In this document: piece after piece, positions 1 through 64,000 of the stretch
Layout of the letters: every line of letters starts with the position of its first letter
How positions within the stretch are numbered: position 1 is the first letter of the stretch
Origin: Pseudobdellovibrionaceae bacterium
GTDB lineage: Bacteria > Bdellovibrionota > Bdellovibrionia > Bdellovibrionales > UBA1609
Direction: 5' to 3'
NCBI GenBank assembly: GCA_018663505.1
Contig: JABJQG010000003.1
Coordinates: 124,001 to 188,000, forward strand
Length of the DNA: 64,000 bases
The notes under the pieces: model-generated
Seen by the model: only the letters and a program-made list of their open reading frames with translations
Databases searched by the model: none
Told to the model about the DNA's origin: nothing
Program-made: the position numbers and the translations under genes

Positions 1-1
1 G

Positions 2-178
2 CTTCAGGGAAATATGGTTGGTGACCATGCAGTGCTTGGCGTGTTTTTAAATTTGGTGCCCTATTTTGTACCCGCAATATTTTATTTGTTAGGATTTTTT
101 GTCTGCTTTATGCAGGCTTTTGTATTTACAATGTTAACCATGATTTATGTATCTATGGCTGTGTCCCATGATCACTAA
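2..178 (+). CDS. atpB: ATP synthase F0 subunit a, C-terminal part (5' end outside window)
   Basis: Only the last 58 codons are present, read in frame from base 2 to a TAA at 176-178. The translation is very hydrophobic and contains the segment LVPYFVPAIFYLLGFFVCF followed by MQAFVFTMLTMIYV and ends in SHDH, typical of the last two membrane helices of subunit a, where QAFVF...L..IY is the family's usual C-terminal pattern. Subunit a forms the proton half-channels against the c-ring in the inner membrane. The next gene, 12 bases downstream, is subunit c, which is the normal atp order and supports the call. Confidence 0.9.
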   Translation, partial: LQGNMVGDHAVLGVFLNLVPYFVPAIFYLLGFFVCFMQAFVFTMLTMIYVSMAVSHDH

Positions 179-190
179 AGGAGAAAATAA

Positions 191-493
191 ATGAAGAAAA
201 AAATACTATTCAGTATCGTAACATTATTAGCAACAGTTCCTGCATTTGCAGAAGGAGCCGCAGCTTCAGGTGACGGTGACGGAATGAGATATATGGCAGC
301 TGCTATTGCCATTGCTGTTGCTGCTTTGGGTGGAGCTTTAGGCCAAGGTCGAATTGGTGCTGCTGCAGTTGAAGGTATAGCAAGAAATCCACAGTCTCAA
401 AAATCTATGTTTGTATCTATGATTTTAGGTCTAGTCTTAATTGAATCACTAGTTATCTATGCTCTAGTTGTTGCACTAAAAATTGCTGGATAA
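191..493 (+). CDS. atpE: ATP synthase F0 subunit c
   Basis: 100 residues: a cleavable-looking N-terminal hydrophobic stretch ending in AFA (about residues 1-21), then two membrane helices. Helix 1 carries the glycine/alanine pattern ALGGALGQGRIGAAAVEGIARNP including the polar loop residues R-N-P; helix 2 (SMFVSMILGLVLIESLVIYALVVAL) has the essential proton-carrying Glu within LIES. The protein forms the rotating c-ring. The leader peptide makes it longer than the usual c subunit of roughly 80 residues. An AGGAG ribosome site lies just upstream. It is followed by a strong terminator, so the F0 operon probably ends here and the F1 genes must be elsewhere. Confidence 0.95.
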   Translation: MKKKILFSIVTLLATVPAFAEGAAASGDGDGMRYMAAAIAIAVAALGGALGQGRIGAAAVEGIARNPQSQKSMFVSMILGLVLIESLVIYALVVALKIAG

Positions 494-510
494 ACTAATT
501 GGAAAAAATA

Positions 511-540
511 AAAAAGGCACTCATAACAGTGCCTTTTTTA
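511..540 (+). terminator. Rho-independent terminator after atpE
   Basis: AAAAAGGCAC and GTGCCTTTTT pair around an 8-base loop (521-528), with a run of T on the 3' side. It lies 18 bases after the atpE stop and would end the F0 transcript. Confidence 0.85.
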
Positions 541-1049
541 TTAGAGTTGTATAGAGAAAAACATTTTATGTTTTAGTTCACAAAACTACACCATTTTTAA
601 AAAAAGTTTTCAGTGGTTTATTTTGTTAAGTAAATTTGTAATAAAATAAACAATAATTTTATCTTTGTTTCACAATTAATTCTTATAGTACATTTATTAG
701 TAATTTTAGGATGGTTTTAAAAACAAAGAAATTGATTACAATTATTTTTCAGGGAAATACCCGTTTAAAAAAAGACTAGAAGTGCACTGCCAGCTTAATT
801 AAATTTACAATTAGTTTCAAAATGAGATTTTTTAAAAATTAAAAAATATTTAGAAAATACTTATCTAATTTAATTGCATTATTAGTTTAAATAAACACAG
901 TGATTTCAGTAATTTTTTGAGTATTGCAATATTGTAAAGTTTTCTTTTCAAAGATTGTCTCATTAAAATACAAGTTTAAAAATCTAAAGATAGGTTAAGT
1001 CTAAGTTTTTACAGGCAAATTCCGATAGTTAAACGAGGAATTTAGTATA
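541..1049. other. 509-base AT-rich intergenic region
   Basis: No open reading frame of note, no tRNA-like fold and no clear repeat was seen. The stretch is extremely AT-rich with many A and T runs. It must hold the promoter of the large gene at 1050, but I could not single out convincing -35/-10 boxes because near matches to TATAAT are everywhere. ACGAGGAAT near 1034 is the likely ribosome site for the next gene. Confidence 0.5.
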
Positions 1050-3401
1050 ATGTCTGATGAAGAAAAGAAACAACATTTGGAAGAGAATGAATCCACAGAA
1101 TCTGAAATATCAGAGGAAGTGGTAGAGTCCGTTGTTGAAGAGTTATTAGATCCAGAAGATATGGAAATTAACATTCTTATGATTGTTAGTGATCTGTCAA
1201 AGCAATCTAAAGTAGGTAGCTTTCTTGAAAGAAGAGGCTGGCCAACATCTGTGACAAAAAATCTAGGTGAAGCTATTCAAATTTTATCTCAAACAGTACC
1301 TGATTTTATAATTGTATCTATGTCACATAACAATCCTAAAATTACTAAACTCCCAATTATTTTGGCACAAACTTTTAATTGTAGAGCTATTGTCTTTGGT
1401 GAAACATATGATTCACAAACTACAAAAAAATTAAATACCACAAAGTGTCCTCATGTTATGCATGAAGGAATGAGTGGCCCTTCTTTACAACGAAGAATAA
1501 AAAGAATTATTTTAGATTCAAGGAAAACGGATATTGCAGTAGAGAATAAATCTTTGAGTATGGATGATAATTCTACTGACACTATAAATATTAAAGGCGG
1601 GAAACAGTTAAAATCCGAAGCTTTAAATACAACATCTTCTAGGCAAGGTCATCTTATTGGTTTAGAAGAATCAAAGAATAACCAAAAAGCTATAGGTTAT
1701 ATGCCTGATCATAATAAAAATGAAGAAGGTAAAAGTGTAGATGCCATTGCAAATTTAATGAAGATGCTTGAGGAGGATGACCCTGATGAAGATTCAACAA
1801 TTCATGATAATAATACAAAATCAGAAATGAATAACTATTCTGATGAAGCACACAGTACAAATCTATCACCTGATATGAAAAATCAAACTCCATTATCACT
1901 GGAGGAACAAAAGAATCTAGAGAAAGAAGAAATTGATAAATTAAATAAAAATAGGTTCTCCTTTAATGATAAGGAAAAAAGTACTGAAGGAAATACATCT
2001 GATCTTCAAGATAAGGACACTATTGAAAATGAAAACAGATTAGATTTTGATAAAAGCAAAAAAGCTAGTGTTGAACTTAATCTTGCAACAGAAGTTGAAA
2101 AAAAGAATAAGGATGAAAATAACCTAAATTTAGAAAAAAATAAAAATCACAAAGATGAGATTGATTTAGATCTCGAACAAGATAAAAATTATCAAGACGA
2201 GTTAAATTTAGATAAATCTTCTTTGAAAAAAAATGGTGTACTACTTGAAGAAGGGGCCAGTGCAAATAAACATTTCGATATTCAGCAAGCGGATAATTTA
2301 GAGCGAAAAAATAATGATAATGAAGAACGAGGACTTGGTGATAATAAAAATTCGAAAAGTGATGAGAGTTCCTTAGCTAGCAATAAAAACAATGGGAATT
2401 CCCAAGATCAAAACCAAGAACAACTTGCTGATAAAAAACAATTTGAAGAAAATAACTTAGCAAAATCTAGTTTAGATTTACAAAATTTATCAAAAAATAA
2501 AGTAGGAGACACCTCAAAAGAGAAAAAAAATAGCCTTGGTAAAAATCCTGATCAAGAGAATTCTCATAGAGCAATAGAGCAAATAAACAATTTAGATATT
2601 GAAACTAAAGGCCAACTTGAAAAAGCAAAAAATTCTAATGAAGAAAAAGAAGTGGATCAGATACCAATTCTACACGATCGCGTTAGTGAAATCGAAAGAG
2701 GAATGAGAAATAAGGGAAACCTTTCCTCACATAAGAAAAAGTCACAGCTGTTAAAATCTCTGGAAATCGCAATGAAAAAATCATGTTTACCGGGTAAACA
2801 ATTGAATAAAAAAATTGGGTTTGTTAAAAATTTATGGGTAATCTTACTACGCTCGGAGCAGGTAACAGGCTATCTTACTCTTTCGGCTCCTTACAGTGGC
2901 TTAGATATTTATGATTATCTAAATAGTTTTAGATCAACACTTATTCAAGAATTAACTTTCAGAAATGTAAAGATGTCTGTGGATACAGTGATGAAAGTCC
3001 CAGTTAAAGGGGTAGATTACGTACATTGGATGGATAACAAATCCGACTGTAGTTTGTTAGGCCGACATAAGGATTTTGAAATTGGAGCCGCTTTTTTTGA
3101 TAATGAAGATATTATTATAGAAGAGGGAACAACCTTTAAAGGAAAAACGGCTATTGATTTATCTAAAATCAGGCCTAATGAAAATTTAGAATTTCCAGCA
3201 TATATTTTTCTAGAAAAAAATAACAAATATTATAAGTACCTTAAAAAAGGTCGAAAACTAATGGACCAGCAAAAAGATCGTCTTTTAGAAAAGCAAGTTA
3301 CGGATTTACATATTGATATTAAAGATTTCGAAATCTATAAAAGCTATTATGCGGAAAATGAGTTAAATAATATGATTGATGGATATAAGAAAGTAGCTTA
3401 G
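1050..3401 (+). CDS. Large protein with degenerate receiver-like domain, low-complexity linker and C-terminal conserved-looking domain
   Basis: 783 residues in three parts. After an acidic N-terminus, residues about 38-155 look like a response-regulator receiver fold (MEINILMIVSDLSKQSKVG, then a VPDFIIVSMSHNN strand), but the phospho-accepting Asp position appears to be Ser and the usual Lys-Pro near the end is missing, so it is probably a pseudo-receiver. Residues about 170-560 are a highly charged Asn/Lys/Asp/Glu-rich linker with loosely repeated NLxLEKxKN-like units. The C-terminal 220 residues are folded-looking; the tail (a YIFLEKNNKYYKYLKKG stretch, then VTDLHIDIKDFEIYKSY) resembles the domain that precedes HD-GYP or sits in Bdellovibrio signalling proteins, but no HD-GYP follows. 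No signal peptide, so cytoplasmic. Function unknown; a signalling scaffold is a guess. Confidence 0.75.
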   Translation: MSDEEKKQHLEENESTESEISEEVVESVVEELLDPEDMEINILMIVSDLSKQSKVGSFLERRGWPTSVTKNLGEAIQILSQTVPDFIIVSMSHNNPKITKLPIILAQTFNCRAIVFGETYDSQTTKKLNTTKCPHVMHEGMSGPSLQRRIKRIILDSRKTDIAVENKSLSMDDNSTDTINIKGGKQLKSEALNTTSSRQGHLIGLEESKNNQKAIGYMPDHNKNEEGKSVDAIANLMKMLEEDDPDEDSTIHDNNTKSEMNNYSDEAHSTNLSPDMKNQTPLSLEEQKNLEKEEIDKLNKNRFSFNDKEKSTEGNTSDLQDKDTIENENRLDFDKSKKASVELNLATEVEKKNKDENNLNLEKNKNHKDEIDLDLEQDKNYQDELNLDKSSLKKNGVLLEEGASANKHFDIQQADNLERKNNDNEERGLGDNKNSKSDESSLASNKNNGNSQDQNQEQLADKKQFEENNLAKSSLDLQNLSKNKVGDTSKEKKNSLGKNPDQENSHRAIEQINNLDIETKGQLEKAKNSNEEKEVDQIPILHDRVSEIERGMRNKGNLSSHKKKSQLLKSLEIAMKKSCLPGKQLNKKIGFVKNLWVILLRSEQVTGYLTLSAPYSGLDIYDYLNSFRSTLIQELTFRNVKMSVDTVMKVPVKGVDYVHWMDNKSDCSLLGRHKDFEIGAAFFDNEDIIIEEGTTFKGKTAIDLSKIRPNENLEFPAYIFLEKNNKYYKYLKKGRKLMDQQKDRLLEKQVTDLHIDIKDFEIYKSYYAENELNNMIDGYKKVA

Positions 3402-3468
3402 CCAAGCCAAAAATGCAAATGTACATACAAACACAACGGTTTTATTTTAAGAATATAATACCATTGTA

Positions 3469-4854
3469 TTATAGCAGTGGACTAACTACGTCCTCAAATT
3501 CTTTTCTAATAGTAGCTAAAGAGGCTTCGTTTGTTGATTCGAACCTGAGTACAAGAACTGGTTGTGTATTTGAAGCTCTAGCGAGAGCCCACCCGTCCTT
3601 AAAACTTACTCTAACACCATCCTGAAAATTTGCTAAATAATCTACAGAAGTAAGTTTATATTTTTCTTTAAGGGCATTGACGATTTCAACTTTTTTCTCT
3701 TCAGTGGTGTCCACCCTAATTTCTGGTGTATTATATACTTTTGGAAGGTCTGCTAGGAGTTCAGAAATTGTTTTGTTAGTTTCAGAAAGGATTTCTATAA
3801 GCCTAAGGCCTGCATATAGTGCATCATCATAACCATAGTTTCTATCTGCAAAGAAAATATGACCACTGAGTTCACCGCCAAAAGGTGACTCCTCAGTTTT
3901 AATTTTTTCTTTAATTAAACTGTGGCCAGTTTTCCACATAATCGGTATCCCACCAGATTTTTCAACGTCAGCATAAAGGCGGTCGGAGCATTTAACGTCA
4001 CCAATAATTTTCGCACCCTTGTAGTCCTTCTTATTTAAGATATAGCGACTATATAAAATTAAAAGCTCATCACCAAAAATCATTTTTCCTTCATTGTCCA
4101 CAACCCCAATTCTGTCGGCGTCTCCATCAAAGCCTATTCCAGCAATAGCGTCAGATTTTAAAACAGCTTCTTTTAAATGTTTAAGATTTTTTTCTACAGT
4201 TGGATCTGGATGATGGTTTGGAAAGGTACCATCAGGTTGTTCAAATAAAATTTCAGGATCTTGTCCTGCCACTTTATAGAGTTCCCTAGCTATACAGCCA
4301 GCAGCACCGTTTCCACAATCTAACACTATTGGCATTTTTTTAAGATTAGAAAATTCCTTTTTGTATTTTTCAAGATATTGAGGAAAGATATTAAAGTCTT
4401 CAGCAGAGCCATTGGATTGTAAATAGTCTTGAGAAGTTATAATTTTTTCTAAAGTTTTAATGTCATTACCATGTATTGTTGTTTTGCCCACAGAAATTTT
4501 AAAACCATTAAACTCTGGTGGATTGTGACTACCGGTAACCATAAACGCACCCTCTATGTTCTCTAGCTCAAAAGTAGAAAAATATGAAATTGGTGAGGTA
4601 ATTAGTCCTAAGCGTATGACATGCCCGCCGGAGGACACAATGCCTTCTTCAAGGGCTTGAGCAATACTAGGGCTAGATAGACGAGCATCATACCCTATGG
4701 TTATACGTGGATTTTTGTTATTATTTGTTTTAGAAATAAAACTAACAAGGGCTTTTCCTAAATGTGTCGCAAACTCTAAATCAAAGTCAGAGTCGAATAC
4801 ACCGCGTATATCATATTCTCGAAATATTACTGATGACATTTTAAAAGAATTCAT
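3469..4854 (-). CDS. Phosphomannomutase/phosphoglucomutase
   Basis: 461 residues, normal length for the alpha-D-phosphohexomutase family. All four signature regions are visible: the phosphoserine loop TGSHNPPEFNGFKI, the metal-binding loop GFDGDADRIGVVD, the sugar-binding loop GGELSGHIFF and the phosphate-binding loop near the end (ARASNTQPVLVLRFE). It interconverts hexose 1- and 6-phosphates for envelope polysaccharide or LPS precursors; PMM versus PGM specificity cannot be told from sequence by eye (AlgC-type enzymes do both). It is the last gene of the minus-strand run that starts with the foldases, 9 bases after pdxA. An in-frame start a few codons later is possible. Confidence 0.9.
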   Translation of the reverse strand: MNSFKMSSVIFREYDIRGVFDSDFDLEFATHLGKALVSFISKTNNNKNPRITIGYDARLSSPSIAQALEEGIVSSGGHVIRLGLITSPISYFSTFELENIEGAFMVTGSHNPPEFNGFKISVGKTTIHGNDIKTLEKIITSQDYLQSNGSAEDFNIFPQYLEKYKKEFSNLKKMPIVLDCGNGAAGCIARELYKVAGQDPEILFEQPDGTFPNHHPDPTVEKNLKHLKEAVLKSDAIAGIGFDGDADRIGVVDNEGKMIFGDELLILYSRYILNKKDYKGAKIIGDVKCSDRLYADVEKSGGIPIMWKTGHSLIKEKIKTEESPFGGELSGHIFFADRNYGYDDALYAGLRLIEILSETNKTISELLADLPKVYNTPEIRVDTTEEKKVEIVNALKEKYKLTSVDYLANFQDGVRVSFKDGWALARASNTQPVLVLRFESTNEASLATIRKEFEDVVSPLL

Positions 4855-4863
4855 TACATCTCC

Positions 4864-5823
4864 TTAGGTAAAATTAAGCTCAACGGCCTTTGAAATTGCT
4901 AGTTTCATTGATTCTGGATTTGCACAGTCAGTATCAAAGATATCTGTAGCTGTTCCATGATCCACACTAGTTCGTATAAAAGGCAATCCTAAAGTTACTT
5001 GGATTCCACTATTTTGTCCATGGATTAGTTTAAAAGGGATGAGCCCTTGATCATGATAAAGAGAGATATAAAAAGAATAATTCTGCCAATATTTTTCCTG
5101 AAAAGCTACGTCAGGCACCAGAGGGCCTTGAACATCTTCTCCACTATATTTTGCCAGAGTGGGTATGATTATTTTAGTTTCCTCTTCACCCAGCAAGCCT
5201 CCCTCCCCAGCATGAGGATTTAGACCTATAAAACCAATTGGTTTTGTTTTATTAGAGCCTGTGAGTAGAGATCTATATTTTAATGCGGTAATAATGGTGT
5301 GGTCTAGTTCTTCTGGATTAAGATGGTTTCTGATTTGAGAAATAGGTATATGGTGAGTATGTAAGATTAAGTTGAATTTATTTCCTAAAAAACACATTTT
5401 TAATTTTTCTTCTTGGAAGTTATTTTGTAATATTTCTGTGTGGCCAAGAGGGGAATGAGAAAGGCACGCTGTGGAGGCTTTTGAAATAGGCCCCGTAATA
5501 ATACTATTAATATTATTACTAGGGTCTTTGGCCAGGTTAACTGAACTACTAAACCACTCAGCAGCAGAATCTGTGTTCAAAACTTCTATAACAGAGTTAA
5601 GTGGTAAATCTTGAAAATTTAATGCCTCTTGTAAATTGTTAAAACGATACACATGGTAGTTATCTTGGAGCATTTTAGTATATTTTTCCGAAGCATGGGA
5701 ATGTCTCAAAATATAAAAATTGCAGTTGTTAGGTAACTTAAGTCCACAAAGAGCTTTAACAGTGATTTCATAACCAATACTATTGGCATCACCTGAGGTA
5801 ATTATATAGTTTTGCTTTTGCAT
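4864..5823 (-). CDS. pdxA: 4-hydroxythreonine-4-phosphate dehydrogenase
   Basis: 319 residues from the ATG at 5823 (MQKQNYIITSGD), the usual PdxA start; an upstream in-frame start would overlap the surA-like gene by about 100 bases and adds nothing PdxA-like. Metal-ligand regions are present: LILHTHHIPISQI (first His), SLYHDQGLIPFKL (second) and RTSVDHGTATDIF (third), plus NPHAGEGGLLGEEE. It oxidises 4-phosphohydroxy-L-threonine in the DXP-independent branch of pyridoxal-phosphate synthesis. The surA-pdxA neighbourhood is the same as in enterobacteria, where pdxA follows surA. No strong Shine-Dalgarno is seen, fitting coupling to the upstream gene. Confidence 0.92.
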   Translation of the reverse strand: MQKQNYIITSGDANSIGYEITVKALCGLKLPNNCNFYILRHSHASEKYTKMLQDNYHVYRFNNLQEALNFQDLPLNSVIEVLNTDSAAEWFSSSVNLAKDPSNNINSIITGPISKASTACLSHSPLGHTEILQNNFQEEKLKMCFLGNKFNLILHTHHIPISQIRNHLNPEELDHTIITALKYRSLLTGSNKTKPIGFIGLNPHAGEGGLLGEEETKIIIPTLAKYSGEDVQGPLVPDVAFQEKYWQNYSFYISLYHDQGLIPFKLIHGQNSGIQVTLGLPFIRTSVDHGTATDIFDTDCANPESMKLAISKAVELNFT

Positions 5824-5839
5824 AGCAGATATATATAGC

Positions 5840-6799
5840 TTAATTAATTTTAATGAAAGCTGTTTTTCTTTTATTATCAAGCCAGTCTCTAAAGCGTTGT
5901 TTAAAGTACTTTGCCATAAGTTTTCCGCGAATTTCATTTTTTTGTCGCGTTATTTTCGGATTTTCTATTAAAGATTTTTTTAATAATTTAACAATATGAT
6001 GGCCAATTTTAGTTTTAATGATACCCGAAGATTCTCCCACAGGAAGAGATACGACAACACTTTCTATTTCTTTAAGCATTTCGCCTGTTTTAAGTTTACC
6101 CAGAAGGCCACCGCTAGTAAAATTTGGGTCTTCACTGTATTTAGTTGCAAGGTCTTCAAAAGAATTTGAATTTGATTTTAATTTTTTTAATATTCCAGCT
6201 ATACGTTCTTTTGCATTTTCTTCAGTATGTTTAGAATCAAGAACTAAGATGTGAGAAATTGTATATTCAAAAAAATTAGATTTTGAGCCATATTTAGAAG
6301 TATAAAAAGCAATAAGGTCATCGTCGGAAATTTTAATTTTTTCTGTTATTTGTTGGCTGATAAGAGCTTGGCGTTGGATACTTTTTTTCATAAAATCTTG
6401 GTATTCTGAAAAATTAACACCTTTCTGTGAAAGAGTGCTTTTTAGCTGTTTTCGTGAAATACCATTAGATTGTGTAATTTTTCGAATCTCTTGCTCTACA
6501 CGTTCAAAAGTCACTTCTAAATTTTTTGATTTGACCTCTGAGTCCATAATTTTTTCATCGATAAGAAAATTAACAATTTTTTTATTATTTGTAAGCAAAT
6601 CTTCGGAGGTATTCATTTCTAGAAGGGCCGAATTAACAAGTCCTCCGGATTTAATATTTTTCTTAAATTTATGGATATCACTTAAAGTTATAATTTCATT
6701 ATTTACAACGGCAACAATTTTTTCGATTACTTTAGCCGTTCCTGTAGTAGAAAAGGTAACACCTAAAAGAACTAGCAATGTAATATTTAAACGTTTCAT
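5840..6799 (-). CDS. surA: SurA-like periplasmic peptidyl-prolyl isomerase
   Basis: 319 residues with signal peptide (MKRLNITLLVLLGVTFSTTGTA). The N-terminal SurA chaperone region begins KVIEKIVAVVNNEIITLSDI, the hallmark opening of SurA. One parvulin domain follows (residues about 175-275: ISHILVLDSK, then EDLATKYSEDP, GGLLGKLKTGEM and TKIGHHIVKLL). E. coli SurA has two parvulin domains; here there is one, so this is the compact form. The role is chaperoning outer-membrane proteins in the periplasm. Its start overlaps the stop of the preceding foldase gene by four bases (ATGA), so the two are translationally coupled. Confidence 0.85.
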   Translation of the reverse strand: MKRLNITLLVLLGVTFSTTGTAKVIEKIVAVVNNEIITLSDIHKFKKNIKSGGLVNSALLEMNTSEDLLTNNKKIVNFLIDEKIMDSEVKSKNLEVTFERVEQEIRKITQSNGISRKQLKSTLSQKGVNFSEYQDFMKKSIQRQALISQQITEKIKISDDDLIAFYTSKYGSKSNFFEYTISHILVLDSKHTEENAKERIAGILKKLKSNSNSFEDLATKYSEDPNFTSGGLLGKLKTGEMLKEIESVVVSLPVGESSGIIKTKIGHHIVKLLKKSLIENPKITRQKNEIRGKLMAKYFKQRFRDWLDNKRKTAFIKIN

Positions 6800-7755
6800 A
6801 ATTGATTCCCCAGAGTTTCAATTTTAATTTTTGAAATAAGTTTTTCATCTTGATAAATATTCGTTTTTCGGATTTGTTCCTCAAGCCAAGAGGCGTATAA
6901 GGCTTGCATTTTATTTCTTTTCAAAATGCCAGTTATTTTTTCTTTTGAATCTATGAATTTTTTTTGTTTTTTGTTTTTCTTATCAAGTATTTTAATAATT
7001 TGGTAGCCGAAGTCACTTTTAATAATACCAGAAGTATAGCCTTTTGGCTTGTAAATATAAGCTTCAAAGACATCTGTGCTTCCAGCGGGTATCCAACCCA
7101 AAATACCACCATTTTCTGGCCCCTCTGGTCCCATAGAATGTTTTTTAGCATACTTTGTGAAATCAGCACCTTTTTTTAATTTTTTTCTGATAAGTTCTGC
7201 ATCTGCTCTGGTAGAGAGTAAAATTTGTTGAACTTTAATGGAAGCAGGTGAAATGAATAACTTTTTATTGTTTTTATAGAAGGATTTTAGTTCTGCATTA
7301 GATGGCATATGGTGAGGTTTAAATAAACTATTTTGTACTTTCTTTTGTAATAAAAGTTTTCTTATATTCCGTTTCCAGTCTTCATAAATAATTTTTTCTT
7401 TTAGCAAAGTTGATCTAAAGGCGTACTCATCTGGAAACTGTTTTAATAGGATTTCCATCTCTTGATTGAGTTCATTAGGCGTCAGTATAATATTTTTTTT
7501 TTTGGCCCAATCATCTGTAAGTACATCAATAATAAACTCTCGAACAATATGATCTTTAGCTCTTTTGATATAGCTTCCGCTTTTAAGTGTAATTAAGTCA
7601 TATTGTTTAAGCTTAGATGCCAGTCTATGTGAAAAATCTGACACAGAGAGCTGAGAGGTATTTACCTGTAACACGGTAGCATCTTTAATCTTTTCAGAAG
7701 AAAAATTGCATGCAGTTAGAAAAATTGCAGTGGTTATAAAAAATAAATACTTCAT
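6796..7755 (-). CDS. Parvulin-type peptidyl-prolyl isomerase lipoprotein (PrsA/PpiD-like)
   Basis: 319 residues. The N-terminus MKYLFFITTAIFLTAC is a lipoprotein signal with lipobox LTAC, so the protein is membrane-tethered on the periplasmic side. A SurA_N-like helical region precedes one PpiC domain (about 175-265) with VQQILLSTRADAELIRKKL, FTKYAKKHSMGPEGPENGG and GYQIIKILDKK. It is the middle of three consecutive parvulins, coupled by an ATGA overlap to the SurA-like gene and only 5 bases from the gene before it. Lys-rich segments are frequent. Likely an extracytoplasmic foldase for exported proteins; client unknown. Confidence 0.85.
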   Translation of the reverse strand: MKYLFFITTAIFLTACNFSSEKIKDATVLQVNTSQLSVSDFSHRLASKLKQYDLITLKSGSYIKRAKDHIVREFIIDVLTDDWAKKKNIILTPNELNQEMEILLKQFPDEYAFRSTLLKEKIIYEDWKRNIRKLLLQKKVQNSLFKPHHMPSNAELKSFYKNNKKLFISPASIKVQQILLSTRADAELIRKKLKKGADFTKYAKKHSMGPEGPENGGILGWIPAGSTDVFEAYIYKPKGYTSGIIKSDFGYQIIKILDKKNKKQKKFIDSKEKITGILKRNKMQALYASWLEEQIRKTNIYQDEKLISKIKIETLGNQL

Positions 7756-7760
7756 ATTAA

Positions 7761-8570
7761 TTATAAGTTTCGGATTAATTTTTTATTTTTCGACACTTTG
7801 TATTTTCTTTTTGTTTTACTAAAAAGCTGATCAAATATTTTTTTTCTTTTAAGTTCAAATACGATGGATTTAATTTGGCGACGGTCTGCATCTTTAAATT
7901 TTCTTCTACCTGTAAGTTTAAGAATATGAAAACCGTATTTTGTTTCTACAAGGCCCTTAATTTGTCCAATTTTCATTTTTAAAGCTGTGTTGTAGTAGTC
8001 GGGTAATGCAGTAACCATAGATTGATATCCCAAGTCTCCACCAGCAGCTTTTGTGAAAGTGTCATCTGAATATAAATTTACTAATTTTTTAAATGCTCGT
8101 TTACTTTTTTTAACAATACTGTAAATTTCTTGTGCTCTTTTTTTAGCAATTGCACGCTCTTTTTTTGTAGCATTGAGTTTGATATTTATTACTATATGGC
8201 TAGTCCTTAACTCCGGTGTTTTCTTATATTGTTTACGCATTTCTTTTTCAGTAATAGTGATATCTTTAACCTTAGAACCAATTTCTTTTTCTATGTAATA
8301 TCCATATATTTGATGTCGAATAGCTTCTTGAACTTCTGGTGAATTTTCGACTTTTTTCTTTTTAGCTTCCATTAGTCCAACTTCGAATCGAATGAGATCT
8401 TCAAGAAATTGTTCAGCAGTTGGAGGGTTAAGCAGCTCCTGCGACTGTCTGTATTTAGTTTTAAATTCCTTTAATGTAATTTTCTTCTTTCCAACAGTGG
8501 CTACCACTTGTGCCATTGAGGTAACAGCAAATAGAAAAACAAATAGACTAGATAAAATTAGTTTCAACAT
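7761..8570 (-). CDS. Parvulin-type peptidyl-prolyl isomerase, secreted
   Basis: 269 residues with signal peptide MLKLILSSLFVFLFAVTSMA followed by QVVATVGKKKITLKEF, a SurA_N-type opening. The PpiC domain spans about residues 125-230 (RTSHIVINIKL, KKLVNLYSDD, AAGGDLGYQSM, VETKYGFHILKLTGRR). The C-terminus is strongly basic (KRKYKVSKNKKLIRNL). First foldase of the tandem trio; AGGAG lies just before the ATG. The three paralogues differ in membrane attachment (soluble, lipid-anchored, soluble), which suggests divided work rather than simple redundancy, but that is inference. Confidence 0.85.
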   Translation of the reverse strand: MLKLILSSLFVFLFAVTSMAQVVATVGKKKITLKEFKTKYRQSQELLNPPTAEQFLEDLIRFEVGLMEAKKKKVENSPEVQEAIRHQIYGYYIEKEIGSKVKDITITEKEMRKQYKKTPELRTSHIVINIKLNATKKERAIAKKRAQEIYSIVKKSKRAFKKLVNLYSDDTFTKAAGGDLGYQSMVTALPDYYNTALKMKIGQIKGLVETKYGFHILKLTGRRKFKDADRRQIKSIVFELKRKKIFDQLFSKTKRKYKVSKNKKLIRNL

Positions 8571-8619
8571 ACAAACTCCTTCAAACAGGGGAAATACCGC
8601 GTTGCGATAAGGCTATCAT

Positions 8620-9279
8620 TTAATGATTAGGGCTTTCAATGAGTTTGCAAGCCTGCCTTCTTGCGTTAAACAGTTGCAGCTCAAGCTTTTCTGCTAGCTC
8701 CTTAGATTTAGGATCTTGGCTTTTTTCTACTGTGGTCATTGGTTGTAAAATTGTTACCTGGATTGTTGAAAATGGTTTAGGTAAAATAGCTTTATTCCAT
8801 GACTTGTTAGAAACAAATTTTTGTTCTGCATAGACACCTAGAGTGAAAATAGGTGAATGAGTGAGTCTTGAGAGTTCAAAAACTCCAGGTTTAGCCTTAT
8901 GGATAGGGCCTCTAGGTCCGTCAACTGCAATTGAGGTAGAATAGCCAGATTTTTTCATAAGTCGGATTAAGCCTTTAAGGGCGCCAATACTTCCTCTTGA
9001 CGATGAGCCGCGAGAGGTAGCACCACCTAATTTAGAGTACATGAGATTCATGATTTCTCCATCTTTACTTTTTGAAACCATTGTGGCTAATTTGTACTTG
9101 GTTACTAAATACAAAAGAGCTAATTCATCTCCATGAAAATGGGCTAAGATAAATGGTTGATTAGATTTTAAAGCCGCTTGAAAATCAGGCCCTTCATGCA
9201 CTCTATATTTCCATGTGATCATCAGTAGTCGATAAATCCAATAGATAATAAGTGCTTTAAGTTTTGCTCCAAAGGTCAT
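8620..9279 (-). CDS. DUF374-family lysophospholipid acyltransferase-like protein
   Basis: 219 residues with an N-terminal hydrophobic helix (ALIIYWIYRLLMITWKY). It carries the pattern of the DUF374 branch of acyltransferases: ILAHFHGDELALLYLV, then SSRGSIGALKGLIRLMK and the conserved VDGPRGPIHKAKPGV, followed by SPIFTLGVYA. Family members are lipid A or phospholipid acyltransferases related to LpxL/PlsC; substrate cannot be assigned. It lies between the etf genes and the foldases on the same strand and fits an envelope-building operon. Confidence 0.8.
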   Translation of the reverse strand: MTFGAKLKALIIYWIYRLLMITWKYRVHEGPDFQAALKSNQPFILAHFHGDELALLYLVTKYKLATMVSKSKDGEIMNLMYSKLGGATSRGSSSRGSIGALKGLIRLMKKSGYSTSIAVDGPRGPIHKAKPGVFELSRLTHSPIFTLGVYAEQKFVSNKSWNKAILPKPFSTIQVTILQPMTTVEKSQDPKSKELAEKLELQLFNARRQACKLIESPNH

Positions 9280-9291
9280 TTAGATTTAATT

Positions 9292-9322
9292 AAAAATATA
9301 CTATATATTAAAGTATATTTTT
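9292..9322. repeat. AT-only inverted repeat at the etfA stop
   Basis: AAAAATATACT (9292-9302) and AGTATATTTTT (9312-9322) are perfect inverted copies and span the etfA stop codon. With no G-C core it is a weak hairpin; on the minus strand it could act as a poor terminator for etfBA. Confidence 0.35.
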
Positions 9323-10273
9323 AAACTCTTCTGTTAGTTTAGGCACAACGTCAAAAACATCGCCAACTATACCATAAGTTGATTTTTTAAATATGGGAGC
9401 ATCGGGATCTTTATTAATGGCAACAATTACCTTTGAACCGGTTAAACCCGCAATATGCTGGATGGCACCTGAGATTCCACAGGCGATATATAAAGTAGGA
9501 GCAACTGTTTTCCCTGTTTGTCCAACTTGCATGCCATGTGTGCACCAACCAGAATCTACAATAGCACGAGAAGCACCCAAAGTAGCTCCGAGAGTATCAG
9601 CCAAAGGTTCAAGCAAGCTATAATAGCTATCTTTATCTTTTAGGCCCCGTCCACCTGAAACAATAATATTAGCCTCAGTAAGATCTAGTTTTTCAGAGGT
9701 TCCTTTTACGATTTCCTTAATTAAAGTTTTCAGATCTATTTGAGGAGCGGTAATAACTACAACCTCTGAAGATAAAGCTGTGTCAGCATCGTTTACAGGA
9801 AGTTGATTCGCGCGCATGAGAATTATTTTAGGGCCAGAAGTTTTAAAATCCACCTGGGCAGTACATTTACCAGCATATAATGCGCGGCGAACGGTGACAT
9901 TGCCTCCAGATATTTCAAGTTCATGGCAGTCATTTGCAACTGCAGAGTTAGTTTTAACAGCGACTCTTGGAAAAAGGTCTTTTGCTAACATACTAGATGA
10001 AGCTAATACAATTTCAGCACCTGATTGCTGAATTATATCTGCCATAACATGAGTATAGCTTTCGGAGTTATAGTTAGAAAAATCATCGCTTTCTAAAACA
10101 AATGATTTTGCAGCTCCATAGTGGGCTGACTGTTGAGCCATGTCCTGAGCTCCTTTTCCGATTATGGCACTCATAACTTCTGCACCAGAATTTTTAGCAA
10201 TACTCAGGAGCTCCAAAGCTCCCTTTTTTATTAGACCATTATTGAATTCACAAAACACTAAAATTTTACTCAT
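9308..10273 (-). CDS. etfA: Electron transfer flavoprotein alpha subunit
   Basis: 321 residues, usual length. The FAD-binding C-terminal domain is complete: GASRAIVDSGW, QVGQTGKTVAP, LYIACGISGAIQHIAGL and VIVAINKDPDAPIF, which is the EtfA signature. With EtfB it carries electrons from acyl-CoA and other dehydrogenases to ETF:quinone oxidoreductase. The two genes are adjacent (10-base gap) in the order etfB-etfA. No acyl-CoA dehydrogenase or ETF-QO is in the window. The TCC-rich AGGAGATAAAA before the ATG is a good ribosome site. Confidence 0.95.
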   Translation of the reverse strand: MSKILVFCEFNNGLIKKGALELLSIAKNSGAEVMSAIIGKGAQDMAQQSAHYGAAKSFVLESDDFSNYNSESYTHVMADIIQQSGAEIVLASSSMLAKDLFPRVAVKTNSAVANDCHELEISGGNVTVRRALYAGKCTAQVDFKTSGPKIILMRANQLPVNDADTALSSEVVVITAPQIDLKTLIKEIVKGTSEKLDLTEANIIVSGGRGLKDKDSYYSLLEPLADTLGATLGASRAIVDSGWCTHGMQVGQTGKTVAPTLYIACGISGAIQHIAGLTGSKVIVAINKDPDAPIFKKSTYGIVGDVFDVVPKLTEEFKNIL

Positions 10274-10283
10274 TTTTATCTCC

Positions 10284-11066
10284 TTATATAACTTTGGCAG
10301 AATTTCTTAATAAACTAACAAGTTCTTTGGCTTGAGCGGGGGCTTCGCCATCTATCATTTGTACTGGGGGCTTTTCCGCAGGGAGTTGAAAAGCGCTATA
10401 CGAAAGAGCGCCATCTTCTTCTGAGATGCCAAGGTCAGACAGGTTGATTTCTTTCAAAGGTTTTTTCTTTGCTTTCATTATGCCGGGCAAGGATGCGTAA
10501 CGAGGGGTATTTAGCCCTTTGTTTGCGGCAACAACATTAGATCCTTTAAGTTGAATAACTTCAAAACTACCACCCTCAACTTCACGTTGAACAGTGGTTT
10601 CAGCGCCAGTGGTTTCAAATTTGGATACCACTGTGGCATGAGGTAGGTTTAAGTGTTCAGCTAACATTTGACTTACTGAGGAGTTGTTAAAATCGATGGC
10701 TAGTTTGCCGGTAAAAATTTGAGTATTATCTGTTTTGCCTTCTTGTTCAATAGTTTTAGCTAGGGCTTTTGCTGTGAGATTTGGGGCTAAATAATCTGGC
10801 CCGTCCACTAAGATCGCATCATCGGCGCCCATGGCAAGAGCTGTTCTTAGGGCTTCAGTGGTTCTTTTTTTAGGCCCGACACTAATTATAGTAACTTTTG
10901 AGCCTTCTTGTGAAGTTTTAAGCTTTATGGCTTCTTCAACTGCATTTTCATCGTAAGGGTTCATGACCCATTTTACTGCAGCTGTGTCTATAAAAGAAGC
11001 ATCGCTATTAAGCTTAATTTTAGATTCCGTATCTGGCACTTGTTTTATACAAACATAAATATTCAT
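10284..11066 (-). CDS. etfB: Electron transfer flavoprotein beta subunit
   Basis: 260 residues. Opening MNIYVCIKQVPDTESKIKL and the AMP-binding region (ISVGPKKRTTEALRTALAMG, GADDAILVD) are typical of EtfB, as is VEGGSFEVIQLKG in the second half. It forms the heterodimer with EtfA, binds AMP and contacts the partner dehydrogenases. First gene of a two-gene unit; the promoter must lie in the 513-base gap upstream. Confidence 0.95.
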   Translation of the reverse strand: MNIYVCIKQVPDTESKIKLNSDASFIDTAAVKWVMNPYDENAVEEAIKLKTSQEGSKVTIISVGPKKRTTEALRTALAMGADDAILVDGPDYLAPNLTAKALAKTIEQEGKTDNTQIFTGKLAIDFNNSSVSQMLAEHLNLPHATVVSKFETTGAETTVQREVEGGSFEVIQLKGSNVVAANKGLNTPRYASLPGIMKAKKKPLKEINLSDLGISEEDGALSYSAFQLPAEKPPVQMIDGEAPAQAKELVSLLRNSAKVI

Positions 11067-11579
11067 ATTTACCTCATGTGTTTGGAAAGAGTATGTTTAA
11101 AGTAAAAAGTAGGCCTAATATATAAGCTTTTTAAGGAAAATAAAAGAAGTTTATGAGAAGGCTGGTGTATTATATTTTAGATCCTCTGATTGTGTTTTAA
11201 AATAAGCTCAAGCAGAAGGCTAAAGTTGCAAGAACTTTTGAAATGTAGAGGGTTTAATTTTGGGAAATGAAATTAATTGTTTGTTGTCCTAAGATATTAA
11301 ATTTTACATAGAGTTTTTAAAGAAGGCATTTACTGCTTTGGCTTTATTAGATTTAAGATAGACAAAAGGTAATATTTGTCATGTTCTTGAAGAGGAGAGG
11401 TTAACCACAAAAAAATCTGCATTAAGTTTACCCATATTTAAAAGATAAAGTTTAAACAGTTAGGGTCAAAGGTCCTGGTAAAAAATAAAATTTATGAAAG
11501 CAAAAAAAAATCATTATGGACAGCCAGCAATATTCGAGTTAATTTAACACACATAAATTACATTATAGAGGTTATAAAC
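11067..11579. other. 513-base divergent intergenic region between etfB and sdhC
   Basis: No gene of useful length on either strand and no tRNA. It separates two divergent respiratory operons and must hold both promoters. Very AT-rich; a GAGG ribosome site lies before sdhC at about 11567. No convincing operator or riboswitch fold was found by eye. Confidence 0.5.
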
Positions 11580-12242
11580 ATGGGAATTTTTGGTTTTATT
11601 AAATCATCCATTGGGCAAAAATATGTTGTGGCAACCACGGGGCTTTTGTTTGCTCTGTTTGTTCTCTCTCATGTTTTAGGAAATTTTTTAATCTTTGTGG
11701 GACCTGAAGCCTACAATATGTATAGTTACAAATTGATTTCGAATCCATTTATCATTGTGGCTGAGATTGGTCTTGTGGTTTTATTTGTGGTTCATTTGGC
11801 AGTTGCCATTAAGCTCACAGCTAGCAATATGGTGGCTCGCCCAGATAAATATGCACTGCAAGCTAAGGGAAAAAAGAAAACAGATCCTGTTACAAAAGCA
11901 ATGTGGATACAAGGCGCTGTGATTTTTATTTTTATGGTTTCACATTTAATCACTTTTAAATATGGAACATATTATACAGCTGAATATGATGGTTTAGTAG
12001 TTAGAGACTTATATAAACTTATGGTGGAAGTTTTTGCTTCACCACTATTCGTGGTTGGTTATGTGCTTTGTATGGTGATGTTGGGGTTACATTTATCTCA
12101 CGGAATTCAATCGGCTTTAAAAACTTTTGGATTTAATCACCCTCAGTATGAAGCGAAAGTTCGAACTGTTGGACTAGGTGTAGCACTTATTGTTTCATTA
12201 GGATTTATCGCCCAACCTGTTTACATATTCTTCTTTCAATAA
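11580..12242 (+). CDS. sdhC: Succinate dehydrogenase/fumarate reductase cytochrome b subunit (B-type)
   Basis: 220 residues with five predicted membrane helices, the length and layout of single-subunit, di-heme SdhC/FrdC of the B-type enzymes (Wolinella, Bacteroidetes, Bdellovibrio). Conserved His residues sit in helices: [33 protein letters not shown] and [16 protein letters not shown]. It anchors SdhAB and binds hemes and menaquinone. No separate SdhD gene follows, as expected for this type. sdhA starts 10 bases downstream. Confidence 0.92.
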
Positions 12243-12252
12243 AGGATTTAAA

Positions 12253-14178
12253 ATGAGCATCAAGCCAAATACAGAATTAAAATCAAACGCGCCTTCTGGG
12301 GACTTACAAACAAAGTGGCAACGTCATCGTTTTGAGATGAAAAGAGTAAATCCAGCAAATAAAAGAAAATTTAATGTGATTGTTGTGGGAACGGGCTTAG
12401 CGGGTGGAGCCGCAGCAGCAACCTTAGGTGAACTTGGTTACAATGTAAAATCCTTTTGTGTTCAAGATTCTGCAAGAAGAGCACATTCTATTGCTGCACA
12501 GGGTGGAATTAATGCTGCAAAAAATTACCCTAATGATGGTGATTCTGTTTACAATCTTTTTTATGATACAATCAAGGGCGGAGACTATCGCTCTCGAGAA
12601 TCTAATGTTCATCGTTTAGCCGAAGTTTCTAATAATATTATTGATCAATGTGTTGCCCAGGGTGTTCCTTTTGCACGCGAATATGGTGGCCTTTTAGATA
12701 ATCGTTCTTTTGGTGGGGCTCAGGTTTCCAGAACTTTTTATGCTCGAGGACAAACAGGACAACAACTTCTTTTAGGGGCTTATTCTGCTCTTATGCGACA
12801 AGTAAACAAAGGTACAGTTAAAATGTATACTCGTTATGAGATGCTGGATCTTGTAACTGTAGACGGAGTGGCTCGAGGTATAACCACTAGAAATTTAGTA
12901 AATGGCGAAGTTGAATCCTTTGCTGCTGATGCTGTTGTTTTAGCAACTGGTGGTTACGGAAATTTATTTTTTCTATCCACAAATGCAATGGGTTCTAATG
13001 CCACAGCAGCTTGGCGCTGTCATAAAAAAGGAGCCTTCTTTGCAAACCCTTGTTACACACAAATTCACCCTACTTGTATTCCTGTTTCTGGAGACTATCA
13101 GTCAAAGCTAACTTTGATGTCTGAGTCTTTAAGAAATGATGGACGAGTTTGGGTCCCTAAGGAATCCAGCAAAGGCAAAAACCCTGTGGATATTCCTGAA
13201 TCAGAAAGGGATTACTATTTAGAAAGAATTTATCCTTCTTTTGGAAATCTAGTGCCTAGAGATGTGGCTTCTCGTCAGGCAAAATTTAGAGTTGATGAAA
13301 ATAATGGTGTTGGCGCTACGGGTGTTGCTGTTTATTTAGATTTTAAAGAAGCTATTGGAAGATTAGGAAAAGATGCAGTGAGTGCTAAATATGGAAATTT
13401 ATTTCAGATGTATGAAAAAATATCTGGCGAAAACCCATATGAAACACCTATGAAGATTTTCCCAGCTGTGCATTACACTATGGGTGGGTTATGGGTAGAT
13501 TATAATTTACAATCTACCATTCCAGGACTTCATGTTTTAGGTGAAGCAAACTTTTCTGATCATGGAGCAAATCGATTGGGAGCATCTGCTTTAATGCAAG
13601 GGCTTGCAGACGGTTATTTTGTTATTCCTTACACATTAGGACATTATTTAGGCTCAACGGCTTTAGCGCCTGTTGATGAAAATCATGACGCGTTTAAGGC
13701 CAGTGTAATGGCAGTGAAGGCTCAAGAGGAAAAGCTTTTTAATATTAAAGGTGAAAAAACTGTGGATGACTTTCACAGACAGCTTGGCAAGATCATGTGG
13801 GAAAATGTGGGAATGTCGAGATCGAAAGAAACTCTAACAAAAGCTATCGAAGAAATTCCAAAGCTTAAAGAAGAGTTCTGGCAAAATGTTAGAGTACCTG
13901 ATGATCGAAATGTTAAAAACGCAGAAATTGAAAAAGCGGGAAGAGTGGCTGACTTTTTAGAACTAGGAGAGCTTATGGCTCGAGATGCTCTTGAAAGAGA
14001 AGAATCTTGTGGTGGTCACTTTAGAGAAGAACATCAAACACCAGAAAATGAAGCTAAACGTGATGATGAAAATTTTTGTCATGTTGGTGCTTGGGAACAT
14101 AACTCGGCTGGTTGGACTAGACATCAAGAAGAGTTAGAGTTTGAAAATGTTAAACTTGTAACACGGTCTTATAAATAA
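12253..14178 (+). CDS. sdhA: Succinate dehydrogenase flavoprotein subunit
   Basis: 641 residues. The FAD fold begins [34 protein letters not shown] contains the His that binds FAD covalently. Catalytic regions [30 protein letters not shown] and [17 protein letters not shown] are intact. It oxidises succinate to fumarate or the reverse, in the TCA cycle and the respiratory chain. The ATG follows a GGATTTAAA site and a 10-base gap from sdhC. The length is in the usual B-type range. Confidence 0.95.
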
Positions 14179-14191
14179 GAAGGACAATATA

Positions 14192-14962
14192 ATGGGAAAT
14201 GATAATTCTACTGAAATGACAATTCATTTAAAAATTTGGAAACAAGATGGCCCAGGAAAAAAAGGCGAATTTATTAGCCATGAAGCTAAGGGCTTGTCTT
14301 CTGAAATGTCCTTTTTAGAAATGCTAGATGTGGTTAACGAGGATTTAGTAAGGTTAAATCAGCGTCCCATAGAATTTGATCATGATTGCCGCGAGGGGAT
14401 TTGTGGTACTTGTTCCATGGTAATTAATGGTGAAGCTCATGGCCCAGATAAAGAGATAACCACATGTCAGTTACATATGCGTAAATTTAAAGATGGAGAT
14501 ACAATTACTGTAGAGCCATTTAGAGCGAAAGCTTTTCCAATTATTCGTGATTTAGTTGTGGATAGATCTAGTTTTGATCGTGTTATTGAATCTGGTGGTT
14601 ATGTATCTGTAAATACAGGTGGAGCGCAAGATGCCAATAGCCTTCCGATTAATAAACCAGATTCTGATTTAGCTTTTGAAGCAGCCACATGTATTGGTTG
14701 TGGGGCTTGTGTGGCTTCATGCAAAAATGCATCTGCAAGTTTATTTGTATCTGCAAAACTGGCCCATTTATCTTTTCTACCACAAGGTAAAATCGAACAA
14801 GATGCTCGTACTTTGGCTATGGTTCGTCAAATGGACACTGAAGGTTTTGGAGCATGTACTAATACTGAAGCCTGTGAGGCAGCATGTCCTAAGGGTATTA
14901 GCGTTGAAAATATCTCTAGAATGAATCGTCAATTTTTAAAGGCATCTATAAAAGAACGATAA
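14192..14962 (+). CDS. sdhB: Succinate dehydrogenase iron-sulfur subunit
   Basis: 256 residues. The [2Fe-2S] ligands are in [15 protein letters not shown] with the distal Cys in TTCQLHMR; the [4Fe-4S] and [3Fe-4S] ligands are in [15 protein letters not shown] and [15 protein letters not shown]. It passes electrons from SdhA to the heme-bearing membrane subunit. AGAAGGAC before the ATG is the ribosome site. Last gene of sdhCAB. Confidence 0.95.
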
Positions 14963-14970
14963 TTTATGTT

Positions 14971-15006
14971 TATTTACATAAAAAAATGATTAATTCTATG
15001 TAAATA
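14971..15006. repeat. AT-rich inverted repeat between sdhB and the next (convergent) gene
   Basis: TATTTACATA (14971-14980) and TATGTAAATA (14997-15006) are perfect 10-base inverted copies with a 16-base loop. It sits where transcripts from sdhB and the opposite gene meet, but lacks a GC core and a proper T-run, so terminator function is doubtful. Confidence 0.4.
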
Positions 15007-15054
15007 TACATAATGGTTTATAGTTCTAAAGGAACTAATTCCTCATTTGATGTA

Positions 15055-15867
15055 TTAGTAAAGCTCATTTCCAAGGTAGTGTGTAGAACCCTTCTCTGAT
15101 GATGTTGTAAAACAAGTGCCGGTGTATTTAGCCACAATTCTAGGGGTGAAAGATGTGTTTGCTTGTACAGAATGTATTGGAATTTGAGTGAGCGTTGTGT
15201 CTGCAGCGGAAAGTAGAAGACCATAATGTGTTGGGCTTGTTTGAGTGACTACGGTTTTAAAGTAATCTGTAATATTAAAGCATATTGTGTCACTATCACA
15301 AACTTCTGTGGTTTCCATACCAGCGGTTTTATTAAGTAGGTTAATGTTAGAATTAATGTCTCCACCCTGGGATGTCCATAAGCCCTCATTAGAAAAAGGG
15401 TGTGCATAATCCCAACTGACAGTGTGCCACCAAGGTTTATTTAAAGAATCTAAATTAATTAGGTCTGTGTTGGGTGTAGACCCATCGGTAGTATTTAGTT
15501 TTAGAATGGCCCAATCTAAATTATCGGGGTTACTTTTTATTTCATCCACACATGTGCCAACAATATTAAGTAATGAGGTCACTATGGCTACAGGTAGAAA
15601 AAAAACATTACACGGATAGGTGGTCAAACAATCGCCCATATTGGTATCTTGATCTCTTGAACCTGTTGGAAATTTTAATATAATCCGCTCTTCAGATGTG
15701 GCCGTTTTTGAAATTTTTAAAACGGTGCTTAAAGAATGGTTATCTGAATTACTTGAGCTAATATAAGAGTCAGTCTCTAAGTAGATAGTTTCTGTTACAG
15801 AGATGTTTCCATCACAGCCCAATCCTAAGAACGAGAGAATAAAAACTAAGAGAGGATTTTTTTTCAT
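15055..15867 (-). CDS. Secreted lipoprotein with DNRLRE/CBM-like region
   Basis: 270 residues from the ATG at 15867, where MKKNPLLVFILSFLGLGC is a lipoprotein signal (lipobox LGLGC); an upstream in-frame start would bury this signal. The body starts with a pattern seen in DNRLRE-type beta-sandwich modules (ETDSYISSSN, then ERIILKFPTG), where alternating strands describe an extended aspartate-tyrosine-isoleucine opening. Several Cys residues are present. Function unknown; a surface-binding module is a guess. It starts one base past the stop of the barrel protein gene, so the two are probably one unit. Confidence 0.6.
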   Translation of the reverse strand: MKKNPLLVFILSFLGLGCDGNISVTETIYLETDSYISSSNSDNHSLSTVLKISKTATSEERIILKFPTGSRDQDTNMGDCLTTYPCNVFFLPVAIVTSLLNIVGTCVDEIKSNPDNLDWAILKLNTTDGSTPNTDLINLDSLNKPWWHTVSWDYAHPFSNEGLWTSQGGDINSNINLLNKTAGMETTEVCDSDTICFNITDYFKTVVTQTSPTHYGLLLSAADTTLTQIPIHSVQANTSFTPRIVAKYTGTCFTTSSEKGSTHYLGNELY

Positions 15868-15868
15868 A

Positions 15869-16696
15869 TTAAAATCTCCATGTGAGGTTAGCAAATGCAG
15901 CTTCTTTTGCCAGCAAATAATCTCTGGAAAAATGGGGAGCTTGGTACATAAAAGCGGTTTCATCACTGATATTATCTAGCTTTTGATAAGTAATCCAAAG
16001 AGTCATTTTGGGAAGAGGTATACCCACGGAAAGCTTTGCTATACCCACTGAAAGACTGTTGTAGCCATAGCCAAAATCATCAGATGCAATGGCTGTTCTA
16101 CCCAGTTGGTATAAGGTGTATTCGCCTTTCAGTTTGAGAATATATACATCCACTAATATATAAGGTGAAAGAATGTAGTCGGAGTCATGATCAATTTTGG
16201 TAGTTTTACTTTCAAAACTAGCTAATGTGGTTTCAGTAATTTCTTTAAAACGAAAATTGGTACCAATTAAAAAGGGGCCTAATTGGTACTCACCATTCGC
16301 AAATAGTGAATAGGCTACATAGGAAAATTGAGAGTCCTTATAGGGTTCAGTTTTTATAACATTATTTAATGTAATCCCTAGTCCTGCAGTGAACTCGAGG
16401 TTGGGGGAGAGTTTGAACTTTCCGCCGTAATCGAAGTTAATAAAAGGTAAGCCCACACTCATAAAATCAAGCTGTACTTGCCAATAAGAGGTTGGGACAT
16501 CTTTTTTTATGTTTAAAGTGATTAAGGGTGGCAGTAGATGACTAGATTCAAAACCATAAGGAGGGCGTTCAAATTCTTTTAATGAAAAACCTTTTTGCAA
16601 AGATAAGGTATACTGTGAGCTTTTTGTCTCAGACAGAGCCGGTAAACTGAAGAATATAAAAGTTAATAATAGTATAAGTGTAGAGTTCATAAACAA
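15869..16696 (-). CDS. Predicted outer-membrane beta-barrel protein
   Basis: 275 residues with signal peptide (MFMNSTLILLLTFIFFSLPALS). The mature part alternates hydrophobic and polar residues in strand-sized runs with many Tyr and Phe, and ends in LTWRF, with a C-terminal Phe as in outer-membrane barrels recognised by BamA. No family recognised. Its downstream neighbour is a lipoprotein starting right at its end, so a barrel/lipoprotein pair is likely. I infer localisation from pattern only. Confidence 0.65.
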   Translation of the reverse strand: MFMNSTLILLLTFIFFSLPALSETKSSQYTLSLQKGFSLKEFERPPYGFESSHLLPPLITLNIKKDVPTSYWQVQLDFMSVGLPFINFDYGGKFKLSPNLEFTAGLGITLNNVIKTEPYKDSQFSYVAYSLFANGEYQLGPFLIGTNFRFKEITETTLASFESKTTKIDHDSDYILSPYILVDVYILKLKGEYTLYQLGRTAIASDDFGYGYNSLSVGIAKLSVGIPLPKMTLWITYQKLDNISDETAFMYQAPHFSRDYLLAKEAAFANLTWRF

Positions 16697-16826
16697 AAAA
16701 TCCTAAATTAAATTATAATTTAACCATTCACAAACAAATAGCTGTCTAAATTACAGCATCATCTAAGATTCTCTTCAATGATTTCATAAACATTCCGACA
16801 ACATTAAACCAGGTAAAGGATATGTT

Positions 16827-17081
16827 GTGAAAAAAATTGAAGATATTTTTAAAGAGTTAGGATTTGATGCCAATGGTCCAACCGGTGCGCAAAAAGCTTT
16901 TGTTAGGTCTCTCATAAAATTATCTAATGAGCAGTCTCCAAGAACAAATAAGTTTCAAGAAAAGGCTAATGTGTTAAAATTTAATGAAAATCATAATACT
17001 GGAAAACAGAAAGACTATAAACAGTTAGCCTTTGATCTAGAAACAGCTCATCCATTGAGTAAATCCAGGACTGGTTCTTAA
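16827..17081 (+). CDS. Small protein of unknown function
   Basis: 84 residues starting at a GTG preceded by AGGTAAAGGA, a plausible ribosome site. Hydrophilic, Lys/Asn-rich, no signal peptide or membrane segment; opening MKKIEDIFKELGFDANGP looks helical. No family recognised. It stands alone between a minus-strand pair and the subtilase. Coding status rests on the ribosome site and on natural-looking composition. Confidence 0.5.
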   Translation: MKKIEDIFKELGFDANGPTGAQKAFVRSLIKLSNEQSPRTNKFQEKANVLKFNENHNTGKQKDYKQLAFDLETAHPLSKSRTGS

Positions 17082-17200
17082 GTCTAAAATTTACGCAGCT
17101 TATTTTATAATCATTAGAAATTCGTTAGATCGTTGATACGATTTGGGACTAAAGAAAAATTGTCATGGAATGGCAGCTTTGTTTCAACATTGGAGGATCA

Positions 17201-18814
17201 ATGAAACGAATTTCAATAAAAAAAATATGTGTGTCTTTGATAGCGATAGGGCTTACACAATATACATTTGCAAATGTTGAGCAGTTTGAAGCGGTACCTG
17301 GCGAATATGTAGTAAAATTAAAAAATGATGTTAAATCTTTAACAGATTTAAATTTGGAAAAGTTTGCAACTCAGGGTGTGCGAGTGATTTCTGAGGAAAA
17401 TAATACAATATTAGTAAAAAGAGAGTTTTTAGAAAAGACACAGTTTGCTCTTACGGCTTTAAATAACCAGCCTGAAATTGAGTATGCAGAACCAAACTAT
17501 ATATATAGAACAAATCGTTTACCGGATGATCCTGAACTTAGTAAGCTTTGGGGTTTAGTAAACAAAGGAAATGCATTAGCAGGTGTAGATATTGGAGCAG
17601 AACAAGCTTGGGACATTCAAACAGGTTCTAAGAAAGTCATTGTTGCTGTCATCGACACGGGTGTTGATTATACACTTTCTGATTTAAGTCCTAATATGTG
17701 GACTAATGATGCTGAACTAAACGGTGAAGCGGGCAAAGATGATGACGGTAATGGTTATATAGATGATGTGTACGGTTACGATTTTGCAAATACAGATTCT
17801 GATCCAATTGATGATCATGGTCATGGATCTCATTGTTCAGGTACTATTGGTGCAAAGGGTAATGACGGAAAAGGCCTTGTTGGTGTTGCATGGAATGTAA
17901 GAATCATGGCTCTAAAGTTTCTAACTAAATCTGGCAGCGGATCTTTAGAAGGTGCTTTAAAATCCATTGATTATGCATCTAAAATGGGTGCAAATATAAT
18001 GTCTAACTCTTGGGGCGGTGGTAGTCATTCTCAGGCACTTGAAGATGCTATTAAAAGAGCAAGTGATGCTGGAGCACTATTTGTGGCAGCAGCAGGGAAT
18101 CATTCTGGTGATAACGATGCAAAGCCAACTTACCCCGCAACCTATGACGTAGAAAATGTAGTATCAGTAGCCGCTATTGATAATAATGGTCGTCTTGCTG
18201 GGTTTTCTTGTTATGGGCAAAAAACAGTTGATGTAGCAGCACCTGGTGTTGGCATTTTAAGTTCTACTCCTGGTGGATATAAATCTTGGTCAGGTACTTC
18301 TATGGCAACTCCTCACGTTTCGGGTATTGCAGCCTTGTTACTTTCAGAGTTTCCTGAAATGACTCATAAAGAAATCAAAGAAAGACTCATCGCCACAGCA
18401 AAGCCGCTTTCACAGTTAAGAGTCAAAACTGTAGCTGGTGGTGTTGCAAATGCTTATTATGCTTTACTTAATGAGCCTGCACCTAAAGATCCAAACGACC
18501 CTTACTATTGGGCTTCCAAAGAGTATAAATTAGAAACGGCTCATCCATATCTTGGTAGTACATCTAAACAGTGGGTTATAGAGCTTGATAGTGTTTCAGC
18601 AATGGCTTTACATTTTAAGCGTTTCGACACAGAAAAAAGTTATGATAAAGTAACTTTCAAAGATGCCGACGGTAATATTTTAGGAATCATGAGTGGTGTG
18701 AATGATGACAGCTTTTCTCCTGTAGTTACGGGTGGAAAAATGATTATTCAATTTGATTCAGATAAAAGTGTAAATAAGTTTGGCTTTGAAATTGATGCTA
18801 TTTCTTATAGGTAA
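17201..18814 (+). CDS. Secreted subtilisin-like serine protease (S8) with C-terminal domain
   Basis: 537 residues from the ATG at 17201, which follows TTGGAGGATCA and starts a signal peptide (MKRISIKKICVSLIAIGL, ending FANVEQ). Residues about 30-110 are an inhibitor_I9-type propeptide (GEYVVKLKNDV, IEYAEPNYIYR). The catalytic triad is intact: Asp in VAVIDTGVDY, His in DDHGHGSHCSG, Ser in SGTSMATPHVSG, with the oxyanion Asn in AAGNHSGD. The C-terminal 110 residues, opening KLETAHPYLGST, resemble the beta-sandwich tail found after many secreted subtilases. It is likely exported and self-activated; prey degradation or nutrient release would fit the lineage but is inference. Confidence 0.92.
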   Translation: MKRISIKKICVSLIAIGLTQYTFANVEQFEAVPGEYVVKLKNDVKSLTDLNLEKFATQGVRVISEENNTILVKREFLEKTQFALTALNNQPEIEYAEPNYIYRTNRLPDDPELSKLWGLVNKGNALAGVDIGAEQAWDIQTGSKKVIVAVIDTGVDYTLSDLSPNMWTNDAELNGEAGKDDDGNGYIDDVYGYDFANTDSDPIDDHGHGSHCSGTIGAKGNDGKGLVGVAWNVRIMALKFLTKSGSGSLEGALKSIDYASKMGANIMSNSWGGGSHSQALEDAIKRASDAGALFVAAAGNHSGDNDAKPTYPATYDVENVVSVAAIDNNGRLAGFSCYGQKTVDVAAPGVGILSSTPGGYKSWSGTSMATPHVSGIAALLLSEFPEMTHKEIKERLIATAKPLSQLRVKTVAGGVANAYYALLNEPAPKDPNDPYYWASKEYKLETAHPYLGSTSKQWVIELDSVSAMALHFKRFDTEKSYDKVTFKDADGNILGIMSGVNDDSFSPVVTGGKMIIQFDSDKSVNKFGFEIDAISYR

Positions 18815-18835
18815 TTAGTAGAAATCAAAAAGTTT

Positions 18836-18866
18836 AAAAAAGGTCGGTTTAACACCGGCCTTTTTC
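18836..18866 (+). terminator. Rho-independent terminator after the subtilase
   Basis: GGTCGGT (18842-18848) pairs with ACCGGCC (18854-18860, one G-U) inside flanking A and T runs. It lies 21 bases after the stop codon. Confidence 0.85.
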
Positions 18867-18910
18867 GATTGGATTTATTCACTTCGATTGAGTGCTGAAC
18901 ATCCTGATAA

Positions 18911-19082
18911 TCGAGGCTGGTCGCCTCGAGCTCCACTATCAAATGGCATCGTGCCATTAGATCTCATAAAAATTTAGTATCTGAGGTGCACTGAAAGTGT
19001 TTTTATATTAGATTCCCCCACACGACGTGGGGGAATTGGTGGGTTCGGGCTGCCTTTAGGCCCGATCTCCCATGGATGGAGA
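18911..19082. repeat. Cluster of five hairpins in a non-coding stretch
   Basis: Five separate stem-loops lie within 172 bases: 18911-18929 (7 bp, TCGAGGC/GCCTCGA), 18942-18958 (7 bp, AATGGCA/TGCCATT), 19012-19036 (10 bp perfect, ATTCCCCCAC/GTGGGGGAAT), 19045-19065 (6 bp, TCGGGC/GCCCGA) and 19066-19082 (5 bp, TCTCC/GGAGA). The stretch is clearly more GC-rich than its surroundings, and no ORF spans it. It sits between the subtilase terminator and the stop of a convergent hydrolase gene. It may be a structured RNA, a REP-like palindrome cluster or a recombination remnant. Confidence 0.6.
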
Positions 19083-19134
19083 AAGTTCTATGGGATGTAA
19101 ATTTGGCAGATTATAATTAAATAAAAATAAAATC

Positions 19135-20064
19135 TTAAATTTCCTTAGAAACCTCATCCTTAGGAGCTCTCTTAACTCTTGGTTTTTTGACCTTATGAGT
19201 TTGAATAAATTTTTCAATTTTTAAATTTACATAATCTGGAAGGTCAAGCTGAGTACAATGTGAACCCATTGGAATCATAGAGAGCTCGCTATCTTTAATA
19301 CTTCGGTGCAATTCCTCTTGATAAGAAACAGGGGTGACCCCATCATTTTTTCCACCAATGATTAAGGTGGGAACATTGATGCGTTTTAATACTTGGTGTC
19401 CATCGTACTCCATCATTTGTTCGAATAAAGCTAAGAAAGATTGTAAATCTAAATTTGCAATTCCTTTGATATAGATTTCAATATCTTTTATGGAAGTCAG
19501 AGACAGATTAAATCCACCAGCAAGAGCACTTAATGGTATGGCCAGAGGGTTTTGAACAGAAAATTTCCATAAGTAAGTGAGTGTTTCAGGTAGCAGATCG
19601 TAACCTCGATTGAAAAAGTTAAACACTTTTGCAGGAACATCACCACCGAACATGCCTTTAATTGGGTTAGAAATAAAACCGTTTATAAAGATCAGGTGTG
19701 AAAAAATTTCTGGATAGAGATCAAAAGTTTTTACCATAATTTGCCCACCAAAACTATGTGAGCAAAAAATCGCTTTTTTGATTTTTAGATGCTCTGTAAG
19801 GCCCTTGATGTCTTTTGCTAGAGATTCCATATCAAGATTCTCATGATCTTCTGGAACATCTGATTGGTGGTGCGCTCGGTAGTCAAAGACTATAGTTTTG
19901 TAACCATTTTCAGAAAAATATTTTATTTGATGGCGCCAATGGTTAAATAAGCAACCTATGCCATAACAAAATATAATTGGGGTGCCCTTGCCACGAACTT
20001 CGTAATAAATTTTTGTTCCGTCAAAGCTTTTAAAATGTCCGGTTTCTTTTTTAACTTTTATCAT
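19135..20064 (-). CDS. Alpha/beta hydrolase
   Basis: 309 residues, cytoplasmic. Typical fold order: the oxyanion strand PIIFCYGIGC, the nucleophile elbow SHSFGGQIMV (Ser), the acid in GGKNDGVTP (Asp) and the late His in GSHCTQLD. The substrate is unknown; such genes are often annotated as esterase, haloperoxidase-like or lipase. The tail is basic (KVKKPRVKRAPKDE). It is coupled to the FHA gene by an ATGA overlap, so the two products may act together. Confidence 0.85.
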   Translation of the reverse strand: MIKVKKETGHFKSFDGTKIYYEVRGKGTPIIFCYGIGCLFNHWRHQIKYFSENGYKTIVFDYRAHHQSDVPEDHENLDMESLAKDIKGLTEHLKIKKAIFCSHSFGGQIMVKTFDLYPEIFSHLIFINGFISNPIKGMFGGDVPAKVFNFFNRGYDLLPETLTYLWKFSVQNPLAIPLSALAGGFNLSLTSIKDIEIYIKGIANLDLQSFLALFEQMMEYDGHQVLKRINVPTLIIGGKNDGVTPVSYQEELHRSIKDSELSMIPMGSHCTQLDLPDYVNLKIEKFIQTHKVKKPRVKRAPKDEVSKEI

Positions 20065-20819
20065 AGTTCTACTTTTATTTGAGTTTCTAAAATTTGGATA
20101 ATATCTCCGTTACAAAGGGTATCGGATAAAATAGACTTTCCATTTAGTAACACAACTTTTGGATGAGGCGTATTAAAAACTATACCTTGCTCATTTTGTA
20201 AGACTTGAAAACAGAGGCCTGGAGCGCCTTTTTCGTAGATGGGGTACTCTAGACTTTCAGCCCCAATGGTTTTAGGTCCATAATTAATGTTCCACTGAGT
20301 TTCTGCCTGCAGGCCTCGTTCAAATTTAAGAGTGAGATCTTTTTTAAAAGTTTTAAGAGATGAATTATGTTTATCCTCTGCTTTTTCAATTAAGGACTCC
20401 AGTAATTGAGAGTACTCCTCTTGCCAAGTGAGTTGCTTAGGTGTGGAGCTAGGTATTGGAGTGTTATGGGATAAGGGAGAGTCAGTGCTTATGTGCGGAG
20501 TTATTTTTTCTAATTGGGGCTTTTCTAAAGGTTCATCTTGAATCTCAATAACCTTAAGGGTGTTTTCTCCTATTATAAATTCTAGGCCCAATTGAAGTTG
20601 AAGAGATTGGTGCGTCTTAGCTTCTGACTTGATACCGTTTCGTGAACCCAGGTCAGTTATGTAAAATTTTCCATTTTTAAGTTGAATTTGCGCATGCTTA
20701 GATGAGGTCTTAGAGTCGGGAAATATTATATCTGTGCCTTTTCGCCCTAGCGTAAGCCGGTTTTTAACTGGAAATTGGCGTCCTTTAAGGGGACCTCGGA
20801 TAATTGTTAGATATAGCAT
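20061..20819 (-). CDS. FHA-domain protein with a second degenerate FHA-like domain
   Basis: 252 residues. The N-terminal FHA domain (about 1-95) is canonical: LTLGRKGTDIIFPD, then SSKHAQIQLKNG and TDLGSRNG, the residues that bind phosphothreonine. A Pro/Ser/Thr-rich linker (100-135) and a helical part follow. The last 55 residues (VVLLNGKSILSDTLCNGDII) look like a second, weaker FHA module. It would bind a phosphothreonine partner, which implies Ser/Thr kinase signalling outside this window. Its downstream partner is the alpha/beta hydrolase. Confidence 0.8.
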   Translation of the reverse strand: MLYLTIIRGPLKGRQFPVKNRLTLGRKGTDIIFPDSKTSSKHAQIQLKNGKFYITDLGSRNGIKSEAKTHQSLQLQLGLEFIIGENTLKVIEIQDEPLEKPQLEKITPHISTDSPLSHNTPIPSSTPKQLTWQEEYSQLLESLIEKAEDKHNSSLKTFKKDLTLKFERGLQAETQWNINYGPKTIGAESLEYPIYEKGAPGLCFQVLQNEQGIVFNTPHPKVVLLNGKSILSDTLCNGDIIQILETQIKVEL

Positions 20820-20960
20820 GGGTTATAGAATAGCTTGGATTGATTAAAAAATGGATAATTTCCTTGAAAATCCAGGCTTTTTTATGTTAAAAGTCTTGGG
20901 TTACTTATATCAATCCTTGTTCATTTGGCTTATCAAATGGGCTAAAACCGGAAGGAAACC

Positions 20961-21392
20961 ATGGAAAAAGTGAATAACTACGAAGCCATTATTATCTTAA
21001 ACCCTAATACTACAGAAGAAGTTCAAAAAGCCTTTTTTAAGAAAAACCAAGCGACAATTGCTTCATTTTCTGGAGAAGTTAATCATCTAGATGTTTGGGG
21101 GCAAAGACCTTTGGCTAACCCTGTGGATAAAATTTCTAGAGGAATTTATTTCCATACAACCTTTAATGCTGGGCCTGACTGTATTTCTGAATTGGAAAGA
21201 CAGTTTAATATTAGTGAAGATGTGATCCACTATATGCACACACGTTTAGATAACCGTGTGACTTTGTCTAAGCATGTAGAAAATTTTAAAGAGGTTTTAA
21301 AAGAGTCAAATAAGCGTATTGAAGAGAGAGAGCAAAAAGCTCAAGCTCGTCGAGCAGCTAAAAAACCAAGAAGACCAACTACGAGATCATAA
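20961..21392 (+). CDS. rpsF: 30S ribosomal protein S6
   Basis: 143 residues. NNYEAIIILNPNTTEE and the GQRPLANPVDKISRGIYF region are typical S6; the C-terminus is a basic tail (KAQARRAAKKPRRPTTRS) longer than the E. coli glutamate tail. It binds 16S rRNA with S18. The usual next gene, rpsR, is missing here. GGAAGGAAACC precedes the ATG. Confidence 0.93.
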   Translation: MEKVNNYEAIIILNPNTTEEVQKAFFKKNQATIASFSGEVNHLDVWGQRPLANPVDKISRGIYFHTTFNAGPDCISELERQFNISEDVIHYMHTRLDNRVTLSKHVENFKEVLKESNKRIEEREQKAQARRAAKKPRRPTTRS

Positions 21393-21420
21393 TTTCTAAC
21401 ATTATTGTTTTGGAGAATAA

Positions 21421-22311
21421 ATGGAGCGATATAAAAACACCGCTCTGATTTTGCTAACCCTTGCTCTTACCGGTATAACAGTTATTTTGGGAGCTATACC
21501 ATTGAGAGCATTGAGGCAGAATTTGGGCAGTATTTCATATTGGATCACGTCAACTGTTATTGTATTAGCTTTGTTTGCTCTACAGATGTATGGCCTTGCT
21601 ATTGGGTTACTTAGCTTGGTTTTAATTGTGGGAGTATTTACGGATCTTCATGAGTCAGGGCACAGTATCTTGAGTGCATCAGCCACAGCAGTATCTGTAA
21701 CATTTTTTCTATTTATAGGTGGATTTTTGATTTCTCAGGCTACAGGCGGTTTTATGTGGCGCCCTTATGTCCAGGAAAATGTACAGAAATACTTAGAACT
21801 TACTCAGATGTTACCAGAAAAAGACCCAGAGATGTTTGTATCTGCTATGGTTATTCAAACGCCATCAGTAATTTATATGATAATGAGCCTGTCTTTGTTC
21901 TTTTCTTTGATTTTTGAAAAAAGAATTTCATCATGGGTAAAAAAATCGTCAGATGCAAAATTATTGAAATCATTAAATAATTTTAAACTTCCCAGTGTTT
22001 TTATATGGGTGGGGATATTTACAGTTTTAGGTAGTTTTTTTCACTGGCCTCAAGGGGCTAGCTTCGACTTAGTTAAAACGGCGAGTCTAAATACCTTAAA
22101 TGTCTTTGTTTTATTATACTTTTTTCAAGGCTTGGCTATTATCAGTTGTTTTTTTCATGTTTTCAAAATAAGTTTATTTTGGCGAATTTTTTGGCTGATT
22201 TTAGTTGTCACACAGCTTTTTGTGGCTGTTGCATTTATAGGGTTTATTGATTTTTGGCTTAATTTCAGATTTAAAATTGTACAAAGAGCTAAGAAGATTA
22301 AAAGTATTTAA
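21421..22311 (+). CDS. Integral membrane protein of unknown function (DUF2232-like position)
   Basis: 296 residues with about seven hydrophobic segments separated by short loops. No motif recognised. Its place between rpsF and rplI is where many bacteria carry a DUF2232-type membrane protein, which is the main hint of its family; I cannot confirm it from motifs. The start follows TTGGAGAATAA. Cotranscribed with the ribosomal genes. Confidence 0.7.
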   Translation: MERYKNTALILLTLALTGITVILGAIPLRALRQNLGSISYWITSTVIVLALFALQMYGLAIGLLSLVLIVGVFTDLHESGHSILSASATAVSVTFFLFIGGFLISQATGGFMWRPYVQENVQKYLELTQMLPEKDPEMFVSAMVIQTPSVIYMIMSLSLFFSLIFEKRISSWVKKSSDAKLLKSLNNFKLPSVFIWVGIFTVLGSFFHWPQGASFDLVKTASLNTLNVFVLLYFFQGLAIISCFFHVFKISLFWRIFWLILVVTQLFVAVAFIGFIDFWLNFRFKIVQRAKKIKSI

Positions 22312-22338
22312 ATATTTAATAGGATTGAGGAGATCATA

Positions 22339-22779
22339 ATGAAAGTAATATTACAAAAAGATGTTAAGGATTTAGGCAAGGTTGGAGATCTGGTTAATGT
22401 AAAGACTGGCTATGCAAGAAATTATCTATTTCCACATAAGTTAGCTATGGAAGCTAGCGAGAAAAAAGAAAATGAGATGGCTCATCTAAAAAAACTTGCT
22501 GAGATTAAACAGAAAAAAGTTTTAGGCGATCGTAAAGAACTTGTTAGTAAAATAGATGGCGTTACAGTAACGTTTAAAATGCAGGCTTCTGAAGCGGATA
22601 AGCTTTTTGGTTCTGTTTCTAGTTTAGAAGTATCTAATGCTCTTTCTAAATTGGGTTTCTCTATTGATAAAAAAGATATTGAATTTGAAGCCATTAAAGT
22701 TTTGGGTCAGCATAAAGCGACGGTAAACTTAGGTGACGATATTAAGTCTGATTTTTCTATTAATGTAGAGAGAAAATAA
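22339..22779 (+). CDS. rplI: 50S ribosomal protein L9
   Basis: 146 residues. [20 protein letters not shown] and [13 protein letters not shown] are the N-terminal L9 signature; the C-terminal domain ([19 protein letters not shown]) is also normal. It binds 23S rRNA near the L1 stalk. GAGGAGATCATA precedes the ATG. A terminator follows. Confidence 0.95.
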
Positions 22780-22837
22780 CTCAAATAATAATTAATTTGA
22801 GTTAAAATGCTTAATTGCAATATAGCAGTTTAAAAAT

Positions 22838-22872
22838 AAAAAAAGCCTACTTAAATAAGTGGGCTTTTTTTT
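22838..22872. terminator. Terminator after rplI, usable in both directions
   Basis: AAGCCTACTT and AAGTGGGCTT pair (one U-G) around AAAT, flanked by A-run and T-run. It separates rplI from the convergent 67-residue gene and could serve both. Confidence 0.85.
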
Positions 22873-22898
22873 ACTTAGCTGGATTATTAAAGTCAATT

Positions 22899-23102
22899 TT
22901 ACGAAATATTAAGCTCGGCCTTTGTGTTAACAAAAGTGTCTTGTAGATATGAAGAGAGCACTTTTCTTAGATCATCCACAGAAATGTTTGAGGGTTCATA
23001 TCCAGCAGAAAGAATTAATCTTTTTAACTCTTTTCTTACATTATCTGCAGGTAGGCCAGTGTGTTTTACTAATTGTTCAAAAGCGTTGTTAGCTTGAGTC
23101 AT
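22899..23102 (-). CDS. Small protein of unknown function
   Basis: 67 residues preceded by an excellent AAGGAGG ribosome site seven bases before the ATG, which makes it a confident gene despite its size. Soluble, mostly helical (NAFEQLVKHTGL, ADNVRKELKRLIL), with regular spacing of hydrophobic residues. No family recognised. It has its own terminator shared with rplI. Confidence 0.75.
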   Translation of the reverse strand: MTQANNAFEQLVKHTGLPADNVRKELKRLILSAGYEPSNISVDDLRKVLSSYLQDTFVNTKAELNIS

Positions 23103-23577
23103 TTCCCCTCCTTGGGATTAATTTTAACTTCCTGTCAAAATAGTTAATTAGAGATCAAATTATTTGCTCTCCATGCTGCTGTACTACAGCGGTCCATAAT
23201 CTTGGCTTCAAGTAGTGATTTAAGCCAAGACCTGGATCCTTAAAACAAGTTACTTTACAGTTTCTTGTCTCTGGTATTTTGACTAGTTTATTAAAGCAAA
23301 GGGTTAAAATATTTCAAAGAAATCTGGGGGAACTGGACTTTAGTAGAAAACTTGGGAGCCCGTTAGGAATTATTTCCAATCTATTTAAGTGCACAGGGAT
23401 TTTTGTTTTAGGCTGTGCTTTTGTTTAAGTAGGGATATGGAGATGGGGTTAAGTAGCTAAGATAAAAGGGAATTAGCTTGATTTCTTGTAAGTTAAAATT
23501 GGAATTAACGCATATTTACTATTCAAAAAGGGTTAAGGAGGCAATAGTTAATGCAAGAGTAATATAAGGGGGCTTGT
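23103..23577. other. 475-base intergenic region with two palindromes
   Basis: No gene seen. Two symmetric elements: GCTGTA-C-TACAGC (23178-23190) and a 9-bp stem TCTTGGCTT/AAGCCAAGA with 13-base loop (23200-23230). Neither is followed by a T-run, so neither is a standard terminator; an operator or a small RNA is possible. The upstream part must hold the promoters of the two flanking divergent genes. Confidence 0.45.
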
Positions 23578-24153
23578 GTGAAGCAATTATTTCAAAAAAC
23601 TCGATTAGCTATTATTACTTTAATGAGTTTATTTACAGTAACTGTTTTTGCTGGCTTGCAGGATCAGGTTAGAGATTGTTATGATTCAGCTGAGAACCTG
23701 GAGAGAGCAGCGTATTGTGCTGACATGAAGATGGCAGTAGCTGTAGACAACTTATCTAAGCCTAGAGAGCCTGTGAAATTTACAACGCTGTTTGGTTGTA
23801 CAGAAAGTATGAAACCGGTTTTAAGGAAACATATCATTTCAAAAGATGGTGAAATAGTAAGAACCACAGATTTACGCGAGTTCAGTAATGGATCATCATC
23901 TAGAAGAGCATCTGATTGTCGAAAGGCTGCCATAAGTTCTAAATTTCAAATTGCTGATAGAATGAAAGCAGAATGCCAGTGTTCACATGAAATAAAACCA
24001 AGACTGAGATTGGTACTTTTAAGCAGCTCATACAAAGAAGTTAAAAAAATTAGTGTAGGTATTTTCTCAGAAGGGTCGACCTCAAAAAGAAAATCTGACT
24101 GTGAAACAGTAAGCTTACAATCAGCGCTTTGTTTAAATTACCCAAGGGAATAG
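23578..24153 (+). CDS. Secreted protein with two Cys-containing repeats, unknown function
   Basis: 191 residues from a GTG start, with signal peptide (IITLMSLFTVTVFA). The mature part holds two units of similar layout, each opening with a Cys-rich spot and a KPxLR pattern and closing with FSxGSxSxRxSDC (FSNGSSSRRASDC and FSEGSTSKRKSDC). This is an internal duplication of roughly 55 residues. Six or more Cys suggest disulfides in the periplasm or outside. No family recognised. Confidence 0.65.
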   Translation: MKQLFQKTRLAIITLMSLFTVTVFAGLQDQVRDCYDSAENLERAAYCADMKMAVAVDNLSKPREPVKFTTLFGCTESMKPVLRKHIISKDGEIVRTTDLREFSNGSSSRRASDCRKAAISSKFQIADRMKAECQCSHEIKPRLRLVLLSSSYKEVKKISVGIFSEGSTSKRKSDCETVSLQSALCLNYPRE

Positions 24154-24233
24154 CGTTTTATATAATTATATGTTCAGAGTGATTAAACGAAGTATAAGAA
24201 TATTTGGTAATATTAAAATTTATGGTGTGAAAA

Positions 24234-24332
24234 TTAAAGGGATTCAATAGAAAGAGTATTGTTTTCAAAATTAATTTCAACTATGGACTGATTTATAAAA
24301 TTAAAACCAATCAGGCCATGGCGCTTATATTA
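24234..24332 (-). pseudogene. In-frame 3' continuation of the aspartic protease gene beyond a stop codon
   Basis: After the TAA at 24330-24332 the same frame stays open for 31 codons to a second TAA at 24234-24236. The translation contains GLIGFNFINQSIVEINF and NNTLSIES, which is what the end of a retropepsin domain looks like (GxxGxxFL...I.ID). So the second protease domain seems to be split by one nonsense codon. Either the gene is decaying, the stop is read through, or there is a sequencing error. Confidence 0.7.
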
Positions 24333-25067
24333 TGTGACTAAGTTGTGATATTTAGCTGGCATTATTTGGAAATTTTTCTTGCAATAATTTTTAAGGCAAA
24401 AAGAACTAGCTTCAACAAAATAACTTTTTTCAACGACGCCATTTACATCGACTATATTGACCGTATTTCCAGTCTTTTTTAGTTGGAGAAGCCTTTGCAG
24501 ATTATACGAAATGTCCGATGTACCTCCTCCAGTATCAAATATAAAATGTTTAAAGGTTTTATTGTTAATGCGTATTGGGATTAATATTTTTTTACCATGC
24601 ATTAATTGGAATGAGGATGTTGTGGTGAAATTTTTTATGTGTTTAAAGTGAATTTTATTTTTAACAAGATCAATGGTGATGATTTTTAACTTTTTTAGAA
24701 TATCAATTCCTAAGATGCCATCATAACCTGATAATTTTGATCCTGTAAGCTCAATATTCGGCAGTTTTTTTGACCCAATTTGAAAATGTGGAAGCCTATA
24801 TATATTTACTTTCTTCCATTTTCTTTGAGCACCAGCAATTTTTGCTTTTCCAATCATTTTAAGATTAAGCTTGTGTGCCCAAGGCCTGCTTATGGCAGAG
24901 AAAGATGCGCCTGTATCTAATAGAAAACGAAGCTTGTGATTACGAATTATAATATCTATATATATTTTTCGTGATTTAACAGTGAGCTCACTGCCTTTAA
25001 TAAGACCAGTGGGAAGAAATTTACAGCTTAAAATGAGAAGTGAATAAATGAAAACTTTTTTAGGCAT
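24330..25067 (-). CDS. Retropepsin-like aspartic protease with two DTG motifs, C-terminus cut by a stop
   Basis: 245 residues from the ATG at 25067 (MPKKVFIYSLLILSC), a lipoprotein-type signal; longer starts run into dnaB. Two aspartic protease modules lie in tandem: LRFLLDTGASFSAISR with GYDGILGIDIL near residues 55-130, and HFIFDTGGGTSDISYNL near 175. Each has the catalytic D-T-G, so one chain could supply both Asp of the active site. The second module ends abruptly; the missing piece follows in frame after the stop. The protein is probably periplasmic, attached by lipid. It starts 20 bases after the dnaB stop on the same strand. Confidence 0.7.
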   Translation of the reverse strand: MPKKVFIYSLLILSCKFLPTGLIKGSELTVKSRKIYIDIIIRNHKLRFLLDTGASFSAISRPWAHKLNLKMIGKAKIAGAQRKWKKVNIYRLPHFQIGSKKLPNIELTGSKLSGYDGILGIDILKKLKIITIDLVKNKIHFKHIKNFTTTSSFQLMHGKKILIPIRINNKTFKHFIFDTGGGTSDISYNLQRLLQLKKTGNTVNIVDVNGVVEKSYFVEASSFCLKNYCKKNFQIMPAKYHNLVT

Positions 25068-25086
25068 GATGATAACCAAAAGGCTT

Positions 25087-26505
25087 TTACCCGCCAGGTG
25101 CGAAATTTTTTGGTGCGCCGTTAGATATGGGAGTGACACCTGGTGGGGCCATAGAAGGGGGTGGTGGAGATTCGCCAGGTCCACCCATTTCTAAGTTTTT
25201 GAAGATGCCTCGTTCTGGTACCCATTTCAGTTTTACTTTACCTGTGGGTCCGTTTCTTTGTTTTCCAATAATAACCTCGGCAACGCCCTTAATGTCAGGA
25301 TTGTCCCGATCGTAGTAATCTTCTCTAAAGAGCATCATGATAATATCTGCATCTTGTTCGATGGAACCAGATTCCCGTAAATCAGAAAGCATAGGTCGAC
25401 GATCTGTTCGACCTTCCACAGATCGGTTTAACTGAGCCAAAGCAAGAACTGGTACTTTTAGTTCTTTTGCGATGGCTTTTAAAGTTTTTGAAATTTCAGA
25501 AACTTCTCGTTCACGAGACTCAATTTTTTGTTTCATAGACATTAATTGAAGGTAATCAATGATAATTAAATCAAGACCTTCTTTAGCGCTCATACGACGT
25601 GCCTTAGCGCGTATCTCAAAGGGGCTTATACCTGAGGTGTCATCTATATAAATACTTGTCTCGGATAACCTAGCGGCACTGTTGATGAGTTGAGGCCAGG
25701 CTTTATCTGAAATTTTACCTACTCTTAAGTCAGAAAGGGATACACTGGAGACAATGGAAAGTAGCCTGGTCATAACGGCCTCTTTTGCCATCTCTACAGA
25801 AAAGTAGGCCACTTTCTTCTTTTCATTTAAGGCGGCATGTAAGGCTAAGTTTAAACTAAATGCAGTTTTACCCATGGATGGACGAGCAGCAATAATGGTC
25901 ATCTCACCAGGTTGAAATCCAGCTGTCATTTCATCCAGTTCTAAAAAACCAGAAGGTACCCCAGTAACCTCACCTTGGTTGGCATAAAGTTCTTCAAGTT
26001 TTTCTAAAGAAGCTTTCACTAGCTCGGATGCTCCTACCAAGCCTGCTTGAGTACGGTTTTCTGCAATAGAAAATATTTCTGCTTCAGCACCATCAATAAA
26101 AGAATGGATATCGTCAAAGTCCTGCTCATAGGCTTTACCTATGATACCAGTTGAAGTACTGATTACTTTTCTGATTAATGACTTCTCATTTACAATTTTA
26201 GCATAGTAAGTGATGTTGGCAGAAGAGGGTGTGAACTCAATAATCTCTGCAAGGTAGGGAGCACCACCGACCTGTTCTAATTCTTGAGAATCCATAAGGT
26301 AATTGGAAATAGTAATTAAGTCAGTGGGTTGACCTTTTTTATTTAATTCGAAAATAGCATGATATATTTTTCTGTGGGCTGGTTTATAGAAATCTTGTTC
26401 AGAAACTAGTTCTGTGATTTCATCCCAAGCGTCTTGGTCTAACATCAGACCGCCGAGAATAGATTTCTCAGCGTCTAGATTTTGTGGTGGCACTTTATTA
26501 TCCAT
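25087..26505 (-). CDS. dnaB: Replicative DNA helicase DnaB
   Basis: 472 residues from the ATG at 26505 (MDNKVPPQNLDAEKSILGG), the normal DnaB opening. N-terminal primase-binding domain about 1-110; RecA-like domain with Walker A AARPSMGKTAFSLN, Walker B LDLIIIDYLQLM and LAQLNRSVEGR. It unwinds DNA at the replication fork as a hexamer. The last 30 residues form an unusual Pro/Gly-rich tail (GESPPPPSMAPPG). The ribosome site is GGGGATAATA, and the aspartic protease gene follows downstream. Confidence 0.95.
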   Translation of the reverse strand: MDNKVPPQNLDAEKSILGGLMLDQDAWDEITELVSEQDFYKPAHRKIYHAIFELNKKGQPTDLITISNYLMDSQELEQVGGAPYLAEIIEFTPSSANITYYAKIVNEKSLIRKVISTSTGIIGKAYEQDFDDIHSFIDGAEAEIFSIAENRTQAGLVGASELVKASLEKLEELYANQGEVTGVPSGFLELDEMTAGFQPGEMTIIAARPSMGKTAFSLNLALHAALNEKKKVAYFSVEMAKEAVMTRLLSIVSSVSLSDLRVGKISDKAWPQLINSAARLSETSIYIDDTSGISPFEIRAKARRMSAKEGLDLIIIDYLQLMSMKQKIESREREVSEISKTLKAIAKELKVPVLALAQLNRSVEGRTDRRPMLSDLRESGSIEQDADIIMMLFREDYYDRDNPDIKGVAEVIIGKQRNGPTGKVKLKWVPERGIFKNLEMGGPGESPPPPSMAPPGVTPISNGAPKNFAPGG

Positions 26506-26616
26506 TATTATCCCCAGAATAAAATTGTGGGCCAAAATCATGGAGGTTATCTAAGAGGGCCACCCACCGGTGTCACATTATTGATGACTTAGTAGAAGTC
26601 AAAAAAGTGATAAATA

Positions 26617-26910
26617 TTAGTTTTTAAATTGAATATTGTAGTTATCAATTTTCTTTTTAAGAGTATTTCTATTAATACCTAACATTTGAGCCGTACGTAC
26701 TTGGTTGTTACGATTAGCTCTTAGAGAAAGCTCAATTAAAGGCTTTTCTACTTGCTCCATAAATACTTTATATAAACCGTTAAGCTCTACTTGAGCTTCA
26801 GATTGTTGGTCAAATAAAACCTCTAGTTTACTTTTTACAAGATTTTCCAAACTAACTGACTGAAGATTATCGACAAAAAGATGATTAGAATTATTCAACT
26901 CTGTTGACAT
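26617..26910 (-). CDS. Fis-family DNA-binding protein
   Basis: 97 residues from the ATG at 26910, preceded by AAAAGGAGAA. The C-terminus has the Fis/NtrC-type helix-turn-helix: RTAQMLGINRNTLKKKI. It is as long as E. coli Fis (98) but the first 50 residues differ. It probably is a nucleoid or regulatory protein. It lies 24 bases downstream of queE and about 110 bases before dnaB on the same strand. Confidence 0.8.
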   Translation of the reverse strand: MSTELNNSNHLFVDNLQSVSLENLVKSKLEVLFDQQSEAQVELNGLYKVFMEQVEKPLIELSLRANRNNQVRTAQMLGINRNTLKKKIDNYNIQFKN

Positions 26911-26933
26911 GAACGAGTTCTCCTTTTTAATGA

Positions 26934-27572
26934 TTAAACACCACGATCTGTAGAAGACCAAATATACTTATGTTGCTGCAAATGCAACCTTACTTTTATT
27001 TTTTTTAAAAGAATCTTTTCTGCCAGCCACTTTTCATCATGATTATCAAATGACGGACTATATAAAATCGGGCTATGTGCATTTGAAAGGTGTTTGGCCA
27101 CAAAATCGTTAGACCAATAAAAATCATCTTCGTTGCAGATCACAAATTTAAACTCGGTATTGACATCCTGGTATTTTAAATTTCTTTCGTCAAAACTGTC
27201 CTTAGCCCCACTAGCAGGTGTTTTTATGTCGATGACTTTTTTAACTCTAGAGTCAACTTTATCACAAAAAATTTGCCCACTAGTTTCTAGGGAAACAATA
27301 TAATCTAGATCACATAGTTTTTTCATAAAGGCATAAATATTTTTTTGGATCAGTGGTTCTCCACCTGTAATACATACATACTTAGTGCCATGACTTTTTA
27401 TCTCTGCAAAAAGTTGTTCTGAGGTGTAATCATCACCTTCTTCGTATGAGTATTTAGTATCACAATAAGTACAGCGTAGAGGACAACCTGTGGTTCTCAC
27501 AAATACAGTGGGAAGGCCAGCATAGGTGGACTCTCCCTGGATGGAATAGAAAATTTCATTGATTTTAAGCAT
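26934..27572 (-). CDS. queE: 7-carboxy-7-deazaguanine synthase (radical SAM)
   Basis: 212 residues if the ATG at 27572 (MLKINEIFYSIQGE) is used; ATGs at 27581 and 27599 are also in frame, and none has a clear ribosome site. The radical SAM cluster motif is CPLRCTYC, placed as in QueE (RTTGCPLRCTYCDTKYSY), followed by ITGGEPLIQ. It turns carboxytetrahydropterin into the 7-deazaguanine core in queuosine synthesis. No other que gene is in the window. Confidence 0.9.
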   Translation of the reverse strand: MLKINEIFYSIQGESTYAGLPTVFVRTTGCPLRCTYCDTKYSYEEGDDYTSEQLFAEIKSHGTKYVCITGGEPLIQKNIYAFMKKLCDLDYIVSLETSGQIFCDKVDSRVKKVIDIKTPASGAKDSFDERNLKYQDVNTEFKFVICNEDDFYWSNDFVAKHLSNAHSPILYSPSFDNHDEKWLAEKILLKKIKVRLHLQQHKYIWSSTDRGV

Positions 27573-27663
27573 TGTGTACATTTGATTTAGTGAATCCATG
27601 GCCCTTAGTCAAGACCACAGAGTAAGTGTAGTCAGATTTACACAGTTCATTTAACATATTAAT

Positions 27664-30141
27664 ATGAATAGACTTCTTAAGAAATTTAAACGAGATATTA
27701 TAGCCATTGTCTGGGTGATGATGGGCTTATTTGTTGGCCTATCTTTGTACTCATATAACCCCCTAGATCCTTCTTTTCATTCTTCCAGTACATCATCCAT
27801 TGTAACAAACTATTGTGGATATTTTGGTTCTTTTTTAGCAGATCTGATGTATCAGTTTTTTGGCTTAAGTGCATGGATATTTGTACTTGGTGCGGTAAAG
27901 GTTTCATTTAATATTTTCACAGCACGTGATTTATTATGGGGTAAGTTTAGAATACTGTGGGGCGGTATTCTTATTTTTACATTTGCTAGTCTTATTGGAC
28001 TATACTGGCCCGAAGAGAAAATTTTTGATAACAGTATTCATCTATCAGGAATAACCGGGCTACTATTTTCTTCTTCGTTGCAAAAACTTTTTAACACAGC
28101 TGGGACTAGTGTCCTGTTGTGGTCATCGGCGATAGTGCTTTTTGTATTTTATACAGAAAAAACAGTGTATGAAATTTTGGAAAGCTCTAGACGTACTTCT
28201 GTAAGCTTTTTGTCTTTTGTAGGCACTAGCTTGTGGACCTTGGGTCTAGGTTTAATTCAATTTATTAAGATTCCTTCGTCATTTAAGTATAGACGAAAAG
28301 TAAGACCAACAAAAGTGGCAAGCGAAGAAGAGTACGAATATGAAGGTGAAGTAGAAGAAGCAGCTGAAGAGAGTGAATTTTTATTAGAAGATGATGCTGA
28401 CACACAGGCTCGTGATTTTGCAATTATGGAAGAAGTGGATGAGGAAGAAGAAACAAATTTTGTGATTGAAACTCCTAAAGCTAAGTCGGGCTTGTTTTCA
28501 TTTAATAAAAAAGAAGAATCTAAGAAGTCTAGGTTCTTTAAGTTTGATAAGAAATCGGCGTCGGCTAAGTCTAAGAAAAGAAAGAAATTAAAAATTAACT
28601 CTGCTATTAAAACACGAATTGAAAATTGGGAGTTACCTAAACTTTCATTTTTAGCAGATCCACCTATAGATCCTGAGAGTGTTTCTGAGAAAGAGTTAGC
28701 AAATAAAGCCAGGCTGTTAACAGAAAAGTTAGCGCAATTTAATATTGGTGGTGAAATTAAAGCCATAAAACCCGGCCCTGCAGTGACTATGTTTGAGTTT
28801 AAACCTAGTGCTGATGTTAAAATTTCAAAAATTTTAGATTTGGCAGACGATCTTTGTTTAGCATTAAGTAGTGAGTCTGTACGTATCATTGCCCCTATTC
28901 CGGGTCGAAATGTTGTGGGAATTGAAACCTCCAATAGTGTGCAGTCCACAGTTTATTTGAAAGAAGTGATTGCTATAGATGAGTTTTGGTCAGAGGACAT
29001 AAAGTTACCAGTACCCTTAGGACAACAAGCTAATGGAGAACCAAAAGTTGTTGATTTAAGGAAAATGCCACATTTACTCGTGGCAGGAACAACTGGCTCT
29101 GGAAAATCGGTATTTGTGGTCTCAATTTTGACAGCCTTAATTTATAGGCATTCACCAAAAACTTTAAGGTTAATTTTAGTTGATCCCAAGCAAGTGGATC
29201 TTTCTTTATTTGACGGAATCCCTCACTTGATTATGCCTACCATTAAAGAAGCTCAAAAATCTGTTATTGCTCTAAGGTGGTCCATCCGAGAAATGGAAAA
29301 ACGTTATCGTTCTATGTCACAGTTTGGGGCTCGTAACTTAGAATCTTTTAATGAAAAAACAGAGGCTCTAACAGATGAGCAACTCAAAGAACATGCTGAG
29401 ATTAATGCTCAGTTTGAAGAAGAAGGTAAGATTTCAGAAATGTATTTCTACGAGCCACAACCCTATATTGTAATAGTGGTTGAAGAGTTTGGTGACTTGA
29501 TGGCAGTGGATAAAGCAAACGTGGAACAAGGTGTTGTGCGTTTAGCCCAAATGGCTAGGGCAGCTGGAATACATTTAATTTTAGCTATGCAATCTCCAAG
29601 AAAAGATGTGGTTACTGGTTTAATAAAAACCAATATTCCAGGAAGAATTAGTTTTAAAGTGGCATCCAAGTTAGATTCACGCGTGATTCTAGATGAGTCA
29701 GGTGCTGAACGATTATTAGCTCGAGGGGATATGTTATTTTTAGCTCCTGGAGTCTCTAAACCTCAACGACATCACGGAGCATGGTTAACCGAAGATGAAA
29801 TTAGCACAGTGATCCGTTTTTGGTCTAATCAAGGGGAGCCTGAGTATGATGAGCTTGCAATCAACGCCTTAGATGGAACAGGTGGCGGATTTGAGCTTGG
29901 CGGTTTAGGTGGTGATTCTGAAAAATCAGGAGATGATGAGTATGATGAGAGGTATGATGAGATTGTTTCCTTTATCTCTAGTCAGAAAACAGTGAGCGCT
30001 TCATTTTTACAAAGAAAATTTCGTTTAGGCTACCCAAGAGCAGCAAGGGTTATTGAGGTATTAGAATCTGAGGGCGTTGTTGGCCCGGCAAGTGGATCCA
30101 AGCCCAGAAAAGTTCTTATTAATTCCTATGAGGAAAAATGA
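27664..30141 (+). CDS. ftsK: DNA translocase FtsK
   Basis: 825 residues. About four membrane helices in the first 190 residues, an acidic and Lys-rich linker (about 215-315), then the motor: beta domain (AIKPGPAVTMFEFKPS), Walker A GTTGSGKSVFVVS, Walker B IVIVVEEFGDLM, and the C-terminal gamma winged helix (VSASFLQRKFRLGYPRAARVIE) that reads orientation sequences. It pumps chromosome ends through the division septum. The gene ends with TGA overlapping the next start. Confidence 0.95.
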   Translation: MNRLLKKFKRDIIAIVWVMMGLFVGLSLYSYNPLDPSFHSSSTSSIVTNYCGYFGSFLADLMYQFFGLSAWIFVLGAVKVSFNIFTARDLLWGKFRILWGGILIFTFASLIGLYWPEEKIFDNSIHLSGITGLLFSSSLQKLFNTAGTSVLLWSSAIVLFVFYTEKTVYEILESSRRTSVSFLSFVGTSLWTLGLGLIQFIKIPSSFKYRRKVRPTKVASEEEYEYEGEVEEAAEESEFLLEDDADTQARDFAIMEEVDEEEETNFVIETPKAKSGLFSFNKKEESKKSRFFKFDKKSASAKSKKRKKLKINSAIKTRIENWELPKLSFLADPPIDPESVSEKELANKARLLTEKLAQFNIGGEIKAIKPGPAVTMFEFKPSADVKISKILDLADDLCLALSSESVRIIAPIPGRNVVGIETSNSVQSTVYLKEVIAIDEFWSEDIKLPVPLGQQANGEPKVVDLRKMPHLLVAGTTGSGKSVFVVSILTALIYRHSPKTLRLILVDPKQVDLSLFDGIPHLIMPTIKEAQKSVIALRWSIREMEKRYRSMSQFGARNLESFNEKTEALTDEQLKEHAEINAQFEEEGKISEMYFYEPQPYIVIVVEEFGDLMAVDKANVEQGVVRLAQMARAAGIHLILAMQSPRKDVVTGLIKTNIPGRISFKVASKLDSRVILDESGAERLLARGDMLFLAPGVSKPQRHHGAWLTEDEISTVIRFWSNQGEPEYDELAINALDGTGGGFELGGLGGDSEKSGDDEYDERYDEIVSFISSQKTVSASFLQRKFRLGYPRAARVIEVLESEGVVGPASGSKPRKVLINSYEEK

Positions 30142-30473
30142 AATATTTTTGCTTTATAATTGCAATAGGGTTTCAGGTGGTAACTACACAGGCTGCCATC
30201 ACTGAACTGAGTTGTGAACTGAGTGAGAATTATCAGTTAATGAGAAAATCAAAACTTAAAATTAAAGATAAAACCTCCATGGTGTTTTATGACAAAGAAG
30301 CCTACAGAATTAATATTAAGAGCTTGGGAGGGAATACATATGAATATGAATTTTATGACAGAACTCTACCTAGCAAATACTATACAACGGGCGTATTAAA
30401 CGAAAGTAATAATTTATTAAAATTCGAAACCTGGAGTAGAGATCTGTTAATTTCTTTTAAATGTAGACGGTAA
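30138..30473 (+). CDS. Small secreted protein, unknown function
   Basis: 111 residues with signal peptide (MKYFCFIIAIGFQVVTTQAA). Two Cys (ELSCELSE and SFKCRR) may pair. Mature part is beta-like with Tyr and Lys. The ATG overlaps the ftsK stop (ATGA), so it is translated from the ftsK message. No family recognised. Confidence 0.65.
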   Translation: MKYFCFIIAIGFQVVTTQAAITELSCELSENYQLMRKSKLKIKDKTSMVFYDKEAYRINIKSLGGNTYEYEFYDRTLPSKYYTTGVLNESNNLLKFETWSRDLLISFKCRR

Positions 30474-30540
30474 ATAGATTGCTTGGTTATCGGTGGCTGA
30501 TAGGTTTCAGAGTGGTGTATCTTATGTAAATCTTATGACG

Positions 30541-30590
30541 CTGTAAGTCCCAAAGGTGAGCTGGCACCTTACGAAAGTCCAGATTGGGCT
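30541..30590. other. Possible structured leader ahead of the next gene
   Basis: AAGGTG (30553-30558) and CACCTT (30565-30570) form a hairpin, and an outer pairing of AGTCCCAA with TTGGGCT encloses it with one U-G. This lies about 85-135 bases upstream of the start at 30675, in a 201-base gap. No known riboswitch class was recognised. The AAGGTG/GGCACCTT core also appears in degenerate form near 37100 and 38390. Confidence 0.3.
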
Positions 30591-30674
30591 GTGCTTTGGT
30601 CAATGTGTTGCAACGGATTTTGATCAATGTTGCGATGATAAAAAATAAAATAATTTTTCTATAAGGAGATAACT

Positions 30675-31250
30675 ATGAAAATCATTTTAGCTTTATTAGT
30701 GTCAGTATTAGCTGCACCGAGCATTGCCGCAGAATTAAATATTACTTCAATTTTTAATTATGCAAAATTACAACAAACAGTAATGGATCAAGCGGAAACG
30801 CAAAATTTAGGTTGGAAAGTTGGCGATAGTGCTGATTACTCAATCAATATGGGATTTATTAAGGGAACAATGAAGTCTTTTGTTAGAGAAGAAACTTCTG
30901 AGGGATATTGGGTTGAGCAAAATGTTGATCTAATGATTCAAAAATCAAAAGTTGAAATTCTTTTTGATAAAGCAACAGGTCAAGTTCTTCAGTTCTTAGT
31001 AAATGGCCAGAAACAAGAAATGCCAAACCCTGAAGATCAAGAAATTGTGGATATGCAAGAAGCGAATATTACTGTTCCTGCTGGAACTTTTGATTGTATA
31101 TACGTGAAAATTCTTAATAAAAAGGATAACAGCGAATCTGAAGCTTGGATTAATCCAAATGAAATTCCAATATCTGGTTTGTTAAAGCAGCTTTCAAATA
31201 GCCAGTTTGGTAAAGTGACTGTTGAGCTTAAATCTTTCCAAAAAAACTAA
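30675..31250 (+). CDS. Secreted DUF3108-like protein
   Basis: 191 residues with signal peptide ending APSIAA. Beta-rich; near residue 135 it has ANITVPAGTFDCIYVKI and then AWINPNEIPISGLLK, a pattern like DUF3108 and related periplasmic lipocalin-like folds, in which the protein folds into a half-barrel. The exact family is not certain. AAGGAGATAAC is a good ribosome site. A terminator follows, so it is a single-gene unit. Confidence 0.65.
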   Translation: MKIILALLVSVLAAPSIAAELNITSIFNYAKLQQTVMDQAETQNLGWKVGDSADYSINMGFIKGTMKSFVREETSEGYWVEQNVDLMIQKSKVEILFDKATGQVLQFLVNGQKQEMPNPEDQEIVDMQEANITVPAGTFDCIYVKILNKKDNSESEAWINPNEIPISGLLKQLSNSQFGKVTVELKSFQKN

Positions 31251-31283
31251 TTTGACCATAATAGTTATAATTTCAATTTAATT

Positions 31284-31315
31284 AAAAAGGCTGTATTTCT
31301 TACAGCCTTTTTTTT
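31284..31315 (+). terminator. Rho-independent terminator
   Basis: AAGGCTGTA and TACAGCCTT pair perfectly around a four-base loop, with eight or more T after it. It ends the secreted protein gene just upstream of the dap operon. Confidence 0.88.
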
Positions 31316-31327
31316 ATACTCATACCC

Positions 31328-31543
31328 ATGATTCGTTTATTACTAATTTGTAGTTTTATTTATTTGTCAGCTTGTGGGGTCAAAGGTCCTCCTAGGCCAC
31401 CTTTAAAACCTTCAGTGCTGGGCCGTGGAAAACCACATTTTCAAGGTGCAACAAAGGAAATGGCTTATGATAAGATTCCGTCTTTGGATATACAAAAAAC
31501 TGATGATGATGAAGACAAAGTGAATACAAAAAAGAAAAAATAG
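31328..31543 (+). CDS. Small LptM-like (YifL) lipoprotein
   Basis: 71 residues. MIRLLLICSFIYLSAC is a lipoprotein signal and the mature start CGVKGPPRPPLKP matches the short LptM/YifL motif C-G-x-K-G-P. In E. coli LptM helps LptD assembly, and small lipoproteins of this family often sit beside lysine-pathway genes (lysA, dapF). Here it lies just before dapA. The tail is charged (DDDEDKVNTKKKK). Confidence 0.75.
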   Translation: MIRLLLICSFIYLSACGVKGPPRPPLKPSVLGRGKPHFQGATKEMAYDKIPSLDIQKTDDDEDKVNTKKKK

Positions 31544-31568
31544 TACGAGAATTCAAAGGAAGGTTATT

Positions 31569-32450
31569 ATGACAACGGATTTTTCTGGTGTTTATACGGC
31601 ACTTATAACCCCATTTAATAAGGGTGAAGTTGATTTTGATAGTTTAAAGTCTTTAATTGAGTTTCAAAAAACAAATGGGATTCAAGGGTTTGTGGTTAAT
31701 GGCACTACAGCAGAAAGTCCCACATTAGATTTAGCTGAAGTTGAAAACATTTACAGATTTGTGCGTAAAGAATTTGACGGGAAAGTTATTGTAGGTACAG
31801 GATCTAATTCCACAAAAAAAACCATTGAGCTTACTGAAAAAGCCAAACAGTGGGGGGCAGATGGTGCTTTAGTTGTGACCCCTTATTATAATAAACCCAC
31901 TCAGCAAGGCGTTGTTGCACATTTTAAAGCTGTGGCAAACTCTGTGGATATCCCAATTATTTTATATAATGTACCCACAAGAACAATTACTCCTATAGAT
32001 TTAGAAAGTATTCTGCAGCTCAGTGAGCACAAGAATATTGTTTCTGTAAAAGAATCTCAGGGTGATATGAATTTTTCTAAAAAGTTGATCACAAAACTGG
32101 ATCCTAGTTTTCAGGTACTCAGTGGAGATGATGTTACTTGTTTTGAGCAGATGCTTTTGGGTGGTGTTGGTGTTATATCGGTGATTTCACATTTGATTCC
32201 AAAACAGTTTAATGAGCTGTGTGTGAAAGCTAGAAATAAAGATGATTCATATATTGCCGATTATAATAAATATAGTGAGCTTCTAAAGCAATTATATATA
32301 GTATCAAATCCAATACCTGTTAAAGCGGCATTAAAACATATGGACATTATTGCTTCTGCAGAAATGCGGTTGCCTTTAATTGAGCTGGATGAAGAAAATA
32401 GTGCTAATATGAAAAACACATTAGATGGCTTAGGTCTTTTAGGGAATTAA
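31569..32450 (+). CDS. dapA: 4-hydroxy-tetrahydrodipicolinate synthase
   Basis: 293 residues, usual length. NGTTAESPTL (substrate-binding TT pair), PYYNKPTQQG (proton-relay Tyr), YNVPTRTITP and SVKESQGDMN (Schiff-base Lys) are intact. It condenses pyruvate with aspartate semialdehyde, the first step of the lysine/diaminopimelate branch needed for peptidoglycan. AAAGGAAGG precedes the ATG; dapB starts one base past its stop. Confidence 0.95.
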   Translation: MTTDFSGVYTALITPFNKGEVDFDSLKSLIEFQKTNGIQGFVVNGTTAESPTLDLAEVENIYRFVRKEFDGKVIVGTGSNSTKKTIELTEKAKQWGADGALVVTPYYNKPTQQGVVAHFKAVANSVDIPIILYNVPTRTITPIDLESILQLSEHKNIVSVKESQGDMNFSKKLITKLDPSFQVLSGDDVTCFEQMLLGGVGVISVISHLIPKQFNELCVKARNKDDSYIADYNKYSELLKQLYIVSNPIPVKAALKHMDIIASAEMRLPLIELDEENSANMKNTLDGLGLLGN

Positions 32451-32451
32451 A

Positions 32452-33120
32452 ATGAAAAAAGTTTTGTTATCAGGTGCCACTGGAAAAATGGGTTTAGAAA
32501 TTCAACATATCATTAGTGGTGAAAATGATTTAGTGTTGGCAAAAGGGTTTTCTAAAGGTGACAGTTTAGGTGACTTTACTGACAACGCAGATTTACTTAT
32601 AGATTTTTCTAATCCAGATTTTTTTGAACAAGCTTTAGAATACTGTCTCAAAAATAATATTGCATTTATTTCTGGAACGACGGGTTTGTTAGATAAACAT
32701 TTCCAACAACTTAGTAAGGCCTCGGAGAGTATAGCCGTTTTATGGGCGCCTAATATGAGTGTTGGAGTGCATTTAATGAGTGAAATGTTTCGAGTTTTTG
32801 AAGAAAATAAAAACTTTGATTTTCAAATTGAAGAAATCCATCATAAACACAAGGTTGATGCCCCTAGTGGAACTGCTAAATTTCTACAGAAACAAATTGA
32901 ATCACATGGCATAAAAACAGTTGATGCACCTGTGGCCTTAAGAGGTGGCGGAGTGTTTGGTGTTCACCAACTATTTGCTTTTTCTGAAGAAGAAGTTTTA
33001 AGTATAAAGCATGAGGCTTTAAACAGAACTGTTTTTGCTAAAGGAGCTGTGCGTGCAGCTATTTGGCTGGCAAAACAGCCCAAGGGACTTTACGAATTTA
33101 AAAACGTTTTGGGATTTTAA
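32452..33120 (+). CDS. dapB: 4-hydroxy-tetrahydrodipicolinate reductase, short form
   Basis: 222 residues, shorter than E. coli DapB (273) but like the short forms in other phyla. The nucleotide-binding start is VLLSGATGKMGLEIQ and the active-site segment is EEIHHKHKVDAPSGTAKF. It reduces the DapA product to tetrahydrodipicolinate. It is in a tight operon: dapA ends 1 base before it and the next gene starts 2 bases after. Confidence 0.93.
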   Translation: MKKVLLSGATGKMGLEIQHIISGENDLVLAKGFSKGDSLGDFTDNADLLIDFSNPDFFEQALEYCLKNNIAFISGTTGLLDKHFQQLSKASESIAVLWAPNMSVGVHLMSEMFRVFEENKNFDFQIEEIHHKHKVDAPSGTAKFLQKQIESHGIKTVDAPVALRGGGVFGVHQLFAFSEEEVLSIKHEALNRTVFAKGAVRAAIWLAKQPKGLYEFKNVLGF

Positions 33121-33122
33121 GA

Positions 33123-33644
33123 ATGGCACAGGAAAAAAATGCACTAATTACAGTAGTTTCTTACTTAACTACAGACCAAACAGTGTTAAAGACAGTTTTA
33201 GGTTACTTAAAAGATTATATTGATATTGAAAAGATATCTTCTGTATATCAGGTGATGGGAAAACCTTTAAATATCTCTAGTGTGCATGATATACGCTCTA
33301 CAGAAAGTTATCGTGGATTATGTGTTTGTTTAAAATGTTCCACAACACTTGAGGCTAGGGAATTAGTAAATAAAATCAGTGTAATTCTTGAAAAATCCCC
33401 TAACAGAATAAGGAAAGAAATTAAGATTTACTTACTGGCTTTTGAGGCGCAAACAAAAATGACTCAAGATTTAAGTTTGCCCTTTCCTGAATGGCACAAT
33501 CGCCCAGAGTTGATTGTACCTGCTGCAGATATCTGGCACGATTATAATCATCCTGTGCTTAATGAAACCATTGGTCATTTAGCTAAAAAATATCAATTGG
33601 ATAACTGGGGTGAGTTTTTCACACAAGGTGATGAATTAGTTTAA
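33123..33644 (+). CDS. Degenerate HPPK-like protein
   Basis: 173 residues that follow the layout of 6-hydroxymethyl-7,8-dihydropterin pyrophosphokinase (FolK): ISSVYQVMGKP in place of SSxYETxP, GLCVCLKCSTTLEARELVNK in place of the FLN...T.L segment, and LPFPEWHNRPELIVPAA in place of LPHPR...R.FVL.PL. But the catalytic D-x-D of the TIDLDLL strand is replaced: the matching strand reads EIKIYLLAF, with Lys and Tyr in place of the two Asp. The N-terminal GSNLGD motif is also missing. Folate-kinase activity is therefore unlikely. It is set tightly between dapB and a transaldolase gene. Confidence 0.65.
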   Translation: MAQEKNALITVVSYLTTDQTVLKTVLGYLKDYIDIEKISSVYQVMGKPLNISSVHDIRSTESYRGLCVCLKCSTTLEARELVNKISVILEKSPNRIRKEIKIYLLAFEAQTKMTQDLSLPFPEWHNRPELIVPAADIWHDYNHPVLNETIGHLAKKYQLDNWGEFFTQGDELV

Positions 33645-33668
33645 GTACAGCGTTTAAAGGAGAGAAAA

Positions 33669-34307
33669 ATGAAATTTTTTATAGATACAGCAGACATTGA
33701 AGAAATTAAATTAGCCAACAAAATGGGAATACTTGATGGTGTGACAACAAATCCATCTTTAATTGCTAAGACAGGAAGAGATCATTTTGAAGTGATTACA
33801 GAAATTTGTAAAGAAATTTCGGGGCCAGTTTCAGCTGAAGTATTAAGTCTTGATGCTGAAGGAATATACAAAGAAGGGCTGGAATTAGCTAAGATTGCTG
33901 ACAATGTGGTGATTAAAGTTCCTATGGGTGAGTCGGCCATGCCTGCTGTTAAGCGTTTTGCCGCTGATGGTATTAAAACCAATGTGACTTTGATTTTCTC
34001 AGCTGTTCAAGCCTTACTGGTAGCTAAGGCTGGAGCAACTTATGTGTCTCCTTTTGTTGGTCGTTTAGATGACATTGGAAACGAAGGAATGCTACTTATT
34101 GAGCAAATTCGTCAAATTTTTACGAATTATGATTTTGCTACAGAGATTTTGGTGGCAAGCATTAGAAGCCCTCAACATATTTTAGATTCGGCAATCATTG
34201 GAGCGGATGTTGCCACAGTTCCATTAAAAGTTATTTCGCAACTATCACAACATCCTTTAACTGATCGAGGGATTGAACAATTTCTTAAAGATGCAGGCGC
34301 TCATTGA
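33669..34307 (+). CDS. talC: Transaldolase-like protein (TalC/FSA type)
   Basis: 212 residues, the short transaldolase class. [20 protein letters not shown] and [14 protein letters not shown] open the barrel; the Schiff-base Lys is in VVIKVPMGE, and [20 protein letters not shown] follows. It would move a dihydroxyacetone unit in the pentose phosphate pathway, or act as a fructose-6-phosphate aldolase. AAGGAGAGAAAA precedes the ATG. It overlaps the next start by one base. Confidence 0.92.
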
Positions 34308-34765
34308 TGAAATTAGTGAAATTAATTTTCGTACTAAATTTAGTCCACACCATATTAGGTTGTGCAAATCACGCAATGAGTGTTGATGGAATAAATAACC
34401 CTTTAGTTCAAATTAAAGCGAGTGTTATTAAAAGCTTACCTTTGGGTCTTAGAAAGAGCAGTATTAACGGGAGAGAGTTTGAGTCTAAATTTTATGTTGT
34501 TAAAGGTAAAAAAGCGGTGGCCGCAAAGAGCCGGCCATTAAGAAATATGGCTAGAATTACCATTTTGGGAGACCGAAGGCCTTATACCATTGAGGTTAAG
34601 GTCTTTGTGCAAAAAAGAGTTGGGTATTCTGATATAAATGGTCATGTATATAAAAATTTAAGATATGATAAACAGCAGGCTAGACATATAGCCCAAGGTA
34701 TTAAAAAAAGGCTAACCAATCGTCGGGAAGATATGAACGTTATTGACGATTTCCGTGTATTTTAA
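34307..34765 (+). CDS. Small lipoprotein of unknown function
   Basis: 152 residues from the ATG at 34307, whose first base is the last base of the talC stop (TGATG). [19 protein letters not shown] is a lipoprotein signal. The mature part is very basic, with beta-like pattern (RITILGDRRPYTIEVKVFV) and a C-terminal ERRE-like basic helix. No family recognised; it may work with the large secreted protein encoded next. Confidence 0.65.
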   Translation: MKLVKLIFVLNLVHTILGCANHAMSVDGINNPLVQIKASVIKSLPLGLRKSSINGREFESKFYVVKGKKAVAAKSRPLRNMARITILGDRRPYTIEVKVFVQKRVGYSDINGHVYKNLRYDKQQARHIAQGIKKRLTNRREDMNVIDDFRVF

Positions 34766-34809
34766 ATATGATGGAGCTGTAGATCAAATAAACCTAAGGA
34801 CGGGTATTT

Positions 34810-36972
34810 TTGAAAAAAAAATTCGGTGGATTTTCACAATTAGCTTTAATTTTGGGTTTAGTATTACCCCAATTAACGGCTTTAAAAAAAGATGACTTTC
34901 GTGGTGTGGCTCAAGCCCTCACCATTCAGTTACCTACTGCCACTCCTGTTTATGCTGCATTTTACGATAGTCTAGATATTAGCTTTACTATGCGAGAGCA
35001 AAGTATGGAAAATCTGCAAGAGTTAGAAATTAGTGAGAGTTTTCTTCCTGTTTTTAGAGGAAAGAAAATAGAGACAATTATAGCCAGTTCAAAAAGTACT
35101 CGATCCTCTATTTCTCAGAAACAGTGGCAGCCATTAAAAGGCATAGAGGTTTCTGCGGCTTTACCAATTAAACAACAAAGACCAAAAGTTTTAAGCGCAG
35201 AAGAATATGGAAAAATAAATAATTCACCAGCAAGTACCGTGAATAATGCACTTCCATTTAATCTTGCTGAGACTATTGGACAAAATAAAAAACCAAAAGT
35301 GAATGAAATGGATTATGTCACAAGAGTTAATTATCTTGTTGGCGAACAACTAAAGTCAGCTTCAAAAAATCCTTCCACAAAATTTTCAGGTGTATATATT
35401 AGTAGAACGAAGAAAAACAAAGAGGAAATACAATCACATGGACAAGCTGGCACAGAGAAAGCCAATGATGAGGAGTCAGTAGGCCTATTTGGTAATCAAG
35501 AGCAAGTGGAATATTATGAGCCACGATCAGTAAGTGGAGTTATTCGCCTTAAAGATGGCATTTTGTTTACAGGTAGAAATTTAGTTATTAGCCAATATTA
35601 TGGCAACCAAAGAATGGCTTCTGGATATATAAAAGTAGAAGATGAAGTTAGCTTTAATATATCTCTGAATGGTGCTTTGGGTTATGTTGTGGGTGAAATT
35701 TTTAATGATGAAGGCGAATTATTAGGTTATGGCGAATTAAAAATAAAAGATTTACCAGCATTAGGAAGTAACGAAGATCAAGTTAGAGATGTGGAGCTAG
35801 TTTTAAAATCTATTAAAGCTGGAATTCGTGGACAGGTCATTTCGGCATATAGTTATAAAGATGATATTCAGTTGGTAGATGGCCTGCAGCTTCTCAGTTA
35901 CGATGGCGCCGAACCCATCGTCGTTAAAAGTGATGGGGGATTCGAAATATTAAATGTAGAAAGAAATTCCTCTTTAGTCGTGCAGGCAAAAGCACCTCAT
36001 CACTGGGGAGCCTTAAGTTTAGTGCATGAGGGTGTTAAACAGCAAATCCAAATGTTTCATAAAAACTATTTAAAATCATTTTTAGACCAAGTCACTAAAG
36101 GCGAACTCAGTTTAGAAGATATTAGTGAGTTTGGAATTATTTGGGGTCAAGTTTCAAAAGAAGGAAAGCCTCAAAGTAATATAAAAGTGGAAATAGCTGG
36201 CGAGTATATGAAGCCAATATACTTTTCTGGATTCTTGCCAGATCTTGAAAGAGATAGCACATCTGATAATGGTTTCTTTGTTTTTATCAATGTCCCAAAG
36301 GGTATGAAGTTAGTTAGAACTTATGAAGAAGTGGGAGATCGTGTCACTTATAACCCAGCCACAATATTACCAGTGGCAGCGGAACATGTGTCATATGTAG
36401 ATATTGAAGTGAATAATCAAGAACAAATTACCGGTGAAATTGTGAAATTCACCAACGAACTTCAGCCACTAAGTGGGGATTTACAGGTAGTTGGCTCCGG
36501 ACAATCTATTGGTTTTAATAAAAATTTATTTGAAATTGAAGTAGAAGCTACAAATAAAGGTCACTATGTAGAAATAGATGCTGGTGAAGAATATGAATTG
36601 TCACAGGTTTGGATGCCAAAAAATTCAAGACATACCATTATACCGGTCATGGAAAAAGCATGGGTGAATCAAATGGCAGCAAAAATTGGTGTACCCATAG
36701 AAAGTGATAAAGGTATTGCTATTGGATTTATGGATAACACACGTTATGAAATAGAAGTAGTGAACGATGATTTAAATCAAGAAATGCAAATTGTTTTTTT
36801 TAATCATAGAGGTGAATTTCATTCCACAACTGAACCAGCTATTGATGGTGGTTTTATACTCTTTAATTTAGAAAAAGGTTATAATCAAATTTCCGTGAAT
36901 TTAGAAAATGCAACGGATTCTAAATACCTTAAAGCTTTGATGATTTCACCAGAAGTGCTTTCGATATTTTAA
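34810..36972 (+). CDS. Large secreted protein with carboxypeptidase-regulatory-like beta modules
   Basis: 720 residues from a TTG start, preceded by TAAGGACGGG. The N-terminal hydrophobic segment (FSQLALILGLVLPQLTAL) is a signal or anchor. Residues about 245-520 contain repeated beta-sandwich units of the regulatory type: GQVISAYSYKDDIQ with DGGFEILNVE, and IWGQVSKEGKPQSNIKVEIAG with DNGFFVFINVP. The rest is beta-rich with no catalytic motif. Likely a surface or periplasmic scaffold. It ends the dap-talC run, though the link to lysine synthesis is probably only transcriptional. Confidence 0.65.
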   Translation: MKKKFGGFSQLALILGLVLPQLTALKKDDFRGVAQALTIQLPTATPVYAAFYDSLDISFTMREQSMENLQELEISESFLPVFRGKKIETIIASSKSTRSSISQKQWQPLKGIEVSAALPIKQQRPKVLSAEEYGKINNSPASTVNNALPFNLAETIGQNKKPKVNEMDYVTRVNYLVGEQLKSASKNPSTKFSGVYISRTKKNKEEIQSHGQAGTEKANDEESVGLFGNQEQVEYYEPRSVSGVIRLKDGILFTGRNLVISQYYGNQRMASGYIKVEDEVSFNISLNGALGYVVGEIFNDEGELLGYGELKIKDLPALGSNEDQVRDVELVLKSIKAGIRGQVISAYSYKDDIQLVDGLQLLSYDGAEPIVVKSDGGFEILNVERNSSLVVQAKAPHHWGALSLVHEGVKQQIQMFHKNYLKSFLDQVTKGELSLEDISEFGIIWGQVSKEGKPQSNIKVEIAGEYMKPIYFSGFLPDLERDSTSDNGFFVFINVPKGMKLVRTYEEVGDRVTYNPATILPVAAEHVSYVDIEVNNQEQITGEIVKFTNELQPLSGDLQVVGSGQSIGFNKNLFEIEVEATNKGHYVEIDAGEEYELSQVWMPKNSRHTIIPVMEKAWVNQMAAKIGVPIESDKGIAIGFMDNTRYEIEVVNDDLNQEMQIVFFNHRGEFHSTTEPAIDGGFILFNLEKGYNQISVNLENATDSKYLKALMISPEVLSIF

Positions 36973-37082
36973 ATTTTGAATATAGAATTTGAATTTATTG
37001 TAGAGTAAGTCTTAATGTTTTTTGAATTCAGTTATTTCGGATCTCGCACTAATGAAGCGAAGGCTTTGTCTATACAAAAAGA

Positions 37083-37112
37083 CAAAGTGCATCTGAAAAA
37101 ATGCCTGACAAC
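37083..37112. repeat. Degenerate repeat, copy 1
   Basis: An AAGTGCATC ... ATGCCTGACAAC block with an A-rich middle. It resembles copy 2 at 38366-38393 with one indel and several changes. Both flank the minus-strand gene 37135-38139. Confidence 0.4.
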
Positions 37113-37134
37113 TTTTTAAAAATTGAACCTAAGC

Positions 37135-38139
37135 TTACCACCTTGGATTATCGGGTTCAAAATGAGAGCTATTTATAAGATCTATCAAAAAGTTCGATGT
37201 TTGACTGCCTGCCTCCCACTCGAGAACTCTATTCATTAAAGAAATTTGAGCGAGTAAACTAAGTGAGCTTAGATTTTCTGATTTTGAGATTCTTTGAAGA
37301 AAGTCATTAGCTTCCTTTTCTGTTCTTTGTGAATACTCACTTTTTCCTTCGGGTCGGCTTTTAATATGTACAAATGTGGTCGTATCTCGAAATTCTACTC
37401 TTATGTATAGGTATCCTCCCTGATACAATCCCTTTTGAAACTGAAGTTGATAACCTTGCTCAACTTTATGCCAACTTGAGTACTCTAAATTTAAATGATC
37501 AGCTAAGTTGTCTTTATAAATTGGAAAACGAGGAATAAAATTACTTTCTATCCAACTGCTTCTAATTCGAAAAACTGAAACACCATCTAAATACTTGGCA
37601 GCATAGTGGTGTAATTTACGAGGTAATATAAACACAGAGCTATCATTTGGGCGTAATCGTATCAACTCGCCTTCAAAGGCATAAAGTTTGTCGCGATGTC
37701 TTAGTGCATGATGAAAGAAATTCTTATTATAAGTTTCACCCATGACGATTCCATTTATATCCGCCCACATATGTAAAATGGGTTCATCATAGGCTTCACC
37801 AAGAAGTTTAGCCTCTCCAGATTTTACAGCATTAAGGAATTCATTTTTAATCAATTCAGATTTTGCTTCAAAGATTTTGATTGAGTTTTTAGGTGAAATG
37901 TCAATAGTACCTGTAGCCCAACGAAGCCAGGGTATAATCCTAGAGCGCATAGGTAAGATTTGTACCTCATCATAATCCTTAGAATTAAAATCGTGAGGAC
38001 TTCTTGCTCCAAAAATTGCATCAGGTGATTTATTGGAATTCTCTACTTGGGAAAAAGTTTGTATACAGGTTTTTGCCCATATTTGCGGACTTATGTATAG
38101 AATACTGACAATTAACAGCGTTAACAATGTAGGTTTCAT
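37135..38139 (-). CDS. Secreted protein of unknown function
   Basis: 334 residues with signal peptide (MKPTLLTLLIVSILYISPQIWA). The mature part is a mix of helices and strands with many Tyr, Trp and His; there is a near-N-terminal DFNSKDYDEVQILPMRSR segment and a Lys/Glu/Ser-rich C-terminal half. No family recognised. AAGGAG lies before the ATG. It is flanked by two copies of a degenerate repeat. Confidence 0.65.
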   Translation of the reverse strand: MKPTLLTLLIVSILYISPQIWAKTCIQTFSQVENSNKSPDAIFGARSPHDFNSKDYDEVQILPMRSRIIPWLRWATGTIDISPKNSIKIFEAKSELIKNEFLNAVKSGEAKLLGEAYDEPILHMWADINGIVMGETYNKNFFHHALRHRDKLYAFEGELIRLRPNDSSVFILPRKLHHYAAKYLDGVSVFRIRSSWIESNFIPRFPIYKDNLADHLNLEYSSWHKVEQGYQLQFQKGLYQGGYLYIRVEFRDTTTFVHIKSRPEGKSEYSQRTEKEANDFLQRISKSENLSSLSLLAQISLMNRVLEWEAGSQTSNFLIDLINSSHFEPDNPRW

Positions 38140-38306
38140 ATTTATTCTCCTTATAGTTTAGTAACTACAAGAACAATGCCATGTTATTCTTAATAATTAA
38201 GCATGTATACAAATTTACATATTACTCATGCCTGATTATTTTTTTTCATAAAGTTGAGTGTTATTTTTGTAATAAGCATTACATTGTATATAAGTATATA
38301 TGAGAT

Positions 38307-38342
38307 CTTAACTTCAGTAGTTCTCGAACAACTGAAGTTAAG
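38307..38342. repeat. 36-base near-perfect palindrome
   Basis: CTTAACTTCAGT and ACTGAAGTTAAG (12 bp perfect) flank an inner GTTC-TC-GAAC, broken by only one A-A pair. It lies in the gap between two minus-strand genes (38140-38402). No T-run follows on either side, so a plain terminator is unlikely; operator or recombination site are options. Confidence 0.6.
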
Positions 38343-38365
38343 TAATATACTCCAATAACATGACT

Positions 38366-38393
38366 AAGTGCATCCGCAAAAGATGCCTGGCAC
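38366..38393. repeat. Degenerate repeat, copy 2
   Basis: GTGCATC CGCAAAA GATGCC forms a 5-bp stem and runs into TGGCACC. Compare copy 1 at 37083-37112. On the minus strand the end reads AAGGTGCCAGGCATCTT, an imperfect inverted repeat. Confidence 0.4.
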
Positions 38394-38402
38394 CTTATGT
38401 GT

Positions 38403-39077
38403 TTATAGGGAGGCTCTACAGGAAGTGTAGTTATTAAAAATAGCTCCATTTTTGGAAACGCTTTTTGATGAAAAATTATATAAAAATGCGACCCATGGGG
38501 CTCTTCCATCGTTATCTTTAGGAGCACAAGTTCCAAAAACACTTCGAGTTTCGATACCGTCAGCTATTGCAGTGGCACAAGATCTATTGCTTGAGTAAGT
38601 CATACTTAGCTTTGTAGCAGTTAGATTTGAGACTGTAAAAATAGAATAAGGGCTTCTTCCGTCCCTATCAGTGGGAGCGCAAATAATGGTTTCGCTATTA
38701 TTTTTGAGAACTCTTTTTTTACTGATTGCAGCAGTACAAGAGGTTTTAGTCGCAAAAACTATACCCGGGATTTTTGTTGTAATTAAGGTATCAGTATTTT
38801 TGGCGGCAAGACTATAGGGGTTTCTACCATCATCATCTTTAGGAACACATGTGTAAGTAAAACGGGGATTGGGCTGTCGGTCATCTCTGCCTATTAATAT
38901 ATTGAGAGATTGTCTAAGATGTTTCCTGGCATTTTTTAATTCTTGATCTGATGCATCCGTATTATCCAGTTCAATATCAATTTTATCCATAATATTTCGC
39001 ATACGAGCTATGGTTCTTTCGTTGGCTTGAAGTTGAAAAGTTGCTGATAAAATAAACATAATTATTGTAAGCTTCAT
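38403..39077 (-). CDS. Secreted protein with three tandem repeats of about 50 residues
   Basis: 224 residues with signal peptide (MKLTIIMFILSATFQLQA), a helical part, then three repeat units opening with the same block: CVPKDDDGRNPYSL, CAPTDRDGRSPYSI and CAPKDNDGRAPWVA, each followed after about 35 residues by a Cys in SCxxAI or SCRAS. The DxDGRxP block is Ca-site-like and the paired Cys suggest a disulfide per unit. No family recognised. The third unit ends the protein. Confidence 0.7.
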   Translation of the reverse strand: MKLTIIMFILSATFQLQANERTIARMRNIMDKIDIELDNTDASDQELKNARKHLRQSLNILIGRDDRQPNPRFTYTCVPKDDDGRNPYSLAAKNTDTLITTKIPGIVFATKTSCTAAISKKRVLKNNSETIICAPTDRDGRSPYSIFTVSNLTATKLSMTYSSNRSCATAIADGIETRSVFGTCAPKDNDGRAPWVAFLYNFSSKSVSKNGAIFNNYTSCRASL

Positions 39078-39208
39078 ATTTCCCCCTTATGGAATGACCG
39101 TGTAAAAATTACATGGGCATTCTGTAGAGTCAAGGAGTCTGGCTATATGTGGGAATAAGTATATGAAGTGAGTACAAGTATGGGTCGTTAGCAAAGTCTT
39201 AGAGGCAT

Positions 39209-39268
39209 TTTTGAGCTATGAATCTCCCATGGATGGAAAACTATCAATTTTGCACTAAAAGCTCAAAA
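39209..39268. repeat. Inverted repeat enclosing a dispersed 16-mer
   Basis: TTTTGAGCT (39209-39217) and AGCTCAAAA (39260-39268) pair perfectly. Between them lies ATCTCCCATGGATGGA (39222-39237), which occurs also at 19065-19080 in the hairpin cluster. The rest of the 220-base gap holds no gene. Confidence 0.5.
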
Positions 39269-39297
39269 GTTCTTACTCATAAACCCATCTAATAAAA

Positions 39298-40776
39298 TTA
39301 TAGTTGCTTTTCTGTTGTTGGGATAAAAAGTTCGAACCCCTTTGGTAGGTGAACATTAGCTTTTATGGCTTTTTTAAGATCGAGATTGTGTTTAACAAGA
39401 GTCTTAAGGTTTAATTTTAAGTTTTTTGCTATATTTTTAACACGACTTTTCTTATTCACTGTTATGCTTTGTAGATTTAAGGTTGTGGTATCATTAGGAA
39501 CATTGAAATACTGTTCTTTATATTTTTCAGCGTGAAGCACAGCTAAGAAACAAGTGTAGAAATTACGAGAAGCAAATTTAAAACTTGGAGAACTGTAATA
39601 GGAGATTAACTTGATTATAGATTTGGACTTAAGCTTTTTGACTCCTTTTCTAACGCCACCTACCCCATGATTGTAAGCAGTAATAGCTAAAGGCCATGAT
39701 CGTAGAATTCTATAATCACGTCGAAGATGTTTTCTCGCAAACTGGGTGGCTTTTAAAGGAGAATTTCTTTCATCAATATGCTTGTTTAAAATAAGAAACT
39801 CTTTTCCTGATCGAGGAATAATTTGCCATATGCCACTAGCTCCAACGCGACTAAAAGCGTCTACATTAAAACTAGATTCTACAAAGGGAATTCTTGTGAG
39901 TTCTGTGGGTAAACCATAGTTCTCAAATTCTCTTTCCATCATAGGTAAAAAGGGGATACTTTTTAGTATTCCAGTTTGGATAAAGTTCTTTTGTCCCACT
40001 TGTGTACGAAACTTATATGCTGCTATTTTCAAATTTTTTCTTATTGGTCCTCGTATACCTTTTATAAGCTTATAGAGGTGTCTATCATAAGCATTAAGGT
40101 TCCTAAAATTTTTTCTTTTTGATAAAGCTAACAATCTATTTTTTAATTTTTTCTTTTCTTTTTTAACTAATTTTTCACCGCGTGATTTTTTTAACCAAGT
40201 GGGTCCTTTACCATTGTAAAAGGGCTTGATATCAATCACTTTGTATACCAACCAAGGGAATTTTGTGTGATGGAGGACGTATTTGTCTGAATCATGCTTT
40301 GTATAGATATCAAACCAAAATCCAACTCGTTTTTTTAAACGTTTATGAATTTTAAAATCTTTGGAAATACGTTGATCCAAGTCATTAAGGACCTGTGCCT
40401 TACTGAATTTTTGGGAAACTTCAGGATCTAAGATTTGATTTTGAGGTGAAGGTGGAGCAATGGCTAAAACTTTAGCTTTCTTTAGCTTTACTATTTGTTT
40501 ATTGATGGGTTGAGGCTTATTCCGTAAATTAGTAACTGTTTTTTTAGAAGCTTTGCGTTTTGAGGTTGCAATGGAGGAGGTTTTTAATTCAACTTGTTCT
40601 ATGGTTTTTTTGAGGGGCTGAGTAGAGGCTGATTTGGCTTTGATCTCTAAATTATTGCTAGAAGATGGAGCTGTATAGAGCTGGTTGAGATATAAATTCT
40701 GTAGTCCTAAGGCGAAGCCCAAAAAGAGAGAAGTGTTTAAAAGTATGGATTTAGGGCTTTGGATTTGTTCTATCAT
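39298..40776 (-). CDS. Membrane-anchored lytic transglycosylase (MltD/SLT type) with LysM-like tail
   Basis: 492 residues. An N-terminal membrane segment (SILLNTSLFLGFALGLQNLYL) anchors it; a long Lys-rich region follows. The SLT domain (about 270-400) has the catalytic Glu in IPFVESSFN, with GASGIWQIIPRSGK and AITAYNHGVGGVR, the normal Slt/MltD signatures. The last 55 residues (VNKKSRVKNIAKNLKLNLKTLVKHN) look like a degenerate LysM. It cuts peptidoglycan glycan strands. A predatory or growth role cannot be told apart. Divergent to the phosphoesterase gene. Confidence 0.85.
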   Translation of the reverse strand: MIEQIQSPKSILLNTSLFLGFALGLQNLYLNQLYTAPSSSNNLEIKAKSASTQPLKKTIEQVELKTSSIATSKRKASKKTVTNLRNKPQPINKQIVKLKKAKVLAIAPPSPQNQILDPEVSQKFSKAQVLNDLDQRISKDFKIHKRLKKRVGFWFDIYTKHDSDKYVLHHTKFPWLVYKVIDIKPFYNGKGPTWLKKSRGEKLVKKEKKKLKNRLLALSKRKNFRNLNAYDRHLYKLIKGIRGPIRKNLKIAAYKFRTQVGQKNFIQTGILKSIPFLPMMEREFENYGLPTELTRIPFVESSFNVDAFSRVGASGIWQIIPRSGKEFLILNKHIDERNSPLKATQFARKHLRRDYRILRSWPLAITAYNHGVGGVRKGVKKLKSKSIIKLISYYSSPSFKFASRNFYTCFLAVLHAEKYKEQYFNVPNDTTTLNLQSITVNKKSRVKNIAKNLKLNLKTLVKHNLDLKKAIKANVHLPKGFELFIPTTEKQL

Positions 40777-40879
40777 AAGCCATAAATTTGCAATAACTAG
40801 ACCATGAAAATCTTGGATAAGAGTTGAGATTTTACATGTTTAGGTGGTTTTTTGCCAAATACAGTGTAAAATTTTTGAT

Positions 40880-42343
40880 ATGACGACGAAAATTGCCGCT
40901 GATTCGGCAGATATATGCACGGCAGTGATCAGTGATTTACATATTTGTGAGGCACAAATCCCTGACCCCAAGTCCCCTTTGTGGAAGAGATACAAGAGTC
41001 CAGAGTACTTTTTTGATGAGGATTTTTGTAAATTCTTAAAGCATATCGAAGTAAAAGCTGAAGGCAAGCCTCTTGAGCTGGTTTTAAATGGCGATATTTT
41101 TGACTTTGATAGTGTTACGGAGATGCCGAAATCCCCAAGTTATAGGATTTCATTTTTAGAAGCTCATAGTGGCCTGCATCCACAGGAACCAAAATCATTA
41201 TTTAAAATTAAACATATTTTATCTTCACACAAACAAATTACAGATGGCCTTCGTGATTTTATTTTAAATGGTCATGATGTAATATTTATTATTGGTAACC
41301 ATGATTTAGAGTTACACTGGCCATTGGTACAAGAAGAAGTAATTAATACTATAGGTGTGCCAGATGATTTTAAGGACAAGATCCGTTTTTGTGAGTGGTT
41401 TTATATAAGTAATAAGGACACTTTGATAGAGCATGGTAATCAATATGACCCTTATTGTCTTTGTCAGGATCCAGTGAATCCATTTATTTTACGTTTTAAT
41501 CGCATTGAGGTACGGGTACCATTTGGCAATTTAACCACAAGATATATGTTAAATAATATGGGCTTTTTTAACCCACATGTAGATTCTAATTTTATAATGA
41601 GTGCTAAAGAGTATGTGGTTTTGTTTTTTAAATACATTATCCGTAAAGAACCATTTTTAATGGTGACATGGTTTTTTTGGTCTATGGTTACTTTATTTCA
41701 ATCATTTTATGATCGTTTAATTCCTTCACATAAAGAGCTGTTAACTGATGAAGATCGAGTGGAGGAGATTGCTAGAAAAGCAAATGCCACACCACGTATG
41801 GTGAGAGAACTACAAGAGCTGTTTGTACCGCCGGCGTCTAGTTACCCAATGATTATTGCCAAAGAACTTTGGTTAGACAGAGCTCTTTTAGTACTGGTAA
41901 TGTTTTATATTATTTTTCAATTATTTTTATTTATTAATAATGTATATAAGATCTCATTTTTTTGGATGTTTATTCCTTTAGTTTTATTTCTGCCATTTTT
42001 TGTATTCTACTCTAAGTCTGTTGTCTCGGAGGTTATGGAGTATAAAGAACCCCGAGAAAAGCTTATGTGGACAGAAGCAATAATTACTAAGGTTGGTCGT
42101 GTGATTTATGGGCATACACATATAATTAGGCATGAAATGCTAGGTCCAGTGGAGCATTTAAATAGTGGCACTTGGTCTTCTGCTTTTAAAGATGTGGAAT
42201 GTACACAAGCATTAGATCAAAAAACCTATGTCTGGCTGCAGCCATGTGAAAATCCTAATCGTGAGGCAAAAATGTTTCAATTTAAAGATGGCCAGGAGAA
42301 ACCGATTTTAAATATTAAGGATCGTCGTCGTTTTAAAGGATAG
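40880..42343 (+). CDS. Membrane-associated metallophosphoesterase
   Basis: 487 residues from the ATG at 40880 (MTTKIAADSADICTAVISDLH). All calcineurin-like metal motifs are present: SDLHICEAQ, NGDIFDFDS, GNHDLELHW, EHGNQYDPY and IYGHTHI. Between the last two motifs an insert carries two membrane helices (ALLVLVMFYIIFQLFLFI and WMFIPLVLFLPFFVFY). So the protein is anchored with the active site facing the cytoplasm. The substrate is unknown; LpxH-type lipid A hydrolases share the fold. No clear ribosome site upstream. Confidence 0.8.
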   Translation: MTTKIAADSADICTAVISDLHICEAQIPDPKSPLWKRYKSPEYFFDEDFCKFLKHIEVKAEGKPLELVLNGDIFDFDSVTEMPKSPSYRISFLEAHSGLHPQEPKSLFKIKHILSSHKQITDGLRDFILNGHDVIFIIGNHDLELHWPLVQEEVINTIGVPDDFKDKIRFCEWFYISNKDTLIEHGNQYDPYCLCQDPVNPFILRFNRIEVRVPFGNLTTRYMLNNMGFFNPHVDSNFIMSAKEYVVLFFKYIIRKEPFLMVTWFFWSMVTLFQSFYDRLIPSHKELLTDEDRVEEIARKANATPRMVRELQELFVPPASSYPMIIAKELWLDRALLVLVMFYIIFQLFLFINNVYKISFFWMFIPLVLFLPFFVFYSKSVVSEVMEYKEPREKLMWTEAIITKVGRVIYGHTHIIRHEMLGPVEHLNSGTWSSAFKDVECTQALDQKTYVWLQPCENPNREAKMFQFKDGQEKPILNIKDRRRFKG

Positions 42344-42374
42344 GTTTTTTCATGCTTTTTTCGGTCTTAGATCG

Positions 42375-42559
42375 TGTCAAAGTTGTTAAGTCCTTCCCAT
42401 CAGAAAATTCCTCTTTTTGAACCTGCAATATCTTACACCAAAAGGCTCAGACATGCGGTTCTCGCCCTTCGGGCTGCGATCCGAACTCGCTTTTGGCGCA
42501 AGATATTGCAGGTTCAAAAAGAGGAATTTTCTGATGGGAAGGACTTAACAACTTTGACA
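42375..42559. repeat. 185-base foldback element with 70-base arms
   Basis: Left arm 42375-42444 and right arm 42490-42559 are inverted copies of each other over 70 bases with two mismatches (around 42435 and 42437 against 42499 and 42497). The 45-base loop holds its own hairpin: GTTC-TCGC-CC-TTCG-GG-CT-GCGA ... GAAC. The element fills most of the gap between the phosphoesterase and ligA. No transposase, no clear target-site duplication. It could be a MITE-like remnant, or give a long double-stranded RNA hairpin in the ligA leader. Confidence 0.85.
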
Positions 42560-42599
42560 ACATGTGGGTGGGTTAGACATTTTGATTTTTTTTGTATAG

Positions 42600-44615
<2,016 letters not shown>

Positions 44616-44662
44616 TGCTAGCAATTAGGATAAAAGTAACTCTACGAGTTTAGGTTAGGTGT

Positions 44663-44710
44663 ATTTCAAACAAAAAAAGCATCACAGAGGATGCTTTTTT
44701 TGTTTGAAAT
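44663..44710. terminator. Perfect 48-base bidirectional terminator between ligA and the histone gene
   Basis: Two 21-base arms are perfect inverted copies (ATTTCAAAC, seven A, GCATC against GATGC, seven T, GTTTGAAAT) around ACAGAG. The GC core with T-runs on both sides works for both convergent genes. Confidence 0.92.
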
Positions 44711-44722
44711 GTATAATGAGTT

Positions 44723-44911
44723 TTAGCCCATTGGTATGTCACGGGACATAACCGTTTTTCTACCGTCAGCTTTTGCAGATTCCACACCTTTTTTACAAAG
44801 TTCTTCAACAGCTTCAGATAATGTTTGAATAGTTTCTGAAGAAGTGTTGCATCCGCCAACTTCTTTAATCATTTTTTTAATTTTACTTGTTACTACATAT
44901 ATATCAGCCAT
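44723..44911 (-). CDS. Bacterial histone-fold protein (Bdellovibrio Bd0055-like)
   Basis: 62 residues preceded by GGAGG. The sequence has the histone-fold order of helices (VVTSKIKKMIKEVG, SETIQTLSEAVEELCKKGVESAKADG) and ends in the motif RKTVMSRDIPMG, which matches the conserved end of single-histone-fold proteins, where R-K-T-V-x-x-x-D-I binds DNA or caps the dimer. The family is known in archaea and a few bacteria, and B. bacteriovorus Bd0055 is an abundant chromatin protein. Likely a dimeric nucleoid protein. It is expressed from its own gene, opposite ligA. Confidence 0.85.
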   Translation of the reverse strand: MADIYVVTSKIKKMIKEVGGCNTSSETIQTLSEAVEELCKKGVESAKADGRKTVMSRDIPMG

Positions 44912-45241
44912 TGTGCCTCCAAAGGTTAGATTGAACGTTGATCATGTTAATAAATAAATTGTTAAATATAAAGCTCTTTTAGTATTTATTTGCACTTTCA
45001 GCATGAAAACTTCAAATTATGTACACAAAATAAGCTTATTTCTACTGCTTAGGTTTTATTCTCTAAACATATATGGGCAGTTTTATCTCAAAGATAGAGA
45101 CGCCACGCTGCATCTAAAACAAGCATGTTTTTGAGTTTGAAGAATTTAGCCATAGAAACTTTGTTTTTTTCTATGAAAAATGGAATGATAATTATGAAGC
45201 AAATGGAATTTGCTTTGATTAGCCAGCCAAGGAGAGCCCGC
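44912..45241. other. 330-base divergent intergenic region
   Basis: No gene recognised. It must carry the promoters of the histone gene and of the peptidase gene. An open frame exists from 45125 into the peptidase, but the peptidase signal peptide and the AAGGAG site place the start at 45242. No hairpin or repeat of note. Confidence 0.45.
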
Positions 45242-46423
45242 ATGAAAATCATCATTTTATTTTTAATATTTTCTTTTATACCTCAGATACATGCAGAGGA
45301 CATTTATGTGACCTCTCTTCAAAATTTAAGTCTGGCTCAGAAAAAGGGGATAACCCTGCAAACAGTTTCAAAAAACCAAAGTGGTTTAGTTGCAGTTAAG
45401 ATGACAGAAAAACAAAGGAAAACATTTGCTCAAGTGATGCATGAAGAAAAGCATACTTGTGGTGGATATACTTTTGCAGGTACAGAGTATAAGGCCGATC
45501 TGTTAGATCAGAGTTTAGCTAAAATTTTTAACTTTGCAGATTTTCCTGTATTTGATAATAAAGAAATTAAAAATCAGGTTCATGTGAATAAAGTTAGATC
45601 CTTGTTATCTGCAGATCGATATAAAAACTATATTCAAAACCTTACAGACTTTCCTGATAGAGCTGCCTCATCTAATAATGGAGTGGCTGCTTCAACTTGG
45701 ATTATGGACGAAGTTACTCGTATAAAAGAAAGTTTTAAAGCAGAAAATTTGTCAGCTTTTTATGTATCTAATAGTCGTTATCCCCAGAAATCAGTTGTTG
45801 TTACTTTGGAGGGGTTAAGTGCAGAGAAACCAGGGCTTGTTCTTGGAGCTCATATGGATACGTTGAAACGCAATAAACCAGGAGCAGATGATGATGCCTC
45901 TGGGTCGGCAGCAGTGCTAGAAGTTTTGCAGGCTGTGCTGAGCTCTAAAGTAAAATTAGATCGATCAATTTACTTTATTCTTTATTCAGCAGAAGAAGTG
46001 GGTCTGGTTGGGTCGAGATCAGTTGTTAATCATTTTAAAAACAACAAAATGCAGGTGGAAGCTGTTATGCAGTTAGATATGATTGGTTATCAACCAACAA
46101 AATCTATTCAAAAAATGCATTTTGTAACAGATAATACAAATGTGAGTCTAAATAATTATGTAAAGCAATTAGCTAAGGTATATTTAAATAAAACTGATGC
46201 TCAGTTGTTAGATTTAAAATGTGGTTATTCGTGTAGTGACCATGCTAGATGGCACAGTGCTGGTTTTCCAGCCACCTTTCCTTTTGAATCCTCTTTTTCT
46301 GATCACAATAGAAGTATACACACTTCTAGGGACACAATAAGTTTAGTAAATATTGATCATGCTATGCAGTTTGTTCACTTAGCGGCAGCATTTGTTATTG
46401 AGTTAGGCGAACCTTTAAACTAG
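45242..46423 (+). CDS. Secreted M28-family zinc aminopeptidase
   Basis: 393 residues from the ATG at 45242, which follows AAGGAGAGCCCGC; signal peptide MKIIILFLIFSFIPQIHA. An N-terminal prodomain-like part of about 125 residues precedes the catalytic domain. Metal ligands: His in LGAHMDTL, Asp in GADDDASGS, Glu pair in YSAEEVGLVGS, Asp in QLDMIGYQ and His in SCSDHARWHSAGFP. It resembles the two-zinc aminopeptidases of Vibrio and Aeromonas. Probably exported to digest peptides. It is followed 8 bases later by a Ppx/GppA gene. Confidence 0.9.
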   Translation: MKIIILFLIFSFIPQIHAEDIYVTSLQNLSLAQKKGITLQTVSKNQSGLVAVKMTEKQRKTFAQVMHEEKHTCGGYTFAGTEYKADLLDQSLAKIFNFADFPVFDNKEIKNQVHVNKVRSLLSADRYKNYIQNLTDFPDRAASSNNGVAASTWIMDEVTRIKESFKAENLSAFYVSNSRYPQKSVVVTLEGLSAEKPGLVLGAHMDTLKRNKPGADDDASGSAAVLEVLQAVLSSKVKLDRSIYFILYSAEEVGLVGSRSVVNHFKNNKMQVEAVMQLDMIGYQPTKSIQKMHFVTDNTNVSLNNYVKQLAKVYLNKTDAQLLDLKCGYSCSDHARWHSAGFPATFPFESSFSDHNRSIHTSRDTISLVNIDHAMQFVHLAAAFVIELGEPLN

Positions 46424-46431
46424 TTTAGGTT

Positions 46432-47331
46432 ATGTCTATAAATAGAGTTGCAAGTATTGATCTTGGTTCAAATAGTTTTTTATTACTGATCTCAGAACGA
46501 GATGACCAGGGGCAGCTTTGTGTTATTGAGGATATTTGTTTAGTTACCCAGTTAGCGCAAGGAGTGCAAAAACACAAATTCTTTCATAAGGATGCACTCG
46601 AGAGAGCTAATAAAGCATTTGAACATTTTTTTGAAAAAATTAAATACTATGGTGTGAGCAATATTAAAGTTGTGTCTACTAGTGCTGCGAGAGATGTTAC
46701 AAATAAACAAGAGTTTCTAGATTTAGGATTAAAATATAATTTTCATATTCAGATCATCTCTGGTGAAAAAGAGGCCGAGCTTAGCTTTTTAGGGGCTACA
46801 TTTGATCAGGAACACATTGATGAGAGTTTTGTTTTAGATATTGGTGGAGGATCCACTGAATTTATATATAAACAATCCCATGGCCTGTTTGCCAAAAGTA
46901 TAGATATGGGCGCTGTACGATTAAGAGAAATGTTTATTACAGGCTACCCAATAAAGAAATCCGAAGGAGAAGATTTGAGAGGGTATATAAGAAAATTATT
47001 GAAAGAAAACTTTTCTAAAGAAAACTTTCCCAAGAAAATGTTGGCAGTTGCTGGAACCCCTGTGACTCTCGCTGGTGTTATTCAAGCCATTGAATTTAAC
47101 GAGAATAAAATTCATGGGTTTAGAATTACACTAAATGATCTGAATTTGATGACTCATAGACTTTCAAAAATGGATCTTAATGAAATTAAATTGCTTAAAG
47201 GAATGGACGAAAAAAGAGCTCATGTGATTTATGCAGGGGCCAGTATTTTGTATGAGTGTTTAGAGTATTTTAATTTGCCCGATTTAAAGGTATCTACAAA
47301 AGGTTTAAGATATGGATTGGCATTGAGATGA
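46432..47331 (+). CDS. Ppx/GppA-family phosphatase (exopolyphosphatase-like)
   Basis: 299 residues, the short form without the C-terminal HD domain. Motifs of the ASKHA fold: ASIDLGSNSFLLLI, VVSTSAARD, GEKEAELSFLGA, VLDIGGGSTEF and AVAGTPVTLAGV. It hydrolyses polyphosphate or pppGpp. The specificity cannot be assigned. The stop overlaps the DUF192 start (ATGA). Confidence 0.85.
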   Translation: MSINRVASIDLGSNSFLLLISERDDQGQLCVIEDICLVTQLAQGVQKHKFFHKDALERANKAFEHFFEKIKYYGVSNIKVVSTSAARDVTNKQEFLDLGLKYNFHIQIISGEKEAELSFLGATFDQEHIDESFVLDIGGGSTEFIYKQSHGLFAKSIDMGAVRLREMFITGYPIKKSEGEDLRGYIRKLLKENFSKENFPKKMLAVAGTPVTLAGVIQAIEFNENKIHGFRITLNDLNLMTHRLSKMDLNEIKLLKGMDEKRAHVIYAGASILYECLEYFNLPDLKVSTKGLRYGLALR

Positions 47332-47771
47332 TAATGAGGATGGTTATTGTTGTTTCATTTTTTGTTTGCTTTGTTTATATTAGAGCCAGTGAATTTAGCG
47401 AAAAAAAAATACTTTTAGGGAACCTCAAAGTTACTGTTATGATTGCTGATACTAATCTTAAGCGGCAGCGTGGACTTATGGGGCGTACTAAAATATTAAA
47501 AGATAAAGGCATGTTGTTTGTATTTACTGATTTAAAAATAAGAAGTTTTTGGATGAAAAATACCTTTATTCCACTTTCTATTGGTTACTTTGATGCGAAC
47601 AAGACTTTAGTCGACATTCAACAGATGGCAGCAACAACGGTTGTTCAGAAAGAAATTCCAAGTTATCCCAGTAAAAAACCTGCTCAATATGCACTAGAAG
47701 TAGACCAAGGTTGGTTTAAAAAGAATAACATAAAGGTTGGTACTCAATTTCACTATTTAAAGCAGAAGTAA
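47328..47771 (+). CDS. Secreted DUF192 protein
   Basis: 147 residues with N-terminal signal or anchor (VIVVSFFVCFVYI). DUF192 hallmarks: RQRGLMGRTKI, GMLFVFTD, SFWMKNTFIPLSIGY and the YALEVDQGWF end. The function of the family is unsettled. It starts within the ppx stop (ATGA), so the two are coupled. Confidence 0.88.
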   Translation: MIMRMVIVVSFFVCFVYIRASEFSEKKILLGNLKVTVMIADTNLKRQRGLMGRTKILKDKGMLFVFTDLKIRSFWMKNTFIPLSIGYFDANKTLVDIQQMAATTVVQKEIPSYPSKKPAQYALEVDQGWFKKNNIKVGTQFHYLKQK

Positions 47772-47921
47772 TACTAATTTGAAGTTGGTACTAAAGTTAT
47801 AGGGATATAAGTAATACTTTCACCAACTTAAGTCTGTTTTGAAAATAAAATTCTTCATTGTAAAATATTACTGTGATCTAATATTAATGATGAATAAAAC
47901 ACCTGGAGCAAGGATGCACCT

Positions 47922-49292
47922 ATGATGAAACAAATATTATTACCACTACTATTATTGTTTGCAATGGCAACAGTTAATGTTTCGTGTTCTTCGAATAAAG
48001 CTGAAGATGAAACGAAAACCGAAGCAGGAGAACAAGGGGCAACAGAAGATGGAGCCGACGATGAATTTGAAGCTGATGAAGAGTTAGTTGATGATGAAGG
48101 TGAAGAATTAGCTGACGGCGAAGGTGAAGAGGATGGCGAAGAGTTGGCAGATGAAGGGGGCGATGATTTAGAGTCTGACCTTGGAGATGATGAAGAAGGA
48201 GATGAAACTTTAGCGGATGAGGAAACACCTTCTGACGAAGAAGGCTCAGAAGGTGAAATAGCTGAAAATGATGAAGCTCTTTCTGATGAGACTACTGCTG
48301 AGGAGCCACAAGATGAAGTGGCAGAATCTTCGGAAGCTATTGAGCCTATGGATGAGTCCATGGCTGAAAACTCAGGTACAGAGTCATCTTTCGATGAAAA
48401 TTCAGAGTCGTCGGAGGAGCCTTCTGAAAAGCCAACATGGATACCAGTGAAAAAGATTGCTGATGCTCCATTTAGTAAGCGTGGAATTTTAGTGAATTCT
48501 GTTTATTTAGCTAGACCAGGTGATGATATTCAGACAATAAGCTCAAAGTTATTTGGAGCAGATAAGACAGAAGATATATTAAAGGTAAATCCAGGATTAA
48601 GCCGAGGTGTGAAAACTGGTGATAAAATATATTATAACTCTCAAAACAGACCATCTGATGATACGATTTTAAAAACATATTATGAAGATGTAGGGTTGTC
48701 GTCAGAAGTATATGTTTCAAAAGCTGGTGATAACATTAGAAAAGTTTCTATGAGTTTACTTGGAGATGAAAATTCGTGGAAAGAAGTATGGGCTACAAAT
48801 CTAAATGTTGAGTCTAAAGGTGAAATTGAAGAAGGAACACAATTAAGATATTGGGCTTCCACAGATGCTATGCCTAATATGGCTATGAATAACGAGCCAG
48901 AAATGCCACCAACTCCAGAACCATTAGCACCACCACAACAGGCCATGAACGAAATGCCCCCTCCCCCAGCTCCACCTGCAGATTTACCACCACCGCCACC
49001 TGCGCCGCCACAGCAGGCGATGAATGATTTGCCGCCTCCACCCCCACCAGCGCCCCCAGAGGCCGTGTCTGCAGGCTCTTTAGAACCACCACCGCCCCCC
49101 CCAGCTCCACCTAAGAGAAAAAGAAGAGCTAAGAAAAAGAAAAAAGCTGTAGCTATGAGCGATGATAAAGATAATTTAATGTATATTGCCCTTGGTGGTT
49201 TGTTTCTTCTCGCTGGTATAGTAATTTATGCTAGAAAGAGGAAGTCTAAGTCTTCTACAATGGATTTTAATACTCATACTCAAATAGAATAG
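47922..49292 (+). CDS. Acidic LysM protein with proline-rich region and C-terminal membrane anchor
   Basis: 456 residues. N-terminal signal (ILLPLLLLFAMATVNVSC) of a lipoprotein-like kind, then a very acidic stretch (about 25-165, mostly Asp/Glu/Gly/Ala). Two LysM-like units: VYLARPGDDIQTISSKLFG with LKVNPGLSRGVKTGDKI, and VYVSKAGDNIRKVSMSLLG. Next a Pro-rich run (about 325-395) with many PPPPAPP, a block of basic residues (KRKRRAKKKKK) and a membrane helix (YIALGGLFLLAGIVIYA) ending basic. So it could span the periplasm, hold peptidoglycan by LysM and anchor in the inner membrane. The layout recalls FimV/TonB-like proteins. Unknown function. Confidence 0.75.
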   Translation: MMKQILLPLLLLFAMATVNVSCSSNKAEDETKTEAGEQGATEDGADDEFEADEELVDDEGEELADGEGEEDGEELADEGGDDLESDLGDDEEGDETLADEETPSDEEGSEGEIAENDEALSDETTAEEPQDEVAESSEAIEPMDESMAENSGTESSFDENSESSEEPSEKPTWIPVKKIADAPFSKRGILVNSVYLARPGDDIQTISSKLFGADKTEDILKVNPGLSRGVKTGDKIYYNSQNRPSDDTILKTYYEDVGLSSEVYVSKAGDNIRKVSMSLLGDENSWKEVWATNLNVESKGEIEEGTQLRYWASTDAMPNMAMNNEPEMPPTPEPLAPPQQAMNEMPPPPAPPADLPPPPPAPPQQAMNDLPPPPPPAPPEAVSAGSLEPPPPPPAPPKRKRRAKKKKKAVAMSDDKDNLMYIALGGLFLLAGIVIYARKRKSKSSTMDFNTHTQIE

Positions 49293-49312
49293 AGAAAAAA
49301 TATAGATCAAAC

Positions 49313-49346
49313 AAAAAAAAGCCATAATTAATTATGGCTTTTTTTT
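49313..49346. terminator. 34-base perfect palindromic terminator
   Basis: Eight A, GCCATAAT, TA, ATTATGGC and eight T make a perfect palindrome. It separates the LysM gene from the convergent PilZ gene and can serve both. Confidence 0.9.
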
Positions 49347-49369
49347 AGTTAGAAAACGTATGAAATATA

Positions 49370-49756
49370 TTAAGAATTAGAAACCTTGTTTAAGATAATA
49401 TCAAGAACATCTTTTTTTGATTCTTTTTTAGATTCAACAAAGTACATCAAATCATCAACTATTTGTACATCACGATTGTTATCTGGTTGGAACTCTATGC
49501 CGCAACCTAACTCGTTTTTCCAGACAACTTTGGCATGTATTTCCCGCTCTCGGCCAGATACTTCAAACCTTACAGTGAGTTTTTCTTCCAAGCTCATAAG
49601 TATAGTTTGGTCAGTTTCTAAAAATGCCCCTGTAATAGAGATATTCTTTAGAGAACCCAAATCATTTTGACGGGCATAGTTTCTACGATAATTAATATCC
49701 ATTTTGAGTGGTAGCCTTGGTGCTGGTGGGTGGTTATTAAAGTTATTTTCTATCAT
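49370..49756 (-). CDS. PilZ-domain protein
   Basis: 128 residues. The c-di-GMP binding pattern is present: RRNYARQNDLGSLKNISITG, where R-x-x-x-R and the N-I-S-x-x-G motif are the usual contacts, followed by AKVVWKNELGCGIEF. A short Lys/Asp-rich tail follows. A single-domain receptor; in Bdellovibrio c-di-GMP governs the predatory programme and motility. Its target is unknown, but pilus genes lie near. Confidence 0.85.
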   Translation of the reverse strand: MIENNFNNHPPAPRLPLKMDINYRRNYARQNDLGSLKNISITGAFLETDQTILMSLEEKLTVRFEVSGREREIHAKVVWKNELGCGIEFQPDNNRDVQIVDDLMYFVESKKESKKDVLDIILNKVSNS

Positions 49757-50150
49757 GCTTCCTCCAAATACACTTTATATATCGGATGACCTACCTAAAG
49801 CTTTAGTGTCAATAGTGATTTAAGAGTAATTTTAAACTTCTATGAAAAGCCTTAAGGCCGGCGGCTCTTAGATCTATAACCATCTGTTTTTACGCGTAAT
49901 TTTTATCGGATGCTGTTTACATAAAAAAGATTTATTGAAAGGAAAAAAATATTTATTAAAAAACCGTAATCTTTCAGAAAAAAGTCTCGATATAAAACAA
50001 TGAAAAGTCAAAAAATGAGGCTCAATTACTAGTTATTCTATAAGCCCCTAGAATATGTAGCTGGCTAAAGGGACTGAATTTTATAAATCTATAAACTTTA
50101 TATCACAATGAGACGATTTAAAAAATGTAGTAATTTTTCAAGGAGGATAA
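49757..50150. other. 394-base intergenic region between divergent genes
   Basis: No ORF, tRNA or strong hairpin was seen. It carries the promoters of the PilZ gene and of the 50151 gene. An AAGGAGG ribosome site lies at its right end. Base composition is AT-rich throughout. Confidence 0.45.
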
Positions 50151-51080
50151 ATGAACCGTTCGATAATATACTTCATTGCTCTATTTAGTCTTGGCGCTGG
50201 GTGGGGACATGCAATCCTAACAGATAATAACTTAACTGTTAGTGCAGCTTTAGGAACATTAAATTATCTTATGGGTAATGATGAGGACATATCGAAAGAT
50301 ATAGTTCGTACCGCTCCTGATACTAAGATCTTAAAAATAGTTAAGACTGACAAAGCTAGACAAGTTAGAAAAAATTCAAAAATTAGAAGGATTCAGCCAG
50401 AGCAATTTAAAGGATCTGACCTCATAATAAGGGATGAAGAAACACAAAGAAGAATTTCAAAAATTGAGGCTATGGTTGATTCATCAATAAAAGAAGATGA
50501 AAAATCTTTAGTTTGGCTAAATCAAAATGAGGAAAAAGTAGTCATTTATCTTGAAAAACTTTACAGCAAGAAACAGAAGCTAAGAACACGAATGGAAAAA
50601 TTAAATAAAATAGCGGGTATATTTGCTGTAAGTAAAAAAGCCGAGAAGATTCAGCAGATGGCATATAAGAAAGATAGAGATAAGCTGAACAAAAAATTTA
50701 GCATATTTTTAGATGCATATGGTGAAAATAATGCTGAGATTATCTCTAATAAAAAAAATGTGGAACTCAATATAAATGCTGATAATCTTTTGATTCATGA
50801 CTTAAAAAGAAAAAGAATTAGTGAAGATATTTCTCAGCATCTTGTGAAGTTTATTGATCATTTTAAAGATTCTTCGAAATCTATCGACGAGATTATTTTA
50901 GTGAAAGCCAATACCGTGTCTGAAAGATCTGTTAAAGTAATTAAAACATATTTATACAAACAGTTTGGCTGGGACGTAACTGTGGTCCCTGCCGCACTAA
51001 ACTCTTATGAAAAGTTTCCCGTGTCTTTAAAACTAGTTTCAGTTAACATAGCCGATAAACCAAAAGTAAAAGTGGAGTAA
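50151..51080 (+). CDS. Secreted coiled-coil protein, unknown function
   Basis: 309 residues with signal peptide (MNRSIIYFIALFSLGAGWGHA) and an AAGGAGG ribosome site. Residues about 95-185 are rich in Lys, Glu and Leu with heptad-like spacing (ISKIEAMVDSSIKEDEKSL, KLYSKKQKLRTRMEKLNKI), probably coiled coil. The last third is alpha/beta-like (IDEIILVKANTVSERSVKV). No family recognised. A partner membrane protein is encoded 4 bases downstream. Confidence 0.65.
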   Translation: MNRSIIYFIALFSLGAGWGHAILTDNNLTVSAALGTLNYLMGNDEDISKDIVRTAPDTKILKIVKTDKARQVRKNSKIRRIQPEQFKGSDLIIRDEETQRRISKIEAMVDSSIKEDEKSLVWLNQNEEKVVIYLEKLYSKKQKLRTRMEKLNKIAGIFAVSKKAEKIQQMAYKKDRDKLNKKFSIFLDAYGENNAEIISNKKNVELNINADNLLIHDLKRKRISEDISQHLVKFIDHFKDSSKSIDEIILVKANTVSERSVKVIKTYLYKQFGWDVTVVPAALNSYEKFPVSLKLVSVNIADKPKVKVE

Positions 51081-51084
51081 TAAT

Positions 51085-51498
51085 ATGAAAAAAATATTTG
51101 TCACTAGTGTTTTATTTGTGTTAGCATTGGGCCTCTTAATTTCTGGTAATGAGTCTGAAAACAAAATATCATATTTATTAGGCGCGATTTCTTCAGGATT
51201 ATTTTTTTTATTTTTGCTTTCTGATCTTATATCAGAATTTCTTGTTGTTAAGGCAAAGGGAATGAGTCTAAAAACAAAGAGTATTAATAAGGACATAAAA
51301 CACAGCATACATAAAAGTGAAATACCATTCTACAAATCACCTTCTGTGAAAACAAGTGATGAAACAGATAATGAATTGGCAAATTATTCTTTTTTAAATA
51401 TTCAAACTAAGTTAAGCGAAGTGAAAAAGGGAGAAGAAAAACAAGGAGCCACAAATTTAGAGTTTGAACTGAATAAGTTCTTCGAAAAAAACACTTAA
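51085..51498 (+). CDS. Small membrane protein, unknown function
   Basis: 137 residues. Two membrane helices near the N-terminus (IFVTSVLFVLALGLLISG and YLLGAISSGLFFLFLLSDLI) with a short loop, then a hydrophilic, Lys-rich cytoplasmic or periplasmic tail (SIHKSEIPFYKSPSV). Coupled to the coiled-coil protein gene by a 4-base gap. No family recognised. Confidence 0.6.
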   Translation: MKKIFVTSVLFVLALGLLISGNESENKISYLLGAISSGLFFLFLLSDLISEFLVVKAKGMSLKTKSINKDIKHSIHKSEIPFYKSPSVKTSDETDNELANYSFLNIQTKLSEVKKGEEKQGATNLEFELNKFFEKNT

Positions 51499-51499
51499 T

Positions 51500-51853
51500 T
51501 TATTTCTTAATACCAATTAAAGAAAGGCTAACAATAGATTTGATGTTTGCTGGTTTAGGGTACACCCTTACTTTAAAGTGAGGTGGGAATTTCACCATAA
51601 ATCCATACCCAGTAATAAGTGCGATTTTTTGGGACTCATTTATATCTTTGAATTTATGAACAAGCTCTTCACCTTTAATTTCAGGCATGTCCTGGTCAGT
51701 AATTACAAGATCAAATTCAGAGTCTTCTTTGTAATAATTTATAGCATCCACAGGGCTAGAGAACGTAATTACATTGTGCAAATCTTGGAGTTCAATCTGG
51801 TAGAGCTCCCTTAAGTCTTCATCATCTTCTATAATCATTATTTTAGCACTCAT
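51500..51853 (-). CDS. Single-domain response regulator receiver
   Basis: 117 residues from the ATG at 51853 (MSAKIMIIEDDEDLRELY). Acidic pocket EDDED, phospho-acceptor Asp in LVITDQDMPEIKGEEL, Thr in IALITGYG and the Lys-Pro in YPKPANI, so the receiver is complete and functional-looking. No output domain, as in CheY. Its kinase is not in the window. Its stop is next to the end of the convergent membrane protein gene and it precedes the pilus ATPase gene. Confidence 0.88.
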   Translation of the reverse strand: MSAKIMIIEDDEDLRELYQIELQDLHNVITFSSPVDAINYYKEDSEFDLVITDQDMPEIKGEELVHKFKDINESQKIALITGYGFMVKFPPHFKVRVYPKPANIKSIVSLSLIGIKK

Positions 51854-51947
51854 TAGTCCCCCGAATAAATATTTTCTTGGTTTCACCTGCAACAGTCAAT
51901 GTTGATTTTATAATCAAGAAATATAATTAATGTATTAAACGCTTGTG

Positions 51948-53669
51948 TTAAATCGTAGACCGAATGACTTCATCAATAGTTGTGGTTCCGCTCACAATTT
52001 TCTCTATTCCATTATTACGCATAGTTTTGAAATTGGTCTTTTTTACAATTTTTTCTAAATCCTGAGACGTTTGTCCAGAATTTATTGCAGATCGAGCTTC
52101 TTTATTAGGTACAAAAATTTCGTAAATCCCCTCACGTCCTGTGTAACCTGAGTTGTAGCATTTTTCACATCCCACTTCTTTGTAGATTTTATGATTCTCT
52201 AGCTCTTGTTCCTCTAATAGTGGATGCTGTTTTTCATCCGAAGTAAGTTCTTTCTTACAATGGTCACATAAGCGGCGAACAAGCCTTTGAGAAATTATAC
52301 CAACTAAGGATGACGAGATTAAAAAAGGATCAATTCCAATATCCATTAGCCTATTAACAGCAGAGAGGGCGTCGTTTGTATGTATAGTAGAGATAACTAG
52401 GTGCCCAGTAAGAGCAGCTCGCACGGCAATTTCTGCAGTTTCACGATCTCTAATTTCTCCAACCATTATAATATCAGGATCTTGTCTTAAAATATTTTTT
52501 AAAATTGTAGAAAAACCTAAGTTAATTTTGGGGTTAACTTGGACCTGGTTTATCATCTTAATTTGGTATTCCACAGGGTCTTCAACAGTGATAATATTTT
52601 TTTCAACAGAGTTAAGGTAGTTGATCATGGAATAAACACTTGTAGTTTTGCCGCTACCAGTTGGGCCAGTAACTAATATTATTCCGTATGGATTATGTAA
52701 AAGATGTTTAACTTGGTCGGACTGTTGGGTGTTTAAGCCTAATTCAAAAAAATCTAACTTCATTTTAGATTTATCTAGAATACGCATCACAATTTTTTCG
52801 CCTTTAACAGTCGGCATTGTAGAAATTCTGAGGTCTATAGTTTTGTCGCCAAAAGTATGCATAAAGTGACCATCTTGAGGTGATCTTTTTTCTGCAATAT
52901 CCAACTGTGATAAAATTTTTATTCTAGAGATTACAGCGGCATGATGGGATATTGGTAGCTCCAGACTTTTTTCCAAAATGCCATCAATTCTTTCTCTTAT
53001 CTGTAAAACATCTTCTTGAGGTTCAATATGTATATCACTAGCTTGGTGTGAAAGTGCTTGTTCAATGATACGGTTAACTAGGGCCTCAATTTGACCAATA
53101 TGTTCTTTTTCAATACCGGCAGAAGCTTTTTTAAATAAATTGCCAATACTAGAGGTTTCATTTTCACTGGAGCTTTGGTTACTAATAGTGAGTGAACTAT
53201 TTTGTAAAATGGATGTGATTTGGGATGAAGAGGCCACATATATTTTGTATTCCATTAAAATAAGCTTACGTATTTTACTCATATTAAGAACGTTAAGAGG
53301 GTCAGCAACAGCAATTTTTAGGACATCATTTTCTATATCAAAAGGTAAGATTGTATATTGTTGAGCAATCTTGATAGGTAATTGCTTTATTGCTTTTGGA
53401 TCTGGTACAACCCCTTTTAAGTCAATAAATTCTAGTTCAAACTGTTTAGCTAGAGCTTGCGAAAGCTCGTTCTCAGTTAGGATCTGTTCTTTGGTTAAAT
53501 AGCTACCAAGACGCACTCCTTGTTCTTTAGATTGATCTAATGCATCTTCTAAGGCATCCTGAGTAATGAGGCCAAGTTCTACACAAATAGTACCAATAGG
53601 AATTCTTCTTTTTAGAAGTTTCTTTTTAGAACCATCTTCAGTAGTAATTATTTTTTTTGCAGCACTCAC
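51948..53669 (-). CDS. Type IV pilus/type II secretion assembly ATPase (MshE/PilB/GspE family)
   Basis: 573 residues. N-terminal MshEN domain with GTICVELGLITQDALEDAL and GVRLGSYLTKEQ, the type that binds c-di-GMP in MshE and PilB proteins. Motor domain with Walker A LVTGPTGSGKTTSVYSM, Walker B IIMVGEIRDRETAEIA, the His box GHLVISTIHTNDA and the zinc-type CxxC pairs (CDHCKKE and CEKCYNSG). It powers pilus or pseudopilus extension. It reads in the same direction as the PilM-secretin operon and faces away from three pseudopilin genes. Confidence 0.92.
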   Translation of the reverse strand: MSAAKKIITTEDGSKKKLLKRRIPIGTICVELGLITQDALEDALDQSKEQGVRLGSYLTKEQILTENELSQALAKQFELEFIDLKGVVPDPKAIKQLPIKIAQQYTILPFDIENDVLKIAVADPLNVLNMSKIRKLILMEYKIYVASSSQITSILQNSSLTISNQSSSENETSSIGNLFKKASAGIEKEHIGQIEALVNRIIEQALSHQASDIHIEPQEDVLQIRERIDGILEKSLELPISHHAAVISRIKILSQLDIAEKRSPQDGHFMHTFGDKTIDLRISTMPTVKGEKIVMRILDKSKMKLDFFELGLNTQQSDQVKHLLHNPYGIILVTGPTGSGKTTSVYSMINYLNSVEKNIITVEDPVEYQIKMINQVQVNPKINLGFSTILKNILRQDPDIIMVGEIRDRETAEIAVRAALTGHLVISTIHTNDALSAVNRLMDIGIDPFLISSSLVGIISQRLVRRLCDHCKKELTSDEKQHPLLEEQELENHKIYKEVGCEKCYNSGYTGREGIYEIFVPNKEARSAINSGQTSQDLEKIVKKTNFKTMRNNGIEKIVSGTTTIDEVIRSTI

Positions 53670-53807
53670 TTTTACCCCTCAGCTACATATCGGTATTAAT
53701 TTACAATTTTATAAACTGGGCTAGACTTTGTATTATGCTTGAATGAACAAGACCTTCGACACGTTTACATAAGAACATGCAGGAATTAAAATGTGGGGAG
53801 AGGTATT

Positions 53808-54281
53808 ATGATAATAAAATCAAATCATTTAGGTTTTACCTTAATAGAAATATTAATGGTAATTTTACTATTAGGTATTCTTGGTGCGGCTGCTACAAGT
53901 CAGTTTATTAATTTTAGTGATGATGCCCATGCAACGATGACGAGTGAAAAATTAGCAGCATTAAAAATTGCAATTGTGGGTGATGCAAGGAGTATTTCTG
54001 CAGGGAAATACACCAATTTGGGTTATGAGGCTCATTGTAAAGGAGTACCAGTAAGTTTGACTGACCTTATAACTCAGCCTGGTGCAGGAACGTGTTCTGT
54101 AGACTATGATCCTTTTACAAAAAGAGGATGGCGTGGGCCTTATGTATCAAATACAGATACAAATTATAATAATGATAGTTGGGGAACAGCATTAGTATAC
54201 AGTTCTGGTGGAAGAACGATTACAAGTTGTGGACCCAATGCAACTTGTACGGATGGCGATGACATACAAATTTCTTTTTAA
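53808..54281 (+). CDS. GspG/MshA-like pseudopilin
   Basis: 157 residues from the ATG at 53808, preceded by GGGAGAGG. Prepilin signal: KSNHLG followed by FTLIEILMVILLLGILGAAA, with the canonical Gly at -1 and Glu at +5. The C-terminal part has the GspG-type pattern GWRGPYV ... DSWGTALVY and ends with two Cys (TSCGPNATCTDGDD). It is the major pilin candidate of the locus. A GTG five codons earlier is possible but less likely. The next pilin gene overlaps its end by 23 bases. Confidence 0.88.
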   Translation: MIIKSNHLGFTLIEILMVILLLGILGAAATSQFINFSDDAHATMTSEKLAALKIAIVGDARSISAGKYTNLGYEAHCKGVPVSLTDLITQPGAGTCSVDYDPFTKRGWRGPYVSNTDTNYNNDSWGTALVYSSGGRTITSCGPNATCTDGDDIQISF

Positions 54282-55083
54282 TACTTTTAAATCACAAAAA
54301 GCATTTACTTTAGTAGAAATTATTATGGTTTTGGTTCTGGTGAGTATTATCAGTGTAATGTCTATAAGAGAATTTTCAGGAACACTAGAGGAAGCTCAAT
54401 TTGAAGATACTTTGAGTGAAATGAAGCAAATTCGTGATGCAATGGTTGGAAAGTTAGATTTAGTAAGTGGTGGTTCTAGATCAAATTTTGGATTTTTGGG
54501 AGACATTGGGCGTATACCAACGAACTTGGAAGGTATATCTGCACTTGTTACAAAGCCAGGCGCACTTGCAAATTGGTCATTGGATTCTACGACCCGTTTA
54601 GGCTCAGGTTGGAATGGGCCCTATTTAACTGGCGGGGACAGTGGGGTAGATTACACTACAGATGCTTGGGGCACAGCTTATGTTTACGATGCAACCGCCT
54701 CTCCACCAACCATAATCAGTCGTGGTGCAGATACGGCGGCAGGTGGTACTGGGTATGACCAAGATATTACGATTACCTTACCTGACGAAAAAAGAGTGGG
54801 AGATCTGCATGGATTTATATCTAATGCATCCATACCATTTGATAATGATGCCGAAGTAGATTTAAATTATGTGTCAGGAGGCGCGGTTACAACATCATTA
54901 GTGACTCTAACAGTTGGTGATAATGGGCACTTTGAGTTTACCAGTGTACCTTATGGTAAAGTTTCTGTTATTATTTACGAAAATAGTAAAGCTGCACCAG
55001 TAGCAACGGTTGGACCAATCTTAGTGACTATGGATAAGCCAAATGTCTTAGTTCCTTCCGAGCAAACAGATATTAATCCTTAG
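54259..55083 (+). CDS. Pseudopilin with C-terminal regulatory-like beta domain
   Basis: 274 residues from the ATG at 54259. Leader KSQKA before FTLVEIIMVLVLVSII, with Ala instead of Gly at -1 and Glu at +5. GspG-like pattern GSGWNGPYLTGG and DAWGTAYVYD near residues 110-135. After residue 175 there is a beta-sandwich unit (DLHGFISNASIPFDND, then GDNGHFEFTSVPYGK). It is a clear paralogue of the first 270 residues of the giant pseudopilin that lies opposite. It overlaps the first pilin and the next gene (one base). Confidence 0.85.
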   Translation: MTYKFLFNTFKSQKAFTLVEIIMVLVLVSIISVMSIREFSGTLEEAQFEDTLSEMKQIRDAMVGKLDLVSGGSRSNFGFLGDIGRIPTNLEGISALVTKPGALANWSLDSTTRLGSGWNGPYLTGGDSGVDYTTDAWGTAYVYDATASPPTIISRGADTAAGGTGYDQDITITLPDEKRVGDLHGFISNASIPFDNDAEVDLNYVSGGAVTTSLVTLTVGDNGHFEFTSVPYGKVSVIIYENSKAAPVATVGPILVTMDKPNVLVPSEQTDINP

Positions 55084-55562
55084 TGGAGGCAGGTATTCAA
55101 AACCAAAAAGGAATATTAATCATTGGAATAATATTGATGATTACCACAATTGGTTTTTTAGGCAGTATGGTGCTTGTGGATATGTTACCAGGGATGCAAA
55201 CAAGTGCTATTAACAAAACTTATGATATAGGAGATCAACTGAGAGTTGCTCTGGACAAATATCGTTTACATCATGGTGGTGTTGCTGGGACGTTCCCCAC
55301 TGATATTGCTGATTTAATTGCCGACGACGGAAGTGGAGCTTGTGCAATGGACAATGTTCCTGCCAGTGGAACCTACTTAACCTTGCAGGGATGGTGCGGT
55401 CCATATTTAGATTTAGTAACTACTAATAATTCTACTAAGTATGAGCGTGATGGATGGGGAAATGATTATTCTTATGATAATGCCACAGGCATTTTTTATA
55501 GTTTTGGACCAGATCAAACTGATGACACTGGCGGAAATGATGATATTAGTTTCAATCCATAA
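55083..55562 (+). CDS. Pseudopilin-like protein lacking Glu-5
   Basis: 159 residues from a GTG that shares one base with the previous stop. The N-terminus NQKG followed by ILIIGIILMITTIGFLG looks like a prepilin with cleavage after Gly, but the Glu at +5 is missing, as in GspK-type minor pilins that sit at the tip. The rest is GspG-like (LQGWCGPYLDL, RDGWGNDYSYD, ending GGNDDISF). It probably is a minor component of the filament. Confidence 0.7.
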   Translation: MEAGIQNQKGILIIGIILMITTIGFLGSMVLVDMLPGMQTSAINKTYDIGDQLRVALDKYRLHHGGVAGTFPTDIADLIADDGSGACAMDNVPASGTYLTLQGWCGPYLDLVTTNNSTKYERDGWGNDYSYDNATGIFYSFGPDQTDDTGGNDDISFNP

Positions 55563-55646
55563 CTTGAAAAAAGTTGAGTCAGAGAGAGAATAGATTATGA
55601 ATACCACTAGCACTGTAATTTGGCTTTTTTACTGAAGCTTCGAACT

Positions 55647-58190
55647 TTAATCGTAGCCAAACATAACTGTCTCATCTCTATCCCCGGCACCTGTATCTGT
55701 TTTTGGTTGGTACCAAGCTTGAAAGCGCACATTGGTAGAAATAAATCGATGGCCAGCATTAGTTGAGCCCACTCGCACCTTGTATGGGGCGTTAGGATCT
55801 GCTCCCGAACGAGCGAGAGTTAATTCTGTGGTTCCTCCGCCCGGGGCAATCATGTCTATGGTTCCGGGAGCTATAGAAGCCATGGCCACCCAATCAGAAT
55901 TTACATTGATTGCAAACCGGTATTTTAAAAATCCGGTGGGAACGAGAGGGGCTGCGCAACTCCCATCTGCATCAGCATAAGAATTTCCAATAATGGGATA
56001 ATCTGCAGTGATGCGAAACGAATTATCCCTGTACAAGCCTGAAGTTCCTGTTTGGTTTATATTTAAAACCGACCCTAATGTCATGGTTCCAGTATTTGTT
56101 GAACTGTTAGAATGAACTCCGCTATAAGGATTACTGGTTATGGTAGTTGATACCTTGGCATCTCTAGAAGGGATGCCAAGTAAACTTGTGCTACTTGGCA
56201 TTAGAGGATGAGGATCCACAACACGTGATGACTGTGTGGAGTAAATAAATCCTATGATTAAACCTGTTGAGGTTAACTCATAGCCTCCATTTGAGCCCAG
56301 TGAAAAAGTGTGATTATCACCTGCGGCTAGGGTAACAGAGGACTGTGAAACGCCCGCCTTAAAAACTTCTACATCTGTGGCTTCAAAAGCATGAACATTG
56401 ACTTTATGTGGCGGGTTTCTATTTCCATTGAAAATAAAATCTTTTCCGGCCCAGCTTGAGGTGCTCCAAACCATATTACCTTTTTTATTATCATTCCCAG
56501 AACCTAAGCGGCCAGCTACAAAAAATTCTTTATCTGAAGATAAATGATCATTAAGTACACTTGTAAAACGATAGGTGTCCCCCGCATTGACAAGAGTGGT
56601 TAAAGTTGTGCCTGAGGGGTATGTTGCATTTGTTAATGTGATCACGGCGCCAGCCTCTATGGCTACAATCGCGGAATCTATGGCGCCCCCTAAGTTAAAG
56701 GCTGAGTGAACAGTGGGGTCAAAGAAAGGATCATTCGGCGCTGTATCCCCAGTCACAATATTAGAGAAAGCTCCCCAAGAACCATTAAAGGCTTTTACCC
56801 TAAAGTTGTATTCAGTTTCAGCAGTCAACCCAGAGATAGTTGATGTGGTGTCTGCTGAGACCCCATCCACAAAGGTGAGCCAAATACCTGAAGCAGATTC
56901 TTTGTACTCCACTTGGTAGTCTGTAATGACCGGAATAACGGGGTCTGTGGACCAACCAATGTCAATCTCTGTAGTTGCGATCCCAGTGATGATAAGGTCT
57001 TTTGCAATGGGGACGGCAGGGTTCTCGTCATCATTAATGGTATAGGTGAGTACAGAAGTTCCAAGTATAGTTCCAACAGGATGAGGATTAGAAATAGTAG
57101 CTGTAAGAGTTTCATCGGTTTCAGTGGCGCCATCGTCTAAAATCACAATAGGTAAATTGGCAGATGTATTTCCAGATAAGATGGTTACTGTACCAGTTGT
57201 GGAAGTGTAGTCCGCTCCTCCTGTGGCCGATCCATCAGCTAAAGCATAGTCCACAGTCATATCCGAACCACAATATCCAGAGGCTTCTACAATAAGGTTA
57301 GCAGGAGAAACATTTTCAGCATCATTTGAAGTGGAAGACTGAAAACCAATGGTGAGACCCGAGCAACCCCAGTTACTTGGTAAAAGATTTGTTCGGTTTG
57401 CTGGAATTAAGTATTCAGAAGATCCCACACTAAAAACAACTGGACCATAAGTGGTTGTGGGTAAGGCTTGAGATGGAAAATATACTGTAAATGAGCGAAC
57501 TCCCATAGGAATGTTAGTGAAAGAAAATGATCCATTATCCCCCGCCACAACAGTATCTGTACTGGTTGTCAAAACGCCTGATCCATTGGGGTAGTTAAAT
57601 ACCACTTCAGCATCACCCGAAAAAACAGAACCGTTATCTAAGATCACACCGTACACATTGGCTTTATACGTATTATCAGGCAGCTGTATTACAATATCCT
57701 GATTCAGAGCGGTGCCACCGGCCACGCCATCAGCTCCTCTACTAGTAAGTGTTGGGGGGGTGGCCGTTGGCGCATATACATAGGCATTCCCCCATGCATC
57801 TGTGGTCCAATCTTGTGCTAAAGATCCAGAGCTTAAATATGGCCCATTCCAGCCCACCCCAATTCTTTCTGTTGCATCAACAGCCCAGCCAGTAACGGGA
57901 ACCCCTGGATTAACTGTTAAAGCAGCCAGCCCCTGGACTGCTGAGGGAATTCCACCTACGTCACCCAGGTATCCAAAGCTAATTCGTGATCCCCCTTGCT
58001 TTAGATTAGGGTCTCCAACTAAAGCATTTCGAATTTCTAACATTTCATTACGGGTGGACTCGAAAGAATTTTCAGAAAAGCTGTCTCCAATTTCAACAAC
58101 CGCAACGGAAGTGAGTACTGCAATTAATAAAATTGCCATGATTACTTCTATTAGGGTAAATCCACTATTTTTATTTATAAGCTTAGTCAT
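55647..58190 (-). CDS. Giant 847-residue pseudopilin with Calx-beta and fibronectin type III domains
   Basis: Prepilin start MTKLINKNSG, cleavage after Gly-10, then FTLIEVIMAILLIAVL with Glu at +5. Residues 11-175 are a GspG-like pilin (GVGWNGPYLSSG, DAWGNAYVYA). About 178-270 is a regulatory-like beta unit paralogous to the plus-strand pilin at 54259. About 279-388 is a Calx-beta domain (ATGGADYTSTTGTVTI, DDGATETDETLTATISN, TINDDE). About 393-483 is a fibronectin type III domain (DYQVEYKESASG, ISGLTAETEYNFRVKAFN). The last 360 residues are a beta-rich region I do not recognise. AGAGG precedes the ATG. The tip of the filament could carry this as an adhesin. Confidence 0.85.
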   Translation of the reverse strand: MTKLINKNSGFTLIEVIMAILLIAVLTSVAVVEIGDSFSENSFESTRNEMLEIRNALVGDPNLKQGGSRISFGYLGDVGGIPSAVQGLAALTVNPGVPVTGWAVDATERIGVGWNGPYLSSGSLAQDWTTDAWGNAYVYAPTATPPTLTSRGADGVAGGTALNQDIVIQLPDNTYKANVYGVILDNGSVFSGDAEVVFNYPNGSGVLTTSTDTVVAGDNGSFSFTNIPMGVRSFTVYFPSQALPTTTYGPVVFSVGSSEYLIPANRTNLLPSNWGCSGLTIGFQSSTSNDAENVSPANLIVEASGYCGSDMTVDYALADGSATGGADYTSTTGTVTILSGNTSANLPIVILDDGATETDETLTATISNPHPVGTILGTSVLTYTINDDENPAVPIAKDLIITGIATTEIDIGWSTDPVIPVITDYQVEYKESASGIWLTFVDGVSADTTSTISGLTAETEYNFRVKAFNGSWGAFSNIVTGDTAPNDPFFDPTVHSAFNLGGAIDSAIVAIEAGAVITLTNATYPSGTTLTTLVNAGDTYRFTSVLNDHLSSDKEFFVAGRLGSGNDNKKGNMVWSTSSWAGKDFIFNGNRNPPHKVNVHAFEATDVEVFKAGVSQSSVTLAAGDNHTFSLGSNGGYELTSTGLIIGFIYSTQSSRVVDPHPLMPSSTSLLGIPSRDAKVSTTITSNPYSGVHSNSSTNTGTMTLGSVLNINQTGTSGLYRDNSFRITADYPIIGNSYADADGSCAAPLVPTGFLKYRFAINVNSDWVAMASIAPGTIDMIAPGGGTTELTLARSGADPNAPYKVRVGSTNAGHRFISTNVRFQAWYQPKTDTGAGDRDETVMFGYD

Positions 58191-58295
58191 AAGACCTCTA
58201 ATGAAATTTTAAGTCTTGTGATATCTTATGTATACTCTTCGAAAGTCCTGTTCCATATATATATTTGTTTAACTAATAGTATGTAGGCATCAGAA

Positions 58296-59564
58296 TTATA
58301 TTTTAATAATTTTAGGTGTGATTAATATCAGTAGTTCTTTGTCTCTATCAGATGAAGTTTTAGATTTAAATAACCATCCAATAAAAGGAATTTTAGAAAG
58401 CCATGGTACTCCACTTTCTGACTTTGAATGAGAATTTTTGATAAGGCCAGCCATGGTTGCTGTCTGAGAGTTATTAACAATAATGGTAGTTTGTGCAGAG
58501 TTGTCAATAATTCCGGGTATTCCATCTACAGCAGTGCTTTCAACCGCCTCGCTGTTAACAACATTAATCACAAGTTTTACTTTGTTATCTCCGACTATAG
58601 TTGGAGTCACTGATAGTGTGAGGCCAGCTGTAATTTGTGCAACTCCAGAAGTCACTGCAGAACTATCAGTGGAGTCAGAAGCCGTGGATAATGTTTTTAC
58701 ATTATAGGTAATTCCACTGGTTATATTTGCGGGTTGATTATTAATAGTCATAATTTTTGGTCGTGAAATAACTTCTGCATCTCCATTAGTTTCAGCGGCA
58801 AGAATTCTAGCAAAGAGTCTGCGTCCATCCACTTGTCCTATGGCAGCTTTTAATGCAAAATTTGGAGTTTTCGGTGATGGGTTAAGGATTGCACCAGATA
58901 CATTTGTGGCATTAACTAAGGTAGGGTCATCTAAGTCTCCATAAGATAAACCAAGCTCTTTTGACATATTTTTATTTATTTCCACAATCTGTGCTTCAAT
59001 TAAGATTTGTTGTGGCATAATATCAAACATTTTAATGAAAGATTTTACTTTTTGAATACTTAATTCAGAACCTAAAACAGCAATAGAGTTTGTGGCACTA
59101 TGAATTATCAAGTTTTCTTTTTCTTTAAGCAATTTTCTGATTTCAGGTTCTATATCTTTTGCAATTAGGTATTTAAGTTTAATAAGACGGGAGTCATCTA
59201 TCATTTTAGAGTTTATTGAACTGCCTTGAGCAATGTTGCCAGAAGAATCTGTAGACTTGTTTGTTATATAGAGAACATGCTTACTAATTGTGTAGGAAAA
59301 ATTATGTGTGTTTGACATACGATCTAATGCATCTCGTGCGGATATATTTTTAAATGAGAAAGAAACATTTGATTTAACATCTTCAGAAACCACTATTTTC
59401 ATATCTACTTTTTTAGCTAAGAGCTCCACGGCGTTTCTTAGTGATGTGTTATGAAAGTTAATAGTAAATTTTTTGTTTAAAAATTCCTCAGGATAAGTAT
59501 GTGCTCTACCAGGATCTGAAGACAGAAATAAAATACTCATAATTAATAGAATAAATATTTTCAT
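58296..59564 (-). CDS. Secretin (MshL/PilQ/GspD family)
   Basis: 422 residues with signal peptide (MKIFILLIMSILFLSS). STN-type N-domain (FTINFHNTSLRNAVELLAKK and VSFSFKNISARDALDRM), one N1-type domain, then the secretin core: QILIEAQIVEINK, SRPKIMTINNQPANI, GLTLSVTPTIVGDNK and the end VPWLSKIPFIGWLFK. Shorter than most MshL or GspD. It forms the outer-membrane gate. The ATG overlaps the stop of the PilP-like gene. Confidence 0.92.
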   Translation of the reverse strand: MKIFILLIMSILFLSSDPGRAHTYPEEFLNKKFTINFHNTSLRNAVELLAKKVDMKIVVSEDVKSNVSFSFKNISARDALDRMSNTHNFSYTISKHVLYITNKSTDSSGNIAQGSSINSKMIDDSRLIKLKYLIAKDIEPEIRKLLKEKENLIIHSATNSIAVLGSELSIQKVKSFIKMFDIMPQQILIEAQIVEINKNMSKELGLSYGDLDDPTLVNATNVSGAILNPSPKTPNFALKAAIGQVDGRRLFARILAAETNGDAEVISRPKIMTINNQPANITSGITYNVKTLSTASDSTDSSAVTSGVAQITAGLTLSVTPTIVGDNKVKLVINVVNSEAVESTAVDGIPGIIDNSAQTTIIVNNSQTATMAGLIKNSHSKSESGVPWLSKIPFIGWLFKSKTSSDRDKELLILITPKIIKI

Positions 59565-60016
59565 TTCGTATCCTTCTTGTTCTGCTTTTCAGATGCAATA
59601 TCCCGTTGTGTTTCTGTCACGGTTTCTTCAACAACACTCGTCTCAGCCATTTTAAATACAGATGGAAGTTGTAGTTCTCGGGTAGAGCTGCCGTTACTTA
59701 AAATCACATAATTTGTTCCTATATCTTTTACTTGAAAACCTCCATCAAGGTATTGATTAACAGAGAATTCTCTACCATCAATTATTGCTATGGGGTTATT
59801 CGCTTCATACACTAAGCCTTGTAGTTTAAAATCATATTTAGTTTTTACTTCTGCACTATAACCAGGAGACTTTAAAAAAGGGTCATGAGCCCATTTTTCT
59901 ACAATATTTTGTTCAAGTAAGTGAGCGTTGGAATCAAAGAAAACCTGTTCTTCGGCAGCAACATTGTTGAAGATTAAAAATATAAATGATAATGTAACAA
60001 GGGTAAAATTCATCAT
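59561..60016 (-). CDS. PilP/MshK-like periplasmic protein
   Basis: 151 residues with signal peptide ending NNVAA. The segment WAHDPFLKSP, then LQGLVYEANNPIAIIDG, VKDIGTNYVILS and a strand closing RELQLP follow the PilP/GspC homology-region pattern, which links the inner-membrane complex to the secretin. The C-terminus is Glu/Lys-rich. Coupled by ATGA overlaps to both neighbours. Confidence 0.75.
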   Translation of the reverse strand: MMNFTLVTLSFIFLIFNNVAAEEQVFFDSNAHLLEQNIVEKWAHDPFLKSPGYSAEVKTKYDFKLQGLVYEANNPIAIIDGREFSVNQYLDGGFQVKDIGTNYVILSNGSSTRELQLPSVFKMAETSVVEETVTETQRDIASEKQNKKDTK

Positions 60017-60570
60017 TGTTCCCTCAGAAAAGTGTAACTATTTACTTTTACAATGGATGTGCATTTTAAAAGATCATCATCGAGCTTCGTCAACTTAATT
60101 GAATTGACTTCAACTAAGTATTTTGAATTCTCTAACTCCTCTAAAAACTCTCCTAGCCCTATAAATGAGGATTGGATTTCTAGCTTTATTTTGTTTTTAG
60201 TGTAACCGTCAAACTTTGTGGATTTTTCAACTTGAATTTTTTGAATTTTAAATTTTTCAGGGTTTTTTTCAAAACTAAGTTCAGCAATAAGATTAGAAAA
60301 ATACCGACTAGAACTAAGGTGTTTTTCTAATTGAGATTTTAAAGATGATTTTAATGAAATATTTTTCTTTGATTTTTGAATTTGGAGAAGATTTTTTTGT
60401 TGCATACTTACTTGGTTGATTAAATTAGTTAATTTTGCTTTCATTTCTTTTGTTTCAATACTTTTTTTTGAGTACCAATATTTATTAAAAGCAAAGCTAA
60501 CAAGCAAGAAGCTTACTAATATTAAAGCACGTTCTCTATTAGAAAATTTAATACTTTTTAATTTTATCAT
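60013..60570 (-). CDS. PilO/MshJ-like membrane protein
   Basis: 185 residues: a single N-terminal membrane helix (RALILVSFLLVSFAFNKYWY), a coiled-coil stretch with many Lys and Glu (about 40-85), and a ferredoxin-like periplasmic end (SSFIGLGEFLEELENSKYLVEV). This is the PilO/GspM layout; the sequence itself is diverged, so position in the operon is the strongest support. ATGA overlaps on both sides. Confidence 0.75.
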   Translation of the reverse strand: MIKLKSIKFSNRERALILVSFLLVSFAFNKYWYSKKSIETKEMKAKLTNLINQVSMQQKNLLQIQKSKKNISLKSSLKSQLEKHLSSSRYFSNLIAELSFEKNPEKFKIQKIQVEKSTKFDGYTKNKIKLEIQSSFIGLGEFLEELENSKYLVEVNSIKLTKLDDDLLKCTSIVKVNSYTFLREQ

Positions 60571-61163
60571 TTTCTCCCCTTGGTGATATTTTTAGGGACA
60601 GAAGCTACTTTACTATTTTGAGTTTTAAACTGAAATTTAAAAAGTTCAGGTGTATATTGATCCATAATCTCTGAGAACGAAATACTCACCTTATTATAAT
60701 AGTAAGAGCGCTCAAGTGATCTGAAGAAATTTGCCATTTGATATTGTGAGGAGGTTTCACCTTCGATAAGTAGCTCTAAATTGCCATTTGTATTTGTTGC
60801 ATCAAATTTTGAAAGCCAAGTATCACTGGGTATTAGATGACTAATTTCTTTAAATGCTTTGGACCATTTATATTGGCTATCGGTAATGCCCGAAACAAGT
60901 TTTCTTTGTGCTGCACTTCTCCTACCTTTTTCGTTATCAATTTCAATCTCGGAAATATTTTTACTTAATTTTCTGTTTACTTGTTGAACTAGAAGAAGCT
61001 GAGCACTTATGTTTTTTTTGTGAAAATGAAGGCTGACAGTAGAAATAGCTCCATAACATAGAATAACTAACATAAAAGCTAGGATCAATAGATCTGGCCC
61101 CTGTTGTTTAGATTTCAAATAGCTTTCAGGCATAAGGTTTATGCGTTTTTTTTGAAAACTCAT
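60567..61163 (-). CDS. PilN-like membrane protein
   Basis: 198 residues. The cytoplasmic tail RINLMPESYLKSKQ carries the conserved N-L-x-P that binds PilM; one membrane helix (LLILAFMLVILCYGAIS), a coiled coil and a periplasmic domain (DTWLSKFDATNTNGNLELLI) follow. It forms the inner-membrane platform with PilO. Its start overlaps the pilM stop (ATGA). Confidence 0.82.
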   Translation of the reverse strand: MSFQKKRINLMPESYLKSKQQGPDLLILAFMLVILCYGAISTVSLHFHKKNISAQLLLVQQVNRKLSKNISEIEIDNEKGRRSAAQRKLVSGITDSQYKWSKAFKEISHLIPSDTWLSKFDATNTNGNLELLIEGETSSQYQMANFFRSLERSYYYNKVSISFSEIMDQYTPELFKFQFKTQNSKVASVPKNITKGRK

Positions 61164-62227
61164 GCCACACCTCTTAAAGCCAGGCCTACGGCTGTGGCCA
61201 TCAGTGGTGCTATATGGATAATGGTCTCATTTTTTTCTTCACTTAACATATCAGAACTTTTTTGAAAAAGTTCTATGTTACGAAATGGATTTACTACTTC
61301 AACTTTTAGTTGATAGTGGTTTTCTATGATGTCTCTAATATCCGCCTTTTGGCTCCCGCCACCTGTTAAGAATATTGTATCAATTTTTTTTTTGGTTTTT
61401 TCAAGATAGTAATCAACACTTTCCTGTAGTGAATCAAAAAAATGTTCAAAGGTTTGCTCAACTATTTCTCTTAGTGATTCTTCAAGACCTTCTTGAGTTG
61501 TTAAACTATAGTCATGAATTATCTTACTTGCTTCTACATATGATATTTCTAAATGATCCATGATTGTTTGTATAATGATTCCAAATGAAAAAGGAGTGGT
61601 GTGAGAATAAAGTACCTGTGAGCCTTTTAGTAATGCCACTGATGACTGACTTTCTCCTATGTCGATAAGAACATAGTAGTGTTCTTCAGAAGGTGTATAA
61701 CCATTATATTGCAACATGCTGGCTAGTGCTAGAATATCTATATCAACAACTTGTGGTTTCAGACAGGCAGTTTCAACTGTGGCGATTTTACTTAAAAGGA
61801 TATCTTTCATAGCATAAAATACTTTTACATGGATTTCCTCATCAGATCCTAAGTTTTCAAATATAATATAATCGAAGAATATATTTTCTAGCGGTATGTT
61901 TAGTGTTTGCTCTAACTCGTTTGCAATAGCTACGGTAAGTTCTTTTTTTGGTAACATTGGGAAAACAAATTCCGTGGAGTCCATTTCACTATTGCCTAAA
62001 GAAAAACAGACTTTTTTATTCTTAAAGCCGTTAACTTCAACAGCAGCTTCCAAAGAGTATTCCATATTAGGAAACTGAGGGTAATTTTCATTTCCTTGAG
62101 TGAGATCTTGATAGAAAAAATTTTCTAAAATAATGCCTTTGTCTGTTTTTTTAAGTTCTACGGCTTTTAAGCCTCTATGACCTATGTCAATCCCAATTGC
62201 TGGATCTTTTTTATTCAGAAAGTTCAT
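61160..62227 (-). CDS. pilM: Actin-like pilus assembly protein PilM
   Basis: 355 residues from the ATG at 62227, which follows AAAGGATCTCG; an upstream in-frame start lacks a site. It has the PilM actin-like fold: AIGIDIGHRGLKAVEL, VLIDIGESQSSVALLKG, FFDSLQESVDYY and IFLTGGGSQKADI. It recruits PilN and stabilises the inner-membrane assembly complex. The MSHA equivalent is MshI. It overlaps the preceding TPR gene by 17 bases. Confidence 0.9.
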   Translation of the reverse strand: MNFLNKKDPAIGIDIGHRGLKAVELKKTDKGIILENFFYQDLTQGNENYPQFPNMEYSLEAAVEVNGFKNKKVCFSLGNSEMDSTEFVFPMLPKKELTVAIANELEQTLNIPLENIFFDYIIFENLGSDEEIHVKVFYAMKDILLSKIATVETACLKPQVVDIDILALASMLQYNGYTPSEEHYYVLIDIGESQSSVALLKGSQVLYSHTTPFSFGIIIQTIMDHLEISYVEASKIIHDYSLTTQEGLEESLREIVEQTFEHFFDSLQESVDYYLEKTKKKIDTIFLTGGGSQKADIRDIIENHYQLKVEVVNPFRNIELFQKSSDMLSEEKNETIIHIAPLMATAVGLALRGVA

Positions 62228-62969
62228 ATCGAGATCCTTTTGAATTTTCAAATTGTGCAAGGTTTTGAATTGAGTAAAGTCGTTTTTTTATTTTTTCCTT
62301 TAGAGTTTGTCTGGCCATAGGGTGACTTAGGTAGTTCAAATAAAAATTGTTTGAAACAGACCAAAGACCTCTTTGCTCGAATAAAATAGCTAGGTTGAGG
62401 ATCACTCCAGGGTTATTATTATTTAACTCATATGATGTTTTAAAATGAGCAATGGCTAAATCATATTTTTTTTGAGATTGAAAAATTATGGCTAAGTTAT
62501 TGTGAGCTATAGAGCTTTCACTTCCTTTAGATTTAATATAACTATTCAAAATTTCTATGGCTTGCATATTTTTATTTTGTTTTTTTAAACTCATTGCTAA
62601 ATTAACGGTCACTCGCTCGTTTTCTTTTTCGGATTTAAAATATTTAAGTAAAAGCTTTTCAGCCAACTGGCCACTTCCTGAGTTGAGATCTCGAATGGCT
62701 ATATTAATATCCTGATTACGTCTATTTAGATATTGTTGTTGTGGAGTTTGGTGAACTACGGCATTACTCTCATAGATTTCTTGGTGATTTTTGCCATATA
62801 TAAAATAACTGACAATAGCAATGCAGACTATAGCGAAGCTACTGATAAGGCTATATTTTACCCACTTATTTTGTTTTATCGTGGGATTGTTAATAACTTT
62901 AAAAGAGCTAAGGTTTAAATCCTTAAAATCATTTTGAAGTTGGTTTAGTTTCTTTAGGACATTGCTCAT
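62211..62969 (-). CDS. TPR-containing membrane protein (MshN-like position)
   Basis: 252 residues from the ATG at 62969, which shares ATGA with the ATPase stop. One membrane helix near residue 45 (YSLISSFAIVCIAIVSYFI), then a periplasmic part with about three TPR units (AHNNLAIIFQSQKKYDLAIAH, GVILNLAILFEQRGL). The place between the ExeA-like ATPase and PilM is that of mshN in MSHA loci. It overlaps the pilM start by 17 bases. Confidence 0.8.
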   Translation of the reverse strand: MSNVLKKLNQLQNDFKDLNLSSFKVINNPTIKQNKWVKYSLISSFAIVCIAIVSYFIYGKNHQEIYESNAVVHQTPQQQYLNRRNQDINIAIRDLNSGSGQLAEKLLLKYFKSEKENERVTVNLAMSLKKQNKNMQAIEILNSYIKSKGSESSIAHNNLAIIFQSQKKYDLAIAHFKTSYELNNNNPGVILNLAILFEQRGLWSVSNNFYLNYLSHPMARQTLKEKIKKRLYSIQNLAQFENSKGSRYELSE

Positions 62970-63829
62970 GTGAAAACCCACCTGACTCTCTGGTATATAG
63001 TATCAACGAGACTAGTACTGCTAGGAAGGTAATTATTATGCTCAAGAGCATGTTGAATCTGTTTTTTGAAAAATAAACGGTTTTTGTTTTCCGCCCCATA
63101 GTTGAGTACTAGGCTACAAATCATATTTACTAATCGAGGATTACCTTTGGATAGAGTGTAAATATAGTCTGTGGCCTCTTTTTCAAATCTTAAGTAATTA
63201 GATGCTCCAGCTGTTTCCGTAGATTCTTTAATATAAAAATAAACCTCAGAAGAGTTGAATGCCACAAGTTGTACTCGTGTAGATATTCTTTGTTCGATTT
63301 GACGACACTCATGTGAGTTTAACTTTTTTGCAAGCTCAGGTTGACCAATTAAAATGATATGAATTAATTTTTGTTTATTCATTTCAATATTGCTTAACAT
63401 GCGAATAACTTCTAAAGCATCTACGCTAAGATGTTGAGCTTCATCTACAACTAATATTGTTTTTTTATTTTCTTGAGAAGAGCAGATTAAATTTTCAGTG
63501 ATTTGGTCAAATAATTCTTTTAGATTATTAGAAGAAGCACTCTCCCCAAGCTCACCTAAAATCGCCTGAAGAAGCTCTACATCATTCAGCTTTGGGTAGA
63601 AAATTAGTGCAGAATAAAATGATTCATTGCCAAGTTCTAATAGTACACGTGATAAGAGAGTTTTTCCTAGGCCAACTTCTCCAATAAGTACACCAAAACC
63701 AGATCCGGCATCTATCATTTGCACAAGTTTGTAAAGAGCGGACTGATGCGAAGTAGATTGAAAAAAGAAATCCACATCAGGTGTTTCTGAAAATGGATTT
63801 TGTGCTAAATTGTAAAAAGCATTAAACAT
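62966..63829 (-). CDS. ExeA/GspA/MshM-type AAA ATPase
   Basis: 287 residues. It opens YNLAQNPFSETPDVDFFFQS, the ExeA start; Walker A LIGEVGLGKTLLSRVL, Walker B TILVVDEAQHLS and the arginine finger region (QRISTRVQLV) are present. ExeA-type ATPases help secretin assembly through peptidoglycan. There is no peptidoglycan-binding domain at the C-terminus, as in MshM. It is the first gene of the seven-gene coupled operon. Confidence 0.88.
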   Translation of the reverse strand: MFNAFYNLAQNPFSETPDVDFFFQSTSHQSALYKLVQMIDAGSGFGVLIGEVGLGKTLLSRVLLELGNESFYSALIFYPKLNDVELLQAILGELGESASSNNLKELFDQITENLICSSQENKKTILVVDEAQHLSVDALEVIRMLSNIEMNKQKLIHIILIGQPELAKKLNSHECRQIEQRISTRVQLVAFNSSEVYFYIKESTETAGASNYLRFEKEATDYIYTLSKGNPRLVNMICSLVLNYGAENKNRLFFKKQIQHALEHNNYLPSSTSLVDTIYQRVRWVFT

Positions 63830-64000
63830 TCTTCTCTCTTTTTTCGTGGTTAACTTTTAATAAAACCCAGAAACCATTATGGTTTCCCGTAATCCTTTTC
63901 GGAAAATTTGATGAAAAATTTAGTTCACTAGACTTTGTTCTATTTGCTGAATATGTGAACGATGAATAAATAATTTATGATCATTTTGAAAGAAAAAATG
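63830..64000. other. Upstream end of the pilus operon, with a palindrome
   Basis: GAAACCAT-T-ATGGTTTC (63870-63886) is a perfect 17-base palindrome about 40 bases upstream of the ExeA-like ATG (63829). It could be an operator. No gene is seen in the 171 bases to the window end. Confidence 0.4.

What the first reader, a model, noticed from the sequence alone, without database searches (positions are those of the whole stretch)
51948..63829. MSHA-like pilus locus, coupled throughout, in a Bdellovibrio-like genome
Seven minus-strand genes (ExeA/MshM, TPR/MshN, PilM, PilN, PilO-like, PilP/MshK-like, secretin) are joined by ATGA overlaps, plus one 17-base overlap, in nearly the order of MSHA operons, with an MshE-type ATPase and four pseudopilins next to them. 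The pilins look like GspG of type II secretion rather than PilA. No platform protein (MshG/GspF) or prepilin peptidase is in the window. This may be a filament system between MSHA pili and type II secretion, with a possible role in attachment or prey contact.
Basis: partly seen in the sequence, partly recalled or inferred. Interest (0 to 1): 0.75.

Follow-up and report, generated by a model that had tools for sequence, protein, structure and literature searches.

The report
MSHA-like pilus of Bdellovibrionota bacteria
Besides an ordinary type IV pilus and a secretion machine, this relative of predatory bacteria carries a third, complete pilus machine that is a cousin of the cholera bacterium's surface-attachment pilus but uses a different exit pore and carries very large, variable subunits.

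Summary
Seven minus-strand genes (mshM, mshN, pilM, pilN, pilO, pilP, secretin) overlap by 4 bases at five junctions and 17 at one; an MshE-type ATPase and four prepilin genes lie beside them. The 'missing' platform protein is a window-edge artefact: it starts 79 bases past the window, with an MshA-like pilin behind it. The genome has separate T2SS and T4aP loci and prepilin peptidases, so this is a third, complete type IV filament system. It recurs in 17 of 368 Bdellovibrionota genomes (an 18th is divergent) with the same core and four pilin classes, and is absent from the listed Bdellovibrionaceae. The motor (ATPase plus platform) branches with gammaproteobacterial MSH (90/89, not decisive); AU tests reject T4aP (0.013) and T2SS (0.022). 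The secretin is not with MshL (0.001) but sister to PilQ, without AMIN domains. MshM does not side with gamma MshM. It is a sister lineage or mosaic of MSH, not an intermediate towards T2SS. One pilin class lacks Glu5 (14 of 14); another carries variable extensions, 847 residues in all here. Likely function: an adhesin-tipped attachment pilus (inferred). A role in predation is unsupported.

The parts
51948..53669 (-). mshE: extension ATPase with MshEN (c-di-GMP receptor-like) N-terminal domain
   Evidence: Pfam T2SSE 3e-139, MshEN 1.6e-16; NF053729 c-di-GMP motif 47.6 bits over a cut-off of 38; below cut-off for PilB and GspE equivalogs
53793..54281 (+). minor prepilin B: Glu5 present; homologues in 15 of 18 genomes
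   Evidence: N_methyl 2e-6
54208..55083 (+). minor prepilin C (291 aa): GspG-like domain followed by an Ig-like stretch
   Evidence: T2SSG 1.7e-10; homologues in 14 of 18 genomes
55083..55562 (+). minor prepilin D: lacks Glu5, as do all 14 members found
   Evidence: no Pfam match
55647..58190 (-). second prepilin C of 847 aa: GspG-like pilin, then Calx-beta, fn3 and a 357-residue C-terminal module; putative adhesive tip subunit
   Evidence: Pfam; same ends in G018 (L287, module 64% identical); the module sits on non-pilin proteins in other genomes
58296..59564 (-). secretin, 422 aa, without AMIN domains, PilQ-related
   Evidence: Secretin 5e-47, STN, Secretin_N; trees and AU tests
59561..60016 (-). 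pilP/mshK-like: HR-domain protein
   Evidence: No Pfam match at 1e-3, T2SSC at 0.0098; model's C-terminal beta-domain pLDDT about 90, best PDB matches GspC HR domain (8.8e-4) and PilP (2.5e-2)
60013..60570 (-). pilO/mshJ-like
   Evidence: PilO 4.2e-8
60567..61163 (-). pilN-like
   Evidence: PilN 2.5e-7
61160..62227 (-). pilM/mshI-like (ATG start; the longer TTG ORF reaches 62260)
   Evidence: PilM_2 2.4e-35; 17-base overlap
62211..62969 (-). mshN-like TPR protein
   Evidence: TPR domains; homologues in 13 of 18 genomes
62966..63829 (-). mshM: ExeA/GspA-type AAA+ ATPase. Upstream of it and outside the window lie mshG (C41:188079-189308, L009:2080-3309) and an mshA-like prepilin (C41:189479-189991, L009:3480-3992), same strand
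   Evidence: AAA_22 1e-24; TIGR03015 197.6 bits, below cut-off; outside genes:
50151..51080 (+). neighbour X309, no known family; homologues beside the same system in G008 and G018 (3 of 18 genomes with the window); membership unproven
51085..51498 (+). neighbour Y137, small protein; 4 of 18 genomes; membership unproven

Best explanation
It is a complete third type IV filament machine, related to MSH (MSHA) pili, that builds an adhesive pilus. Shown by sequence: a 13-gene set conserved within a phylum. Inferred mechanism: a prepilin peptidase encoded elsewhere trims the five prepilins; MshE turns the platform MshG to polymerise an MshA-type pilin; PilM-PilN-PilO-PilP align the machine with a PilQ-related secretin; MshM (AAA+) and MshN (TPR) help insert or assemble that secretin; the Glu5-less minor pilin and the GspG-like pilin with large C-terminal modules prime assembly and sit at the tip as adhesin; PilT from the separate T4aP locus may power retraction, as it does for MSHA in V. 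cholerae (PMC7096442, abstract and passages); c-di-GMP may tune extension through the MshEN domain. By descent the motor is nearest MSH while the secretin is nearest PilQ, so the lineage is a sister or mosaic of MSH, not a plain MSHA pilus.
For: Complete gene set incl. platform and MshA-like pilin. Separate T2SS (C27), T4aP (C38, C25) and further ATPases and secretins in the same genome. 17 of 368 phylum genomes hold a secretin at 322 bits or more, with ORFs of about 430-490 aa (one is cut by a contig end, 253 aa), then G509 at 239, then PilQ-type at 221 or less. Content over 18 genomes, missing cells often at contig ends: mshM 15, mshN 13, pilM 15, pilN 14, pilO 14, pilP 16, secretin 18, mshE 12, mshG 14, mshA 16, pilins B/D/C 15/14/14. 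Motor. Secretin. HR fold of PilP. Glu5 absent in 14 of 14 pilin D; present in 23 of 23 A, 15 of 15 B, 20 of 22 C with Asp in the other 2. Fusion pilins in G000 and G018.
Against: MSH kinship of the motor is not starred (90/89) and the ATPase alone is unresolved (63/81). MshM does not side with gamma MshM (AU 0.044; 0.245 with the X system added). AU does not reject the secretin with MshL+X (0.077) or with T2SS (0.091). Motif I of MshEN lacks its Arg and Gln in the window's protein, and 4 of 11 homologues have lost most of both motifs. Nothing here shows expression, piliation or adhesion. MshE was not found in the regions fetched for G029.
Confidence: 0.7

Rival explanations
1. True MSHA pilus whose secretin was replaced by a PilQ-type one (family member with one swapped part).
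For: Motor groups with MSH; mshA, mshE, mshG and mshM homologues in one locus without prepilin peptidase, the rule in PMC6668835; weak profile matches of pilM, pilP and mshN to genes of gamma MSH loci.
Against: MshM also lies apart; MSH sisterhood of the motor is not decisive; mshM-mshN stand before pilM, not after the secretin.
Confidence: 0.3
2. Secretion machine: a T2SS-like pseudopilus exporting proteins.
For: GspG-like pilins (T2SSG 1.7e-10 and 1.2e-8); pilP model closest to the GspC HR domain; secretin with T2SS not rejected (0.091).
Against: AU rejects the motor with T2SS (0.022); a separate T2SS is present; pilM, pilN, pilO, pilP are separate genes as in pili; an 847-aa pilin is unlikely to be a bulk pseudopilin (inference).
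Confidence: 0.12
3. A second, divergent T4aP, for example for DNA uptake.
For: Secretin sister to PilQ (96/96); PilMNOP present.
Against: AU rejects the motor with T4aP (0.013; platform alone 0.042); no PilT in the locus; no AMIN domains; carries MshM and MshN.
Confidence: 0.12

Closest known systems
MSH (MSHA) pilus of Gammaproteobacteria
   Same: MshE with MshEN domain, MshG, MshM, MshN, PilMNOP-like proteins, secretin and MshA-type pilin in one locus; no prepilin peptidase in the locus; other filament systems in the genome
   Different: Secretin is PilQ-related and about 430-490 aa; mshM-mshN precede pilM; pilins divergent, with GspG-like and very long members; MshEN motif I degenerate while motif II is often kept (the reverse of most gamma MshE); host phylum not among those reported in PMC6668835
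Type IVa pilus (PilB/PilC/PilQ)
   Same: PilMNOP and a PilQ-sister secretin
   Different: Motor rejected from T4aP; no AMIN, no PilT in the locus; MshM and MshN present
Type II secretion system
   Same: GspG-like pilin domains; PilP's HR domain resembles that of GspC
   Different: Motor rejected from T2SS; no GspC with PDZ and no GspL/M seen in the locus; separate T2SS in the genome

Membership tests
MSH pilus | mshA, mshE, mshG, mshL, mshM mandatory (model in PMC6668835, passages) | tested here: inconclusive
   A, E, G, M homologues present; the secretin is not of the MshL branch
MSH pilus | Secretin is MshL (TIGR02519, clade) | tested here: not met
   130.5 bits against a cut-off of 250.2; in 3 relatives it scores below the genome's best other secretin; AU 0.001
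MSH pilus | Motor (ATPase, platform) in the MSH clade | tested here: inconclusive
   90/89 with MSH and two planctomycete systems; T4aP and T2SS rejected, MSH not
MSH pilus | MshM in the MSH clade | tested here: inconclusive
   AU 0.044 without X, 0.245 with X
MSH pilus | Single locus, no prepilin peptidase in it, other filament systems in the genome | tested here: met
MSH pilus | MshE binds c-di-GMP | not testable with these tools
   Domain model above cut-off but motif I incomplete
Type IVa pilus | PilB/PilC clade | tested here: not met
   AU 0.013
Type IVa pilus | PilQ family score and AMIN domains | tested here: not met
   TIGR02515 213.8 against 284.35; no AMIN in Pfam
Type II secretion system | GspE/GspF clade | tested here: not met
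   AU 0.022
Type II secretion system | GspD, GspE and GspG equivalog cut-offs | tested here: not met
   194.3 against 351.35; 555 against 630.25; 52.8 against 88.85

The most novel reading that the evidence does not exclude
A separate subfamily of type IV filaments, sister to MSH and seen here only in Bdellovibrionota: an MSH-type motor joined to an AMIN-less PilQ-type secretin, with a Glu5-less primer pilin and exchangeable giant pilin-adhesins at the tip, moved horizontally within the phylum.
Probability: 0.45. Interest if true: 0.65.

Novelty: new variant of a known kind. Interest (0 to 1): 0.5.

Why it matters
The 2019 survey of type IV filaments reports MSH only from Gamma- and Epsilonproteobacteria and Chrysiogenetes (PMC6668835, section 12 and passages). 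A coherent MSH-related machine in 17 of 368 sampled Bdellovibrionota genomes widens that range, offers rows to test whether the MSH motor and its secretin share one history, and gives a phylum best known for predation with T4aP a further filament whose tip may carry interchangeable adhesin-like domains.

Tried and rejected
Missing platform protein: rejected, it lies just past the window edge. Second MSHA locus: none found. Single-gene ATPase trees do not resolve the question. A first secretin tree lost 12 of 13 wanted gamma and Bdellovibrionota PilQ rows, and one magnetococcal row, through a faulty pattern; repaired. The structure model of the 847-aa pilin failed (mean pLDDT 33) and was not searched. 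Sigma-70 and terminator scan: no more than in shuffles. X309/Y137 as core parts: rejected, only 3 and 4 of 18 genomes. Plasmid search: no match.

Rows dropped before trees: one search left out L179; one search left out L134, L175, L176 (long) and L142, L138, L148, L150, L157 (redundant) and added 8 rows of other groups; one search left out L134, L142, L148, L150, L157, L160 and added 7; one search used 44 of the 52 rows (without L090, L097, L084, L142, L133, L147, L172, L173); one search left out L059, L076, L136, L140, L142, L144b, L148, L153, L173, L185 and added 8 BMSH rows and L094; one search left out E. coli GspA, L134, and the second MshM of L060 and of L248 from the rows. Some long ORFs were cut to their homologous part for trees.
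Full report
Check. Junction sequences give 4-base overlaps at five of six junctions and a 17-base overlap at mshN/pilM.

Beyond the window. The window is C41:124001-188000. The next genes on the same strand are a platform protein (C41:188079-189308) and an MshA-like prepilin (C41:189479-189991), upstream of which lies a divergent rho gene (rho is my reading of the ORF). So mshA, mshG, the seven overlapping genes and the 847-aa pilin are ten collinear minus-strand genes; a plus-strand trio of prepilins and the minus-strand mshE follow.

Rest of the genome. There are three two-domain platform proteins: this one, GspF at C27 and PilC at C38. C27 holds a T2SS run with secretin, ATPase, platform and pseudopilins; C38 a PilB-PilT-PilC-PilS-PilR run (gene names are my reading, backed by matches); C25 a PilQ above the family cut-off and a prepilin peptidase. 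Secretins: five. Only one strong MshM homologue.

Distribution. Among 39 close genomes the secretin has clear orthologues in the window genome and four others (G008, G018, G019, G029). A scan of named species genomes found 39 loci, of which three are orthologous (44-48% identity): records titled Bdellovibrionales, Pseudobdellovibrionaceae and 'Proteobacteria bacterium BJ13'; the rest are other secretins at 22-34%. That scan needs short peptide patterns, so it can miss relatives. In the phylum-wide search 17 of 368 genomes, window included, score 322 bits or more; G509 (239 bits) is a divergent 18th; all else is 221 or less, mostly with longer, PilQ-like frames. None of the 42 listed genomes of family f8 is among the 18; f8 is taken as Bdellovibrionaceae because G438 matches the titled record of L065. 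In the secretin tree G029 (same order) sits with two genomes of another family of the phylum, f12 (99/95), and G497 (same family as the window) with G476 of f10 (100/100), which suggests transfer within the phylum; no species tree was computed.

Conserved content. Profiles built from the first five genomes and scored over 18 genomes recover the same set: mshM, mshN, pilM, pilN, pilO, pilP, secretin, mshE, mshG and four prepilin classes, usually in the order A-B-D-C. In the window the order is B-C-D, with A upstream of mshG and a second, giant C. In four genomes of one family (L248, L251, L252, L253) mshN has moved or was not seen and pilM and pilN are not adjacent. Absent cells often coincide with contig ends.

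Trees. References: gamma MSH loci chosen because MshL exceeds its curated cut-off (90 of 229 genomes) and the order L-M-N-E-G-pilins is seen in most; T4aP and T2SS of gamma and Bdellovibrionota genomes. BMSH is the name used here for the window's type. It is one clade, 100/100, in the ATPase, platform and secretin trees. Platform: BMSH with gamma MSH and two planctomycete systems 98/94; AU 0.084 for BMSH+MSH alone, 0.042 with T4aP, 0.058 with T2SS. ATPase: BMSH+MSH 63/81; T4aP 0.125, T2SS 0.137, X 0.47. Both joined: 90/89 for BMSH+MSH+planctomycetes; T4aP 0.013, T2SS 0.022, MSH alone 0.49. Secretin: BMSH and PilQ together 96/96; with MshL 0.001, with MshL+X 0.077, with T2SS 0.091; on the earlier rows 0.0005, 0.14, 0.16, and 0.19 with the Bdellovibrionota PilQ alone. 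MshM: BMSH one clade 100/99, with gamma MshM 0.044, with X added 0.245. X is an unnamed MshL-bearing system of one gamma genome and a magnetococcal one.

Pilins. Class D lacks Glu5 in 14 of 14; classes A and B have Glu in 23 of 23 and 15 of 15; class C has Glu in 20 and Asp in 2 of 22. A Glu5-less pilin at the tip is the rule for GspK (recalled, not tested). Class C is GspG-like plus an Ig-like stretch (Pfam CarboxypepD_reg only at 0.008 in one member), with extensions of varying length. The window's 847-aa copy adds Calx-beta, fn3 and a 357-residue module found in 9 of 39 close genomes, its own included; in G018 it is again on a pilin, in G008 and G025 on proteins that begin like lipoproteins (lipoprotein by eye).

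c-di-GMP. The window's MshE passes NCBI's domain model. Of 11 conserved positions per motif it keeps 8 in motif I (no Arg, no Gln) and 9 in motif II; L057, L059, L251 and L252 keep all 11 in motif II; L243, L245, L246 and L250 keep 5 to 7 in each motif. PMC5013675 (abstract and passages) says perfect motifs may not be needed.

Literature. Searches for MSHA with Bdellovibrio and type IV pili, type IV filament superfamily with MSHA, Bdellovibrio with pilin, secretin and predation, Bdellovibrio with T2SS, T4P, MshE (20 of 74 listed), mshM with Bdellovibrio (none), Bdellovibrionota comparative genomics and MSHA pilus with Deltaproteobacteria and mshE (none) gave listings with no title or abstract start describing this system; most subscription papers are not held. 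Passages of PMC3818213 and PMC12827227 name T4aP, type IVb and ordinary pil genes, and neither text holds 'MSHA'.

Verdict. A real, complete and conserved filament system; a new variant of a known kind; interest moderate. Adhesion is the best guess; predation-specific use is unsupported.

Noticed in passing
window 50151-51498: Two genes of no known family (X309, Y137) sit beside mshE; homologues sit beside the same system in G008 and G018 (Y137 also in G019), with a SPOR-domain protein nearby in G008 (Pfam) and, by eye, in G018.
   Followed up: partly
window 49370-49756 and 47922-49292: A PilZ-domain protein and a large acidic, proline-rich protein with a C-terminal hydrophobic segment lie just beyond; plausible but untested partners of a c-di-GMP-tuned pilus.
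   Followed up: no
L162:5320-8073: In G008 the 357-residue module of the window's giant pilin is carried by a lipoprotein-like protein about 3 kb from mshG.
   Followed up: partly
L060:101-2981 and 17657-18484: In G019 the pilus locus, with a second mshM and a second mshA, is flanked by flagellin-like and FliD-like genes (names by eye).
   Followed up: no
L144:2003-9184 and L177: A further MshL-bearing system with a longer ExeA-type ATPase occurs beside MSH in one gamma genome and in a magnetococcal one; it forms its own branch.
   Followed up: partly
L094 and L098: Two planctomycete systems have platform proteins that group with MSH (98/94) but secretins on the PilQ side, a mix similar to the window's.
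   Followed up: partly

Follow-up and report, generated by a model that had tools for sequence, protein, structure and literature searches.

A giant modular prepilin from a relative of Bdellovibrio: adhesin-like cargo on a conserved pilin carrier, probably displayed by an MSH-like pilus

In the 64,000-nucleotide stretch of DNA analysed here (the window), which originates from an uncultured relative of the predatory Bdellovibrio, a single intact open frame on the reverse strand (55647-58190) encodes a giant modular prepilin of 847 amino acids. This protein is probably a modular type IV pilin that presents adhesive cargo at or near the tip of an MSH-like pilus, where we infer the tip position, the adhesion and the ligand. 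Its N-terminal part is a pilin carrier, best explained as a platform on which one cargo has repeatedly given way to another within the Bdellovibrionota.

The fusion of pilin and adhesin-like domains in one protein, which an earlier note on this DNA had described, is borne out by the uninterrupted frame and by N_methyl, T2SSG, Calx-beta and fn3 domains, all of which exceed the curated Pfam cut-offs. Residues 1-10 (58161-58190, reverse strand) form a class III prepilin leader, MTKLINKNSG/FTLIE, which contains two lysines, glycine at -1 and glutamate at +5, with a predicted cut after Gly10, and scores above the cut-offs of both N_methyl (PF07963, residues 6-30; 26.4 bits versus 21.2 in Pfam) and the prepilin motif TIGR02532 (24.1 versus 16.3 in NCBIfam). 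It is followed by a GspG-like pilin head (T2SSG, residues 76-167; 57690-57965, reverse strand; PF08334, E-value 1e-8); the GspG-like body noticed earlier thus stands as a likeness, but a true GspG was rejected at 42.5 bits for the equivalog TIGR01710, whose cut-off is 88.85. According to homologue matches and the alignment, residues about 172-269 (57384-57677, reverse strand) form a beta domain of the CNA_B or carboxypeptidase-regulatory-like type. The regulatory-like unit proposed earlier is hence recognisable in homologues through weak CarboxypepD_reg and SdrD_B matches below cut-off, but it gives no Pfam match in the giant pilin itself. This CNA_B-like domain represents both the end of the carrier, where bare homologues stop, and the fixed junction to the cargo, which here consists of a Calx-beta domain (residues 280-388; 57027-57353, reverse strand; PF03160, E-value 3e-13), a fibronectin type III domain (residues 398-480; 56751-56999, reverse strand; PF00041, E-value 7e-12) and a C-terminal domain beyond residue 480 without a Pfam match above cut-off. 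The protein thus combines a class III leader with the pilin motif and C-terminal non-pilus domains (Calx-beta, fn3 and the C-terminal domain), two of the features by which modular pilins are recognised. A full-length relative (L033, 441-2975, reverse strand, corresponding to L052, 8819-11353) is encoded by G018, a metagenome-assembled genome of another genus of the same family (Bdellovibrionales in GTDB); it shares 55% identity over nearly the whole length, has an identical domain order and is free of stops. The claim that the N-terminus carries a prepilin leader and is joined to the rest was confirmed by this relative, which is the same from end to end, and by the TIGR02532 score. For the fold of the carrier we refer to the Pfam matches, because an AlphaFold2 model of residues 1-397, calculated from four alignment rows only, was poor (pLDDT 52). 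An alignment of the whole protein including paralogues was set aside due to misaligned paralogue tails, and a promoter and terminator scan returned sites no more numerous than in shuffled sequence.

The C-terminal domain (residues 481-847, 367 residues; 55650-56750, reverse strand) had been regarded as an unknown domain of 360 residues. It is indeed a real domain, conserved in 17 further proteins, but it appears to belong to the IgGFc_binding-like family (PF17517). This assignment is made via homologues: PF17517 is matched by 12 of the 18 family members when scanned singly (best E-value 4e-10), and the whole proteins L053 and L054 exceed its cut-off (L053 with 37.6 bits versus 25.6), whereas the copy in the giant pilin itself is too divergent to be matched. 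PF17517 is present in just 18 of the 369 genomes of our Bdellovibrionota sample, and its name should not be taken to mean that this bacterium binds immunoglobulin. AlphaFold2 predicted an all-beta fold from 18 sequences (pLDDT 91.5, pTM 0.89); no PDB entry resembled this model in a fold search to any meaningful degree, TM over the query staying at or below about 0.2, and a PDB profile search with the domain gave nothing. In a viral library (BFVD) the model (m35a4349a5103) had one strong match (TM 0.80, 18% identity), Q6XLX4, which is FirrV-1-C4 of Feldmannia irregularis virus a, a virus of brown algae; we count this match as fold support only and as a hint that the fold may travel widely. Many Bdellovibrionota proteins, with lengths from about 580 to 2300 amino acids, share the C-terminal domain together with the FN3 domain before it (residues 395-847). 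Elsewhere this module is located at the ends of lipoproteins, and all family members with a complete N-terminus are lipobox proteins, as assigned by pattern, except for the giant pilin and its G018 relative. Judged from these sequences, the module appears to be common to lipid anchors and a pilin anchor within the lineage, and the adhesin-like nature ascribed earlier to the added domains holds up.

The giant pilin is encoded within a pilus gene cluster, whose MSHA-like character had been suggested before and is corroborated by genes for an ATPase, GspF, a secretin, PilM/N/O and an ExeA-like protein. Immediately upstream of the giant pilin and in the same orientation, with 105 bases in between, lies the secretin (MshL/PilQ-like; 58296-59564; PF00263, E-value 5e-47; TIGR02519 below cut-off), followed by a MshK/GspC/PilP-like protein (59561-60016; weak T2SSC/T2SSB matches and position), PilO (MshJ-like; 60013-60570; PF04350, E-value 4e-8), PilN (MshI-like; 60567-61163; PF05137, E-value 2.5e-7), PilM (61160-62260; PF11104, E-value 2e-35), a TPR protein (MshN-like; 62211-62981; by position, with similar genes in relatives' clusters) and an ExeA-like ATPase (MshM-like; 62966-63829; TIGR03015, E-value 3e-58, below cut-off), all on the reverse strand. 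On the downstream side, genes for three small pilins run convergently on the forward strand, and beyond them is an MshE-type assembly ATPase on the reverse strand. The three pilins are a small GspG-like minor pilin (53793-54281; N_methyl above cut-off, T2SSG weak), a bare carrier pilin (54208-55083, likely with an internal ATG start at 54238 or 54259), which is a paralogue of residues 1-270 of the giant pilin with 45% identity, and a small pilin without Glu5 (55083-55562; ..QKG/ILIIG..). The latter, whose homologues in five relatives likewise are without Glu5, is by its sequence a GspK/PilA-like candidate tip subunit. The ATPase (51948-53669; PF00437, PF05157) contains the MshEN c-di-GMP motif in tandem (NF053729, 47.6 bits versus a cut-off of 38), and the pilus is probably under c-di-GMP control. 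The cluster extends past the window with GspF/MshG and a MshA-like pilin (L002). By homology, counterparts of mshA, mshE, mshG, mshL and mshM, which are given as the mandatory genes of the MSH model (PMC6668835), are thus all found in one locus (window and L002). This assignment is based on gene content and homology, and we call the machine MSH-like rather than MSH because the secretin does not reach the score of the MshL equivalog (130.5 bits, cut-off 250.2). Just two prepilin peptidase matches were obtained from the genome, located on contigs C25 and C31 and not in the pilus locus, and a scan for PF05567 (T4P_PilY1) gave no match in the genome or the giant pilin, with control genomes being likewise silent. 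Near the cluster, the window also encodes a protein (47922-49292, forward strand) with a very acidic N-terminal half, a proline-rich part and a C-terminal membrane anchor; its middle is possibly LysM-like, and by eye the whole protein resembles FimV.

Another way to read this locus is as a type II-like secretion system, in which the giant pilin would be a periplasmic part of the pseudopilus tip that recognises secreted cargo or pushes it through the secretin. The pilin heads are GspG-like, and the secretin and ATPase profiles fit PilQ/PilB and GspD/GspE about equally. However, the locus holds PilM/N/O, MshM- and MshN-like genes and not the T2SS gene set, the same genome already possesses a separate T2SS-type cluster with GspD/E/F/G-type genes and a pseudopilin series on contig C27, and Calx-beta, FN3, lectin and IgGFc cargo are of kinds known from surface proteins. 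We therefore consider a secretion system unlikely. A T4aP-type cluster including a PilT-type ATPase is also encoded separately, on contig C38.

The first 270 residues of the giant pilin, comprising the leader, the alpha-1 helix, the GspG-like head and the CNA_B-like domain, represent a separate conserved unit. With a profile built from 11 copies, this carrier was found in 19 of 369 Bdellovibrionota genomes (E-values of these searches are per genome), many of the genomes compared being drafts or metagenome-assembled genomes. Twelve of the copies inspected are bare, stopping no more than 16 residues from the junction (8 of them within 2), and 18 are loaded with tails of 115-713 residues, all of which begin at the junction. 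The cargo includes small domains (115-141 residues), among which there are two or more related sets, and longer tails of 174-218 residues, both without assigned family, a Laminin_G_3 lectin (L086; E-value 1e-31), Calx-beta with a beta-helix and a glycine-rich part (L038, in G008), and the combination of Calx-beta, FN3 and IgGFc-like domain in the window protein and its G018 relative. L038 and the G018 relative are the other fusions of prepilin and Calx-beta of the kind that the earlier note had proposed to search for. Bare and loaded carriers adjoin each other in the window, G018 and G008, and at most carrier loci of relatives MSH-like machine genes are located within a few kilobases. The architecture, which had seemed isolated, is thus one member of a conserved family of carrier pilins with varied cargo. 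Since relatives attach quite different cargo to this one base at a single point, the carrier resembles a holder for exchangeable tools, placed at the tip of a sticky filament.

Several loci show peculiarities of their own. In the carrier pilin encoded at L090 (4099-5655, reverse strand), a laminin-G lectin is not appended C-terminally but is an insertion that separates the N-terminal helix from the GspG head. The loaded carrier of G008 (L038, 13262-16213, forward strand) has no ATG, GTG or TTG 5' of its leader; an in-frame ATA is found about 7 bases 3' of GGAGG, and this could reflect an atypical start, a mutation or an error in the sequence. In G276, two clusters (L093, 1968-5462, forward strand; L094, 4585-7798, reverse strand) together encode six or more loaded carriers, each with a tail of 115-138 residues, several of which are related. 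Pilins of more than 350 residues had been considered rare, but this did not hold for the genome of the giant pilin, which encodes four further prepilins of 606-747 amino acids that are of an unrelated kind (L079, 6840-9083, 9085-10905 and 10902-13109, forward strand; L080, 5957-7942, reverse strand). They are cysteine-rich, three of them in tandem, show no Pfam domain beyond the leader, and are a separate giant-pilin family.

The phylogenies of carrier and cargo disagree, which indicates that cargo has been replaced or exchanged. In the carrier tree (11 rows, five open forks) the window copy is paired with that of G012 (99/98), whose 218-residue tail is dissimilar to the window cargo, and the G018 copy is paired with that of G008 (98/96), whose tail consists of Calx-beta and a beta-helix. 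Forcing together the carriers of the window and G018, a pair picked by cargo and not from the carrier tree, was rejected (AU test, p = 0.004). In the cargo tree, on the other hand, the copies of window and G018 form a sister pair (100/100) in a group with lipoproteins. According to these trees, the cargo has changed on two or more occasions without a corresponding change of carrier, whether through transfer or through replacement; we do not claim strong horizontal transfer, as replacement on vertically inherited carriers fits the trees equally well.

Tip adhesin is the best-supported role for the giant pilin, which is favoured by modular pilins proven as adhesins elsewhere, by the neighbouring pilin without Glu5 and by the presence of the C-terminal module at the ends of lipoproteins. 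A prepilin peptidase would cut the carrier pilin, which would then be assembled by the MSH-like machine. The small pilin without Glu5 (55083-55562) may start or cap the tip, as proposed for GspK and for PilA of S. sanguinis, which are without Glu5 as well (PMC9934059), and the loaded carrier would adjoin it at or near the filament tip. Calx-beta and FN3 would form a spacer that projects the IgGFc-like domain outermost, where it would act as the adhesin; possible ligands are prey, a surface and matrix. Pilus assembly would be set by c-di-GMP via MshE, and retraction might be performed by the PilT-type ATPase encoded on C38. Modular pilins could also occupy the filament body, according to a survey (PMC8179133), and the giant pilin might be a low-abundance shaft subunit that decorates rather than caps the filament. 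It keeps Glu5 and should be able to pack beneath other pilins, and the paralogous bare carriers could intercalate likewise; yet a helical shaft would become crowded by several hundred added residues, and the modular pilins with solved structures were modelled at the tip (PMC9934059), so that we regard a shaft position as quite improbable. It is very doubtful that the carrier is a mere export route from which the cargo is freed by proteolysis as a soluble or matrix protein: the C-terminal module does exist on other anchors too and the linker that follows the carrier is glycine-rich in some homologues, but a protease site or partner was not found, and the carrier with its CNA_B unit is tightly conserved in the alignment. 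A frame error, an assembly chimera or a decayed gene, conceivable for a draft genome of 72 contigs, is for practical purposes excluded by the relative from another genus with the same architecture, and by domain scores exceeding the cut-offs.

One could tentatively go further and see in the carrier a dedicated cargo socket of the Bdellovibrionota, at whose fixed junction adhesin domains, partly from the lipoprotein adhesins of the lineage, are swapped, retargeting the specificity of the tip for prey or surfaces much like phage receptor-binding proteins. What seemed an isolated oddity becomes a testable rule of one pilin carrier, one junction and many cargos, which applies in a lineage that includes prey-invading predators. 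In addition, the adhesin-like C-terminal domain, to which no solved structure proved related in our searches, now has a probable family name and a confident model, and the prediction is that related bacteria display the same domain on two anchors, lipid and pilus.

Modular pilins as such were described in 2021 in a survey of 264 architectures, whose most frequent grafts include FN3 (IPR003961), PF13620 and PF13385 (PMC8179133). PilB and PilC of S. sanguinis, proven as adhesins (PMC8179133, PMC9934059), share with the giant pilin the class III leader, a small pilin module and a bulky C-terminal functional domain, and the small partner pilin without Glu5 has a counterpart in PilA. In contrast to PilB and PilC, the protein described here is associated with a diderm MSH-like machine, its carrier has two domains (GspG-like and CNA_B-like), its multi-domain cargo ends in an IgGFc_binding-like domain, and one carrier bears many cargos at one junction. 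The locus itself resembles the MSH pilus in its MshE with c-di-GMP motif, MshG, MshL, MshM, MshN, PilM/N/O-type proteins and MshA-like pilin, and also in having no prepilin peptidase, a feature reported for MSH loci (PMC6668835, PMC7096442); it differs in that its secretin does not attain the MshL cut-off and its large subunit is a fused prepilin. In V. cholerae, MshE binds c-di-GMP through the MshEN motif (PMC5013675) and MSHA uses PilT for retraction (PMC7096442). The taxa named in the accessible part of the MSH survey are gamma- and epsilon-proteobacteria and Chrysiogenetes, with Bdellovibrionota not among them (PMC6668835). The MSH pilus of Vibrio cholerae includes the putative adhesin MshQ. 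The Kil Tad-pilus tips of Myxococcus xanthus, a predator with four paralogous tip sets, likewise are customised by minor pilins with added modular domains (PMC12075869); they are likened here by description and differ in their Tad machinery and KilLMN pilins. With IgGFc_binding proteins (PF17517) the cargo shares, through its homologues, family matches (at least two whole proteins above cut-off) and the all-beta predicted fold, despite the divergence of the window domain. Bd0875 of Bdellovibrio is a lipid-anchored lipobox adhesin of the same lineage (PMC11003981), and lipobox proteins are also where the C-terminal module otherwise occurs; Bd0875 is, however, a MIDAS protein and not a pilin fusion. 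No report of Calx-beta or IgGFc-like pilins was found in the literature, in which the 2021 survey was represented without its dataset. Thus, while modular pilins are known, what is new here is that a conserved carrier takes up varied cargo at a fixed junction, and that one cargo is shared between lipid and pilus anchors.
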